NCBI GenBank assembly: GCA_004369045.1
Contig: ML213542.1
Location: 54,170 to 118,169 of the forward strand
DNA length: 64,000 bases
Source: Heliocybe sulcata
Taxonomy: Eukaryota; Basidiomycota; Agaricomycetes; Gloeophyllales; Gloeophyllaceae
Direction of reading: 5' to 3'
Positions 1 through 64,000 of this stretch are shown here, piece by piece. Position 1 is the first letter of the stretch, and each line of letters opens with the position of its first letter. The notes beneath the pieces were generated by a model. The model was not told where the DNA came from. It saw only the letters and a list, made by a program, of their open reading frames with translations, and did no database searches. Position numbers and translations under genes: made by a program.

Positions 1-39
1 GGTCTGAGTTCGAGCTGTCTGTGATGTTATACTGTTCAG

Positions 40-1571
40 TGCTGACCCGTCCCAATTCCGGCAAGATCTGTTGAACATCGCGCGGACAACATTATCGTCA
101 AAAGTTTTGTCGCAAGACAAGGATTATTTCGCGAACCTGGCTGTTGATGCCGTCCTACGCTTAAAGGTGCATCTCATCACGTCCGTAACTGAGTACTCGT
201 CCATTAAACGCCAGACAGGGATCAACAAGCCTCGAGCACATCCAAATCATCAAGAAAGTCGGCGGGAAACTAACAGATTCATATCTTGACGAAGGTGAGA
301 CCATATTCCTGAGTCGCAAACTTACGCTAAACTTCGGAAAACACTCAGGTTTCATTCTTGACAAAACGATTGGTGTCAACTCCCCCAAACGGATGGAGAA
401 TGCAAAGATTCTCATTGCCAACACCTGTGCGCATACACCATAGCGTCCCATTGACCGCTTCTCACTCGCCTGGCAGCCATGGACACTGACAAGATCAAAA
501 TCTTCGGTGCCCGAGTAAAAGTAGACAGCACAGGCAAGCTCGCAGAACTCGAGCGTGCCGAACGAGTGCGTGCCCACCCTTTCCTCCCTCCCTTACCCAT
601 CCGCTCACGAATGCCGTCCAGGAAAAAATGAAAGCCAAAGTCGACGCGATCGCCGCGCATGGCATCAACTGCTTCATCAACCGGCAGCTCATCTACAACT
701 ATCCCGAGGCCTTGCTCTCCGAGAAGGGTATCATGGTCATCGAGCACGCGGACTTTGAGGGCGTCGAGCGGTTATCACTCGTGACGGGCGGAGAGATTGC
801 CAGCACGTTTGAACAGCCCGATCTTGTCAAGCTCGGGCGGTGCGAGTTGATCGAGGAGATTATCATCGGCGAGGACAAGGTACACATCTCTTGCCATAAA
901 CCCATTCTTCACCATTCGCTAACACGTTCCAGCTCATCAAATTCTCAGGCGTCGCCGCCGGCGAAGCCTGCACCGTCGTCCTACGCGGCTCCACGAACCA
1001 AATGATCGACGAAGCCGACCGCTCGCTGCACGACGCCCTCTCCGTGCTCTCCCAGACCGTGAAAGAGACGCGGGTGGTGCTAGGCGGCGGGTGCGCGGAG
1101 ACGCTGATGAGCTGCGCGGTCGACGAGGCGGCGCGGGGGGTCAAGGGGAAGAAGGCGGTCGCGGTCGAGGCGTTCTCGAGGGCGCTGAGGCAGATTCCGA
1201 CGATTTTGGCGGATAATGCGGGGTATGATAGTGCGGATCTGGTCGCGAAGCTGAGGGCGGCGCATTATGAGGGCCGGGCGGATGCGGGGCTTGGTGAGTC
1301 GCTGTCGCTTAGTGTGCGTCGGGATGTGGGTTGTTGATCTGTTGGGGTAGATATGAATGAGGGTACGATTGGGTCCATGAAGGAGCTCGGGGTTACGGAG
1401 AGCTATAAGTTGAAGCGGCAGGTGGTAATCAGTGCGAGTGAGGCTGCGGAGATGATTTTGCGGTGCGTACTCGCTGTGTTGGGACCTGTCTCTGGTCATT
1501 TCTGACCCTCGTTTATTTCTAGGGTGGATGACATTTTGAGGTCGGCTCCTCGGAGACGGGAAGCACACTAG
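40..1571 (+). CDS. CCT2: T-complex protein 1 subunit beta (CCT2), 5'-partial
   Basis: This is one of the eight subunits of the cytosolic TRiC/CCT chaperonin, which folds actin, tubulin and other proteins in an ATP-driven chamber. The readable part covers the intermediate, apical and C-terminal equatorial regions. Recognisable stretches are [48 protein letters not shown], the equatorial [10 protein letters not shown] and the end [14 protein letters not shown]. Exons that splice in frame are 40-166, 219-294, 349-426, 477-565, 622-879, 933-1293, 1351-1462 and 1523-1571. The N-terminal ATP-binding third lies left of the window; bases 1-39 look like an intron ending in TTCAG. I see no disabling change. 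Assignment to the beta subunit rests on the near-continuous match to known CCT2 sequence. Confidence 0.95.
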
Positions 1572-2865
1572 AAGAGTTCTGACAGCAGTATACAAAGCTA
1601 ATCTTACGCTATCATGCTTTACTTTTCCTTGCGGCCTGAAGTGACGGCGGTGATGTCCATGCGGTCACTATCTTTCTGTCCTCTCAGATGGAGTAGGAGG
1701 CGCAGTGCTGCTTGGCTTCCAGAGAGGATTGTCAACTCTTCTGCGCTGAAGCGACCAAGAGGAAAGCTTCTGTAGTGGTCTCATGCCTTACTAACTTTCT
1801 AAACAGGGCGCGCATCTCGTCGCCACTGCGGTGCAATCCCTGTCTTTGCCGGAAACAGAGCCAAATGAGACGTGCGCCTATACCATTCTTACTTTCAGGA
1901 CAAACGCTTCTCTGAAATTCGCTGTTGCTGTCTGTTGCTGTGGATAGACGAAGCCATTAAAGCATGCACCACAACATTATTCTCCGAGCTGTTCTGCATC
2001 TGACACCTGATGGCCTTTCGGACAACATGCTCTCCTCTCTGAGCTCTCCAGCCGTATCAGCAAGATCAAGGGCACCACGGAACTCTGTGTTACAGCAGTT
2101 ACATCGTGTCCGCGCGACATCACCCGGGCAAGGCCGTCTGCTGTGGTTGTCTGGTCCAAGATGGACACCGTCTGTTTCCTTTGGTGCCTTACCATGTAGA
2201 AGCAGGGGTCTGCGAGCACCATGGCGAGTCAGGCCTGATTCATGGCTACGTGCGGCTTGCCCTCGCTTCTAATACATGCTCTGAGTTCGCTCGTATCCTA
2301 TTTGACTGACGCGTCGTAAAGTAGGCATGCCTTTCGGGCGTCGTGAAACAAGGACGAAAGATCAAGTCATATCGTCTCCCATTATTGATTCCATCACCAT
2401 AAGACTCGAGTATTGACAGCTTGGGACGCGCAGCTGCTTACCGAAGTCCATGGCTTTGCCATGCTCGTGCTGTACCCAAAGGCGTACTCGAGGACGCGTC
2501 CGAGGTAGAGCCATGTCTGCACAGCCACCATCACCCGATAGAATCTCGCGCTATAGTTCGCCGGGGTCTGTAATGTCACTACGTAGGTGCTTCATCATTC
2601 GCGTTCGCGACACACTTTGACCCAGCATCTTACTGCAGGCTCATAAAGTAATGGAACAGATTTGACTGTTCCATGGGGATCGTCATGACTTATAGCCCTG
2701 TCTTGCCGGTCCACTGTGTCTCATTGCGACATTGGCACGGGAGTCATACCCTACGCACTGCTTTGGCATCCTACGCCCTCTTCTGACGCCCATGGATCCA
2801 AGACCTCAGACTGCTACATGATATTCAGACGTGACACGACTCGAATCTATGATCTTGGACTTGGC
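1572..2865. other. Intergenic stretch without a supported gene
   Basis: Short open frames occur here on both strands, but none has recognisable domains, consistent splice structure or a family match. The last part (from about 2840) already resembles the distal promoter of M copies B and D (GATCTTG then GGCGGCTGAC). I see nothing else supportable. Confidence 0.5.
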
Positions 2866-2957
2866 GGCTGACAAGCATTGCTATTTAGCCAGGATTTGGA
2901 TCGGGTCAGCCGCGGAAGGTCAGCCATGCTGGCTGACAGCCCGAAGAGAAGTATAAA
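2866..2957 (+). promoter_or_regulatory. Core promoter of M copy A: palindrome plus TATA box
   Basis: A distal GGCTGAC (2866-2872) and a GTCAGCC (2905-2911) precede a perfect 7-nt inverted repeat, GTCAGCC-ATGCT-GGCTGAC (2919-2937). TATAAA follows at 2952-2957, 14 nt later. The ATG of copy A is 57 nt after the first T of the TATA box, the same spacing as in copies B, C and D. That the palindrome binds a dimeric regulator is inference; the geometry is seen directly. Confidence 0.7.
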
Positions 2958-3008
2958 ACCACAGACGTCTCAGTATGGACCTCCGTTGTACCTTGTCCTC
3001 TTACAACA

Positions 3009-4715
3009 ATGTACGCCGCCGCTACTACCGCCAACGCTGCCACCATGAGCGCTCCTGTTCCTAGGGAGCCCGCAGGTCTTAGCATCGCCATCGAAGTAGT
3101 CATAAGCTTCTCCTTCTTAGTCGTCCTCCTCTTCTTGTCTGCCAAGTACTGGCATGTCTGCTTCCCCTCCTATGGTGCCGAGCCTCGTCAAGTAGTCTGC
3201 CCCCCTCGCGCGTACCAGACAGAGGTGCTGCCCAGGACCATTGCGGAAGCGGTATGTGCAGCATATGATCAACATATCTGATCGTAACTGATGCAGCTTC
3301 AAGGTGAACGAGAAGTCGAACGGGACAGCGATTTCCTCGGAGAGCTCGTCGATACGTCGTTGGTTTAGCAGAAAGGTACGTTGGAGGATTCGACTCGATC
3401 CACGAGGATCTGATCATTTACTTGTACCTGTAGAGTACTGTCGTTTGTACCGAGGGGGAGGCACCGGTACGTCTCTCCTTCGAGGATGTGTAACAGGTCG
3501 CTGACATGCAGTTATCGCACAGATGGACGAGACGGTACCACGTGCTTGGAAGGCCAAGTGGATTGCGATGCGCACCTGGCTTGCACAAAGGGTACGTCAA
3601 ACGAGCTCTCTCCTTCTCGTCCAACGGTTGAGTGACAAGTACTACAGGGTCTTGCGATCCGATGGTTTTTCGCTAGCATCGGGAACTGCATCCTCCGCGT
3701 CTTGCGTATCCGACCCACACTATCCCTCATCTCCCCCTCCGGCAACGCTCTCCCACTGCCCTCCACTGTCTCCGATGTCGGCCAAAACATGGTATCCGAG
3801 ATTCCACAGCAGGACACCAGGCGGCTGACGGCCCAGACCTGGGTCAGTTGGTTATGGTGGCACCAGCAGGACGTCGACGAGCGACTGGAAGCCGAGATGG
3901 CGGGTCTAGCGAACTCGGGCGACAACGCGGATACCGGATCGAGGTCATCTGTCTTCGGCTTACTTACGAGCGTGTTCGACTCCTGGTCTGACTGGTCTAT
4001 CCCCACTATGAGCGCCGCTACTGTCCCCGGTCAGCCCATGTCCGGGGGTGAAGACGTTCTTTCTACGATGGAGGGTGCAGCTAACTCAGGCAACACAGGA
4101 TCACGGTCGTCGCTCCTCAGCTTACTCTCAAAGGAGTTCGACGCCTGGTCCGACTGGTTCTTCGACACCATGAACGCCGCTACTGTCCCTGGTCAGTCTA
4201 TGTCCGGGGGTGAAGGTGTTCTCCCTACTCCATCTACTCGCCTGTCGACAATCCCAGAGGAAGACGAAGAGGAATCTCCCGTCATGCCCGGTACTCTTCC
4301 TGAGAACTCTATGACCACTGCCGCCGCCGACGACAAGACCCGCGTTGCCGACGCTAGCTACCTGGAAGAGGAAGATATCACCACGCTCTACTACACCTCT
4401 AACGCGCTCTCCCTCGCTGAAGAAGGCCAGTCCCCACCCGCGAAGAAGGACGCGATCCTCCCCAGCTCCTGCAAAGTCGACATCACGGACCTCCTCGAGC
4501 GCTCCTCCCGCCCTATATCGTTTGTCCCGGGTACGCCACTGAAGAACGACGCGGTCCGCTTCACGCCTCGGCCTCGCCAGATCCCGGAGCTCAAGATGGA
4601 GGAGGTGGTCGCGCGCCCTGTGATCCCCAGGATCTACGTCGGTCGGCACAGGATCTACGCACCGCGGAGAGCCCCGCCCGCTGTAAGGATGCCTGAGCGG
4701 GGCGTCTGGCTCTAA
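3009..4715 (+). CDS. M-family single-pass membrane protein, copy A
   Basis: I do not recognise this family. Exons 3009-3251, 3304-3375, 3434-3466, 3523-3591 and 3648-4715 splice in frame to 494 residues. Residues about 22-46 form one hydrophobic segment after a short Ala/Thr-rich N-terminus, so a type III or signal-anchor topology is likely. Next comes a basic SIRRWFSRK exon, a variable 11-residue exon, a WKAKWIAMRTWLAQR exon, and an amphipathic GLAIRWFFASIGNCILRVLR helix followed by SPSGNALPLPSTVSDVG. Two tandem repeats of about 55 residues (FDSWSDW...AATVPGQPMSGGE) occupy about 3930-4230. The tail holds acidic EEEDITTLYY and the near-invariant FVPGTPLKNDAVRFTPRPRQ, ending PERGVWL. Exon 2 needs the acceptor CTTCAAG/GTGAAC; the acceptor 7 nt upstream would hit a stop. 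Start chosen because TATA lies 57 nt upstream, as in the paralogues. Confidence 0.75.
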
Positions 4716-5710
4716 GGAGGCGTATGGAGGTGACGGTATGGGGAGGTGGAGGCGGGGTGGGGCGGGAGGGAAGAAGAAAGTCAAGAAAAGAAAAAACGCC
4801 TATGTCAAGTCTCAGCTCGTGTCAAGTTCAAATTTCGTATCAAGTTTCCATATCCTCGGCCGCGTTCTTCTTCAAAGCGTTCCGAGGGTTTCGTTGTTTG
4901 GCTTTTGGGAGCATCGGTATAATCTTCTATTGCGCGCTTGTTTCGAGAGTCGTCCATCCACTGTAGCCCAGCACTCATGCACGCACCATCCTACCACGCT
5001 CGTCCTGCCCACCGTCCAACTCCTTGGTCCAGAACCCCGACGCAGTCCCTCTCCTGGACCACTCAGGGAAGCTCATCCATGTTACGACGCTGCTGACACA
5101 GGTGGTGCGAGAGGACTTGATCACCCTCTTGCACCAGCGCCGGGGACTTGATCACCCCTGGCGCCCTTGGCTGAGTTGCACCTGTGCTCGGCCTTGGCCT
5201 TTCAGCGTCGCACTGTCTGACGGGGGACGTCCGTGATAGCGGGCGGACTTGCCAGTCGGTTAGGCGCGGTTCTTCGCTTGGATGCGGTCGCAAAGCCGAA
5301 GCTTGTGGCGGACGGTCTGGAATCCGACCTGAAGCCATGGACGACCGGCGTCTTCACGTGGACGGGCGAGCGGTTAGGACTTGGGATACGAGCCGTCACG
5401 CGCATGTCAATCAACCCGCGACGGCAACGCTCGAGAAGGCCTTCAAGCTTCAATCCCATCTCATCATATCCCTTGGACGCGCTAGATGGCTCGGTAACGG
5501 CTGGAAGTGGCGGAGGTGGCACGGATGCTGAGTTGAAGTGGATAGTCGTCTCAGGAAGCTTGCGCGCGATAGAAGATTGTTCCGGTGTTGGATGTTCCAG
5601 TATAGTTATAGCTTCACATTCCCTAGTTGTACGCTTTTCATTTATGATTTGGAGATGAGTTTTCACGCGGCCCCGGAGGGAGGGAAGTCGTAAGGATCGA
5701 TACAGATTGT
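4716..5710 (+). repeat. Conserved 3' flank of M gene A (S element)
   Basis: About 0.9 kb directly after the stop is repeated after M copies B, C, D and E. Landmarks are a purine-rich run after the stop, CCTCGGCCGCGTTCTTCTTC, AGCATCGGTATAATCTTCT, the double hairpin, GACTTGCCAGTCGG, GATACGAGCCGTC and a final GGAGGGAGGGAAGTCGTAAGG. Reading frames inside it are not conserved between copies, which argues against a protein. It probably contains the 3' UTR and poly(A) region and possibly a separate RNA. Confidence 0.7.
5104..5164 (+). other. Tandem hairpin pair HP1/HP2 with a shared loop
   Basis: HP1 (5104-5135) pairs GGTGCGAGAGG with CCTCTTGCACC; HP2 (5137-5164) pairs GCGCCGGGG with CCCCTGGCGC. 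Both enclose the same loop, ACTTGATCA. The two imperfect pairs are G-T in the sense strand, that is G-U in RNA but A-C on the other strand, which points to function as RNA read in the direction of the M gene. It starts 389 nt after the stop codon of copy A. Confidence 0.65.
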
Positions 5711-6550
5711 GGCAAGGTATTACATCCTTCGCTGGAATGCCCAGGCGCGGCTCAAAGTGAAGGAAGTCAACTCATTCCAAATCTCATTATCAGGCGCGGA
5801 GGTTGCTGTGCGAACTCGAGTTTTAGACATCTCGATGCACGGTGCTTTATTGAGTCGATAGTCCCGTAGTGCTTGACATGAATCGTCGGGGACTGGAAGG
5901 AAAGGCCATTTCGCGCACCAGCGCCAAAAATATGGCAGATAAGAAAAGAAGACGACCATCATTGATGAATGCATTTCGTTGAGGATTTCTGTGGCGGAAC
6001 TGAAACTTAAGCCACAACGCGGGTAAGGGTATTTGGATACATGTGGGTGTCACGTGATGCGAGACGAGAATCGCTGTCCTCAATTTCGATTGTTATCTTG
6101 GTCCATATAACGGTCGCATCACCTTCCTCTAATTGCAGTATTGCCTAGTGGTACTGCCTAGGAGGGTTCAAATGCGACGGTGGCCCTTGCAATGGCATCG
6201 ATATCCAATACTTACCTATCCCCGTGAACGTGACCGTGCATGTGATCTTGTGACTCGTCCGCTTGGCACCACTACGTACACACTGCCCACCTCTAACTCG
6301 GACTCAAATTGAAGGGACAAGTCTCTGACAACTCGGCTGACTGGATGTACGGGGCGGCGTGGCGACCTTCTGAAATCATGCGCCTGCGCAGAAGCGGAAT
6401 AGAGTGGGTTATATTTGCTATCGTAACGTAATATCTGGGCCAGCTCGCCCCATGCTTCGAAACCTGGAGTCCTGGCCATCCGAGCAATCGCGTCCTGGCC
6501 GTAGCGGTCGCCAGTTCATCCTCTGTCTCTCAAGTAGCAAATTGGATCCT
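5711..6550 (+). promoter_or_regulatory. 5' region of F-box gene F1, with an insertion
   Basis: The stretch is homologous to the regions upstream of F2, F3 and F4. It has one CACGTG (6051-6056), where F2, F3 and F4 have two. In F1 about 370 bp (roughly 6130-6505) interrupt the alignment between TCCATATAACGG and CCTCTGTCTCTCAAG, so the CACGTG lies about 500 nt from the ATG instead of about 100-160 nt. Part of the insert recurs near 53.9-54.1 kb. Confidence 0.55.
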
Positions 6551-8054
6551 ATGTCTCTGAACGAATCAAGGCTTGCTATGAGCCGCACCATCGAACCGGA
6601 AACTCAGCTAGATCTGCGGGACCTTTCGTTGAAGGTGAGCAGGAATGTCGTAGTCAGTGGGTCAATCTTTACAAGTGCTAACCCATGGGCGAATGAAGGC
6701 TGATCATGGCAAGACGGACGTCGGACATCTTTTCCCAGAGCTACTACACGCGATATTCAGCTTCGCCTTCAACACCCTTGGCAACGATTTCGCGACCCTT
6801 CCCAGGGCCCATGCCGAGTCGTCCTGGCTGTCTCTGGGTGACAAGATATCCTGCAGTATGGTGTGCAAGCCCTGGAGGGATGCTGCAGTCCCGATGCTGT
6901 ACGATCATGTGGTACTGCATTATGGCTCACAGCTAGTCAGTTTCCTCAGGACACTCAACAGCGGGTCCGACTCATTCGACTATAGGAGAATGGTCAAAAG
7001 CCTAAATGTGGATTTCAATGGCCATTGCACTGTACTTCATCAGATATTGGAGGACATACTGTTGCTGTGTCCCAATCTAGCCGCGCTGGCATACCACCCG
7101 TCGCAGAGAACTATATTATCTGACGAATCAGTACCTCTCAAGCGACTTGATCCATATTTGCTTACTCGCCTCTCGCTTGGGGGATACATAGAGTCAACGT
7201 CTGACTCGCTGCGATCCTTTCAAGAAGTATCCCGACTGCAAGTGAGGTCATCGCAGAGGAATCACCCTGTTAGCCTCCCCCACGTTACGACTCTTTTCCT
7301 GACCTTGGAGTCTAGTGTGACATCTATTCATGCATTGTCGACTCCATCCTTAACAAGTCTTTCGATCAATTTTACCACCCCCTGGAATGATGACCCTTGC
7401 CAGGTGATACGGGAAATCACCGCGACCATAGGCCAATCTCTGCAGTTCCTGGATATTGCTTGGGATTGGGAGGGGGATAATGATGGTGGAACGCCTGGCA
7501 TCTTTGATCTGAATATCATCGAACCTTGCCAAGTGCTGCGTCATCTGGTTGTACGTGGCGTATCCTCCTTCGTCGGCACCCATGCCAGCATCCGCTTCAT
7601 CGACGTATGGCGGGATCTCATATCTATGCATGAATGGAGGGAGGCAGAGCAGCTTGATCCGGAGGAGTTCATTGAGAATCAACTTCAGGTTGAGCTACTA
7701 CGCCCGCATCTCCCCAACATTGCCAGAGTCAGGGTTTTCGACAGCTTTCTTCGAGATTGTATTCCCGACCTTCCCGCTATCTTACTTCCTATGGGATGCA
7801 AGGACACAGGTCGACGAGTACACGTCCTCGACTGCGTCATCTGGGACACCCCGGCGATGGTTTTCGAGGAGTCTAGACTTGACCGAAAGGAGAGAGGAGT
7901 TCCTCTACCTCATATCATCGACGAATTTGTGTCGAAAGCGTACAAATATCTGGGCGTCAGTATTCCCGACTTCTCTGGTGTAGGCCTCAGTGATTGGGAG
8001 ATCGAGGACACCGGCAGCCCGGAGTTATCCGAATATGAATCATATGACGATTGA
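6551..8054 (+). CDS. F-box protein, copy F1
   Basis: This is a probable substrate receptor of an SCF ubiquitin ligase. Exons 6551-6634 and 6699-8054 give 479 residues. Residues about 36-95 form an F-box-like domain: HLFPELLHAIFSF, then SCSMVCKPWRDAAVPMLYDH. The remainder has leucine-rich, repeat-like spacing (LPHVTTLFLTLES, TPSLTSLSINF), as is usual for basidiomycete F-box/LRR proteins whose targets are unknown. The intron acceptor GAATGAAG/GCTGAT is conserved in F2-F4. Here the intron is 64 nt, so splicing is needed for one reading frame. The acidic C-terminus ends ELSEYESYDD. It lies head-to-tail behind M copy A. Confidence 0.75.
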
Positions 8055-8316
8055 AGCCGTCCATATACTCGGGGAAACCAAGGCATGACACGGACGGCTG
8101 TTACCGTGACTGTTGATTAATGATTAACGGTGCACGTTGTAGCCTACATCTTACGCATCAACATTGTTCAGATATACTTCAGATGCTATGACCACACTCT
8201 CGAGATGCGTCATCTCTCTAAAATCTATAGACACGTCCCTATTCTATTCCAAGACAGAAATATGTGAACAATCGGACTGTTCTTCAAAGTCGAGGCAGGT
8301 CACCTGAGTCACATTG

Positions 8317-10457
8317 ATATTCGACTTTCTTGCTTTCGTGAGGCCTGCAAAAGACGAGCTCGACGCACTCGAGAAGCTCGGAAACCCTGGTTGGAGCTGG
8401 GATACTACGATCAAGTACATGAGAAACGTACCGGAATCCTCTTGCTACATCCTACAACCCGCATTCAAGCCTGAGCTCTCCATGATGCATGAAGAGCGAG
8501 CATTTTGATCCTGTTCCATTTTCTTCCGAGGATGCGGGGTGCTACTGCGTCCAGCTCTGCACGGCGCAGATGGTGCTTCCCAGTGACTTGACAGCCCCAC
8601 AGACCCTCGATTTATGCTCTGAAAGGTCCGATTGCCAAATCATTCCCTCCACTCGTTACTAAGCTACATCCAGTAGTGTTGGATACGCTGTCGAACATAG
8701 GCCTCCCCCACAATCCAGACAATGTAGGATGTATCATTACTTTGAACTGACTTTGCTGATCCGCTACCAGAGCCAATGCGCGCCTGTTGGGACACTCCTT
8801 GTCCCGACGTCAGTTGACTCAAAGACATCCACCCGATCCTATGCGGCATCTGCATATTTTGCCCCTAATGCTTCTCGTCCAAATTTTCTCGTCTTGACGG
8901 AAGCCTATGCCACCAAGGTAATGAGGCCTGTTATCTGCATCAGAATTCACTACGAGCTCACTAATTTCATCAGATACGTCTGGAAAAGATGGCAGGTGGT
9001 GCATATCGGTCTACCGGGGTCGAGTTCACAAAGGACAATAGTTCAGCTATAACTGGCGCCAAGAAAGAAGTTATCCTTGCTGCGGGTGAGTAGCTCAATC
9101 CATGCAGAATCTGATTTACGTAGGCATTTTCTGTAGGATCTTTCCAGACTCCTCAGCTGCTGGAACTGTCCGGTATCGGAAGGCAGGATATCCTCCAGTC
9201 ACTGGGCCTACCGTGCCTCATTGACCTGCCAGGAGGCGGCGAGAACCTACGTACACATACATTTCCCTACTCAAAGTCGAAGATCTGAAATGGTCATTTA
9301 TCTGTACTGCAAGAGGACCACTCGTTAACGCCTACGATCATGGAACTGAGTAAGGAGGTAGAATCGATCGAGGTTCTCTACAGCGACGAAGGACTCAAAG
9401 CCCAGCAAGAGCTTTAGTAAGTCCTATTAGGGTCTCATGGGGAATATGAAGAATAATATATTATATCCGACCTTACAGTGGCCAGGCCACAGGAATTCTC
9501 GCTGGTATTCCTTCCGCAACTTTCGCCTTCATACCTGGGAAGGTCTTCGGCTCAAACCAGGACTTGAAGAAATGGGAAGACCTATGCAAAATCGACGGGT
9601 CTGCCCCAGAAGTCTTCTCGAATACACCTACTTCTGTCAAGAAGGGTATCCAGAAGCAGTACGAAATTATGCGCGGCTGGATTGACAATGAGAACCACCC
9701 GTTAGGACAGTACGTACACTGCTCGTGCCCGATATCGCTTCCGCCGATGCTATCACAGGCTCTTAAACATCAACAGTCATTTACCCATTCCGGGACTCAC
9801 CGTCGACCCGAGCAAGCGGTACACGACGTTTCTCTGCGCCTATACCCATCCACTCTCTCGCGGGAACGTACACTGCGCATCTGCAGACCCAAAGGCTCCG
9901 CCAGCCATTCAGCAGAACTATCTCTCGAACCCGGCCGACCTGGATATACTGGCGAAGATCCTGTCGTTCATGTGCCGTGCGTACCGCACTCCTCCTTTGG
10001 CTGATTGGATTTCCAAAGCAGTGATCCCGCCATTTGCAGGAGATGAACGTATCGACCCCGAAGCGCTAGGAGAGTACGTCCGCAGCACGCTCAGCATGGT
10101 GCACCACCCGGTTGGGATGGCGGCGATGCTGCCGATCGAGGACGGCGGGGTCGTCGATAGTAGGCTGTTGGTCTATGGTACGACCAATCTCAGAGTGGTA
10201 CGCCCGACAGCTCAGTGTGTGGACTCAATACCTGATAAATCTGCGCATGTTGACTGCTCCATCATTCCGCTGGTGAGTACTTGTTGATCATCTTTGCACG
10301 GGAGGTACTCAATGTTTCCCTCCCTCTTAGCAAATGTCGAATATTCAAACCCTGGCCTACGCTATTGGAGAGAAGGCACGTCTGCTGCCATCGCTTACAG
10401 TCGGGCTATTGATTGACCTTGCATTAGGCGGCGGATTTTATCCGCAACGTAATCTAG
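8317..10457 (+). pseudogene. GMC oxidoreductase, 5'-truncated and disabled
   Basis: Glucose-methanol-choline oxidoreductases are FAD enzymes such as aryl-alcohol or alcohol oxidases. Matching pieces run from RPAKDELDALEKLGNPGWSW through TRSYAASAYFAPNASRPN, KEVILAAGSFQTPQLLELSG, IGLPHNPDN, GILAGIPSATFAFIPGKVFG and STLSMVHHPVGMAAMLP (the active-site His region) to a final LAYAIGEKAADFIRNVI. The N-terminal FAD-binding fold (GxGxxG) is absent: the homology starts where the 3' flank of F1 ends. A frame change occurs near 8540-8570 between FDPVPFSSEDAG and LHGADGPIAK. The acceptor before VDCSIIPL reads GCAT instead of GCAG near 10248, and the last intron has a GC donor. Most other exons still splice in frame, so decay is recent. 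Confidence 0.8.
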
Positions 10458-11193
10458 GACGAACGGAGATTATCACCGTGAAATTTGTCAATACGCCCTC
10501 CGCATGATGATTCTACGATGCGTACCGCATGCTGTTTACCGAGCATATATAGGCATGGGCCTATCACGAAACGGTATTGGAAAGTGTCGCAGTGAATTAT
10601 ATGGCTGACAACGCGAGACTCACTGAATACGGAATAAAAGCCTGCATGCTCGTATGGGCAACACTCTTTGTACAAATGACGAGGATAATGAGTCCCACCA
10701 GTGATGTTTCGATTCTCTCCTGTATGATGTTCATTGAAGTGACCACGATGGATTTCATGAAGCTCAGAATCCCACGCAGGCCAGGTGAAAGTGCGTACTT
10801 TCCGCATATTGCGCCACGCACACTTTCAATACTGCATACGACTTTGAAGGAGGTTGTGCTTTGCCGCTGAACTTACCTGCCGTGCCTCATCCGCACAGCC
10901 ACCATCACCTGATGAGACGAATTGCCACAACAGCGCGTCTATTCTTCCGCTCCTCGACTCGGCTCCTCAACTCGAATCAGGTTTGCACCTCCTCTATTCT
11001 GCTCCCAATACACCAGGCTCAAGAAAGCCGTAATGATGTTTGGCCGAGTCTCTGGGTGCTCACGCAAGACTGCTCTTCCACCAGTCCTCGAGTCGCACTC
11101 CTGGAAAATGTGCTCCTCCAACAAAGCCTCTATGTGGTCGGGTGTGCTGCGAGCAAGGTGCGTATTGTTTCAAAATTTGATCTTGAACGTGGC
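10458..11193. other. Intergenic stretch without a supported gene
   Basis: Overlapping short frames on both strands show no recognisable domain. A CACAGCCACCATCACC motif near 10896 is also found near 2520, so parts of the upstream regions of copies A and B are related. Confidence 0.4.
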
Positions 11194-11277
11194 GGCTGAC
11201 ACTGTCGGTAGGAAGATCTCGGATGAGTGAACGCATACTGTCAGCCAACCTGGCTGACACGTCCAGAGCAGTATAAA
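11194..11277 (+). promoter_or_regulatory. Core promoter of M copy B: palindrome plus TATA box
   Basis: A distal GGCTGAC lies at 11194-11200. The palindrome GTCAGCCAACCTGGCTGAC is perfect in its 7-nt arms (11240-11258), and TATAAA follows at 11272-11277 after 13 nt. The ATG at 11278 abuts the TATA box, so translation more likely starts at 11329, again 57 nt after the start of TATAAA. Confidence 0.7.
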
Positions 11278-11328
11278 ATGCCCTCGACTTCGCTCAAGGC
11301 TCTTTCCGCCTCCTGGCATCTGTCTACG

Positions 11329-13407
11329 ATGAACGCTACCGCTATCAACACCGTCAACGACCCTGCGGAGCGTGCGTCCATCGTGAACACCGTCGCACTC
11401 TTTGTCGGTATCTTCTTCTTCATCCTCTTGGTCTCCCTTGTGTGTTCGCCCTCCTTGGCTGCACTTGAACCGTATGACTCCTGGATTTATGCCCGTCAAA
11501 TGGCTCAACTCCGCGAGGAGGCTTTGTCCGGGACCACTGAGGAAGCAGTACGTCTATCGAGTGTTTGTAACAGCTCTTCATAATTGACGAAATATTAAGG
11601 TCGAGGAGAAGTTGGAAGATGTGACACAGACTCCCTCTGTTCCCGCTGACAAAGAGGCAATGGTAAGTCTACAACGTCGCTTCTATATACCAAGGTGGCT
11701 GACATCAAGCCTCCTGCAGGACGACAAAGTAGATCAAGCCCGCACCTGGAAGGACAGGCGGACCCATGTTCGCGACTGGCTGGTACGACGGGTACGTCAA
11801 ATCATCTCCCCTTGCGAACTATCTACCCACATGTATCACAGCGCCTTGCGATCCGCTGGTTCTTTGCGAGCATCTGGAGCTGCATCCTCCGCGTCTTCCG
11901 TATCCAACCCACGCTGATCCTCACATCTCCCTCCGGAAATGCCCTTCCTCTGGCGTCTACTGTCTCAAACATCTGCCGCGACACGGTATCCGAAATCCCA
12001 GAGACTATCAACGAGAAGGACATGTCGGAAGGAACAGGTGCATCGCCGGTCCGGGAGAGAACTTGGATACGTCGTTGGTTTAGCAAGAAGGTATGTCTGG
12101 CGAATTGGTTTCATTCACGAGGATTTGATCATTGATTGTTACTCTCAGAATTCCACTGTTCTTGCTCAGGAGAAAGCGTCGGTACGTGTTCTCTTTGACA
12201 GTGCATAACCTTCGAGCTGACATGTGGTCATCGTACAGAGGGACAAGACAGAAAGCCGTACTTTGAAGGACCGCTGGAGTGCTATGCGCACCCGGCTTGC
12301 ACGAAGCGTACGTGCCATAGATTCTCTCATCCAAGCATTGACTAATAGGCGCCGTAGGGTCTCGCGATCCGCTGGTTCTTTGCCAGCATCGGGAACTGCG
12401 TCCTCCGCGTCTTGCGCATCCACCCCACACTATCTCTCACCTCCCCCTCCGGCAACGCCCTCCCACTGCCCTCCACTGTCTCGGATGTTGGCCAAAACAT
12501 GGTATCCGAGATCCCTCAGCAGGACGCCAGGCGGCTGACGGCCATGACCTGGGTTAATTGGCTGTGGTGGCACCAGCAGGATGTTGACGAGCGGCTGGAA
12601 GCGGAGATGGCGGGTCTAGCGGACTTGGGAAGCAACATGGATACGGGATCGAGGTCGTCTATCTTCGGCTTGCTCACGAGTGTGTTCGACTCCTGGTCCG
12701 ACTGGTCCATCCCCGCTATGAGCGCCGCTACTGTCCCCGGTCAGCCTATGTCCGGGGGTGAAGGTGTTCTTTCTACGATGGAGGATGCAGCCAACTTGGG
12801 CAACACAGGATCAAGGTCTTCGCTCCTCAGCTTACTCTCGAAGGAGTTCGACACCTGGTGCGACTGGTTCTTCGACACTATGAACGCCGCTACTGTCCCC
12901 GGTCAGCCTATGTCCGGGGGTGAAGGTGCTCCTCCTACTAGATCCAGCCGCCTGTCGACGATCCCAGAGGAAGATGAAGAGTCTCCCGTTATGCCCGGTA
13001 CTCTTCCCGCTAACAGTGCCGATGACAAGACCGCCGTTGCCGACACTAGCTACCTGGAAGAGGAAGATATCACCACGCTCTACTACACTGCTAAGGCACT
13101 CTCTCTCGCTGAAGAAGGCCAATCCGCTTCCGCGAAGAAGGACGCGATGGTCCCCAGCTCTTGCAAAGTCGACATCACGGACCTCCTCGCGCGCTCCTCT
13201 CGCCCTATATCGTTTGTCCCGGGTACGCCACTGAAGAACGACGCGGTCCGCTTCACGCCACGGCCTCGCCAGATCCCGGAGCTCAAGATGGAGGAGGTGG
13301 TCGCGCGCCCTGTGATTCCCAGGATCTACGTCGGTCGGCACAGCATCTATGCGCCGCGGAGAGCGCCGCCCGCCGTCAGGATGCCTGAGCGGGGCGTGTG
13401 GTTCTAG
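11329..13407 (+). CDS. M-family membrane protein, copy B (two-module form)
   Basis: Family unknown. Exons 11329-11547, 11600-11662, 11720-11791, 11842-12090, 12149-12181, 12239-12307 and 12358-13407 join to 584 residues. The N-terminus differs from copies A and C: MNATAINTVNDPAERAS, then a hydrophobic segment at about 18-39. The basic-helix module occurs twice: RTWKDRRTHVRDWLVRR then LAIRWFFASIWSCILRVFR, and RTLKDRWSAMRTRLARS then GLAIRWFFASIGNCVLRVLR, each followed by SPSGNALPL. The tail matches copy A through RPRQIPELKMEEVVARPVIP to PERGVWF. The end of exon 4 (INEKDMSEG...RRWFSKK) corresponds to exon 2 of copies A and C, so the one-module genes look like recombinants carrying another membrane exon. 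No disabling change seen. Confidence 0.75.
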
Positions 13408-14345
13408 GAAGGTGTGGGAGGTGATGGCGTGGGGAGAGGAGTAGGGTGGGGGCGGGGGTGAGGAAAGAAGAAAAGAAAAAAAAAACATATCTCAAGTCTC
13501 GGCTCGCATCAACTTCAACTTTCGTATCAAGTTTCCATATCCTCGGCCGCGTTCTTCTTCAAAGCGTGCCGAGGGTTTCGTGTTTGGCTTTTGGGAGCAT
13601 CGGTATAATCTTCTTATTGCGCGCTTGTTTCGAGAGTCGTCTATCCACTGCACCCCAGCACTCATGCACCGTCCTACCACACTCTTCCTGCCGCCGTCCA
13701 ACTCCTTGGTTCAGAACCCCGACGCAGTCCGTCTCATGGACCACTCATGCTGCTGACACAGGTGGTGCGAGAGGACTTGATCACCCTCTTGCACCAGCGC
13801 CGGGGACTTGATCACCCCCGGCGCCCTTGGCTGAGTTGCACTTGTGCTCGGCCTTGGCCTTTCGGCGTCGTGCTAGATGATGGGGGACGCCCCTGATAGC
13901 GCGCGAACTTGCCAGTCGGCTGAGCGCAGTTTTTTGCTTGGAGTGCCCTGCTCCTTAGGTGGCGGATGGTCTGGACGTTTACCTGGAGCTATGGACAGGC
14001 GGCTTCTTCACGCAGATGGACGAGTGGTTAGCATTTGGGATATGAGTCGTCGGTCGCATGTCAATCACCCCGCGACTGCCAGACCCGACGAAGCCTTCAA
14101 GGTCAAATCCCACCTCATCATTCCCCTGGACGCGTTCGGTGGCAGGGTAACGGTTGGAGGTTGAGGAGGTGGCGCGAATGCTGGGTGAAGTTGATAGTCG
14201 TCTCGAGAAGCTTGCGCGCGATAGAAGATTATCTCGCTGTTGGATGGTTACCTTTATTTATAACTTCATATCCCGTAGCTGTACGTTTTGATTTCCAATT
14301 CGGAGGTTTTCAGGCGACCTTTAAGGGAGAGAACTCGTAAGGATG
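13408..14345 (+). repeat. Conserved 3' flank of M gene B (S element)
   Basis: It matches the flank of copy A from the CDS end to the GGGAGAGAACTCGTAAGGAT segment. A short deletion lies before the hairpins (near 13738-13750), where copy A has GGGAAGCTCATCCATG. Confidence 0.7.
13764..13824 (+). other. Tandem hairpin pair HP1/HP2
   Basis: HP1 is 13764-13795 and HP2 is 13797-13824, separated by one base. HP2 is fully paired here (GCGCCGGGG with CCCCCGGCGC). It starts 357 nt after the stop of copy B. The loops are both ACTTGATCA. Confidence 0.65.
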
Positions 14346-14636
14346 GATATAGATTCCGGCAAGGTATTCCATCCTTCGCTGAGATGCCGAGGCATGGACC
14401 GAAGTGAAGGAAGTTAACTTATCTTAGCTGTCATTATCAGGCGCGGAGACTGTTGTGGGAACGGGAGTTTTGGACGTCTCCATCGAGTCGATAGTTGGAT
14501 CCGTGATTGGCAAGAATAATCAATACGAGACTAAGACAAAGGAGCCCATGACGCACCAGGGCATCAAAAGACAGCATTCCGCAATTGTGAATGCATTTCC
14601 TTGAGAAGCTCTGTGGCGGATCTAAAATTGAGGCAC

Positions 14637-15506
14637 GATAATGACTAAGATGTGAAAAAAGAAAAGAAAAGAAAAAGAAAAAGAAAAAGGAAAAGGAAAA
14701 GGAAAAGGAAAAGGAAAAGGAAAAGAAAGATCGGGGTTGGCTCTAAGAGCCCTTTTGTCAATGCAATCTGAAGTCTAGCAACTGTATGATGCACTATGTA
14801 CCATCCGGTAATTTATTCGATTTTTCTTCCCGGCCTATGGCCGGATATTTCATGTGGTGGCCCAATTCAAACCCCGCTCAGTATCTGGCCGGGTTTGAAC
14901 CCCGCTCATTATCCGAGCGCTCTGCTGCAGAGATACGCTCAGCATCAAGTGGCATCAAAATTTACACCATCTAATGAACTGCATTTTAGAAGATTTATAG
15001 GTACATATATAGCATGCAATACAGCCGGGTCCGCTACAAGGCTGCATTTCTATTTCCCGCCACATGTCCGGGATTTGCCGTCGAGCGTCCGATTTAATCT
15101 CCGACCTCTGAGTGTCACCAAGCAGGGAGAAGGCTTAGGCAATCTACTGACAAGTGCTGTTTGCCATCTGATATAGCTTAAGTTTGAGCATAACATTACG
15201 GAGAACACCTCCACAGAAAGGTCTGAATATATAGGTGATTCTTGAATCCAAATGCTGATACAGGTCCCGGCCATCCTATAGCGCTCTAGAGGTACAGCAC
15301 TTACATTTACTTGCCAACTATATTTACTGATATAATATCACCATTAATCTCCTGTTCTTAATGAGCTTGAGGGATCTCTGTCACCAGGAATCAATCACAA
15401 CGAGCATTTCATACTGCAGCCACAGACGACGCCACGTTCGGGCTTTGAATGTGCTTACGTAACTCCGCTCATTATCATTATCTTACACCGCAGTGAGTAG
15501 CGCCCC
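14637..15506. mobile_element. Insertion of about 870 bp upstream of F2
   Basis: The alignment of the F-box upstream regions is broken here. The flanking sequence is nearly repeated on both sides (AAAATTGAGGCAC at 14624-14636, AAAATTGAAGCCAC at 15507-15520), as expected for a target-site duplication. The insert has no coding potential. On the minus strand about 14895-14960 reads like a decayed tRNA (GCAGAGCGCTCGG, then GGGGTTCAAACCCGG), which suggests a tRNA-derived retroposon; this is tentative because the tract at its left end is purine, not a normal tail. Confidence 0.4.
14654..14729 (+). repeat. Purine microsatellite, (GAAAA)n to (GGAAAA)n
   Basis: A 76-nt pure-purine tract begins as irregular GAAAA units and becomes regular GGAAAA units. 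It lies at the left end of a segment that is absent from the equivalent place in the F1, F3 and F4 upstream regions. Confidence 0.9.
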
Positions 15507-15545
15507 AAAATTGAAGCCACACCACGGGGATCACGTTCTTGAGAA

Positions 15546-15559
15546 CACGTGACCACGTG
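15546..15559 (+). promoter_or_regulatory. Paired CACGTG motifs upstream of F2
   Basis: Two perfect CACGTG hexamers lie 2 nt apart, about 105 nt before the F2 start. This is the classical site for bHLH factors such as Pho4 or Cbf1. Similar pairs precede F3, F4, K1 and K2. Confidence 0.5.
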
Positions 15560-15663
15560 ATGTGAACCTCTGCTCCAGTTCGAAGTTCGAGTATCATATC
15601 TCGGATGGTACCTTCTTCTGGCCGCAGTATCTCCTCTGTCTCTCAGGTAGCAAATTGTATCCT

Positions 15664-17210
15664 ATGTCTCTAAACAACTCAATGCCTGCCATGAGCTGTA
15701 CCATCGAACCAGGAGCTCAGCTAGATGATCTGAGGTATGGTCTGCGGGACCCGTCATTGAAGGTGAGTCGGTATGTTTCAGCTAGTGAGTCAATCTTTAC
15801 AAGTGCTGACCCCATGGGCGAATGAAGGCTGATTATGGCAAGACGGACGCCGGACTTCTTTTCCCAGACCTACTACACATAATATTCAGCTTCGCCTTCG
15901 ACAGCCTAGGCAATGGCTTTGCGACCCTTCCCAAGGCCCGTGCCGAGTCGTCCTGGCTATCTCGACGCTACAAGGCGTCCTGTAGTATGGTGTGCAAGCA
16001 CTGGAGGGATTCTGCAGTCCCAATGCTGTACGGTCATGTCGTACTACGTCGTGACTGGCAGCTATTTCGTTTCCTCAGGACACTCAACAGCCGGTCCAAC
16101 TCATTCGCTTATAGGAGAATGGTCAAAAGTCTTGTTGTGGATCTCGATAATGGTTACGGTTCCGCCGGATCTTTTGCTGATCACATGATGGGGGAGCTAC
16201 TATTGTTGTGTCCCAATCTAGCCGAGCTGGCGTACAGCCCGTCACAGAGGACTAGATTATCTGACGAAGCAGTATCACTCATCGAGCGGCTTGATCCATC
16301 TTTGGTCACTTGCCTCGCGCTTGGAGAGAAAATAGACGCAACCCCTGACTTGCTACAATTCCTTCAGGAATTACCCCGACTACAAGTGCTGTCTTTGCAC
16401 TCTGGACGTCAGCTATTCCAGACGCTGAGGAAACACCCTGTCAGCCTCCCCCATGTCACGACTCTGTCCCTGACCTTGGACTCTAACGTGACATCTGGTT
16501 TTGCATTATCGACTCCATCCTTGACAAGTCTTTCGATAAGTTTTGGCCCCTCCTGGACTGATAACCCTAATGAGGTAATTGGCGAAATCACCGCGACCGT
16601 AGGCCAATCTCTGCGATACCTGGATATCGCTTGGGAGGACGCTTACGACAGTAAAATCCCTGGCATCTTTGATCTAAATGTGCTCGAACCTTGCCATGCG
16701 CTGCGTCATCTAGTTGTATGTGGTGTATCCTCCTTCGTCGGCACCCATGCTACCATCCGCTTCTTCGACGTATGGCGACATCTCATGTCTATGAGTGAAT
16801 GGAGGGAGGCGGAGCAACTTGATCCGGACGAGCTCATCAAGAATCAACTTCACGTTGAGCTACTACGCGCGCACCTCCCCAACATTGTCAGCATCAGGGT
16901 CTTCGACAACTCTCTTCGACGCTCGATTCCCGATCTTCCGACCATCTTATCTCCCATGGGATGCGAGCACAGAAGCCTACGAGTACACGTTCTTGGCAGC
17001 ATCATCTGGGACACCCCGACTATGGTCTTCGACGAATCTCGACTCGACCAAAGACGTGGAGGAGTTCCTCTACGTCATAGTGTTGACGAGTTTGTGTCGA
17101 AATACAAATATCTGGGCATCACCATTCCAGACGAGTCTGATTCAGATTCAGATGTTGAGGGATGGGAGGTTGGGGACACCGGGAGCACAGTGTTCTCCGA
17201 ATATGAATAA
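15664..17210 (+). CDS. F-box protein, copy F2
   Basis: Exons 15664-15762 and 15828-17210 give 493 residues. The F-box-like part reads LLFPDLLHIIFSFAF and SCSMVCKHWRDSAVPMLYGH. Leucine-rich spacing follows (LPRLQVLSLHSG, LPHVTTLSLTLDS). It is closer to F3 than to F1: F2 and F3 share the run RQLFQTLRKHPVSLPH and the phrase EAVSLIERLDPSLVTCL. The 65-nt intron is at the same place as in F1. The acidic end reads DESDSDSDVEGWEVGDTGS. It is followed within about 620 nt by M copy C on the same strand. Confidence 0.75.
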
Positions 17211-17640
17211 GATGGTAATTCCTTCGGTGATCTCACCGAATGAAGCCGTGATGCTCGGGAAATACAAGGCACTGCGTGCACGGCTGTCACTGTCAGTCAA
17301 CGGTGCACGTTGTGGTCTAACAGCCTACCCACTTAGCTTTTGCAGATGTCATGTAGACGGCCCTCTATGCGCCATACGTCTAAAGTGTGTACACATATCC
17401 CTATTCTATTCCAAGGGCGCGAGATCCTACTGTGTGGCTCACGACTGTGCTTTCACTTCCTCTGTGAACGTTCAAGTATCGAGGTAGCTTTCGCTCCCTT
17501 GGGTCGGTTGATTGTACTTATTGAACAGTATATCCTTCTTCAACCGCAGCGGGCAGATTAAGGTCGGAGAAGTCGATGAAATAGCGTCGAAAGGCCACCA
17601 GCACATCCGAGTCACTGTACGTCACTGCCTCCATTGCCAA
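17211..17640 (+). repeat. 3' flank of F2, shared with F1, F3 and F4
   Basis: Landmarks are a CGGTGCACGTTG motif shortly after the stop, ACACATATCCCTATTCTATT, and a final CAACCGCAGCGGGCAGATTAAG...ATTGCCAAATC. The same order is seen at 8055-8260 plus 8630-8645, 33401-32990 (minus) and 56771-57125. It marks the end of the duplicated F-box unit. Confidence 0.55.
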
Positions 17641-17754
17641 ATCGTTGCACTACTTATCCTGAAATCAGATGTATGATCCTGTATATGGTGGCTGACGAGT
17701 ATCATGATCCACTCAGAATTTAGATCGGGTCGGCCGCGGGATGCCTGCCATGTT

Positions 17755-17781
17755 GGCTGACAGTCTGCAGAGCAGTATAAA
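17755..17781 (+). promoter_or_regulatory. Core promoter of M copy C, palindrome decayed
   Basis: The right arm GGCTGAC (17755-17761) is kept but the left arm has become GCCTGCC. TATAAA is at 17776-17781, 14 nt on, and the ATG is 57 nt after its start. The decay coincides with a frameshift in the gene. Confidence 0.6.
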
Positions 17782-17832
17782 GCTACAGACGTCTCAGTCT
17801 GGACCTCCGTTGTACCTTGTCCTCTTACAACA

Positions 17833-19525
17833 ATGTACACCGCCGCTACTACCGCCAACACTGCCGCCACGAGCGCTCCTGTTCCTAGGGAGCCCGCAGG
17901 TCTTAGCATCGCCATCGAAGTAGTCATAAGCTTCTCCTTCTTGGTCGTTCTCATCTTCTTGTCTGCCAAGTACTGGCATGTCTGCTTCCCCTCCTATGGT
18001 GCCGAGCCTCGTCAAGTAATCTGCCCCACTCGCGCGTACCAGACAGAGGTGCTGCCCAGGACCATTGCGGAAGCGGTATGTGCAGCATGCGATCAACATA
18101 TCTGATCGTAACTGATGGAGCTTCAAGGTGAACGAGAAGTCGAACGGGACAGCGATTTCCGCGGAGAGCTCGTCGATACGTCGTTGGTTTAGCAGAAAGG
18201 TACGTCGGAGGATTTGACTTGATTCACGAGGATCTGATCATTGACTTATACCTGTAGAGTACTCTCATTCGTACCAAGGGGGAGGAACCGGTACGTCTCT
18301 CCTTTGAGGATGTGTAACAGGTCGCTGACATGCAGTTATCGCACAGATGGACGAGACGGTACCACGTGCTTGGAAGGCCAAGTGGATTGCGATGCGTACC
18401 TGGCTTGCACAAAGGGTACGTCAAACGAGCTCTCTCCTTCTCGTCCAACGGTTGAGTGACAAGTACTACAGGGTCTTGCGATCCGATGGTTCTTCGCTAG
18501 CATCGGGAACTGCATCCTCCGCGTCTTGCGTATCCGACCCACACTATCCCTCACCTCCCCCTCCGGCAACGCCCTCCCACTTCCCTCCACTGTCTCGGAT
18601 GTCGGCCAAAACATGGTATCCGAGATCCCACAGCAGGCTGACGGCCATGACCAGGGTTAGTTGGCTGTGGTGGCACCAGCAGGATGTCGACGAGCGGCTG
18701 GAAGCCGAGATGGCGGGTCTCGCGAACTCGGGCAATAACACGGATACGGGATCGAGGTCGTCTATCTTCGGGTTACTTACGAGCGTGTTCGACTCCTGGT
18801 CCGACTGGTCTATCCCCACTATGAGCGCCGCTACTGTCCCCGGTCAGCCCATGTCCGGGGGTGAAGACGTTCTTTCTACGATGGAGGGTGCAGCCAACTC
18901 AGGCAACACAGGATCACGGTCGTCGCTCCTCAGCTTACTCTCAAAGGAGTTCGACGCCTGGTCCGACTGGTTCTTCAACACTATGAATGCCGCTACTGTC
19001 CCCAGTCAACTGGTGTCTGGGGGTGAAGGTGTTCTTCCTACTCGATCCACGCGCCTGTCGACGATCCCAGAGGAAGAGGAAGATGAATCTCCCGTCATGC
19101 CCGGTACTCTCCCCGCAAACTCCCCGACGGCCGCCGCCGACGACAAGACCCGCATCGCCGATACCAGCTACCTGGAAGAGGAGGACATCACCACGCTCTA
19201 CTACACTGCCAACGCACTCTCTCTCGCTGAAGAAGGCCAATCCCCTCCCACGAAGAAGGACGCGATGGTCCCGAGCTCTTGCAAAGTCGACATCACTGAC
19301 CTCCTTGCGCGGTCCTCCCGCCCTGTATCATTTGTCCCGGGTACGCCACTGAAGGACGACGCGGTCCGCTTCACGCCTCGGCCTCGCCAGATCCCGGAAC
19401 TCAAGATGGAGGAGGTGGTCGCACACGCTGTGATTCCGAGGATCTATGTCGGTCGGCACCGCATCTACGCGCCGCGGAGAGCGCCGCGCGCCGTCAGGAT
19501 GCCTGAGCATGGGGTCTGGTTTTAA
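17833..19525 (+). pseudogene. M-family copy C, frameshifted by an 11-nt deletion
   Basis: Exons 17833-18075, 18128-18199, 18258-18290, 18347-18415 and 18472-19525 correspond one to one to copy A and are nearly identical over the first four. In the last exon copy C lacks 11 nt (GACACCAGGCG in copy A) after CCACAGCAG, near 18637. Normal splicing then runs into TAG about 20 nt later, removing both repeats and the conserved tail. If the 56-nt intron before exon 5 is retained, the frame stays open from 18347 to 19525 and regains the tail (56-11 is divisible by three). Exon 3 differs from copy A mainly by amino-acid changes (STLIRTKGEEP against STVVCTEGEAP). It may be dead or make a variant protein; the sequence alone cannot decide. 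Confidence 0.65.
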
Positions 19526-20485
19526 GGGGGCGTTTAGCGGTGACGGTATGGGGAGGCGGGGGGTGGGAGTGGGCGGGAGGAGTGAAGAAAATCAAGCAAA
19601 GAAAAAACCCATATCTCAAGTCTCGGCTCGTGTCAAGTTCAAATTTCGCATCAAGTTTCCATATCCTCTGCCGCGTTCTTCTTCAAAGCGTCCCGAGGGT
19701 TTCGTCGTTGGGGTTTGGGGAGCATCGGTATAATCTTCTTATTGCGCGCTGGCTTCTAGAGTCGTCTATCCATTACAGCCCAGCACTCATGCACCATCCT
19801 ACCACGCTCTCCCTGCCCGCCGTCCAACTCCTTGGTCCGGAACCCCGACGCAGTCCGTCTTGTGGACCACTCAGGGAAGCTCGTCCATGCTGAACGACGC
19901 TGCTGACGCGGGTGCTGCGAGAGGACTTGATCACCCTCTCGTACCAGCGCCGGGGACTTGATCACCCCCGGCGCCCGAGGCTGAGTTGCACTTGTGCTCG
20001 GCCTTGGCCTTTCAGCGTCGCACTGGATGACGGGGGACGCCCCTGATAGCGGGCGGACTTTCCAGTCGGTTAGGCGCAGTTCTTCGCTTGGATGCGGTAG
20101 CAAAGCCGAAGCTTGTGGCGGGCGTCTTCACGTGAATGGGCGAGTTGCCAGAACTTGGGATACGAGCAGTCGGTCGTCCGTCAATCATACGGGGACCGCA
20201 ACGCTCGACAAGGCCTTCAAGGTGCAATCCCACCCCCTCGCCCCCATAGACGCGTTCGGTGGCAGAGTAGCGGTTAGAGGTTGGGGAGGTGGCACGGATG
20301 CTGGGTTGACGTGGATAGTCGTCTCAGGAAGCTTGCGCGCAGCAGAAGATTGTTTCGGTGTTGTATGTTCCGTTGTAGTTATAGCTTCACACCCCGTAGT
20401 TGTACACTTTTCATTATGGTTCAGAGAACAGTCTCACGCAACCCCGGAGGGAGGGAACTCGTAAGCATCGATATAGATTCTCGCA
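19526..20485 (+). repeat. Conserved 3' flank of M copy C (S element)
   Basis: It matches copies A and B throughout, with a deletion between GCTTGTGGCGGGC and GTCTTCACGTG where copy A has a further stretch. It runs tail-to-tail into gene K1. Confidence 0.65.
19911..19974 (+). other. Tandem hairpin pair HP1/HP2
   Basis: HP2 (19947-19974) is fully paired. HP1 keeps its inner stem CGAGAGG/CCTCTCG, here with a perfect C-G where copies A and B have G-U. The outer arms changed to TGCTG and GTACC, so they pair only partly. It starts about 386 nt after the stop codon. Confidence 0.6.
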
Positions 20486-20772
20486 AGGTATTAGTAGGAA
20501 TTGTCGACGCTGTCGTGCTGTCAGAGATAGGAAACGAGGAAGAAAATCTTGTGAATCGTTGAAGGGCCATAGTGCGCTGCGCTGTGAATACATGATATAG
20601 ACTTACGAATGTCATGAAGTGCTACGCTTGATAGTACAAGGTACAGACAACATTACAGGCGATGTCTCAACCAAGGAGTCACCGACCCGTCTCAGCCAAT
20701 GGTCAATTACCGGCCTGTAATCCGTAATCGCGAGTAGTAGTCCACCAAGTCTACTAGAATTTACGAAGTCCA

Positions 20773-21592
20773 CTAGTCTACAGGTAGAATTTCCATTCCC
20801 CTTTCGCTCTTTGGTGGGTGAGTAAAAGTTGCCAGAGCAGCCATCATGTCCGAGAGGCTTATACCCATCTTCTTCGGAAGGTCCGACATGATGCGATTCA
20901 GGGCAAACCCAGGGAATTCCGCCAGGCCATAGCTGCGACTGTGTTCGTAGTCCAAGAGGAAGCCGCGGATTCCAACGTCGTCTTCTTGTGGACCTCCGGC
21001 CGTACATAGTATAGTGTTAAGGTCTAAATTCCCGTGGACCTCTCCAGCAACCATGTGCATTGCCTCGAGCCCTGAAGATGAGCGGGTTCAGCGGGTGTGA
21101 ACAAGTGGCAAATGCGAGAACCTGACCGTGCAGAGCGTCGATCATGACTTTGAACACATCTCCTGAAATATCATGGGGAGGAACCGCCTCTTGTATTGAG
21201 ACGAGAGGGCGATTGCGAGGCAGTCGGTGATGGATGTGTGCCTTCCTCGAAAAATTGGGTCGCCTTTCCGCTCTGCACGCCGTGTACTCTACCACCGATC
21301 CGTCCAATCTACATGCAATCTGCTCCAGGAATCGGTCTTGACTATCAGCAGAGATTTCACCGAGTATGTCGAACAATCTGGTGCCTCCCGAGCCACTCTT
21401 CACCAGAGCCACTGGATGAACATCATCATTCTTGCCGAGGACTTCACGATGGATATCGCTGTGCACTGAACAAAACCATTTGGCGAGATTATCTGAGTCT
21501 TGAGATGAGCTCGAGATATCGCGTTTGCTCGCCACGATATCGTAGGAGATGGTGTGGCGTCCGCGAGTGCAGACTAATCGAGCGCTATCCAT
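20773..21592 (-). CDS. Pseudokinase-like protein K1
   Basis: Exons 21592-21127 and 21071-20773 join to 254 residues. After splicing, MIDALHGLEAMHMVAG runs into GEVHGNLDLNTILC and then RGFLLDYEHSRSYGL. These correspond to the helix before the catalytic loop, the catalytic loop (H-x-D...N) and the DFG segment of the protein-kinase fold. The catalytic Asp is replaced by Asn (HGN), while K3 in this window keeps HGD. The N-terminal part (RHTISYDI..., GTRLFDILGE) is shared with K2 and, more weakly, K3. No glycine loop or catalytic Lys is evident, so catalysis is unlikely. The donor is the weak GTCAGG. It is convergent with M copy C, and two CACGTG hexamers lie upstream (21698-21703, 21729-21734). 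Confidence 0.6.
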
Positions 21593-22549
21593 CTGCTCAG
21601 ATTTTTAACTGAGAACAAGACTCTATGTCGGCAGAGTAAACAGTACCTCCAAGTATAAGCGCGGTGTGAGAGAGTAACGACACAGTCGTGACTTCAGCAC
21701 GTGCAGGGGGCGGCACAAGCCACAAATGCACGTGATCGCGTTTCACCTCTCGCCTTTTCGTCATCCACTGCTCTCGACGCTACTATGTCTTTATCCTGCA
21801 TAATCCTCGGTCCACAAGCTGCACAACTATGATATTCATGCTAGGCCCCTCAGGGCTATCACCCTAAACAACATGCTTAAAGAGAACAAGTTGGTTAAGT
21901 CTCGTAAGGTATATGGGGCAGGCGAAGAATTCCGAGGCCGTCTCACCTTCCATAGATCCGTCATGTACCACCAGTAATTTCCTGCTGTGCGTTCGCTTTG
22001 TATTGCAGCGACGGATGAGTTTTTCGTGTATTATACTTCACGTCCTTCCCTTACGCTGTATCTCGTGTAATTATTAAGGTACCGTATCTCGGCAACACCC
22101 CGAGTATACTGTCAAACAGAGTGCTGGGACCAGCGATCCCGACGTACTCTGTTGCAATATGAACGGCCAGTGATAAAATAGTCAGCCACCATACACCCTG
22201 TCATCCTCACTTGTGCAGAGGGCGATCCGTGCGGTCTGCGGCTGACAGGCGTGTCGTAACGTTTAAGACGCCGTCAATATCCGCGCAGAGCCAGATTTGC
22301 CATCTTCCTATCCAAACGACAGTGCGTATCCTCTCAAGACTCCCTGGAGGTCATCTCACCTTGTGACTTCAGATACCTGACCGGGGCTCAAGTCAGGTCT
22401 CCCAGTCCGCGCTCGACAGCTGAATCTCAAACGCGTAAGTCACAGATGCTGAGCACTTGCTATCCAGTAGTTGACGATCCACAGTGTAATCGCCAGAATA
22501 CCAGCGCAATCGCAAATCGCAGTCGCCCTAGCCGTCAAGAGCCTTCGCG
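21593..22549. other. Intergenic region between K1 and a divergent gene
   Basis: It holds the paired CACGTG sites of K1 and, at 22181-22187 and 22240-22246, a GTCAGCC and GGCTGAC pair 52 nt apart that uses the same arms as the M promoters but without a nearby TATA box. No coding region is supported. Confidence 0.5.
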
Positions 22550-23389
22550 ATGAACACGTCCAACCAAGCCACGAAGATTGCAGAGAAGGAGGCGGGACAC
22601 CACGCGCCGATGTCGCAACCGACGCTCTTAGCCACTATGGATACAGCCCCGCCAAGCCAACCACGGAGGTCTCTCAAGAACAAGCGCTATGCTCACTGCT
22701 TCGATGACTCGACAGAATGGGAGCAGGATTTGGCCAACAGTCTGGATAAGGTCCAGCAACAGATCAAGGAGCTCGACGACAGAGCCCTGGCGAGACGCTT
22801 ATCCGAAGATATGTGCTTCACTCCGAGAACTGAACAGCGCGACTCGGCGCGCATGCAGATCGACCACCAGACCCTCCCCAGTCCGCCGCTCAGCCCAACG
22901 GAGTCAATGGACGTTACGGCCAGACCTGCCCAGAACGGCGGTAATTCTCTCTCCTCGTCGACGACAGGCGCTGGTAGCTCTTCCAGAGAAGATCTCTCGG
23001 ACCTCATCAGGCAGTTTCCTAGGCCGCCTCCGCTTTTGAGTATTCCTCGTCATTCCGCGCTGTCTCTCAGCCAAGTGCTAAGCTCGCCAGCCGCCTCAGG
23101 ACATCGTGGCAGCAATATACCAGGCTACCAAAACATCCAAAGCGGCTTACCTACGCCCCCGCTCACGCCTCTCACCTCTCCTACACACCATGACGCACAG
23201 CAAAGAAGATCCATGGACTTTACGGAGCTCGGATGGCACCCCATCGTGAGGAGAGAGGATTTTACTGGGGGTGCGCGGACGTGTAAGAGGAGACCGCTGG
23301 GTGAGAATGCAGGGCGCGTGAAGCAGGCTATGAGGACAGGGAGAGTGGTGACCGAAGGGAAGGAGAACGCCACAACTCGTAGGACGTGA
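22550..23389 (+). CDS. Disordered Ser/Pro-rich protein, unknown function
   Basis: A single open frame of 279 residues. I do not recognise it. A short helical part, CFDDSTEWEQDLANSLDKV and QQQIKELDDRALARRLSED, precedes a long disordered region with many SP/TP sites (PSPPLSPTESMD, LPTPPLTPLTSP), which could be targets of proline-directed kinases. The C-terminus is basic (GGARTCKRRPLGENAGRVKQ...KENATT), perhaps a nuclear signal. The chosen Met is the first in this frame; upstream exons cannot be excluded. It is transcribed toward the PMT gene in the single-copy core between the inverted arms. Confidence 0.55.
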   Translation: MNTSNQATKIAEKEAGHHAPMSQPTLLATMDTAPPSQPRRSLKNKRYAHCFDDSTEWEQDLANSLDKVQQQIKELDDRALARRLSEDMCFTPRTEQRDSARMQIDHQTLPSPPLSPTESMDVTARPAQNGGNSLSSSTTGAGSSSREDLSDLIRQFPRPPPLLSIPRHSALSLSQVLSSPAASGHRGSNIPGYQNIQSGLPTPPLTPLTSPTHHDAQQRRSMDFTELGWHPIVRREDFTGGARTCKRRPLGENAGRVKQAMRTGRVVTEGKENATTRRT

Positions 23390-23928
23390 TTCTCTAGCAT
23401 TGCTTGTTTTCCATAACCGTTGTGCTGTATGTATGAATTTGCTTCCCTGTCATGTGGTGATGCGTACCCTTCGACGGCTTGAGGCGGGTTACAATTAATG
23501 AACTCATCGCTCACGCATAGTCAAAGTCGCTGCCGACTTACCGAGAGACGTTCCTCAGCTCACAATTCGCCATGCTATTCCAGACCGCACTCGCACTGTC
23601 CGACGGGCACGCGCCAAAGTATTCGTCCGGAAATCCATATTTGCTCGCTAACGTGCAGGCCGATCAGAAGTTCTGGGTACCGTTTCGGGTACCCTCAAGT
23701 TTGCTGTGAGAAAGCTAGCAGAGAGTTTCAGCCGGATGTGAGCAAGAGCGCGGAGATGTAGGTCCACACGGGGCAAACGAAGTGCACGGTCAAGTCAATT
23801 TTCCCACGCCTCCATCAGCCACGACTGCATTCATGGCGCAGCAATATTAAACTTACCTCCTTAACGCTCTACACCTTGACCAACTCTTGTATTCCTTTCT
23901 TTATTTCTCTTGGAGCTGAGCTCTTGTT

Positions 23929-26900
23929 ATGAACCCGACCGTACGGTCGCGAAGACCGGCTTCACCACCCCTAGGTTTCGCTCCGAGGTACCCGCATGTT
24001 CGGGAGGACCACCTGGATGCTGATGCGCGGAGAGAAGCAGCGTCGAAGGGGTTGATGAGGAGAGATATTGGTCGCAAGGGCTACCCACCTGGCGGATTGA
24101 ATATTGCCTCTGCGGAATGGAAGGTTATGTTCATAATTGTCATCATAGCAGTGCTGGTGCGGATGTTCCGCCTGCCGCAGCCAAACAGTGTTGTGTATGT
24201 AGTCAGTTTTCCAGTGGATAAATCCGTTCTCACGCAATTAATGCATAGATTCGATGAAGTGCACTTTGGCAAGTTCGCCTCGAGGTACATCAAGGCGCAA
24301 TACTTTGTTGACGTCCACCCACCGTTGGCGAAGCTGTTGATAACCTTGGCCGGGTTTATCTTTGGTTACGACGGTAACTTCGACTTCAAGGACATTGCAA
24401 AGTACGTGCCAAGTTCATGTCTTGCAGAGGCTGCTGAATATGACGCAGACCATATGAAAATGTGCCCTATGTCGCGATGCGTGCATTGCCGGCTCTCATG
24501 GGCGTCGCCACTATCCCCCTCGCTTACCTCACACTCCGCGCCCTGGAATGCCGTGCAACGACAGCAGTCTTCGCGTCTCTCTTCCTCACGTTCGAAAACG
24601 GTCTTGTGACCCAGTCCCGGCATATCCTGCTCGACTCCCCTCTTGTATTCTTCACCGCTCTCACAGTATTCGTCTGGACCGGTTTCTGCAATGAAGACAA
24701 GCACGAGCCGTTCACGGAGTCGTGGTGGACGTGGCTCATCCTTTCTGGTCTCTCCCTTGGCGCTGTCGTGAGCTGCAAGTGGGTCGGCCTCTTCACGATT
24801 GCTACGGTCGGTGTGGGCACGCTGAAGCAGCTCTGGTTACTGCTTGGCGACCTCCGTGTCCCTCCTCGCCTGTGGATGAAACATTTCTTAGCTCGGGCGC
24901 TTTGTTTGATTGTATTGCCTATCCTATTCTATATGTCGATGTTCGGCATCCACTTCTTGATCTTGAGCAACTCAGGTGACGGCGATGGCTTCATGAGCTC
25001 AGAGTTTCAGCACACCCTGAGCGGGAGGGGCATGGCAGATACCTATGCCGGTGAGTGTTACAAACAAGCTATAGCCCTCTCTTACTTACGCTTCTTAGAT
25101 GTTGCCATTGGGTCTACTGTAACCCTCCGCCACGTAAATACTCAGGGAGGTTATTTGCACTCTCACCCGCACAACTATCCAGGCGGCAGCAACCGTAAGA
25201 ATCGCGTCGAACCTTTACCTCGCTCACGCATCTAATACCTTGTCTTAGAACAACAAGTTACTCTATATCCTCACCGTGACTCAAACAATGACTGGCGCAT
25301 CATCAATGCGACCTCGGACGTCGATCCGGAGGGTGACATTGAGTACGACCAGCCGCTGGAGTACGTCACCTCAGGCATGCGGCTCAAACTCCGGCACATC
25401 TCGACTCAGAAGTATCTGCATTCCCATGAGATCAGGCCACCCGTGTCCGACGTCGACTTCCAGAACGAGGTGTCGGCATACGGGATGCCGCACTTTGTTG
25501 GCGACGCGAACGACGACTGGGTTGTGGAGATTGAGAAGGGCGAGAAGCGAGACAAGGAGAGCGGGAAGCGGCTAAGGACCCTCAGGACGCATTTCAGGCT
25601 GAGGCATGCATTGACGGGATGTTATCTCTTTTCGCATAAAGTTAAGCTGCCTGAGTGGGGTTACGAGCAGCAGGAGGTAACGTGTAACAAGAACGCTGTG
25701 CGGGATAATTCGTTGTGGTACATCGAGACAAATTGGCACCCGGATTGTAAGTGCAGTTGTGTTATGTGCATCTCCGATCGTGAGCTCACGCTCTGTGTCA
25801 GTGCCGCCCGACGCACCGAAAGTCAACTATCGGTTACCTGGCTTCCTAGGAAAATTCCTTGAATTGCAGCAAGTCATGTGGACTACGAATGCCGGCCTCA
25901 CGGATCGTCATACTTATGACTCCAGGCCCTCCTCCTGGCCCCGTCTCCGTCGCGGTATTGTGGGTACAACTCGGATATCTGTGGCGGGTACATTCTGACA
26001 GTAGTGAACGCCCGCGTAGAACTTCTGGGTGAAGGACCACCGACAGATCTATCTCATTGGAAATCCTACCGTCTGGTGGCTTAGTACCTTTGCCGTCTTG
26101 GCCTATGCCGCTGTGCGGGGTTTCCTTGTCTTGCGCGCTAAGCGGGGATACAGAGATTTCGAGAACAGTAAGCAATTTGTGATTTGCTCTCTGGATACTA
26201 TTCACACCGTTGTTTCGCAGCCAAAGTCGTCAAGTATGACACGCTTTGCGGTTTTCTTTTCGTCGGCTGGTTATTACATTACTTCCCCTTCTTCCTCATG
26301 GGACGACAACTCTTCTTACATCATTACTTCCCGGCTCTGTACTTCGCCGTGCTCCTGTGTGCAGGCGTATTCGATCTCGTTACAGCCAACTTGCGGCCTC
26401 GGATCCGCTTGCAGATCGCTGCTGTTCTGATAATCGTCGCTGTCTGGAACTTCTCGTATCTTAGTCCGATCGCGTATGGCAACCCGTGGACGAAGTCGAA
26501 GTGCAATTCTGCGAGGTGGCTGAAGACCTGGGATTTCAACTGGTGGGTCGCCTGTCGCCTAGTGTTCTGAGCGGTTGACTGAGTTATGATTATCGCACGC
26601 AGCAACGACTTCCTGGACGATGTAAGCCTAATTTGCACATGTGGTCTCTAATGGCAGTATTAACCTGTGGACACAGTATAGTCTCTACTACGGCAGAGCC
26701 GCCACTCCTCAAAAGTCAAGCGCTCCAGTGGTCACGGTTGGAGGTGAAGCAGGCGGCCGGGCACCAGTAGCCGTCGAAGACAAAGTCGGTCAGGGTATCG
26801 TTCCTGATTCCCCCGACGAGCAAACTTCGAGTGTTGCCTTGGGTCCCGAGCCTGGCCATGATATCTTTGCCGCCAAGCCAGCGAAGGAGATTAAGAGCGA

Positions 26901-27171
26901 ACCTCCAGCAAAACCCCCACCTCAGGCGGAGAGCAAGGAGATCAGCTCGGTCATTACGCAGCCCGAGACGACGGAGGAGAGTAATACTAAGGAGGCGGAG
27001 ACGACGACCGAGGCTGCCAAGGCCGATGCTCTCGAGACCGCGGCGACTACGGAGGCTCCCACGCTAGTGGTTGATGATACACCTCACAAGAAGGAGGGCC
27101 CGGTGGGTCAAGATGAAGCGGAGGCAGACCGTGCGCGGAAGGAGTTGTATGGGAAGGAGGATCAAGCATAG
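23929..27171 (+). CDS. Dolichyl-phosphate-mannose protein O-mannosyltransferase, PMT1 type
   Basis: This ER membrane enzyme transfers mannose from dolichyl phosphate to Ser/Thr of secretory proteins. Exons 23929-24194, 24249-24401, 24449-25050, 25099-25194, 25249-25746, 25802-25959, 26020-26167, 26221-26542, 26603-26621 and 26677-27171 give 918 residues with every junction in phase. Visible are the first luminal loop with the catalytic pair FDEVHFGKFASRYIKAQYF and DVHPPLAKLL, the MIR domain (GSTVTLRHVNTQGGYLHSH, LYPHRDSNNDWRI, RLRHALTGCYLFSHKVKLP) and C-terminal membrane helices (QIYLIGNPTVWW, GRQLFLHHYFPALYF). PMT1 rather than PMT2 or PMT4 is inferred from the MIR wording and FWVKDHRQIYLIGNP. 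Unusual: about 160 residues rich in Glu, Lys, Thr and Pro follow the last membrane segment. Confidence 0.9.
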
Positions 27172-27700
27172 GTATTGGCTGGAGCGAATGTTGTTTCGGC
27201 TACCGTCATTTGGCTGTAAAAGTAGTGCTTTTCTAATTATCTATTGGGTGCATATTCGTCACGCCTGTTCTTTATGCTTGCACAGAACTGGCACAGCTGG
27301 AGAGAGCACGAGTCACGATGGCGTACAAAATTCGGCAATGGCCGGAATATCTTCTACTCAGACGTTGTGCTGGTTCGGCAAGTCGACATTATTGAGGAGA
27401 AAGGCTGGCTGCGTGCCGCTATCGTCTGTGTTATTCCTTGAACGGGATACATAGGGATTCTGGATCCTAGGTACGACGAGGTTGGGCTATGCGACGAGCT
27501 ATAGGCTGAAGGTCATCTTCAAGACGCACCAGATTCTGGTCGGATTCAGATTCTTACTATGCCCTCAAATAGTCCTCCAAGTCTGCAGAATAAATACGAA
27601 GTATAGCGGTCCAAGAAATGATCTGACAATATAAACTGTTCGCCGTTTACTGCAAGCCGCCAACTCTACTACTATCCATAGTATTCTTCCGGTACTCTTC
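27172..27700. other. Gap between PMT and the G 3' flank
   Basis: A short frame at 27244-27441 (QNWHSWREHESRWRTKFGNG...) looks protein-like but has no recognised family or splice partner. Otherwise nothing is supportable. Confidence 0.35.
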
Positions 27701-27919
27701 ATTGCTCCGTCCCATGCTATGGTCTCCCAGGATCCTGTGCAAACGCTCGTCCCGCAAAGCGAAGCGAATCATATGTGCTCGGATGGTTCGCCTTCGCCGC
27801 CACTCCGAGGCCGGGTGACAACGTTGGACGGGCCTACAGGCCACTGAGAGCTCTCGGGAAATTGCCTTCGAGTCAGCGGCTGGCAGGTCTTCCTTCCAGA
27901 CATCAGCGTAATGGCCAAG

Positions 27920-27978
27920 GGCCGGGGATGATCAGTCCCCGGCCGGTACGAGGGGGTGGGCCCACCCCTTCTCGTACC
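27920..27978 (-). other. Hairpin pair downstream of G, diverged HP1/HP2
   Basis: On the minus (sense) strand, GGTACGAG pairs with CTCGTACC (27978-27945) around an inner perfect palindrome GGGGTGGGCCCACCCC. GGCCGGGGA then pairs with TCCCCGGCC (27944-27920) around CTGATCA. Order, adjacency and the GATCA loop match HP1/HP2 of the M copies, and CCTTGGCC follows as it does there. It starts 367 nt after the G stop. The fourth HP1 pair is A-T here but G-C in copies A, B and D, a compensatory change. Confidence 0.6.
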
Positions 27979-28344
27979 ACCTCCTGCTGCGCACTGGGTT
28001 TTGTCGTATCGAGTCCTCCGTATGGGGGGAAGGGGGCAAGTAAATCTATGCCGGACGAGGGACGTCGATGCGAGTGGAGGTGTAGAGGGGGGTGAAGGGA
28101 AAGAGCCGATGCAGGGCGAGGTGGTGTGTGATACGTGTGGATATTCGAGTTTGGGAACGAACGTGCGACGGCGAGAATATAACGATACCGCAGAATACCC
28201 AAGAAATAGCCTCGGGACGCGCGGAAGAGGGATGACATGCGACCCGGTGAGCAACGAGATCTTGAGACGGTACGAGACTTGATATGCATTTATTATTTGT
28301 ACGAGCGTTCTGAACTTCTTCTGGGTGTGGAGGAGTGTTGGTAG

Positions 28345-29000
28345 TCAGATGTTACGGCGAGGGAAGCTGAACCGCTGGAATCTAGCGTGTGCCGCTTCTT
28401 CGTCGGAGCGCGTGCTCGATGGATGAGAATCGAAGCAGGTGATCTCCTTCAGGGTAGGCGAGCGGTCGACATACTGGGGAAGGAGGGCGGCGAGGTCGGC
28501 GCTCGTAGAGCTGGGAACGATGGCCTTGCTATCGGCGACATCGTCTTCGAGGACCGATCGACCTTCCTCCATCAAGGCGAGGGCATTGGTGTCGCGGTGC
28601 CTCGTAGCGACACTAGCCTCGCGCGGCTCAGCCACCAGCGTTCTCTCTCCTGAGCTGGCGAGACTTTGCGCAGACGTCTTCGTCAGAAGAGCTCCAGGCA
28701 TGAGGAGCTCGTCATCTTCCGTAATCGTCGGCAAATTCGACGGCTTATCCTTCTGGCATGCTTGTCAGCCACCACGCAACGCGAGACTTGTAGGGTTCGA
28801 CGTACCTCGGTGTTGGGATTCTTTTCCTTGCGACTATGGACGCGTGGCAAGTCCTCCTCGACGGCAGCGCTACTCATCGGCATGCGAGGAAGACCATAGA
28901 ACTTCACGAAGATCGATGCGGCGATGATGCATAGGATGATGAAGAGGATGGCAGCGAGAAGGATGATGAGGCCGGTCCACTGAGTGGTAAGCTTGACCAT
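28345..29000 (-). CDS. Diverged M-family relative G, short membrane protein
   Basis: Exons 29000-28806 and 28752-28345 give 200 residues. Residues about 8-33 are strongly hydrophobic (LIILLAAILFIILCIIAAS), followed by a cytosolic-type tail. The tail aligns in order with the M C-terminus: LPTITEDDELLMPGAL against STIPEEDEESPVMPGTL, LALMEEGRS against LSLAEEGQS, AIVPSSTSADLAALL against AMVPSSCKVDITDLL, and YVDRSPTLKEITCF in place of the FVPGTP box. It lacks the basic helices and the tandem repeats, so it represents the minimal plan: membrane anchor plus tail. Promoter palindrome and 3' hairpins are also shared. I infer common descent; function is unknown. Confidence 0.65.
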
Positions 29001-29080
29001 GATGGAACGAGTGGTAGCAGGAAAGAGTGAGTGATAGGCGGTCAAGCGGTGGATGGGGTTTCGCTGGACGCGCTAGGAAT

Positions 29081-29118
29081 TATATACGGCGGGCAGCTGT
29101 CAGCCGCCGATGGCTGAC
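29081..29118 (-). promoter_or_regulatory. Core promoter of G: palindrome plus TATA
   Basis: GTCAGCC and GGCTGAC arms (29099-29118) are separated by 6 nt, one more than in the M copies. A TATATA (29081-29086) follows 12 nt downstream on the minus strand, and the ATG is 86 nt after it. A further half-site lies at 29196-29202. Confidence 0.6.
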
Positions 29119-29202
29119 CTTTCTTGACAGGTCTTCCGTCGATCTTCGGGTGCGTCACGGAGTCTCACACATGTGAACGCCGCCGCGAGTTAGTTGGCTG
29201 AC

Positions 29203-30195
29203 TAGTCGGTTCAGAATGCATTGAACAAGGTGTGTTTCGAGGGACCGGGATCTCAGACACCGAATAACTTCCGTCCGTATCGCCCTGCAGATTCTCATAG
29301 TCTTGCGCTATGAATCACTCTTTGCTTCCATGTCCACGTACTCATGGTACATACGTTACTGGACACGATACACTGGGATGCCTGGGGAAGTCTTGAGGAG
29401 AGCCGCCCGAACGAGAGCATAGTATGTCATGATCGAATCCGGACGTGGCCAACAAGCGCTTGCCATATGATTCAATGTGTTTGCTTCTCTTGCAGCTGTC
29501 AATGAGTTATCTGACCACTCGCCAGCAATTAGTGGCTGCGATGCCACGCCGTGTGGCGTGTCGGACGCGTCGAGCCACACATGTCAATGACTTTGTCAAT
29601 ATACGTGTCACGTCACGTCTGACTCCCAAAGACGTTGCGCCTCATGTCTACAGATCCTGACGACAGCTTGTCGTAGCCTATGATATGCGTTTGTATCTCA
29701 TATATTATTCTGCTTGCAGTACAGCTGAATTAAGAAGTTGGGCGTTCGGCACCTACGTACACGAAGCACGGGGGAAATGGTCGGAGTATCTGCTACCATT
29801 GTAGGCCGCAGTGGGTGGTCTTTTATGGAGACTGAATTCTGCGCCTGCCCCGCATTCCTTAAGAGGCTTAACCAACTTGTTCTTCTTTTCGTACAGTTTT
29901 GGTCGGTAGAACTAAGCTGTTTGTCAGGATTTCCCATAACTGTGTGGCTGGTAGAAGGAGGACTACACAGGGTAAAGTCATATTAGCGTCGTGAGCTCGC
30001 CTGTGGAACGCGATCACGTGTACAGTGATCTGTGACGCCGTACACGTGTAGAAGCCTCGACTGTGACTTCACGCCTCGTTGCTTTCTCGCACCAGACCGC
30101 CCAAATCATATCGCATTTACTGGCTCAGCAATCCCGCTTATACTTGCAAGAACTGCTTTTTCTACGACATCGAGTTCCGTCAGCAATCTGAGCGA
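29203..30195. other. Divergent intergenic region between G and K2
   Basis: No supported gene. The K2-proximal end carries two CACGTG hexamers (30015-30020, 30043-30048), 148-181 nt before the K2 start, matching the arrangement upstream of K1. Confidence 0.5.
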
Positions 30196-30976
30196 ATGGA
30201 TACCGTTCGTTTCGTCTGCAATCGCGGACGCCACACCATCTCCTACGATATCGAGGCCAACAAATGCGATAGTTCAAGCTCATCTGAAGACTCAAACAAT
30301 CTTGCGAAATGGTTTTGTGCAGCTCACGGCGACATTTATTGTGAAGTTCTCGGCAAGAATGACGATGTTCATCCAGTGGCTCTGGTGAAGAGTGGCTCGG
30401 GAGGCGCGAGGCTGTTCGACATACTCGGCGAGATCCCTGCTGATGGTTCAGATCGATTCATGGAGCAGATTGCATGTCGTTTGGAGGGATCGGTTGTAGA
30501 GAGCACTGCATGCAGAGCAGAAAGGCGGCCCAATTTATCAAGGAATGCACACGTTCATGTCCGACTGCCTCGTAATCGCCCTCTCGTTTCCATGAGAGAT
30601 GAGGTTGCGCGTACACGTAATGCAAGAGACATTGTCGAGATCATGTATGGTGGTCTGTTAGGTCCGGTTTTTGCACGTGCCACTTGCTCGCACTCACTGA
30701 ACCCGCTCTTCAGCGCACGAGCAACTGCACAAGGTTGCTGGAGAGATCCACGGGAATATAGACCTTAACACCATATTATGTATGCCAGGAGATCCAAAGG
30801 AAGACGACATCCGGCCCCGGGGCTTCCTCTGGGACTACGAAGACGCTTGCAGCTATGGCCTGGCGCAATTCCCTGGGTTTGCCCTGAATGGCTTCATGTC
30901 GAAGCTTCCCAAAGAGATGGATATCAACATCACAGACATGATGGCTGGACTGGCGATGCTCGGTCAGTCGGAATGA
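30196..30976 (+). CDS. Pseudokinase-like protein K2
   Basis: Exons 30196-30661 and 30714-30976 give 242 residues, closely related to K1 over the full length (RHTISYDI, SGSGGARLFDILGE, RLPRNRPLVSM). Splicing yields EIMYGGLLAHEQLHKVAGE, then IHGNIDLNTILC and RGFLWDYEDACSYGL. As in K1 the catalytic Asp is Asn. The C-terminus is shorter than in K1, ending MAGLAMLGQSE. The donor GTCCGG is non-consensus, so splicing should be confirmed. It is convergent with the flank of M copy E, mirroring K1 and M copy C. Confidence 0.6.
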
Positions 30977-31169
30977 ATGCTCCGTCGCGGCTCGAGATGC
31001 TCCCGTGATGTCCTCTGTACTATCAAACGCAGCGCTTCCCAGAAGACTGTAGCTAGCAAGCCAATGTAAATTCAGCGTGCTCGGAACAGTGTACTATAGT
31101 CTTTGAGTGCTTCACTAGATTTTCTTCCTCATTGCCTACACGGCAGCGTCGACAGGTCCCGCGTTGGCA

Positions 31170-32219
31170 CAATCTATATCAATGCTTACGAGTTCCCTCC
31201 TTGCGGGGTCGCGAAAAGTGTCCTCTAAACCATATAAATAAAGACTGTACACCTACGGGAAGTGAGGCTATAACTACACCGGAACATCCAACACCGAAGT
31301 AATCTTCTATCGCGCGCAAGTTTCTCGAGACGATTATCCACTTGAACCCAGCATACACGCCACCTCGGCAACGTCTAGTCACCCAGCGCACCCAAGGGAG
31401 ATATTGAGGCGGGAGTGAACCTCAAAGGCCTCGTCGAGCCTCCTCATTGCGGGGTAATTGGCATGCGAACGACGACTCGTATCCCAAGCCATAGCTAGTC
31501 GCCCACCAATGTGAAGACGCCGCATGTCCACGGATAGTCCAGCCCATCCGCCACCCAAGGAGCAGGACACTACAGAAGAAGAACCGCATTCAACCGACTG
31601 GCAAGTTCGCGCGCTATCAGGGGCGTCCCCCATCATCTAGCGCGACGCCGAAAGGCCAAGGCCGAGCACAAGTGCAACTCAGCCAAGGGCGCCGGGGGTG
31701 ATCAAGTCCCCGGCTCTGGTATGAGAGGGTGATCAAGTCCTTTCGCACCACCGGTGTCAGCAGCGTCGTACCTTGGATGAACTTGCGTCGGTAGTTGACG
31801 AGAGAGACTGCGTCTAGTTTCTGGGACGAGGAGTTGGACGGCGGTGGGCAGCGAGAGTGGATGCAGATGATGCTGGGGCGCATCCTCGAAGGCGTGGCAG
31901 GATGGAGTCCCGGACGACTGGACGGTGCATGAGTGCCGGACTGCCGTGGATAGACGACTCTCGAAACAAGGGCGCAGTAAGAAGACTATACCGATGCTCG
32001 CGAAAGCCCAATGAACAAACCCTCGGAACGCTTTGAAGACGAACGCGACCGACGGTATAGAAACTTGATACGAAACTTGAAGTTGATGTAAAACGGGACT
32101 TGAGATATGGAACTGTTCTTTCTTGATTGTTTTTGGATTTGATTTTTTTCTTCCTCTTTCCTCACCACCCCTCCCCCCGTCCCACGTCCTCTCCCCATGC
32201 CGTCGCCTGCACGCGCCCC
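31170..32219 (-). repeat. Conserved 3' flank of M remnant E (S element)
   Basis: It aligns on the minus strand with the flanks of copies A-D over its whole length, including the segments around the hairpins and the final GGAGGGAACTCGTAAGC. It carries more differences than the others, including an extra insert near 31800-31900. Confidence 0.65.
31689..31749 (-). other. Hairpin pair HP1/HP2, eroded
   Basis: HP1 (31749-31718) and HP2 (31716-31689) keep the ACTTGATCA loops, but both stems now contain mismatches (for example A opposite G in HP2 and two unpaired positions in HP1). This fits loss of constraint behind a truncated gene. Confidence 0.55.
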
Positions 32220-32621
32220 CTAGAACCAGACGCCCCGCTCAGGTATCCTGACGGCGGGGGCGGGTCTCCGTGGCGCGTAGACATTGCAACGGCCGACGTA
32301 AATCCTGGGAATCACAGGGCGCGTGACCACTTCCTCAATCTTGAGGTCCGTGATTTGGCGAGGCCGAGGCGTGAAGCGGACCGCGTCGTCCTTGAGTGGC
32401 GTACCCGGGACAAACGATATCGGCCGGGAGGAGCGCGCGAGGAGGTCCGTGATGTCGACTTTGCAAGTACTGGGGACCATCGCGTCTTTCTTCGCGGAAG
32501 GCGAATGGCCTTCTTCAGCGCGGACGAGTGCACCGGCGGTGTAGTAGAGCGTGGTGACATCCTCCTCTTGCAGGTAGCTAGCATCGGCGACGCGGGTCTT
32601 GTCGTCGGCCGCGGTGGCCAT
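32220..32621 (-). pseudogene. M-family remnant E (3' part only)
   Basis: Only the last about 133 residues of the family are present: ATAADDKTRVADASYLQEED, then KVDITDLLARSSRPISFVPG, TPLKDDAVRFTPRPRQITDL and the end PERGVWF. Membrane exon, basic helices and tandem repeats are missing. The frame continues 5' for about 60 unrelated codons, so the truncation did not create a stop. No palindrome or TATA box of the family type precedes it. Confidence 0.7.
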
Positions 32622-32989
32622 AGAAACGTTGTACAATCTGCGGTGGAAAATCTCATCAAGTGACGGTGGCAATGTAGACAAGGCACGGCAGCCACCGATG
32701 CCTCCGCACCAGCCAACGCCTTCGCGAGAAAGGTCTGAGGTACACCTTAGGACAAGTAGTGCACCAGCGGGATACACTAGATGTGTCCTGGATATCGAGT
32801 TTCGATCCAAGCGTCGTCCCGGATACCCAGACCTTTTCGTGTCATGACCAGTGACTAGCAGAGGCGTCTAAGGTTTGCTCAGTCAGCGTATGTCAGAAGA
32901 ACAGCAAGCCTGCTCTTACTTCATTCGATTCATCCGAGAGGAGCATCCATCATATGTCGCGTACCTGCACACTACAGAGCCTAGGCGCG

Positions 32990-33401
32990 AGACCGGCGGC
33001 TTCAAGCACGATTTGGCAATGGAGGCTGCAACGTACAGTAATATGCTGGCCTTTCGAAGCTATTTCATGGGCTTCTCCGATCCTAATCTACCGCTGCGGT
33101 TGAGGAAGAATATACCGGTAAATAAGTAGAATCAAAAGACGAAAGCTACCTCGATTACACGTTCACGGAGGAAGTCAAAGCGCACTTGTGAGCCACAAAC
33201 TGGGGTCTCACGCCCTTGGAATTGAGTACATGTCTGCACACTTTAGACAAATGGCGCATCTTGAGATCTTGTGCACATAGAGGGGCATCTACATTACATC
33301 TGGGCAACCTTAATGTGTAGCGTCTTAGGCCATAACGTGCACCATTGACCGACAGTAACAGCCGCGCACGTAATGCTTTGAATTTCCCGAGCATGACGGC
33401 T
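32990..33401 (-). repeat. 3' flank of F3, shared with other F-box genes
   Basis: On the minus strand it matches the 3' flank of F2 (AACGGTGCACGTT-like start, then a GCGGT...ATTGCCAAATC-type end). It joins the M remnant E region, as the F2 flank joins M copy C. Confidence 0.5.
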
Positions 33402-34968
33402 TCATTCGGTGCGATAACCCAAGAAATTCTCATCTGATTCATATTCGGAGGACACTGGGCTGCCAGTGTCATCGAACTCCCAATCATGGACGTCTGCATC
33501 AGGGACGTCGGGAATATTGATGCCCAGATACCTGTACGCTTCCGACACGAATTCGTCGACGATATGAGGTAGAGGAGGAAGTCCTGCACGCCTTGGGTCC
33601 AGTTCGAATTCGTCAAAAACCATTGTCGGGGTGTCCCAGATGATTCTACCAAGAACGTGTACTCGTACGCTTTTGTCATTGCGTCCTATGGGAAGTAAGA
33701 TGGTCGGAAGGTCGGGAATCAAATGTCGAAGAAAGCTGTCGAAAACCCTGACGCTGGCAATGTTAGGCAGGTGCGCGCGTAGTATCTCAACCTGTAGTTG
33801 ATTCTCTATCAGCTCCTCCGGCTCAAGCTGCTCCGCCTGTCTCCATTCATCCATGAATATGAGATCTCGCCATACGTCGAGGAACCGGATAGTAGGATGG
33901 GTGCCGACGAAAGACGATACACCGCGTACAACCAGATGACTCAGCGCATGGCAAGGTTCGAGCACATTTAGATCAAAGATGCCAGGCATTTCACTGTCGC
34001 CATCCTCCTCCCAATCCCAAGAAATATCCAGGTATCGCAGAGATTGGCCAACTGTCGCGATGATTTCGCCAATTACCTCATCAGGGTTATCATTCCAGGA
34101 GGGGCCAAAACTCATCGAAAGACTTGTCAAGGATGGAGTCGATAATGCAAAACCAGATGTCACGTTAGAGTCCAAGGTCAGGGAAAGAGTCGTGACATGG
34201 GGGAGGCTGACAGGGTGTTTCCTCAGCGTCTGGAATAGCTGACGTCCAGAGTGCAAAGAGAGCACTTGTAGTCGGGGTAATTCCTGCAGGAATTGTAGCA
34301 AGTCAGGGGTTGAGTCTATTTTCTCTCCAAGCGAGAGGCAAGTGACCAAAGATGGATCAAGCCGCTCGATGAGTGATACTGCTTCGTCAGATAATCTAGT
34401 CCTCTGCGACGGGTTGTACGCCATCTCGGCTAGATTGGAGCACAGCGATAGTATGTCCATAATCTGATGATGAGCATCAGGTACGGTCACATGCTCGCTG
34501 AGATCCACAAGAAAACTTTTGACCATTTTCCTATAAGCGAATGAGTCGGACTGGCTCATGAGTGTCCTGTGGAAACTGGATAGCTGCGAGCTACGGCGTA
34601 GTACGACATGATTGTACAGCATCGGGACTGCAACATCTCTCCATGGCTTGCACACCATACTGCAGGACATCTTGTCATCTAGAGATAGCCAGGACGACTC
34701 GGCACGAGCCCTGGGAAGGGTCGCAAAGCCATCGCCAAGGCTGTTGAAGGCGAAGCTGAATATCGTGTGTAGTAGCTCTGGGAAAAGATATCCGGCGTCC
34801 GTCTTGCCACGAACGGCCTTCATTCGCCCATGGGTTAGCTCTCGTGGAGATTCATCCACTGACTGCGACATTCCTGCTCACCCTCAATGAACGGTCCCGT
34901 AGATCATCTAGCTGACTTTCTGGTTCGATGGTACGGCTCATGCCAGGCATTGAAGTGTTCAAAGGCAT
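33402..34968 (-). CDS. F-box protein, copy F3
   Basis: Exons 34968-34882 and 34817-33402 give 500 residues. F-box part: YLFPELLHTIFSFAF and SCSMVCKPWRDVAVPMLYNH. The middle is almost identical to F2 (RLQVLSLHSGRQLFQTLRKH), while the C-terminal part differs (PDVPDADVHDWEFDD). Exon 1 ends TTGAGG/GTGAGC, where the others have TTGAAG/GTGAGC. It lies downstream of M copy D on the minus strand, the mirror of the M copy B and F2 pair. It is a likely SCF substrate receptor of unknown target. Confidence 0.75.
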
Positions 34969-35074
34969 AGGATCCAATTTGCCACTTTAGATACAGAGGA
35001 GGAACGGTGGATGCTGTCGCCAGAAGAAGGTACCGTGGCCGATATCTGGTAGGACAGCCATTTTCCGTTCATAT

Positions 35075-35091
35075 CACGTGTGATTCACGTG
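35075..35091 (-). promoter_or_regulatory. Paired CACGTG motifs upstream of F3
   Basis: Two CACGTG hexamers 5 nt apart, about 110 nt before the F3 start. The position is homologous to the F2 and F4 pairs although the spacing differs. Confidence 0.5.
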
Positions 35092-35389
35092 CTCATGAGA
35101 ACGTGATCCCCGCGGTGTGGCTTAAGTTTCAGTTCCGCTATGTTGAGGAAAGCTGTCTTCTAAAACGCTGGTGCCGTGATGTGTTTCCTTACCTTCAGTC
35201 TCAGATACTTATTCTTGTTAATCACGGATCCGACTATCGACTCGATAAAGCACCGTGCGTCAAGACGTCCAAAAGTCGAGTTCACACAGCGGCCTCCACG
35301 CCTGATAATGACAACTGAAATGAGTTAACACACTTCACTTTCGGCATGCTTCGGCATCGCAGCGGAGGGCGGAATACGTTGCCACAGTC

Positions 35390-36338
35390 TGTATCAATCC
35401 TTACGACTTCCCTCCTTCCGGGGTCGCGTGAAAAGTGTTCTCTAAATCATGAATGAAAGATATACAACTACGGCATGTACAGCTACGGCTACATCGAAAC
35501 ATCCAACACCGAGATAATCTTCTATCGCGCGCAAGCTTCTCGAGACGACTACCCACTTGAACTCGGCATCCGTGCCACCTCAACCTCGAACCGTCACCCT
35601 GCCACCGAATGCGTCCAGGAGGTGGGATTAGACCTTGAAGGATTCGTTGGGCGTGACGGTCGCGGGGTAATTGGCAAGCGACCGACGGCTCGTATCCCAA
35701 GTCCTAGCCACTCGCCCGTCCACGTGAAAACGCCGCCTGTCCACGGACCCAGCTAGATTTCCAGACCGTCCGCCGCAAGATTTGGCTTCGCCACCAGGCT
35801 TAACCGACTAGCAAGTCCGCGCGCTATCAGGGGCGTCCCCTATCATCTAGCACAACGCTGAAAGGCCAAGGCCGAGCACAAGTGCAACTCAGCCAAGGGC
35901 GCCGGGGGTGATCAAGTCCCCGGCGCTGGTGCAAGAGGGTGATCAAGTCCTCTCGCACCACCTGTGTCAGCAGCGTTGCAGCGGATGAACCTGCCTCGGT
36001 AGTCGACGGGAGGGCTGCATCGGGTTTCTGGACCAAGGAGTTGGACGGCGGGCAGGAAGGGCGTGGCGGGTTGGTGTATGAGTGCTTGGCTACAGTGGAT
36101 AGACGACTCTCGAAGCAAGCGCGCAATAAGAAGATTATACCGATGCCCCAAAAGCCCCACAAAGAAACCCTCGGAACGCTTTGAAGATGAACGCGGCCGA
36201 GGAATGGAAACTTGATACGAAATTTGAACTTGACACGAGCCGAGACTTGAGATATGCATTTTTTCTTTTTTCATCTTCTCCCCTCACGCGCCCCCCCGCG
36301 CCCCCCGTCTCCCCACGCTGTCACCTCAACACGGCCCC
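35390..36338 (-). repeat. Conserved 3' flank of M copy D (S element)
   Basis: On the minus strand it matches copies A-C from the CDS end to the GGAGGGAAGTCGTAAGG segment. It is closest in detail to copy B. Confidence 0.7.
35899..35959 (-). other. Tandem hairpin pair HP1/HP2
   Basis: HP1 is 35959-35928 and HP2 is 35926-35899 on the minus strand. HP2 is fully paired, and HP1 has the same single G-U as copies A and B. It begins 380 nt after the stop of copy D. Confidence 0.65.
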
Positions 36339-38326
36339 CTAGAACCAGACGCCCCGCTCAGGCATCCTGACCGCGGGGGCAGGTCTCCGTGGCGCGTAGA
36401 CATTTCGACGGCCGACGTAAATCCTGGGAATCACAGGGCGCGTGACCACCTCCTCCATCTTGAGGTCCGGGATCTGGCGAGGCCGAGGCGTGAAGCGGAC
36501 CGCATCGTTCTTCAGTGGCGTACCCGGAACATACGATATAGGGCGGGAGGAGCGCTCGAGGAGGTCCGTGATGTCGACTTTGCAAGAGCTGGGGAGGATC
36601 GCGTCCTTCTTCGCGGGAGGGGATTTGCCTTCTTCAGCGAGAGAGAGTGCGTTAGTGGTGTAATAGAGCGTGGTGATATCCTCCTCTTCGAGGTAGCTAG
36701 CATCGGCAACGCGGGTCTTGTCGTCGACAGCGTTCTCGGGAAGGGTGCCAGGCATGGCAGGAGACTCCTCTTCGTCTTCCTCTGGGATCGTCGACAGGCG
36801 GATAGGTCGAGTAGGAAAAGCACCTTCACCCCCGGACACAGACTGACCGGGGACAGTAGCGGCGTTCATGGTGTCGAAGAACCAGTCGGACCAGGCGTCG
36901 AACTCCTTCGAGAGTAAGCTGAGGAGCGACGACCTTGATCCCGAGTTATTCGAGTTGATCTCCGCCTCCATCGTAGAAAGAACGCCTTCACCCCCGGACA
37001 TAGGCTGACCGGGGACAGTAGCGGCGTTCATGGCGCGGATGGACCAGTCAGACCAGGATTCGAACACGCTCGTAAGCAAGCCGAAGACAGACGACCTCGA
37101 TCCCGTATCCGCGTTATCACCCGAGTTTGCTAGAGCCGCCATCTCCGCTTCCAGCCGCTCGTCCACGTCCTGCTGGTGCCACCACAGCCAAGTGATCCAG
37201 GTCATGGCCGTCAGCTGCCTGGTGTCCTGCTGCGGGATCTCGGATACCATGTTCTGACCGACGTCGGAGATGGTAGAGGGAAGTGGGAGCGCGTTGCCGG
37301 AGGGGGAGGTGAGGGATAATGTGGGTCGGACACGCAAGACGCGGAGAATGTGGTTCCCGATTCTGGCAAAGCACCAGCGGATCGCGAGACCCTGCGTCAC
37401 TCTATTAAACAATGATTGGTCGAGAGAATTCATGAGACGTACCCTTTGTGCGAGCCAGGCGCATATAGCAATCCAGTGGTCCTTCCAAGTACGACTTTCT
37501 GACTGGCCGCTCTGTGCGATGACTACATGTCAGTCGTTGAGTTACACACCCTCAAAGGAAAGAGGTACCTTTCTGCTTAACCAACGACGTATCCAAGTTC
37601 TCTCCGGGGCCGGCGATGCACCTGTTCCTTCCGACATGTCCTTCTCGTTGATAGTCTCTGGGATTTCGGATACCGTGTCGCGGCAGATGTTTGAGACAGT
37701 AGACGCCAGAGGAAGGGCATTTCCGGAGGGAGATGTGAGGATCAGCGTGGGTTGGATACGGAAGACGCGGAGGATGCAGCTCCAGATGCTCGCAAAGAAC
37801 CAGCGGATCGCAAGGCGCTGTGCTATATGTAAGTAGATCGTTCGCAATGAGAGATGATTCGACGTACCCTTCGTGCAAGCCAGGTGCGAGCATAGGTCCG
37901 CCTGTCCTTCCAGGTGCGGCCTTGTTCTACCTTGACGTCCTACAGGCTCGATGTCAGCCACCGTGGTATATAGAGCGACGTTGTAGACTTACGATTGCCT
38001 CTTTGTCAGCAGGAACAGAGGGAGTCTGTGTCACATCTTCCACCTTCTCCTCGACCTGAATATCTCATCAATGACCGAGAGCTGGTGCAGCCACTTGATA
38101 CACGTACTGCTTCCTCAGTGGTTTCGGAGAAAGCCTCTTCGCGGAGTTGAGCCATTTGACGAGCATTAATCCCGGAGTCATACGGTTCAGGTCCAGCCAA
38201 GGAGGGCGAACACACAAGGGCGACGAAGAGGATGAAGAAGAAGATACCGACAAAGAGTGCGACGGTGTTCACGATGGACGCACGCTCCGCAGGGTCGTTG
38301 AGGGTGTTAACAGCGGTAGCGTTCAT
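36339..38326 (-). CDS. M-family membrane protein, copy D (two-module form)
   Basis: Exons 38326-38108, 38055-37993, 37939-37868, 37817-37569, 37511-37443 and 37391-36339 give 574 residues. Architecture is as copy B: hydrophobic segment at about 18-39, two basic-helix modules (RTWKDRRTYARTWLARR and RTWKDHWIAICAWLAQR), the two FDAWSDW-type repeats and the conserved tail. The 33-nt exon between the modules in copy B is absent. The two introns that flank it have become one of normal size, which fits a deletion between similar intron sequences and keeps the frame. No disabling change. Function unknown. Confidence 0.75.
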
Positions 38327-38377
38327 CGTGGACAGATACCAAGAGACGAAAGGAGCCTTGAGGAAAGTCCAGGGCAT

Positions 38378-38415
38378 TTTATACTGCTCTGGACGTGTCA
38401 GCCAAGTTGGCTGAC
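38378..38415 (-). promoter_or_regulatory. Core promoter of M copy D: palindrome plus TATA box
   Basis: The arms GTCAGCC and GGCTGAC (38397-38415, 5-nt spacer) are perfect and TATAAA (38383-38378 on minus) follows 13 nt later. The ATG is 57 nt after the start of TATAAA. It is nearly identical to the copy B promoter, with a change only in the spacer of the palindrome. Confidence 0.7.
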
Positions 38416-38499
38416 AGTATGCGTTCACTCATCCGAGGTCTTCCTACCGACAGTGTCAGCCGCCACGTTCAAGATCAGATTTTGAACAATCCTCACCTT

Positions 38500-39186
38500 C
38501 GTCGCACAAGACTCTACCACATACTGATAGACACTTTGTTTGGGTAGCACATCTCTCAGCAGCGGGGCGGGCGGGATGGCGGAGAATCAGTCTTGTGTGA
38601 AACCGGTACCCAGAGACTCAGCCAAATATTGTAGCAACTTTCTTGAACCTGGTGTACATACAGACGGCATTCATATGGAGGTGCAAAACTCATTCGAGTC
38701 GAGGAGCGGAAGCGGAAGATAGACGCTGCCGTGGCGATCAGATTTCATCAGGTGATGGGGGCTGTGCAGACCGCCGCAAGTCGAATGCACTAATCATGAG
38801 GAGCGCTGAGCGCTTGAGCGCGCTAGCCCGAACTCTTGTTCTCAGTGAATATCACGACCTGTTTACGGCGTGCCAGAGAATTCGACCCTCCTTCTCAACG
38901 CAACAGCTCTCATTGCAAAGAGTCAAGAAAAATGTCGAGCACAGCGTAAAGCCCCCTTCTCCGCACCATGCGAGCCACGTTAGAAGTCTGTTATTGCGAG
39001 GGCACGCCAAAAGTTCCTATATTATAACGAGTATGCGCCCTAGGAATGCATCATCAAACATGCAGACAACAAGTGATGCAGTCAATTACAACGTTTAAAT
39101 AAATTCCTGATATCGTACTGTACCAAAGAGAAGAAACACAAGAAAAGCCAATAAATAGACCATTAGTACAATACAAGCAGGATCAC
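38500..39186. other. Intergenic stretch without a supported gene
   Basis: Short frames only. It separates the inverted arm from the conserved Bud14/Tea4-like gene. I see nothing else in it. Confidence 0.45.
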
Positions 39187-42100
39187 TCAAAATGTGGCAA
39201 TCGTAGGGTGAGTCGTACGGAGCAACTCATCCAGGACCTAACGAAAGGGCACTGAGCGACCGTACACAATAGTCAGATGTAACCATGCTCACCTGATCCA
39301 TCTCCTCAAGCTGCTTGAAGGACTCTCCATAAATGTCTCGAATCTGGGGGTGCAACCCATCGACATCCAACGGCTTCCCAAACAACATCTCATCAATCGG
39401 ATCCGCCGGTGCCGCAGGCTTAGACTCCGGCTCCGACATCTGCGCGCGCAGTTCTATGACAGCCATCATACCCGACACCCCAAAATCATCCTTGGGAATA
39501 ACCGGCCTCCTCTTCTTGGCCGTCGCTGGAGTCTGCGAGCGCACCTGAGACAGCGCAGACTTCGAACGTCCAGCAGGCGGAGTAGCAGCAGCCGTCCTGT
39601 ACCCCGACGCATCCGACAGAACAGAGGCTGCCGAAGCTTGGCGCTGGTGCATGTCGGGAGGCTTCGACGCAGCAGTCGGAGTACGACTATGCTCCTCGCT
39701 GGCCGTTGTATAGCCCGCCGGAGTAGTGGCCCTGGATACCGAGCCAGGAGACATCGCACGCGCAGCAATAGCTGACACTCCAGTAGGCGTAGGAGACCTG
39801 GCTGTAGCGACGACGGGCGTTGCCGATCTGGACGATGAAACAGCAGGAGCTGCCGGAATAGTTTGTTCGAAAGAATATTCAGAGTTCGACGCTGTCGGCG
39901 TCTCCTCCATGCTATCTTGGCTGGCGCCTGGGGTAATCTGCCTGGCATTGCCCTTACCCTCCTTGACCCTGTTAAGGACACGATCAAGCTGATCTCCCAC
40001 CGCCTCCTCGTTTCGGCCGAGCACGCCTTGTAAGAGATCGTTTCTCACATTGACGTTACTCTCCCTCCGCCATTCCTGTTCCACGATGTCGCTGATATCA
40101 TACGTCTCGCCATCCGGGTCGACGTAAGAGTACCGCATCCTGTCATCGACCTCATAACGGGAGCTGCGAAGCATAGCATTTCCAGGCAGGAGAACGTCCA
40201 CACCGCGTGCAGAGTTCGTCTGAGCAGACAATATGGCTCGCTGGTTGGCGCGCACAGCGGCGCGCTGAGCAGCAATAATATCCTGCTTCGACGGCTGTCG
40301 TTGCTTCGAGTCATCGTTGATCGATGTGTTATCTGACGTCATACTGGATGTTGACGCCGACTCGCGGTGCAGGCTCTGCATCTTTTGCAAAGCGATCTCA
40401 TCCAAAGGTGCAGAGTTACGATGACCGCGAGACGACGACATGCGGTATGTGACAGCTCGGCGAAGAATGAAGACAGGATCGTCCGGTGACACCTCTTCCG
40501 GATTGCCTAGCAGCATTCCAGAGTCGACCGAGCGACGCTTGCTGTCATTCGACCGCCTGTCGAGGGTTCGATACGTAGGCGGCCGGGGGTAAGCATCTAT
40601 GACCTTGCTGGTCGGTAACAGCTCGCGTTCTGGAAATTATGATCAACACTTGCGTGAAACAAACAGAACCTGAACCTCACCTTGTCCAGCAACGGACACA
40701 TGCAGACCATAGCGAACCCTCAACGAGCTCTTCCGCTTCGAAACCTTGTCCTCGACTTCATCTCCACCATCCACGACGCCTTCCACGATACCGAACATAT
40801 CCAGACCCATCTCGATAACCTCAGCGACGGTGATATTCTTGGGAAGAGCGAAAACCTTCCGACGCTGCGACATGGATATACCCGGAGGCGGCTGTGGCCT
40901 GTCTCGAACGCTATTCTTAAAGACGATTGCCTCTGTTTGAGAATCAAAGACCATATCATCCGGAAGATCATCAGGATAAATGACGAGCTGCAGCGAGAAT
41001 CTGAAAGAAGGCGAACTAAAGCGTTCAGGAGCAACGCTGGGCCCGCCTGCCGTCGTGACGGAGAGATATTGAGGTCTTGGGGCCTGCGAATCATCGTTCT
41101 CAGCAATTATAGTGTTCTCGCCTCCCTCGCTTCCAGCACCTCCTTCCTCCCCTTCGACAGTCCGTCGGTTGAGGTAGAACTTGACAGCAGAGTCATCCGT
41201 AAAATCATTCATGGACAGTTTCTTGATAGCCGGGTGCAGGGAGAGATTGCTAGACACCGAGCTGATACTACCGACACTGCTCCTCTTAACTTTCGGAAGC
41301 TCCATGGCAGCCTCTACCAAGTTCTCAAAGACGCCCAAAGGTTTCTCATGCGGTCGAAGTACCGCACTCGATCCCTCAACCTGCTTGATCGTCAGATAGT
41401 AGTCATCAGCGTCCTCTCCAGCAGGCAGCCGGAAGCGCTGGATAGCCTGGCGAACAAGATCTTGTGAGGTCGTCGACGAGTTCAACAGCACAGTCTTGAA
41501 CGTCGCCTCCGTCTGCAGATCGGTCCCCGCAAACACACGTATGACGCTAAGCTCCGGCACGCCCTGCCCGTCCGTAGCAGTAGGGGAGAGCACGAGAGAC
41601 CCAGGCCGCGGCCTCCTCGCTGCACTCTCCGGCGATAATCCCCCAACTCCCGGAACGGAGCTGCTAGACGAGTTGAACGAGGCAGTATGCGGCATGATCG
41701 CGGACGCGGACTGCAGCCCATACGAGGGCTGCAAGTCCGGCGGGGATGACGGTGACCGGTTGAGATACTGCTGGTAAAGCGCCTGCTGCTGCTGGTCCCT
41801 CTGCCGCAGCTGCGACGCGTGTTGCGAGACGAGCGAACTCTGCTGCGGGGGCGTCGTAGGCGGTGAATTACCCTGCTGGTACGGTGCCTGCTGGCTCTGT
41901 TGCCTCTTCGGATCCGTCGAATTCCTGGAAGAGGACATCTGCTGCTGTTGCTGTCTTGCAGCCGCCGTAGTCGGCGAGATAATACCGGACTCGGGACTAT
42001 TCGTGGACAGATGTGTGCTGCCCGACGTGTTCGATGAATCCGCCGAAGGCCGTCCAAGGTCAACAGAGCCGTTCTCAGATCCCTTATCCTTCTTATCCTT

Positions 42101-43492
42101 CCTCCGTCCAAACAGCCCACTGAGCATCCCACCCTTCTTTTTCTTCTCTCTCGACTCGTCTTCGCTCTCTCTTTCCTTGCGCAGCTTACCCGCGCCGCCC
42201 GCGCGCGACTCCGGAGTCGGCGAGCCCGTCTTCTCCTTCATCTTGTTTGCCCTCTTGCGCGCCTCCGCCTCCAGCGCCTCAATCTCCTCTCTCTGCCTCT
42301 TCCGCTGCTCCTCCTGCTGCCGCATGATATCGCTGGGCAGTAAGGGACCAGGGCTGGAGCCAGGAGATCCAGACTGCCCCTGCCTCTGCTGTTCGGCCAT
42401 TACACCATCCCGGACGATGGGAGGCGTGACGCTGAGCTTGACGGTATCAGTGGCTTGAGCTGGGTCCAGAGATCTCTGTGGGGAAGTCTGGGCGGCATCT
42501 CCACCAGCAGCAAGGCGGTCACGTGTGCTTAGGGTCTGCAGCAGGCCCGCCTGCTGCTGAGCCTGTTGGCCTTGATATTGCTGCGGGGAGACCTGAGGTG
42601 TGGGCGGTAGGGTCTGGGTGGCGGGCATTCCGGCGCGGGCTCGCTGTATCTCCTCGGCTGCACCGTCTTCCCAGCTCATGCCGTCGTCGGGTTCCATCAT
42701 GTTCGCATCTTCGCGGGGTTCGTCCAAGAGGTCCGGGTCTTCATCCTCGTACGGCTCGTCGTCCCATTCTACGTCTTCATCAAGTTCATCCTCGTCACCC
42801 CATACAGCGGGGGGATAGCGATGGACGTGGAATGAAGCTTGGAAGATGACTGATTTCGTTGACCGGGATCGTCGCAAACCACGTTCGGGTGTTGGGGATG
42901 GGGTTCCATTGCCTGCGCGTGACGAGAGATTGGTTCGGAGACGATCTTGCTGTTGGCGTACATCACCTTGCAGCTCGGCCTGCGTCGCTGATGATAACTG
43001 TGATGTATTTCATGAAGATTGCAATGACAATAAGCAATGAAGGATACTTACATCGACATTACGGTGCTTATTCAATCTGGCAAGACGTTCGAAGGGCGTC
43101 TCGATGTTTTCAGCGGGTATATATCCGACCTCTTGGGTCTTGAGAACTCGAACAAGCCACCAGTAGCTGTTACTGTCGTCCATCAGGAAAAGACTGTCAC
43201 CCTTCACGACGTTCGCCTGACCCTCCACGGTTGCTGCGAAGCTATGCAGCGCATACACAAGATCGAAGTCAATGGACTCATTGGGTATCGAGAGCTCAGA
43301 CGATCCGTCGTCCTCGTCAATGTAGTCCCCCTCTCCTTCCCCGTCAGAATCGTCTTCCAGGACCGAGTGTTCTTCATCCGAGGTGTAGTTGGCAGCTTCG
43401 GCATGCGCCTGCGCATGCTGTGCGTGGTCGTCCGCGAGCATCTGGTCCCTGAGATCGAATGTATCCTGGCGATGTGATCTTACACTTTGCAT
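39187..43492 (-). CDS. Bud14/Tea4-like polarity protein with SH3 and RA-type domains
   Basis: Yeast Bud14 and fission yeast Tea4 are cell-polarity scaffolds that recruit type-1 phosphatase and regulate formins. Exons 43492-43052, 42979-40681, 40629-39293 and 39237-39187 give 1375 residues with all phases consistent. An acidic N-terminus precedes an SH3 domain at about 77-133 (FDLVYALHSFAATVEGQANV, SYWWLVRVLKTQEVGYIPAE), followed by ETPFERLARLNKHRN, which is typical of this family. A long Gln/Ser/Pro-rich, partly coiled-coil region leads to a ubiquitin-like Ras-association-type domain at about 620-745 (IRVFAGTDLQTEATFKTVLL, DADDYYLTIKQVEG). A further conserved block (VFALPKNITVAEVIEMGLDM) follows, then a disordered tail. 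The last exon adds VLDELLRTTHPTIATF. Confidence 0.85.
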
Positions 43493-43820
43493 AGAGTATT
43501 TGGCGGAGCGTGAATGCAGTTAGCCCGACCTCATATAGCGACGCGGTCGAGCACAATATGATGGTAGGATTGCGACGTGTCGGCTGCCAGATGGCAAAGA
43601 CGAGCCCAGGAGGTGCGGCTAACGTTCAGAAATGAGCAGAATGAGAGGAAAGACGAAAGCTCGGCTCAAGCGGAAAGACAGCGCCAGAAGGTGGAAAGGC
43701 GACACGCATGCAGTGACTACCAGAAGTACTGGCGATGCTATTTCGAAATCAGACATACCCAGTAAGGAAGTCAAAGCATTATGTAATTATAAGGGAAAGT
43801 ACTTCCAGATGTAGACAATA

Positions 43821-43849
43821 ATACTATTACCGGAGGGGAGTTGATCAGG
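43821..43849 (+). repeat. Left terminal inverted repeat of the transposon
   Basis: Perfect inverted match to 47468-47496, including the TA duplication and one further symmetrical base. Confidence 0.9.
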
Positions 43850-44279
43850 TTTTCGGTATTGATTTTATATCTTTATTGTTACCACACCTATGGATACCGC
43901 TTCTTGACAGTTCGATGCAATATATGCTGTTACACTATTTGTGAAACAAAGTAGGCCAATAATTGCAGAAATATGCTGTCGGCAGGCTTTGATCGTCCTC
44001 GGCAGGATTTCACTTACACCGAAGGCGTGTTGACCAGATGAGTCACGCCAACTGTCACAACCGATGATGTCAAATTGGAACTCCGCTCGGTCATCGAAGT
44101 GACGTCCCCTGCTGCTGCTGCCGCTCACTATACGCAAGGTGCCATGCCAGAACATTGGCAGCAGAGTAAACGAATTACATGCTATATGTACAAGAAATCA
44201 ACAATTATACAAGCTGTAACTGATGCTACAAGGCATTCAGAGGAAAACCATCGGCTCATGATGCGGGTACATGGTCCCG

Positions 44280-46976
44280 CTACCGAACAGAGCCATACAG
44301 GTATGGGTACGCAAATGAACCAGCGTCAGCCGAGGATCCAACCACAAAGCCTTGAGGTGCATGGTTGACGCTTGAAGAGAGCGGCAGACGAGATTGGAGC
44401 GGTGCACGCATGATCTGAGGATACTCGGATGGGGGGCGGTTCTCGTCACCTTCGGTAACCGAGAAAGAGCGAGTAGAATGACCACTGGGAAGTGAGGAAG
44501 GCTTTGGTAGTTGCTGATTATGGTCGGACTGGGATAGCAATTCCTGAAGAGCCCGTTCCGAGTCAAGCAATGACTCTGTCGAAGAGCCATCCACTTGCAC
44601 TGTAACTTCAGCAGGCAACTTGACATTCGAATAGAGACCTTCGAAACGGGCATCTAGGCGGAGGAACGGATCGGCTGTAAGTTTAGCCACAATTGCATCG
44701 ACGATCTGCGGTTGCGTGAGACTGGCGTAGTCGAGACGTAAGACATGTGCAATGTCCTCGAGTTCCGGTTTGCGTCTGCTCTTTAGACTACCACGGTAGC
44801 GCAGCTTGTCATTGACTAGTAATGCAGCACGTCGTACTGCTGTCTCGAGCTCCGCAGTCTTCTTCGCCTTGCTCTTCTCTTTCTCGAGCCTCTCCTTCTC
44901 ATCCTTCTCACGCTGAATCTGATCGTAGTGTGCTCGAGCTTCAGGGGCCACCAAGAACTCTGCTTCAGACTGGAATGCATGGCCTCTGCNNNNNNNNNNN
45001 NNNNNNNNNNNNNNNNNNNNNNNNNNNNNNNNNNNNNNNNNNNNNNNNNNNNNNNNNNNNNNNNNNNNNNNNNNNNNNNNNNNNNNNNNNNNNNNNNNNN
45101 NNNNNNNNNNNNNNNNNNNNNNNNNNNNNNNNNNNNNNNNNNNNNNNNNNNNNNNNNNNNNNNNNNNNNNNNNNNNNNNNNNNNNNNNNNNNNNNNNNNN
45201 NNNNNNNNNNNNNNNNNNNNNNNNNNNNNNNNNNNNNNNNNNNNNNNNNNNNNNNNNNNNNNNNNNNNNNNNNNNNNNNNNNNNNNNNNNNNNNNNNNNN
45301 NNNNNNNNNNNNNNGAATGCAAATGCTGGCCGGCGGTTTGTGAGGAACTGAGGTATGAGTGGAGGATATGTTGGGATAGGACAGCCTGGCCAGAGAGGTG
45401 GCGGTCGCATGAGATGACTCGAGCTCAGGCACTACATCAGATGGTGGGTGCAATGGCAATTCGTCTTCTCGATCATGATACCATGCTATCTGCCCAGCAT
45501 CGAGGACCTCCCCGCCCATCCCAACGGCGCAACCCGTGGAGCTTGCCTCTTGAGATTGCGGTGCAAGTGCTGTCTCGGGAGGACCAGCGATCATGGGAAG
45601 AATCAAGGAAGCAGGTTCGGATGCATCGTCTGTATCGCTACCCATTTCTCTGGATGTATCTGTTGCGGGAGCAGGATATGAGGCAGGAAGATGGGCCTGC
45701 GTCAAAGATGTCTGGCTGGGTGCGAAATCAGCTTCAGTGAAAATACAGGGGTTAAATGGCTCGATCCCCGTCTTGCGGAAAGCGGCTTTGATGGTCTCTG
45801 GTGTGACCGATGCAGAGCGAACTGACATATATTCATCAACAAACAGATGCTTGGACAATCCGTCGCCCGTTTCCTGCACGATATCCTCCATGCGCTCGAG
45901 CCATTTCTTGGATAGTGGCCCAAAGCAGCCAACATCGCAGGGTTGCGTCTTGTGTGTCGTGTGGGCTGGCAGCTTATAGAAGTGTATATTCCACTTGTCG
46001 GCCTCCGCCCGTATCTCCTTGGTGAGGTGAGAACCGTGTCCGTCGAAGATGAGCAGGATTGGGTCATCCGGACTGCCTAGTTGAGCGCGTTTCTTGTTGG
46101 CTTGTGGAATGAATGTCTCACAGAACCATTTATGGCACTGGAAGTCATCTGTCCATCCATTTTGAGTCAATCCAATGCTAAATTTGCCAGTGAGAGCCTG
46201 TTCTGAATATAGGATTGCAACCGGACTCACGATATATTCGGATACTTCTGGAACCATTCGAGGTAATATGTTTTCTTGCCTTCAAACAGGAAGCCTGGAT
46301 CCACCATAGTCGCATCGGCACATGCGCACTCGACAACTGTGACCAATTCAAGATTGGCAGACCGTTTCTTGTAGTTCATGCGACTCTTCCGGTGAATGAA
46401 GTACTTTCGCCCAGTTCTCTTGCGTCCCCCGCCGATTTGCATACCAGTTTCATCAAAATTATATATGTTCCATATTTTATATCTGTACCGAGCTCGAGCA
46501 TTGCCTAGCTTATCAAAGTGATCAGCTATATTTGTGGGATTAAATGCCTGGGCACGCTTGGGGTCCAGTCCCGTGGTACCACAGAACTTGAGTACCGTTA
46601 CATGGCGCGTTCGAAAATTCCGCACCCAGAAGTCTGACGGTCTATGCCCAGTCAACTGGAACACCTTAGCCCTGATCTCCTTGTTACCCCAGGGCCTCCC
46701 TTCGTCTGCCTCGTGAAACATCCAATCCAAGATAACTCCCTCTTGCACCCATGTCAGCAGCTTCTGCTTTTCGTGGGCACTGGAGGCAGGCTGGTGCTTC
46801 TCATAGAAACGATTGCGGAGAGTTGTGAGGTTAACTTCATATTTGCGGGATGTATCGGAGAAGTTGCGCTCGGCGAAAGGCTGGCCATGGAGGAAGTCGA
46901 CTGCCGCAGACAGGCAGGACTCTGCATCTCCCAGACTTGATGTAGGCTGGAAGCTAGATGGTCGGTAGGCAGGCAT
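44280..46976 (-). CDS. Pogo-family DDE transposase, interrupted by an assembly gap
   Basis: Exon 1 is 46976-46231 and exon 2 starts at 46177. The join PNIS/IGLTQNGWTDD matches the family and is in phase. Domains in order: a Psq-type helix-turn-helix (FAERNFSDTSRKYEVNLTTL), a CENP-B-type DNA-binding domain (GRPWGNKEIRAKVFQLTGHR), and the DDE catalytic core with NFDETG, LLIFDGHGSH and CDVGCFGPLSKKW providing three Asp. A Ser/Pro-rich linker runs into the 325-N gap; beyond it come a charged helix (QIQREKDEKERLEKEK) and a tail ending at TAG 44280. The frame before and after the gap differs by one, so the gap length is wrong or an intron lies in it. An upstream in-frame Met exists at 47036; 46976 (MPAYRPSSFQPTSS) is preferred but not proven. 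Confidence 0.85.
44990..45314. other. Assembly gap, 325 N
   Basis: Undetermined bases inside the transposase gene; the true length is unknown. Confidence 1.
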
Positions 46977-47467
46977 CACAGTACCACCGAGGGATTCACG
47001 CTGTTGTAGCACCGGTCGAGCAGGCCAGATGAACACTTACAGTACCAAGTCGCGTCCGAATGCGCCTTGTTTACCAGATCACGTTCGGGCGGAGTTTGAA
47101 TCTCGCTCGTCACGCTCAGGTGGCGCAACCTGATCAAGTCACCTCATCACCCGGTCTATGTCTACGCACTGATTGTAACAAAAATCGGGCAGGTTATATG
47201 CATTTCTAGTCACCAGAAGCATTGGTCTCCGTATATTTTGCAGCAATATATGCCACACAAGGAGGAAGATCTCCCATATACTCTGTTTTGATGCAGCCCT
47301 TAATAGCTATCCATCGCGTACTATGACTTGACCATAGGCTAAATGAAAGTGTACTGTTGTACATACATAACTAGTGTCTATCTACTGCTATGAGTCCATC
47401 CACGAGCCTACCCATCTAAAATAGCAGGCCATACGAATATTTCTCCGGATTAATCAAGTCAAATCGC

Positions 47468-47496
47468 CCTGATCAACTCCCCTCCGGTAATAGTAT
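47468..47496 (+). repeat. Right terminal inverted repeat of the transposon
   Basis: Perfect inverted match to the left end. The bases inside the repeat (TTGACTTGATTA-like on the minus strand) also resemble the left subterminal sequence weakly. Confidence 0.9.
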
Positions 47497-47925
47497 AGAC
47501 GGACCCCGCGTCTTCTGGATGACTGTGATAAAGCTGGGCAAACTAGGTCCTTTAAAATAGCCTGGCAGTTGGCCACTGAGCACTGGAATACTGCATCGGC
47601 CAGGTCATGTTGAAATACGGAAATAATATTAATCCAATAGAGACACGTCTTTAATATTATATAGAACTGGCGCCTACTCTGCTCCCATGCCTTATCATGT
47701 ATACCAACCTTTGCATGTACGAACCATTTTATGAAGGTATCTACATACCGGAGCGTAAGTCAGGAGAAAGCGGTTTGGTGCCTCCCTGCCACATTTGGTT
47801 CCGAGACTGTGTGCCCCATGTGGCTGTGCAATTTGGCACGTGCACCGATAATGTGGCTATAAACGATCTCTGCCCGTGCCACAGCTCATTCATTCGCCAG
47901 CACGAGTCACTCATTGCGTCCCATC
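47497..47925. other. Spacer between transposon and K3
   Basis: No supported gene. It presumably contains the K3 promoter. The upstream end is AT-rich. Confidence 0.4.
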
Positions 47926-48916
47926 ATGGCCTCAAGCACCTCATCTATGCCTGACTCCACCACGAAGGAGGCCCACCCTCCATCCCCCGAAGACGCCGCG
48001 CGTCTCAAACGCGACCGACACGACAAGCGCGGCATGGCCCGCATCATCACCAGCTCGACAAGCACACCCTTCTTCACCCTCCATCTCAAAACCATCCACC
48101 CCCCGGAGCTCCTAGAAGAAGACTTTCCCCTAAACAAAACAACCCTCTCCCGCAAACACACACAAAAAGCGCACCTCGTATCCTACGCGTTCGCAAACCC
48201 CTTTGCCGGTATAAAAGTCATCAGCCTCGACGACCCAAATGACCACGAGCTCCCCGACTTCCTGACGCCCCTCCGAGACTTCGTTTCCTGCTACCGCGAC
48301 CTTGCCCAAGGGCGCGCGTTCGACCCGATCCACCCCAAGGCCCTCTACATCGACGACCGCCACAACCTCAGACTCTTGGATATCCTGGGCGAGCATCAAC
48401 CGACCTCACAAGCACTGTCGCAGCTCCCGACAAAGGCAAGTGACGTCCAGAAAGCTCCTCAAGTGAGATGGACCAGGGAGGCAGTGGGAATGGACTGCGA
48501 CACAGCGAAAGAATCCGACGCGCTCTTTAAACTGCCCCAAACCCTCTCCCTCGGTTACCTCGGAAAATTCCGAAGCACCAGGGAGATGCTGGAGAGCGTC
48601 AAGGATACCGTTCTGGGTAAGCACTCTACACACATCCTGCTTCCAAGTCTAACATACCTCTACAGCTCATAAAGCGCTTTACGAGCACGGCGAGCTGCAC
48701 GGAGACATCAACCCCAACACCATCCTCATATCCAACCCTAGAGAAGGAAAACAACGTGGGTTCCTCTGGGACTACGAGCCCGCCAGAATCTACGCGGTGC
48801 CAGGTATGGAGGACGTCAACTGGCGTTATATGATGTCTGCTATGCCGAGCATGCGGGACATCGTTCCCGAGCTTGTCAAGCGGGTGCATCTGAACAAGAA
48901 ATCAGAGAGGCTATAA
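47926..48916 (+). CDS. Kinase-like protein K3 with intact HGD motif
   Basis: Exons 47926-48616 and 48666-48916 give 313 residues. Splicing yields VKDTVLAHKALYEHGELHGD and INPNTILI, then RGFLWDYEPARIYAV. This is the helix, catalytic loop (H-G-D...N) and metal-binding segment (D of WDYE) of a fungal kinase-like fold. The N-terminal half contains PKALYIDDRHNLRLLDILGE, which aligns with the RLFDILGE region of K1 and K2. No glycine loop or canonical catalytic Lys is visible, so activity is doubtful even though the loop Asp is kept. It resembles the C-lobe of FunK1-type fungal kinases. A Ser/Thr-rich N-terminus precedes the domain. Confidence 0.65.
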
Positions 48917-49195
48917 GATTAAACTCCCCCGCTGCCTGATAGAATGCCCCCTTGACTCTGTGCAGGTCGTAACATGTAGCTTGCTTATAATTAGTACTGC
49001 CCCTTGACCGGTACATGTCCCCTCTGAATCATGCTCAGAGCGAGTAACATGCATATGTATGCGGCCTCGTCCACACCTATAATGCATGCCAGCAGACTGA
49101 TACTAATACAAGTATATATATGCCATCATCTAAGGCATTCACCCAAACCACCGTCGCTCATAACGTACACCCCTCCCCCCACCCCACCCACTCGC
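48917..49195. other. 3' flanks of K3 and the transporter (convergent)
   Basis: AT-rich spacer followed by a C-rich stretch (ACCCCTCCCCCCACCCCACC) next to the transporter stop. No gene seen. Confidence 0.4.
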
Positions 49196-51566
49196 TCACC
49201 CTCCCCGCACCTCCACCTCCGCCTCACTACTCTTCTCATTCACCTCCTTCTCACTGCTCTTCTCATCCCCCTCCTTCCCACCCCCCTCCCTCGCTCCATA
49301 CCTCTTCTCCACCGCCTCCAAATCCGCCTTCCCCCCAAACGTACTCGCAAAATAAAAATCCATCTCCTCCAGCGTCTTCCCCTTCGTCTCCGGCGCATAA
49401 AGATAAAATACCGGGATCATGGCAGCGTTGAACACGGCCAGGATGACGTAGTATTCTAGAGTACCAGTGGGTTAGCAAAGTTCCTTGCAGGGAGCGCGTG
49501 CAGATACGTACTGTATCCGATCTATAATCGCAGCGTTAGTCATGAACGGACATGTCAACAGCAGTACTGGTTAAGAAGCTTACATTCTGGATAGCCGTAG
49601 GCGTCCACTCCACAATCACAAAATTGAAGAACCACACCCAAATCCCAGCAAACCCAAGCCCTAGATCACACCCTTCTCAACCCGCACGACTATCACAAAA
49701 TCGCCAGTACTCACCGTCAGACCGGATATTGAGCGGCAAAATCTCCGCTCCATACCCCCACGACGTCGCCAACCAACACGTACTAAACAGCCCACGATAA
49801 CCAAACGTTCCAGCATCGAGTAGAGGACCAGCGTACGTACCTATAAGCCGCAAAGAAGATAAAGATAAACGCCACAATCGCCCCTCCAAACGCGCTCGAT
49901 CCCTCCGGCGCCGTCGCAATAAGCGACGCAATCACGATCCAGCATATAGCCTAGCACACACACACAAACACCGAGAAGAAATGAGGCTACCTCGAAACGG
50001 GGAGGAGGAGAGGGATGTTACCTGCAGAGCGCACCCGATTATGAACAGCGTGATCCGCCCGACTTTGTCGATCAAGACGATGGTGGGGAGGGTGAAGACG
50101 AAGGAGGTGACGGAGAAGAAGCCCTGTTGGTGCCACTTATGAGGTGAGTATGGATGGATGATATAGTTGTACGTACCCCAATGAGGACTGCGCATATAGG
50201 GTTTGGAGCTCAGTATGAAGGAAGGGCTGTAGGAAACAAGTGACAGACGCACGACTGGCTTGTCTCCCGACCTTCAGGTACGTCTGCAACAGCGTCGGAA
50301 CATAATACGTTATCCTAGAAACGGATGCCATCAGACAATTCGAGCACAACTCCCCACCGTATTATGTTGACTCACGCATTGACCCCAGTCGCCTGCTGCC
50401 CCACAGCAACGAGCACCGCCAACCCAACCCTTCGCGCATTCTGCGTCGGCCCGCTCGTAAACAACTGCATCACCCTACTCTTCGCCCCCGCTTTCGCTTC
50501 CAACTCCTCCGCCTCTTCGCCCATCATCAGCATCATCCCATCAGCAGACGAGCAAAAATAGGACGAACCTATCATCTCGGTCATCGTCCGCCGCACGTCC
50601 GGAGTCTCAGGTGTAGCGCCCCCACCCAACAACCTAATCACCACATTCTCCGCCTCCTCGACGCGCCCTTTCGATACCAGCCACCGCGGCGACTCGGGGA
50701 GGACGAAACAGAAGAGACCGGTGATCACCGTGAAGATGACCTGGAACGCTAGCGGAAACGCAAAAGCGAACTTGGAATCCGAGTCTGCTTGAGAATAATT
50801 GATCCACTTTATGTGTATTCGCAAGTTCAATGGCAAGGTCGCCGGAAATCAGAGGTGAAAGCCACTGACCTGTGCGAGGAACAGACCGAGGGTGGCGATA
50901 CATATTTCAGTCGCCATATGGGCTCCTCTACTTGCAGCTGGGGTACATTCCGCAAGATAGGTAGGAACCGTGGTTGTCTTTGTAAACGTCGTAAGGTCCT
51001 AATCGTCATGCATCAAGGCGGGTCCTTACCTGAATACCCACACCCATCCCGCTAAGCAATCTAACGGAAAAAATTCGATCACAGCAGCAGATCATCAGGA
51101 TAGATACGCACCGGCCTGCAATCAGCTCGCCGAATGTAGAACTGGTGGCTTGCAGAATCGCGCCCACGATGACCAGGACACTAGTCACGTTAGCCAACCC
51201 TAGCGTGACTGATAATGCAAGTCTCCTACGTACCACCCAACCTGTATCGTCCGTCTACGACCAAGGAGCGCACCGATGAACAGGACCGTAAGAGCGCCTA
51301 TCGCCCCGCCGACGTCGAACAAGGCACTGGTAGTGCCTTGCACGGACGCGTCTGGGGGCGTCTCGGGGTTCGGTCCAAATGTGGTCAGGTAGTAATGCGA
51401 CACGAGCGATCCAGCAAAGACACCCTGATCTGAGTTCGGGATCAGTACTCTCTTGTAGCCAGTACTATGTAGATAGCTCACCATAGCCAAAGTTAAGAAA
51501 GCCAGCGGAGCATGTGAAAGTGATGAGGTAGACAAGCGGCTTGCCAGTCGGGAGGAAGGAGGCCAT
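49196..51566 (-). CDS. MFS sugar-porter family transporter
   Basis: A plasma-membrane proton-coupled or facilitative sugar transporter of about 12 membrane helices. Well-supported exons start 51566-51482, 51429-51234, 51180-51112 and 51060-51030. The next contains VPTYLAECTPAASRG and ATEICIATLGLFLAQ. Later exons hold PLAFQVIFTVITGLFCFVLP with ESPRWLVSKGR, a long cytosolic loop, QQATGVNAITYYVPTLLQTY, GFFSVTSFVFTLPTIVLIDK, CWLATSWGYGAEILPLNIR and GIWVWFFNFVIVEWTPTAI. Family signatures are GRRRTI after helix 2, PESPRWL after helix 6 and PETKGKTLEEMDFYF after helix 12. The C-terminal tail is rich in Glu and Lys (EKSSEKEVNEKSSEAEVEV). Substrate cannot be told from sequence. Confidence 0.9.
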
Positions 51567-52680
51567 GGTATCCGTCAGAATAGGCAGCGGAGCGCAACCG
51601 CATCCTGGACATGGGCGCCAGTGTTTGTAGCCTACCCCACAATGCAACCGACTGACCTCATTGGCCACAGAGGCTCGGTAACGAGGATGTGAGATAGCGG
51701 CTCATTTGGTTATGGATGCGGGTTCTTTGATGGCAAGTGGATGGGGGAGCGTGGGCTACCGGTCGGAGTTGATCATGAAGAGAGTGTTAAGCGGCCCTCA
51801 TATAGATTCCCGGTTCGCACGGCAGCACATTCTGTCCTTGCATACGCGAACGGACTTCATAATCACGCAAGGGACGATGCTTGATGGGAAAGAACAGAAC
51901 CATGTCCTATCTGCTGGACCATTAGCGAGTCATCGTAATGCGAGGCGACTAATAGATGCGCACCATCGTAAGCTGGAAGAAATACAATGCTTATTACGCA
52001 TTATTTGCTGATCTAAGCAACAGCATAAGCACAGTGACAAGTACTATCCCCAGACTACAGTCCACCTGGCCAGCCATGGGTACGAGCATCCCGAAGTCAG
52101 ACGGAGGTCCCATGCACCGACGAAACCTTCAAGACAAGCACATGAGAAAGACGTACGAACAGACGCGTATAGTTGCACCGTTCCGTGGTCTTGTGATATG
52201 TGCGTGAAAATCCAGATAAAATATTCGGCACGTCTGAGATACCTTTTCGATTGCAGCGTTATCTGGAAAGCTTGGTGCGCAGCAGTCCTTCCCGTACTGC
52301 CAGGGTCGGAGCAGTCTGAGCTGCTCTGCACAGCCACCATCAAAGCGATCGTCTTCCGGAACTCCCTCACTTTGAACACCGTCGTCGGCATTCCATGACA
52401 TGGTATAGCAGCCGACTTCACCTGGATTTCACATAGAACACCGAATTCTGGCATGGACACTTGTAGTGAATGGTACCCGTTAATAGGTAACGGCATGCGT
52501 TCACCTCATGGCTTCCATGCTCGAGCTTCGAGGCGTCTGGTGCATCACTATACTCACCTGCAAGTCCATGGATAGTTCCTTTAGTTTCCTCGATATCCCC
52601 TACGCCGTGCATCAGCTAAAACACTAGCGCCTTCTCCTCATGCACACTAACTGGCACGTAAGTCGCACTTCGAGCTTGCC
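51567..52680. other. Upstream region of the transporter, no supported gene
   Basis: Presumably holds the promoter of the minus-strand transporter. Frames of 60-150 codons on both strands lack recognisable features. Confidence 0.4.
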
Positions 52681-53397
52681 ATGGCCCAACACCCTGATTT
52701 CCTCAAGAGGCTTAGACTCTCCGTCTCCACCCAGCACCGCTCAGCTCCAGCGGTCCCTGCATTCTCCTGTGGCTCCTACTCACCGGATGGCCGCTTCTTC
52801 TACGCAGAGTCAGACGCACCCTCCACATCTACGGCCAGCGCCTCATCCAGCGCATCTCAAAACCGTTCACAAGTGATCGCAGGAGTTCGCCATACTCCAA
52901 GTACCGAGACATCCACGAAGAGGCGCGGTATTGGAGATCAGCGCGCCGCCTGCAGAGACATCTCGGGAACTCGAATAGCCTTGCACTTTCGACGATACCA
53001 GTTGTCCTATACTACACTCCGCCCCTGCCGCCCCCTTCGCATGGGACTGCAACCAAAGACCCAGAAACGACAGAGTCCCCTCTCTCCCCCAAATCCTTCT
53101 GCAAATGGCACCGCATGGTCTTCAAAGGCCCCGTACGTCCCTTCCTCCTTTCCCACACCCATGCCTGACGACGCTGCGTATACGTAGCTGCACCCTACGC
53201 TCAAACAGGCAAAATCCCAGATCAAGAATTACAGCAGCCGCGACCGACGGATGATATACCGGATATCTCGCATGCTCTCAGATGAAGAGGTGTTTGGGTC
53301 TTGTGGTCGGAGAACGCGATGGTCTCCCGAGTATCAAGAGATGTGGAGGGTGTGGTTGGAGAGGAAAGGGCCGGACGTGGCGATTGTGTTCCGATAG
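52681..53397 (+). CDS. Unrecognised gene, exon structure uncertain
   Basis: Two parts look genuinely coding. The first is a frame open over about 52720-53132 (SPYSKYRDIHEEARYWRSAR, then RLQRHLGNSNSLALSTIPVV), ending KWHRMVFKGP at a GTACGT donor. The second is a last exon 53209-53397 (AKSQIKNYSSRDRRMIYRIS ... MWRVWLERKGPDVAIVFR) after a CAAACAG acceptor. They splice in phase. The 5' part is unclear: that frame has a hydrophobic ILLWLLLTGWPLLL stretch but no ATG, whereas another frame starts MAQHPDFLKRL at 52681. A small first exon ending at the perfect donor GTAAGT (52658) is an alternative. No family recognised. Confidence 0.45.
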
Positions 53398-54654
53398 ATG
53401 GAGAGAGGGGTGTTGCGTCCCTTAGCACCGCGCTGGGTGGGGATGAGAATGGTGTTTTACGGTTCTTCCTCGATGAGTCGGACATTCTCGTACTTCCTTC
53501 CTTTGCTTGCCCTCCTATATCGAATCTCCTTGCTTGGAGTCGCCTTCATGAACCATTCCCGGCTAGTCCGAGCAGTACACATTGTGTCGCGTTGAACGCG
53601 TACCCCAGCTCCGCCATTCCTAGTATCCCCGCCTAGTCCGTCATAATTCGACCGTGCAATGAGGGACTTGCCGTTCTCTGCCATACGGGCCACCGCGTTC
53701 TATCTCTTCCACGACGCGGAGGTACTGAAGCTCATGTGGGGAGGATGACATGCGTCACTTTTCTATGCGGTATGACGCTCTCTCATTGCTTGCCCCCGCA
53801 AAAATACCAAGCGGCTTTGTTCTGGAGTCTTATCTTTATAAAGGAGAAAAGCGGAGACGACTCAGATCACGCAGATATTGTCAAGGTAAGGTCTGTATCC
53901 AATACTTACCATCCCTCGTGATCGTGACTTTGTGACTCGTTCCTCCTCGGTGCTCACATAGACTTACTACTTCGATCCAATCGAAGGTGCAATCTTCTGA
54001 CCGCCAGGCTGACCAGAATATACAGGAACTTCGCAGACGGAATAGAGCGGTGTAGCTATACGATTTGTTATCCCAACTTAGTCTTGGCAAGCTTGCCCGC
54101 GCTATGAAAGCCGCCATCCGAGCGATGCTGGGTTCAACTGGACAGTCGTCCGGCCAAACTAGGGAGCGGACAGGAGCGACGAGTGGATCAGTCCATAGAA
54201 CCCAATATATGAAACAAAACAGAGAGAGACGAAATCGGCTCAACGTTACGTTGGCTGCGATTTCGCTGGGTTGCGGAGGGCCCGTTGGGCATGCCGAAAT
54301 GCCGATGTGGCTGAAGGCCACAAAAGTGTGGCAGCCAATCGGAAGCCGCACCGAGGCACTGAGCGCGAGGGTGGGCAGAAACGCGTCGTTTCTGCTGCCG
54401 GACGATACCCGAGCTACACCACACCACAACGCACCACAGGAGGGGAGGCTGGCGGGACGAAAAAGTTGCCCGAGACTAACGCAATCGGGAGGGGACGAGG
54501 AAAAGGCTGACGCGTCGCGCTGGCAAGACTATATGCAAAGGTGCGAAGATCCTGGAACTACGCAGCAAGCGTGAATGCCACGAGCCAGGGCGTGCGAGAC
54601 TCGCGTGGGCCGCTCCTAGCTTGGCGGTGCACGGGCTCGAGCCGGTCGTGCCTC
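53398..54654. other. Region between the 53 kb gene and F4, mostly non-coding
   Basis: Bases about 53890-54060 resemble the insert upstream of F1 (TATCCAATACTTACC ... GGAATAGAG). Around 53660-53860 there is weak similarity to 57470-57720 (GACTTGCCGTT, TTCTGGAGTCTT). Nothing coding is supported. Confidence 0.35.
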
Positions 54655-54850
54655 GCGTCGAGTCCGTTAGGCAAGAAGCTTGCGGGCGATAAAAGATTGT
54701 CTCGGTGTTGAATATTCCCACGTGGTTATGGCTTTGCATTCCGTAGTTGTGCATTTTTTATTTATGATTTGGAGATCATTTTTCATGCTACCCCCGAGGG
54801 AGGGAACTCGTAAGGATTGATATAGATTGTGGCAAGGTATTCCACCCTTT
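54655..54850 (+). repeat. Partial S element upstream of F4
   Basis: Only the distal end of the M 3' flank is present (AAGCTTGCGGGCGATAAAAG ... GGAGGGAACTCGTAAGGATT). The hairpins and the M gene are absent, so the F4 unit is a fragment of an M plus F-box unit. Confidence 0.65.
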
Positions 54851-55129
54851 GAAAAGATGCCGAGGCGCGGTTCAAAGCAAAGGAAGTCAGCTCATGTCAG
54901 ATGTCATTATCAGGCGTGGAGGTTGCTGCGTGAACTCGAGTTTTAGACGTCTTGACACGCATACGCGTGCTTTATCGAGTCGATACTCGGATTCGTGATT
55001 GAAAAATTTCATCATCTGAGACTAAAAAACAGTAGCAACGTCACGTAAGAGTGCATCAAAACAGAGTCTTGGTTAATTAATGCATTTCATTGCGAAATTG
55101 TGTGGCGACTTAAGCCACACCGGAGAAAT

Positions 55130-55149
55130 CACGTGCTCGGATACACGTG
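55130..55149 (+). promoter_or_regulatory. Paired CACGTG motifs upstream of F4
   Basis: CACGTG at 55130-55135 and 55144-55149, about 140 nt before the F4 start; homologous in position to the F2 and F3 pairs. Confidence 0.5.
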
Positions 55150-55288
55150 CTTTCTACGTGATGCAACCGGAGAAATGGCTGTCCGCGATTTCGATTATTG
55201 TTCTGGTCTATATCTCGGCCAAGGTACCTTCTTCCGGCCGCAGCATTGAACGTTTCTCCTCTGTATCTCAAGTGGCAAGCTGGATCCT

Positions 55289-56770
55289 ATGTCTCTGAGC
55301 AATCCAATGGCTACCATGAGCCGTACCATCGAACCAGAAACTCAGCCAGATGATCTAAGGTATGATCTGCGAGACCGTTCATTGAAGGTGAGCAGGAATG
55401 TCGTAGTCAGTGGATCAACTTTACAATTGCTAACACACGGGCGAATGAAGGCTGATCGCGACAAGCCGAACGCCGGATATCTTTTCCCAGAGCTACTGTC
55501 CATGATATTCAGCTTCGCCTTCGATAATGGCTTTGCGACCCTTCCCAGGGCTCGTGCCAAGTCCTGCCAGCTATCTCTACGCGACAAGACATCCTGCAGT
55601 ACGGTCTGCAAGTCCTGGAGGGATGTTGCAGTCCCGATGCTGTACGATTATGTCGTATTCTGTCATGACTCGCAGCTATCTCGCTTCCTTGCGACGCTCA
55701 ACCACCAGTCCGGCACATTCAACTACAGGAGGATGGTCAAGGGCCTAACAGTCGACCTCCAGTATCCATCATCTGATGCTTGTTATTACACAATCGAGGA
55801 CATACTCTCGTTATGCCCCAATTTGACCGAGCTGGTGTACGAGAGATGGCACAGTGTTCTGTCAGGCGTCAAAATGGTCGCCCTTCTCAAGCGTCTTGAT
55901 CGGTCTTTGCTCATTTGCCTCTCGCTTGGAAGGTTCATAGAGTTATCACCTGGCCTTCTGCCATTCCTCCAGGAATTACCCCAGCTGCAAGTGCTGTCCT
56001 TGCACTTTGGGTACCCCTTGCACAAGCACGGTTCAATTAGGCTCCCCCACGTCACGACTCTTTCCCTGTTCTTGATTTCCTCCGCTGTACCTGGTTATGT
56101 GTTGTCAACCCCATCCTTGACACGTCTTTCAATCACTTTTGCTGGTTCACATTCCACCTCGGAAGACCTTCGCTCGGACATACACAAGATCACTGCTGAT
56201 ATAGGCCAGTCTCTACGATTTCTTGGTATTGATTGGGAGGATGGCAATGGAATACCTGGCGCCTTTGATCTGAATATGCTTGGACCTTGCCAACAGCTGC
56301 ACCATCTCGTTATACGCGGTGTATCCTCCTTCGTCGGCACCCACGCTAACCTCCGTTTTATTGACGTATGGCGAGAACTCAGGCCTACGTCTGATTGGCC
56401 CAAGGCGGAAAAGCTTGATCTGGATGAGAATCAACTCCAAGTTGAGCTACCCCGCGCACACCTCCCTAGCATTGCGAGGGTCAGGGTTTTGGACGACAGT
56501 CTTCGTCCTGATATTCCCGAACTTCCGACTATCCTACCTCCCACGCGACGCGAGAACGAAAGCCTGCGATTACACGTCTTCAACCGCATCGTCTGGGACA
56601 CGCCCACCATGGTCTTCGACGAACAGCAATTTGGTAAATGGGGCCGAGAGCTTTCGCCGCCACATGTCGTCGATGAGTTCGTGTCTAACGCATACAAGTA
56701 TATGGACGTCCTTGACTCCGACCTCGAAATGGGGCCCGGGCTCGGGGATCTTGATGGAGGATGGGTTTGA
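55289..56770 (+). CDS. F-box protein, copy F4
   Basis: The reading frame is open from 55289 to 56770 without splicing (493 residues). The intron seen in F1-F3 is also present (55388-55450) and here is exactly 63 nt without a stop, so both spliced (472 residues) and unspliced forms are in frame. The F-box part reads YLFPELLSMIFSFAF and SCSTVCKSWRDVAVPMLYDY. It is more diverged than F1-F3, with ELPQLQVLSLHFGYPLHKHG in the leucine-rich part and a different end (DSDLEMGPGLGDLDGGWV). It stands alone, 17 kb from the main array. Confidence 0.75.
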   Translation: MSLSNPMATMSRTIEPETQPDDLRYDLRDRSLKVSRNVVVSGSTLQLLTHGRMKADRDKPNAGYLFPELLSMIFSFAFDNGFATLPRARAKSCQLSLRDKTSCSTVCKSWRDVAVPMLYDYVVFCHDSQLSRFLATLNHQSGTFNYRRMVKGLTVDLQYPSSDACYYTIEDILSLCPNLTELVYERWHSVLSGVKMVALLKRLDRSLLICLSLGRFIELSPGLLPFLQELPQLQVLSLHFGYPLHKHGSIRLPHVTTLSLFLISSAVPGYVLSTPSLTRLSITFAGSHSTSEDLRSDIHKITADIGQSLRFLGIDWEDGNGIPGAFDLNMLGPCQQLHHLVIRGVSSFVGTHANLRFIDVWRELRPTSDWPKAEKLDLDENQLQVELPRAHLPSIARVRVLDDSLRPDIPELPTILPPTRRENESLRLHVFNRIVWDTPTMVFDEQQFGKWGRELSPPHVVDEFVSNAYKYMDVLDSDLEMGPGLGDLDGGWV

Positions 56771-57130
56771 CGACTAAAGCCTCGGAGACTTCTAAGGCAT
56801 GGCGGCTGTTACGTCGGTCAACGGCGCGTGTCGTAGCATAACATCCTACACATCAGATCTGTCTAGACGTACTGTAGACTCTACGTCCGCAGTCTCAGAA
56901 TCCGGCAATTCTGTAAAATCGGTAGTCTCATCCATATTCCATTCCACGGCTGCGAGACCCCTGCGTGCAGCTCACGGCTTCCTCTGCGAACCGGTAGTAC
57001 CAGGTATAGAACGTCGTCGGGTTGTACTTACACGAACTTCTTCTTCAATCGCAGCGGCTGATCGAGATTGGAGATAAGACCACCAGCTCATTGTCGTACA
57101 TCGCAGCCATGATTGCCAAATCATGCTTGA
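56771..57130 (+). repeat. 3' flank of F4, shared with other F-box genes
   Basis: GTCAACGGCGCGTGTCGTAG after the stop and CAATCGCAGCGGCTGATCGA...ATTGCCAAATC at the end match the flanks of F2 and F3. Confidence 0.5.
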
Positions 57131-58381
57131 AGCCGCCGCCGCTGCCGACGCGTGCAGTCGTTCGACTGGCCAGGTTGGGGCGGCTTTCCCTCCTGCCTGC
57201 CATCGCCATATAAGACGTACCTCGGTTAGACGGGAAAAACCTCAAGCTGCAGCCTTGTCCGCGGTCTGCATGACCAAATCACGCACGAAAGCTCCCGCTA
57301 CGATGAGTGGTCTGGGACTTCAAATATTGTGGACGAAATTGTCCGAAATAGTCGATAAAGCTTCCCCGCGGTCGACGTCGCCTGTCTGACGAGGCTCGGT
57401 AACATGCAGGTACGCGACTCCATGCGGATGTTCCTGGAAGACGGATCGATACATTTATAATGAAGTAAGAAAAGACTTGCCGTTGCCTGACATACGTACG
57501 TGGCCGGCTGAGCAGAGCCGTCGGGTCCGGACGTGGAGGTGTCGACGCTCATCTGGTTTGCCGGAGGGATGCTGAGATCCACGTCGATCTTTCGTTATCG
57601 TCCTCCGAAGATGAAGGCCCAGGAGCCAGTGCTCCTTTATTACCTTGCCCAGACAGATCACCCAGCGCCTTTCATATACCGTGTTTTGGAGTCTTGTCGT
57701 TAAAAAGGAAGCCACAGCGGTGGGCACGGAGATGACTCTGATCAACGAAAGTAATGGGCTGCTGATACCTTTAGGGCATTTCTGGAGAAGCCGCAGGATG
57801 CACCATGCTACTAGGAAGTTCGATCCATGCAATTGTTCGCTCAAGGATGTTGCCAACAGTCGCCCATGAGGGTCGCTGAGTTAACTGAATATCATAGCTT
57901 GGCAGTGATCTCAGCTATGACGATGGCGCACTGCTGAAATCTGCCGTGTCTATTACCAAACCAACCTTCAGAGATACTAGAAGAAGCATTCAGCAGCGAA
58001 TTCTCTGCTCAGTGGGGGCTGGTACGCACATCCTATCCCCTCTCTCAAACCCAATGACTCCCGCTCCCACTCCTTCCACAACGCCTCCGGTAACATCTCC
58101 AAGAAAAGCAGGATAATCATCCATAAGGACGCGATACTTCTGTATCTTCCAGTCCACGAGGGTTCAAAGCCGCTGCCTCGACTTTCGCCGACACTTCCCT
58201 AGAACCGGGGCCGGGCACGTCCTTCTCGCCGACACCAAACACACCCTGTTTTCCGTGCTGCTCTCATCCGGGCGCATGGGAGGGCTGTGGAATCGGAAGG
58301 CCGTAGAGGCGAAGATTCGCACTTCGCCGTTCCTGCTGAGTAAGAGGAAGAGTTATTCCTGGTCAGTGTAGAGCTTCTCTG
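57131..58381. other. No supported gene
   Basis: Short overlapping frames only. A stretch at 58230-58370 reads LLADTKHTLFSVLLSSGRMG and is protein-like but is closed by stops. Confidence 0.35.
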
Positions 58382-58618
58382 ATGGATACGGCTACATTGA
58401 TTCACAAGGATACAATGGAGCACAGAACTGTCCCATGGGCGGTTCTGGTGGAGAGATACCCGCATAGCAGGACTGTGATAGTCAAGGAGGAGTGGAAGCA
58501 GCTGCCTCAGGACGGAGAAATGAGCCATCTTTTGCCAGAATACCGGCACAATTTGCGAGCATATATGATACCAACAAATAGCATTATCGGAGACACGCGA
58601 GCCAAGGTGGAGGCATAG
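58382..58618 (+). pseudogene. Possible fragment of a FunK1-type fungal kinase N-lobe
   Basis: The 78-codon frame contains TVIVKEEWKQLPQDGEMSHL. Its layout resembles strand beta-3 with the Lys (VIVK) followed by helix C with an acidic residue (DGEM), as in fungal FunK1-type kinases. No catalytic loop follows and no exon partners are clear. The call rests on a short motif and is weak. Confidence 0.3.
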
Positions 58619-60010
58619 ACATGGTGTGGCAGAAGAAGGAGAAGAAAGGTCACGTGGTAATTGTGGCTTGAATGCGCTTGCGTTTCGACACGCTGAGTGA
58701 TTTGCCTCTTCGCCTGCTCATATGTGCGGGCGGTGCTGCGGTTCCCTCCTGTTCCTCGTCGATGACACAGGAGGCCAGAAGGGAGCGTACCCGTTCGATG
58801 CACCTCTGACACCCGGGAAACAGTGTCATGGGACTTCGTCTGGGGCCACTCCCCTATCACTGCCCAGTATGTCATAGGAGGTGGGGACAGATGGCGACAT
58901 CCAAAGAGATCACCGAGGAAAAAGCGTGTCCTTAGACCAACGTAGTATGGTTGGCTACCCGACTGTGCATGCGACTGCAACGATCTTGTCTGTTAGTCTA
59001 CTTGTATCATGTTGAGCTTGAAACTTACATTCGATGCGGGGACGTTCGTCGCCGGTGGAAGACGCTCTCGTTAGCGCCGATCCTAGCCGCCATCGCGCCG
59101 CTGAGGACATACCTGCTAACCGCTTATATCTGTATAGTCAGCGGCGGACATCGGGATACCTGCATTCTCGGGACTCGGTATCTGTCAAGGTTTATAGTGC
59201 CACCGAGACCGAGCTCGTGAGCAGTGCAGCAACCTGCCAGACGTAAATAACACGTCGATGTCCACATAATGCTCAGCGAGTATCCTTTCTGGGATACACG
59301 CACTGCACGCAGCAGCGGGATAGTCTGGTACCGGCGATCCCGAGCTTAGCGACTGTCCGGCGAGAAGGTTAAGCGCTTGATGGCACCTCCGCCGTCGGGA
59401 GACAACCATCCATGCTGCCATCACCGGTCCTTCCAGCTAGTAGCAAGACCTCATCTGTGCTAACACAGGTCGGGATGTCCGATCAATAGCACGAGTGTAT
59501 CTGGCACAGCCCAGGTGAGGCGCTCAGGCCAGAGATAGGCGAGACCGGGCACGGCGGAGGCGAATGAGCATACGCTCGGATGATTACCGACTGCGTACTC
59601 CACCGTCGTCGAGCGCGACGGCGATTAGCATGATAAACACCAAGTGCGCGACTTTACATGTTTCGAGCGAGGCTACCGAGGGAGTAACATTGTCGAAATG
59701 AACATTGTCGAAATACAAGGCACAAGCGAGCGTAGTGTATCAGAGAAGGCGCATACAAAGAACATCTCTGTTCGAGGACAAGGAGTTGGTACCCACGGTC
59801 GAGACTCTGCTGCGGATTTAAACTCCGCGAAACTCCGCAGAAGGCTGGAGCATCAGTAGGCGGGCCCGGAAATTACGTTGAAATCGGCTTCGCCTCCGTC
59901 GCGTTTGGCCTTGACAGTCTCGGCTCTCACCGTCCTCCTCTCCTACCTCCTCTTTCCGTTGTCTGGAACAACCACGACACCTCACGAACGTCGTCGGCAG
60001 CCCGCTCACA
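58619..60010. other. No supported gene
   Basis: I find no recognisable coding or structural feature here apart from short frames. Confidence 0.4.
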
Positions 60011-61489
60011 ATGTCGACGAGCACGAACAACTTCATGATCGACTTGCTATCCAGACTGTCCCGCCCGTCGCCTGTCCCGACCGGAGTCCGCCGGTCAGCC
60101 GCCAGCGCAAGCGCCAGTTGGCGCACACATCGCTCGCCGCTTGTTTCAGCAGCGGAGAGGCTGTCAGCCAACCTCGGAGCTCTCTTAAAGACATCGCAGG
60201 GCAGCTGTGCGCGGTTTCTCCGCCTGCTTGATTCCTCGGCCTCGAGGCCACGGTCACGGCGACAGTCACTAGCCAGCCCTCCCGCGTTCAAGCGCATACA
60301 GTCTCGGCTTCTTCCAGTTTCCTTGCTGCACGACTTCCTCGCAGACTCGGACATTGTCATGTCCTTTGGAACTCCAGTCGACATCCTCGTGTTCGGACTG
60401 GTCTTCCTGCTCCTGGTTGCCCTCGCAGCGGTCGCGTACGTCGTCTACGACGGATGGACCTCCTGGAGGTATACTCGAGTCGAATCTGAAGAGGAGGTGT
60501 GTCTAGATAGCTTTCGATGATGGTTGATGATCGCTGATGGTGATGCAAAGGTTCCTGCTGAGGGACAAAAACCATTGCCTCGTTTTTCTGACCAAAGTCA
60601 TCAACAACCTGTGAGTATCGGCATTCTTCCTCATAGGCCTGCAGCAGTGTATTGAATACGTCTTGCCTTCATTCAGTCGTTGCCATGTACATATCCTTTT
60701 ACCACGTCATCCCCCTTATCCCCACGTCCCCGCTCCTCATCAATCCCACTCCCCACGATAGTCATCACCTCACCCTGTGGAACCTCCCACACCTACCAAC
60801 CCCCTTCCGTCCCCGCAAAGATCCCAAGAGCCCGCCCGCAGCCCCCAACAGTCCCCGACCCCACCAGACTGTCCTGGATTCCCTGGGTGTCGCGACCCCG
60901 TTCCTGCGCCCTCTCCTCTTGTCAGTCCCGCTCCCCTTCTCCCGCTTCTCCCACAACTCAATGTCAAGTAGGGACCGCCAACCGGGTGCGCACGCGGCCC
61001 GCAGGTAGGATGGGCCGGGCCAGGAGCGACAGCTTCTACGGCGGGCGGCCGATCATTGCGACGGGACCTATACCCTCCCGGCGGCCCCGCTTCGAGGGTG
61101 GTGTTACAGTCGACATTGGGTCCATTGTCGTTGCGGATCTCGAGGTCAAGAAAGTGGCTGGGGCTCAGATCGGTCGAGGCGGGTTGCCCACTCCGCCACA
61201 GAGTCCCGACCAGTTCGAGTTCAGAGTCGAGCCTCCTGAGGCGGCAGTTGCGAGCGCATGCGAGGATGGGGTTGAGATGGAGACAAAAGTGCCGGGATCG
61301 TACGAGGTTTCCTTGCCGGCGTCGGCGTCGCTGCTGACCCCGCCTCCCACGCCTCCTCTGGTCTCTGGGCCAGCGGAGAGGAGAGAGAGGAAGCCACTGT
61401 GCATCATGGTCCCGCCGAGCGCAAGAGCGAATGTGAGCGAGAGAAGAGCGAGAGGGAGGGGGAGAGCGAACGCGGTGGAGAGGTGCTGA
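60011..61489 (+). CDS. Single-pass membrane protein H with a Pro-rich tail
   Basis: Exons 60011-60496, 60551-60610 and 60677-61489 join in phase to 452 residues. A Ser/Arg-rich N-terminus of about 117 residues precedes one hydrophobic segment (VDILVFGLVFLLLVALAAVA) at about 122-146. Next come RVESEEVPAEGQKPLPRF, a Pro/Ser-rich stretch, a motif-like GRARSDSFYGGRPIIATGPI and VTVDIGSIVVADLEVKK, and a TP-rich tail (LPTPPQSP, LLTPPPTPPL). The short start at 60361 (MSFGTPVD) would leave the membrane segment near the N-terminus, as in the M family; both are possible. A GTCAGCCAACCT identical to half of the M copy B palindrome lies at 60163-60174. Kinship with M is only architectural. No function recognised. 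Confidence 0.55.
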
Positions 61490-62083
61490 GCGTGCCGGGG
61501 CTGCGGGAGGGCTTTTACGACCCGGACGACTTTGAAGAGTTTTCGCATGGTTCTCGCCAGGGCAGCCGATAGCAGTCTGTCCGATACCTACCCTACGCCT
61601 CGCCTAATCACGCTCCGGGTCCGCGAAGAAGGAAGGAGAAAATATTCTAGCAAGATGGTTCTTCTCGCGGATCGCGCCCTCTCCCCGTTCAGTCCACGTT
61701 CCTCTCTCTGTCTCTCTCTGCATCAACGTCACGTCAAGCACGTCTCTTGCCTCATTGCATTGCATCTCCTCTCACCCAACCTCGCTGTATCAAAAATTGC
61801 GCGCACTGTATTAAAAGCATCAACCTCAAGACACGACTCGGTCTATAATTCTCGTCGCACTGCTTTCGGCCCCAGAATCGCCTCTGCTTTTGTTCTGTAC
61901 GTCTTCGACTTGCACCCCAATCCACCCTGTCTGCTGTACCGGCCCCTGCCCACCCACCCCCTACCGCCGACCACCTCACCCGACCCTTGTACATACCCCG
62001 ACGGCCGCCGTGTACAGCATACCCGCCCCACTACGGAGGCACCACGTTCGTTTACTTATTTGCACGTATTATTGTAGAGCCCC
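61490..62083. other. 3' region of H, no supported gene
   Basis: Pyrimidine-rich sequence (CACCCACCCCCTACCGCCG) without a convincing coding frame. Confidence 0.35.
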
Positions 62084-62103
62084 CCTCCTCTTTCGAGAGG
62101 AGG
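62084..62103 (+). other. Perfect hairpin with TTCG loop
   Basis: CCTCCTCT-TTCG-AGAGGAGG is a perfect 8-bp stem closed by TTCG. UUCG is an unusually stable RNA tetraloop, although the closing pair here is U-A, not the favoured C-G. It lies about 600 nt after the H stop. Confidence 0.5.
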
Positions 62104-62346
62104 ATAATAAGCGCCACAGCGGACATTCCATTTGTTGCTTTTTGGTTGCTTGACGGACGTTTGATGGACTTTGTGATTCGGAGTCTGGCTGAAGCTAGAG
62201 GATACGAGATATGGTAGTGTAGAGCGGTATAATTGTATGGGAGTAGTAATTAATTGGTTTTGGGCTTCGATAGCAGGGTGGTGTGGCAAGTGCGATCTGT
62301 GTGTGGTGCTCGACACAGGCTGCTTTCACGCGTCATGTATTTCTCT

Positions 62347-63250
62347 TCAAGGTTCCAACGGCAGCGGGTATGGATCGTAGCGACCTCGACAGAAAAAATT
62401 GAACCCGTGTAGGATCTTGATTAATGTCGACCGGAAGTGGTGCTTTTCATCGAGGCTTCCGTTGATATCCAGTTGCTCTGACGAGACCATCTTTCTGCGA
62501 TCTCGCTGGTACGCCTGCGAGCTCCACGAGGGTGTTCATGGTAACCAAGGAGTTGGATGTGCTTCGGGTCTATCAGCGCCTATTCCAGACGTGGGCGGCT
62601 CTTGAGGTGGTAGACATGAGTTGCCGAAGGCTGGCCTTAGATAGCACAAGTGTTGCGAATAGTGGTCTTCATATATGCAGGGTCTCTGCACTCCCGGCCG
62701 CACGGAGGAAGCATAGCCTGCAGACTGGGTCGTGCGCCTTCGCCCATTTGTCAATCCAAGCCTGAGCGCGTGCAGGCGAGAGAAGGATCGAGGCAGGTGG
62801 CACGATCCTGTCTCTCAGCTATGGAGTCGTCAGGCTGTGAAATCTGGTTTGTGCTGGCGAGTACTGGAGTGCTGAGCTCTTCTCATAATTGTACATCCAG
62901 TAGTGCTCTTCCAGTTGCGGAAGGTTCCGTGGGTAGTCGAGGAACGCAGAATGGAGACTTCTTCGTGGTGTGTCATGGAACGTAGCCGCGTGAATTTCTC
63001 TGGACAGGTTACACGGCTGGCGATGACTGAGCGGGAACTCAAAGTAAATAGAAGGCTGTGGTGAGATATATAGTTGATGGTAAAGGAACGGTGTGCTCAC
63101 ACCATGTCCTGCATAACCGCAGTAGTCTTAAGCCAGGCCTGTGCTTCAGTCTGCAGCACTGCTGGCGTCGCGTGGACCGATTTCCTGGAATACTCGAGGT
63201 AGGTGATGTCCACTTCAGTGACAGAAGGCGCTGAATGCCTGAAGATTAAG
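62347..63250 (-). pseudogene. Possible degraded gene on the minus strand
   Basis: The last part reads MVSSEQLDINGSLDEKHHFR, then IKILHGFNFFCRGRYDPYPL and PLEP before TGA at 62347. Upstream pieces in changing frames also look coding: AFLDYPRNLPQLEEHYWMYN and AWIDKWAKAHDPVCRLCFLR. Stops and frame changes separate them. I do not recognise the family. Confidence 0.3.
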
Positions 63251-64000
63251 AGAAAACTTATCAGAGGAAGGATGTCTCCTTCATTTTCACGAGAACCTTG
63301 TTGCCAGTCAACTTAGTTTGAGTCCTTTCAGAGAGTCAGTTATGACATGATACGTGCACTGTTGAGATAGTGCGAAATGCGCAACTGATGCTGTCAGTGA
63401 CGAATATCGCAAAAATAAAATAAATGCACGTACGCTAGACCGGTTCTCGAGGTAATATAAGGCCTGGGGAACAAACGCACTCGAGTCTTGCATCGGTGAC
63501 TACAGCAAAAGGGCTCAAGCGCACACTTCGCTATGTGCTTGCAACTAGGCGGCATGATATGCGTGCTCGTCTTGGAAACGTTTGGTATCCAATTTCCTTG
63601 CTGAGGACCAATGCGTTTCGGGCATGTAGTGACTGCTCAGCGTAGCATTTGAGAAGACCTAGCGGCGACACCCGCTTTATGGGTCGTGCGAACCCACCAT
63701 CCCCGATAAAGGGCGCTGTGACGACGGCGAGACGTGGGAGTCGCGGAGCCGGCACACGGAGAGTAGTCGCACGAACTGAAAGACAGGTGTAAAGCGATAG
63801 TTGAGCGAGCTCTAGGGTACTAGTAAATAATACAGCTCTTATATACCCATTCAGGGGTTCGTAGGATAATATATTCAAGAAAGAAAGGAGCTCTAACATG
63901 AGCATGATTAAGGAATGAATTGAAAGCGTTGGTAATCCGTCAGCCACCCGGCCCGAGACTTGCCCATCGGGCGTACGTTAGCCGGTACAGTTCCCGAACC
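63251..64000. other. No supported gene
   Basis: Short frames only. A GTCAGCCACCC half-site occurs near the window end; its meaning is unknown. Confidence 0.35.

Follow-up and report, generated by a model that had tools for sequence, protein, structure and literature searches.

The window, a 64,000-nucleotide stretch of Heliocybe sulcata DNA at the end of contig C40, carries five copies of one gene, which we call M (A to E, E being truncated), and a diverged relative, G. The M copies lie in duplicated blocks of mostly ~77-91% identity, and behind each of these six genes there is a pair of neighbouring hairpins (Table 1). Duplicated F-box-like or LRR-like genes are found among the M genes, at 6654-8054, 15810-17210, 33402-34877 (minus strand) and 55250-56770, with best Pfam matches of E 4e-5 to 0.014 that stay below the curated cut-offs. 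The cluster adjoins a large open frame (40643-43009, minus strand) with a Ras-association domain (PF00788, E 6e-13). A link between the F-box genes and the hairpins was rejected: the copy at 55250-56770 has an upstream region like that of A, but no M match and no element nearby. An inversion of G relative to the other copies was also rejected, as gene G itself lies on the minus strand and the orientation agrees.

Table 1. Coordinates of the element and of the genes that carry it. Positions without a contig name are those of the window.
Feature	Position	Strand	Remark
M copy A, main coding exon	3636..4715	+	open frame
M copy B, main coding exon	12358..13407	+	open frame
M copy C, main coding exon	18329..19525	+	open frame
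M copy D, main coding exon	36339..37529	-	open frame
M copy E, 3′ part with stop codon	32220..32681	-	matches D residues 245-396
Gene G, membrane-spanning N-terminus to stop codon	28345..29000	-	
Copy A, outer stem P0, 5′ side	5085..5092	+	CGACGCTG
Copy A, conserved block around element	5086..5209	+	15/123 ungapped columns variable, A-E
Copy A, HP1	5103..5136	+	12-bp stem, 10-nt loop ACTTGATCAC
Copy A, HP2	5137..5164	+	9-bp stem, 10-nt loop ACTTGATCAC
Copy A, third hairpin HP3	5165..5197	+	
Copy A, outer stem P0, 3′ side	5203..5210	+	CAGCGTCG
Copy B, HP1+HP2	13763..13824	+	
Copy C, HP1+HP2	19913..19974	+	one C-C mismatch in HP1
Copy D, HP1+HP2	35899..35960	-	outer stem CAACGCTG/CAGCGTTG, 35971-35978 with 35853-35860
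Copy E, HP1+HP2	31689..31750	-	three broken pairs
Relative G, diverged HP1+HP2	27919..27978	-	HP1 loop GGGCCC for TGATCA; HP2 loop TGATCA
N-family elements	C22:391472-391503; C23:356025-356056, 407059-407090, 435725-435761		loop coordinates
Shorter form behind third gene	C20:60548-60619		

The two hairpins have a constant layout. In A-E, and in four copies behind a second gene family, N, elsewhere in the genome, HP1 has 12-nt arms, HP2 has 9-nt arms, each has a 10-nt loop and the two abut, giving 62 nt in total. The loops have the form NNN-TGATCA-N, in which the dyad of TGATCA is displaced by one base from that of the arms. The first hairpin of copy A had been proposed earlier with 11 bp; it is present, but a T-A pair closes it, so that it has 12 bp, starts at 5103 and abuts HP2. 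The original prediction also held that twin hairpins with one and the same loop follow all five M copies, and this we can confirm. The sequence ACTTGATCA occurs 11 times in the window, against a mean of 0.66 and a maximum of 3 in 100 shuffles, and ten of these occurrences make up the five loop pairs of copies A to E. One more, at 47131-47139 on the minus strand, stands alone, and a covariance model built from A-E, searched at E up to 10, has no match there. The same model finds the pair behind G, a sequence it had not seen, at 27913-27979 on the minus strand (41.8 bits, E 2e-7), so the diverged pair claimed for this gene is also real. The fixed distance claimed between stop codon and HP1 holds for the five complete genes, at 355-387 nucleotides (A 387, B 355, C 387, D 378, G 366), but not for E, where it is 469.

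The hairpins belong to a larger fold, which the original prediction did not include. An outer stem, P0 (CGACGCTG/CAGCGTCG in A), encloses the twin hairpins, with a third hairpin, HP3, between HP2 and the 3′ side of P0. HP3 occurs in the M copies, where its pairs are invariant across A-E and therefore provide no evidence of covariation. The outer stem of D has A-T in place of G-C, a compensatory change, while that of B has three G-U pairs (one in common with E) and one mismatch. A convincing outer stem was not found in G.

The element also extends beyond the window. The genome (31.6 Mb, 51 contigs) was searched, with counts that are lower bounds. Pattern searches and the reading of loci revealed four elements behind genes of the N family, either copies or remnants, and a shorter form behind a third gene, on contig C20, which lies 427 nt behind the stop codon and has the outer stem CACGACGCA/TGCGTCGTG. 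The total is 11 elements: A-E, G (which is outside the reach of TGATCA patterns), four N and C20. All 11 are in gene sense and lie 355-567 nt behind a stop codon. Pairs of TGATCA with 21-29 nt between them occur in at least 43 places in the genome, against 3 in a reversed control, and pairs with exactly 25 nt between (31 nt apart) occur in nine, all of which are M or N elements. A looser pattern, TGATNANCC...GGNN..TGATNANCC, gave ten matches, all of them known elements, with none in the reversed control. A single-hairpin pattern had 18 matches, ten of which were known elements; when the other eight were folded, one was a double hairpin (C20) and seven were without one. A pattern for the outer stem, whose gap range excludes the M copies, returned 32 rows (reversed control 1 and 2). 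The four N elements, matched on each strand, account for eight of these and C20 for one; the other 23, read by eye, include no element-like case among the matches listed.

Some of the TGATCA pairs sit in apparent copies of dispersed repeats (C4:1221989, C4:1223514, C6:87675, C6:88157, C22:111270, C22:111752 and C3:526311), and their inner letters are unlike those of the element. As a separate observation, the top of HP2, GGGGACTTGATCACCCC (17 bases), has exact matches in 108 stretches of viral contigs, perhaps in GC-rich coding sequence, to which we give no weight.

The M and N elements align without gaps over their 62 nt, and a model built from both finds G at E 3.5e-5. Plain sequence matches link B with N23b (score 41, shuffled maximum 27) and N23b with C20 (30, shuffled maximum 23); those of G with N23b and with C20 are not above shuffles. 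For the C20 element, the model built from M and N yields only 13.6 bits, with E 0.036 when 4 kb are searched and E 1 for 116 kb. What assigns it to the group is therefore its recovery by the pattern, its loop match with N, its outer stem and its position behind a stop codon. A stretch further downstream that is common to B, C, E and C20, GGGGGACGCCCC, is not significant by itself (26, shuffled maximum 28). In N, the outer stem GTGACGC/GCGTCGC is invariant, and one pair of the inner stem CAGG/CCTG is C-G, U-A or a C-A mismatch depending on the copy. The N copies have an additional hairpin downstream of the element, GCTCnnGGGGA-GACG-TCCCCnnGAGC (loci L035-L038), in which N23c has TA/TA, which pairs, where two other copies carry GA/GA.

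The genes that carry the element have little in common except architecture. No Pfam family was found at cut-off for these genes, and the main exons of A, C, D, N23c, C20 and C9 (the nearest relative of M off contig C40) have no match at E 0.1 and 1 either. Oxidored_q2 matches the first exon region of C20 below threshold (E 0.0035; 17.5 bits, with 26.1 required), and we take this to be a membrane segment that matches by chance. A membrane-spanning first exon is found in A, C, D, G, three N copies, C9 and C20; none was found for B and E within the 1.1-kb stretches scanned. The protein tails are long and, judged by eye, disordered-looking, so that most carrier genes look to encode a membrane-spanning first exon followed by such a tail. 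Beyond this the families hardly align. The N copies, like those of M, are duplicated, but M (D) and N (N23c) proteins have no credible BLASTP alignment (E 0.23), although the genome search gave short N-terminal matches to M on C22 and C23 (29-30% identity, E 4e-4 to 5e-4) that had looked like a relationship. M and C20 proteins share just 15 residues around SPSG (E 0.043). The C20 gene has a G-rich run of ~60 nt a few bases past its stop codon (L073:2628-2688), and G-rich stretches occupy the corresponding position in the M genes.

The element is better conserved than its surroundings. Counting ungapped columns only, for M and N alike, 7 of 61 columns of the A-E hairpin core are variable, compared with 325 of 827 in the rest of the aligned 3′ flank (4716-5740), and 15 of 123 across the whole block 5086-5209, compared with 317 of 765 outside it. 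The best 61-column window of the A-E alignment is 5139-5199, with 4 variable columns. This corresponds to HP2 and HP3, and we therefore attribute the conservation to the whole block and not to HP1 and HP2 alone. A second stretch of the flank, at 4806-4980, shows fair conservation too, with 41 variable columns out of 170. In a separate alignment of the N copies the core has 4 of 62 variable columns, compared with 204 of 734, and is the lowest of eight bins. Between G and each of A, B, C and D, the element is the best local match of the 3′ flanks (41-48, where 60 shuffles per comparison never exceed 28). Within a family, gene conversion might help to keep the copies alike; for the likeness between M and N this would hardly apply. 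Other pieces of 3′ flank are also held in common: M and C9 match at 39-44 (shuffled maxima 24-34), and C-G and D-G at 31 and 39 (shuffled maxima 26 and 28), A-G reaching only 24 against 25. The match of D with N23c is long and colinear, but weak (28 against 26), and that of M with C20 is largely a low-complexity G tract and is not relied on.

Covariation becomes visible when M and N are combined. In the alignment of A-E with the four N copies, 93.5% of 168 cells are paired (74.3% in shuffles), 34 cells are changed on both sides (17.1 in shuffles) and the covariation score is 0.51 (0.21 in shuffles); none of 500 shuffles reaches any of these values, although related sequences can beat shuffles without any structure. 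Changes on both sides affect 10 of 21 pairs, compared with 0-3 in slid-arm controls, but this count is not itself above shuffles (mean 9.2; 220/500 reach it). When B is compared with N23b, both sides have changed at 11 pairs, 9 of which stay canonical (P 0.013 if new letters are drawn at random); the remaining pairs differ on one side (1) or neither (9), and the two noncanonical pairs adjoin each other in the middle of HP1. Since the differences lie mainly between two clades, these figures count pairs and not independent events in many lineages. The slowest-changing feature is the loop palindrome with the stem tops, rather than the lower stems.

With the six copies of the window alone, covariation is weak: 2 of 20 pairs are changed on both sides, which 68 of 500 shuffles equal, and when the outer helices are included 88 of 500 shuffles reach the count. 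The N copies alone are not above shuffles either (362/500). One compensatory difference had been pointed out individually, at the fourth pair of HP1 (the fifth of 12), with G-C in A, B and D and A-T in G. This difference is real, and C and E have G-U there.

Imperfect pairs had been described as mostly G-U in the gene sense. The HP1 and HP2 stems of A-D and the four N copies contain 5 G-U, no A-C and 4 other imperfect pairs. Copy E adds 1 G-U, 2 A-C and 1 A-G. Outside HP1 and HP2, two N copies do have A-C mismatches: N22 and N23a in the inner stem, and N23a also in the downstream hairpin.

Predicted folding energies are lower than those of dinucleotide shuffles. For ten copies (all except C20, 200 shuffles each) the z-scores are -5.8 (A), -5.5 (B), -4.9 (C), -6.3 (D), -2.3 (E), -5.1 (N22), -2.4 (N23a), -3.6 (N23b), -3.7 (N23c) and -2.8 (G). 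The native energy is reached by 4 of 200 shuffles for E, 3 for N23a, 1 each for N23b and G, and none for the others. A loss of pairing in truncated copies had been proposed, and copy E agrees, with its three broken pairs and a z-score well short of the -4.9 to -6.3 of the other M copies. N23b does not: it is a gene remnant, yet the pairing of its hairpins matches that of its N relatives. The broken pairs of E would fit a loss of use, and the pairing of N23b speaks otherwise. Energy gives no consistent answer about the strand, with the 150-nt region folding better in sense than in antisense in 6 of 11 copies. The elements are near-palindromic, and opposite-strand matches to the M and N model are weak (best E 0.0016).

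We consider it probable that this is a structured RNA element acting in cis in the 3′ UTR of a group of fungal genes, a place in the mRNA and a mode of action that we infer from sequence. The position in gene sense, 355-567 nt behind all 11 stop codons, favours a 3′-UTR element, and the four added N copies (0/500 shuffles) make the case for a selected RNA structure, as put forward in the original prediction, a stronger one. The downstream flanks of two genes contain intron-like stretches, one just behind the stop of C9 and one behind that of C20 (L073:2911-2963, recognised by eye and missed by the intron pattern), which suggest that these 3′ UTRs are spliced. A coding exon was rejected on the grounds that TGATCA contains TGA on both strands, that a pair of these hexamers at the 31-nt spacing stops two of the three frames per strand, and that indels in the flanks shift frames.

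The element could instead be a non-coding RNA gene of its own, or an RNA cut out of the 3′ UTR, that accompanies M and N without being a cis element of their mRNAs. This would account for the conservation of the element beside the gene remnants E and N23b, for a conserved block of ~124 nt and for folding z-scores down to -6.3. We nevertheless think it unlikely. The element lies in gene sense, 355-567 nt behind a stop codon, in 11 of 11 cases, and parts of the 3′ flank upstream of the element are conserved as well. A scan of the whole window with Rfam (release 15) gave no match at the gathering threshold; the best sub-threshold match in 4600-5900 has E 4.9 and 16.6 bits, where 43.7 would be needed for gathering.

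Read as DNA, each hairpin forms an inverted repeat with TGATCA in its middle, and the patchy presence of the element among paralogues would suit a mobile unit. The element could then act as DNA, with paired inverted repeats that serve as protein-binding sites, form a cruciform or mark the ends of a mobile element. The evidence makes this quite improbable. The lower arms of M and N differ in sequence while their complementarity stays, which is unlike a site that is read by its sequence. The TGATCA dyad lies 1 nt off the arm dyad within 10-nt loops, and the loops of C20 and G differ. The departures from pairing in HP1 and HP2 are G-U and not A-C, by 5 to 0 in all M and N copies except E, although A-C does occur in other N helices. 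DNA and pattern searches, which give lower bounds, found the element only behind genes of the M, N and C20 type and no copy away from them. Taken together, the changing but complementary lower arms, the excess of G-U over A-C and the intron-like stretches favour an RNA read in the gene sense.

Quasi-palindrome correction by template switching can yield paired changes on both sides of a hairpin. Such a mutational process, switching between the arms of imperfect palindromes, could keep the hairpins perfect without selection on an RNA, but it leaves unexplained the fixed loop letters, the exact 31-nt spacing of the loops, the conserved block around the hairpins and the persistence of G-U pairs and internal mismatches, and we think it very unlikely. 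Least probable of all is ordinary shared ancestry, in which recently duplicated DNA holds hairpins by chance: the M and N copies are indeed duplicated, but the difference in rate between element and flank in both families already contradicts it, as do the element being the best flank match between A-D and G and its recurrence behind genes whose proteins hardly align.

The structured 3′-UTR element that we prefer is neither universal in the gene group nor found outside it, the searches being lower bounds. The C9 gene (C9:724912) has no element in the 1.4 kb behind its stop codon (best score 6.3 bits). Its locus (L019, C9:723412-726699) retains an M-like block of 3′ flank, ATATCC..TTCAAAGCGT.., and the double hairpin is absent from it. 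Two relatives of the C20 gene, C20b and C20c (43% and 34% identical to the C20 protein), have none in the 1059 and 1008 nt behind their stops, with a best model score of 8.5 bits (E 0.4), and none was found with a related fragment on C28, possibly an incomplete gene. No element came up in the genome searches for three N copies truncated at the 3′ end (C23:423710, also read directly, C23:428431 and C44:69091). The element is thus dispensable in C9, C20b and C20c, or has moved or been lost. Losses, or 3′ ends moving between paralogues, would explain its patchy presence.

The loops suggest what such an element might do. Together the 11 elements have 22 loops, and 20 of these contain the hexamer TGATCA. 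HP1 of G has GGGCCC instead and HP2 of C20 has TGATTA, and both are self-complementary if G-U is counted, although the predicted fold of G pairs part of its GGGCCC. In the transcript, P0 would hold two neighbouring hairpins, each displaying a self-complementary UGAUCA in its loop. These palindromic loops could act as kissing-loop stickers that join copies of the carrier mRNAs; alternatively, still within a 3′ UTR, a loop-binding protein may read the twin UGAUCA loops. In either case the outcome might be that transcripts are stored, localised or regulated together. We put this forward tentatively, as a possible function for the element. Between the two variants we favour loop-loop association, because loop palindromes underlie mRNA dimerisation in oskar and the dimers of retroviral genomes, with a loop-binding protein as the main alternative. 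More speculatively, two hairpins with identical loops could permit chains or networks beyond dimers.

A more far-reaching version, which we regard as doubtful, is that UGAUCA is a shared RNA ‘address’ in trans, through which the mRNAs of several fast-diverging membrane-protein families associate by kissing loops. If true, different transcripts could be stored, moved or translated together, and an RNA code would outlast the divergence of the proteins. The element would make it possible to ask, concretely and at low cost, if mRNAs of the cell associate via palindromic loops, as oskar does in the fly. It is also easy to recognise by its paired stems and the 31-nt spacing of its two TGATCA loops, and would serve as a marker with which this otherwise unannotated gene group could be traced in other genomes, recurring as it does behind genes whose proteins share little but their architecture.

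We found no description of this element among open-licence papers, which is no proof that none exists. Several known systems resemble parts of it. The purine riboswitch has an outer stem and two neighbouring hairpins with loops that are capable of pairing. The topology of our element is similar, but this is an analogy only, as its stems are unequal in length and it has no Rfam match in the window. The palindrome of the HIV-1 dimer initiation site (DIS) is off-centre, with more bases on its 5′ side, and in this the element resembles it. As described for the DIS, a six-nucleotide palindrome lies in an apical loop, flanked there by strictly conserved purines (PMC7357161). The loop of our element has 10 nt and its flanking bases are not strictly conserved purines, and we claim no sequence relation (PMC7357161).

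A closer parallel in a cellular mRNA is the dimerisation signal in the oskar 3′ UTR, a hairpin with the loop palindrome CCGCGG (Bose, Rankovic et al. 2024, PMC11567897). Our element, as a probable 3′-UTR structure, likewise has a six-nucleotide loop palindrome, UGAUCA, but where the oskar signal is described as one hairpin, we see two abutting hairpins with the same loop, a longer fold and palindromes richer in A+U (PMC11567897). Dimerisation has been measured for oskar (PMC11567897), whereas for our element we infer it.

Among fungal RNAs, the nearest comparison is a screen for conserved structures in Ascomycota genomes, in which each mRNA structure reported is tied to one gene (Gao, Jones and Rivas 2021, PMC8216456). 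As in that work, we have a conserved RNA structure by or in a protein-coding gene, assigned to a UTR through the direction of the gene, and some of the structures reported there likewise concern poorly characterised genes and a narrow phylogenetic range (PMC8216456). The words ‘kissing’ and ‘three-way junction’ are absent from the main text of that paper (PMC8216456). Its screen is of Ascomycota only, whereas our host is a mushroom-forming fungus, and here one structure recurs behind several gene families of a single genome (PMC8216456). In summary, we regard the element as a structured 3′-UTR RNA that is distinguished by its twin identical palindromic loops and by its recurrence behind protein families that can hardly be aligned.
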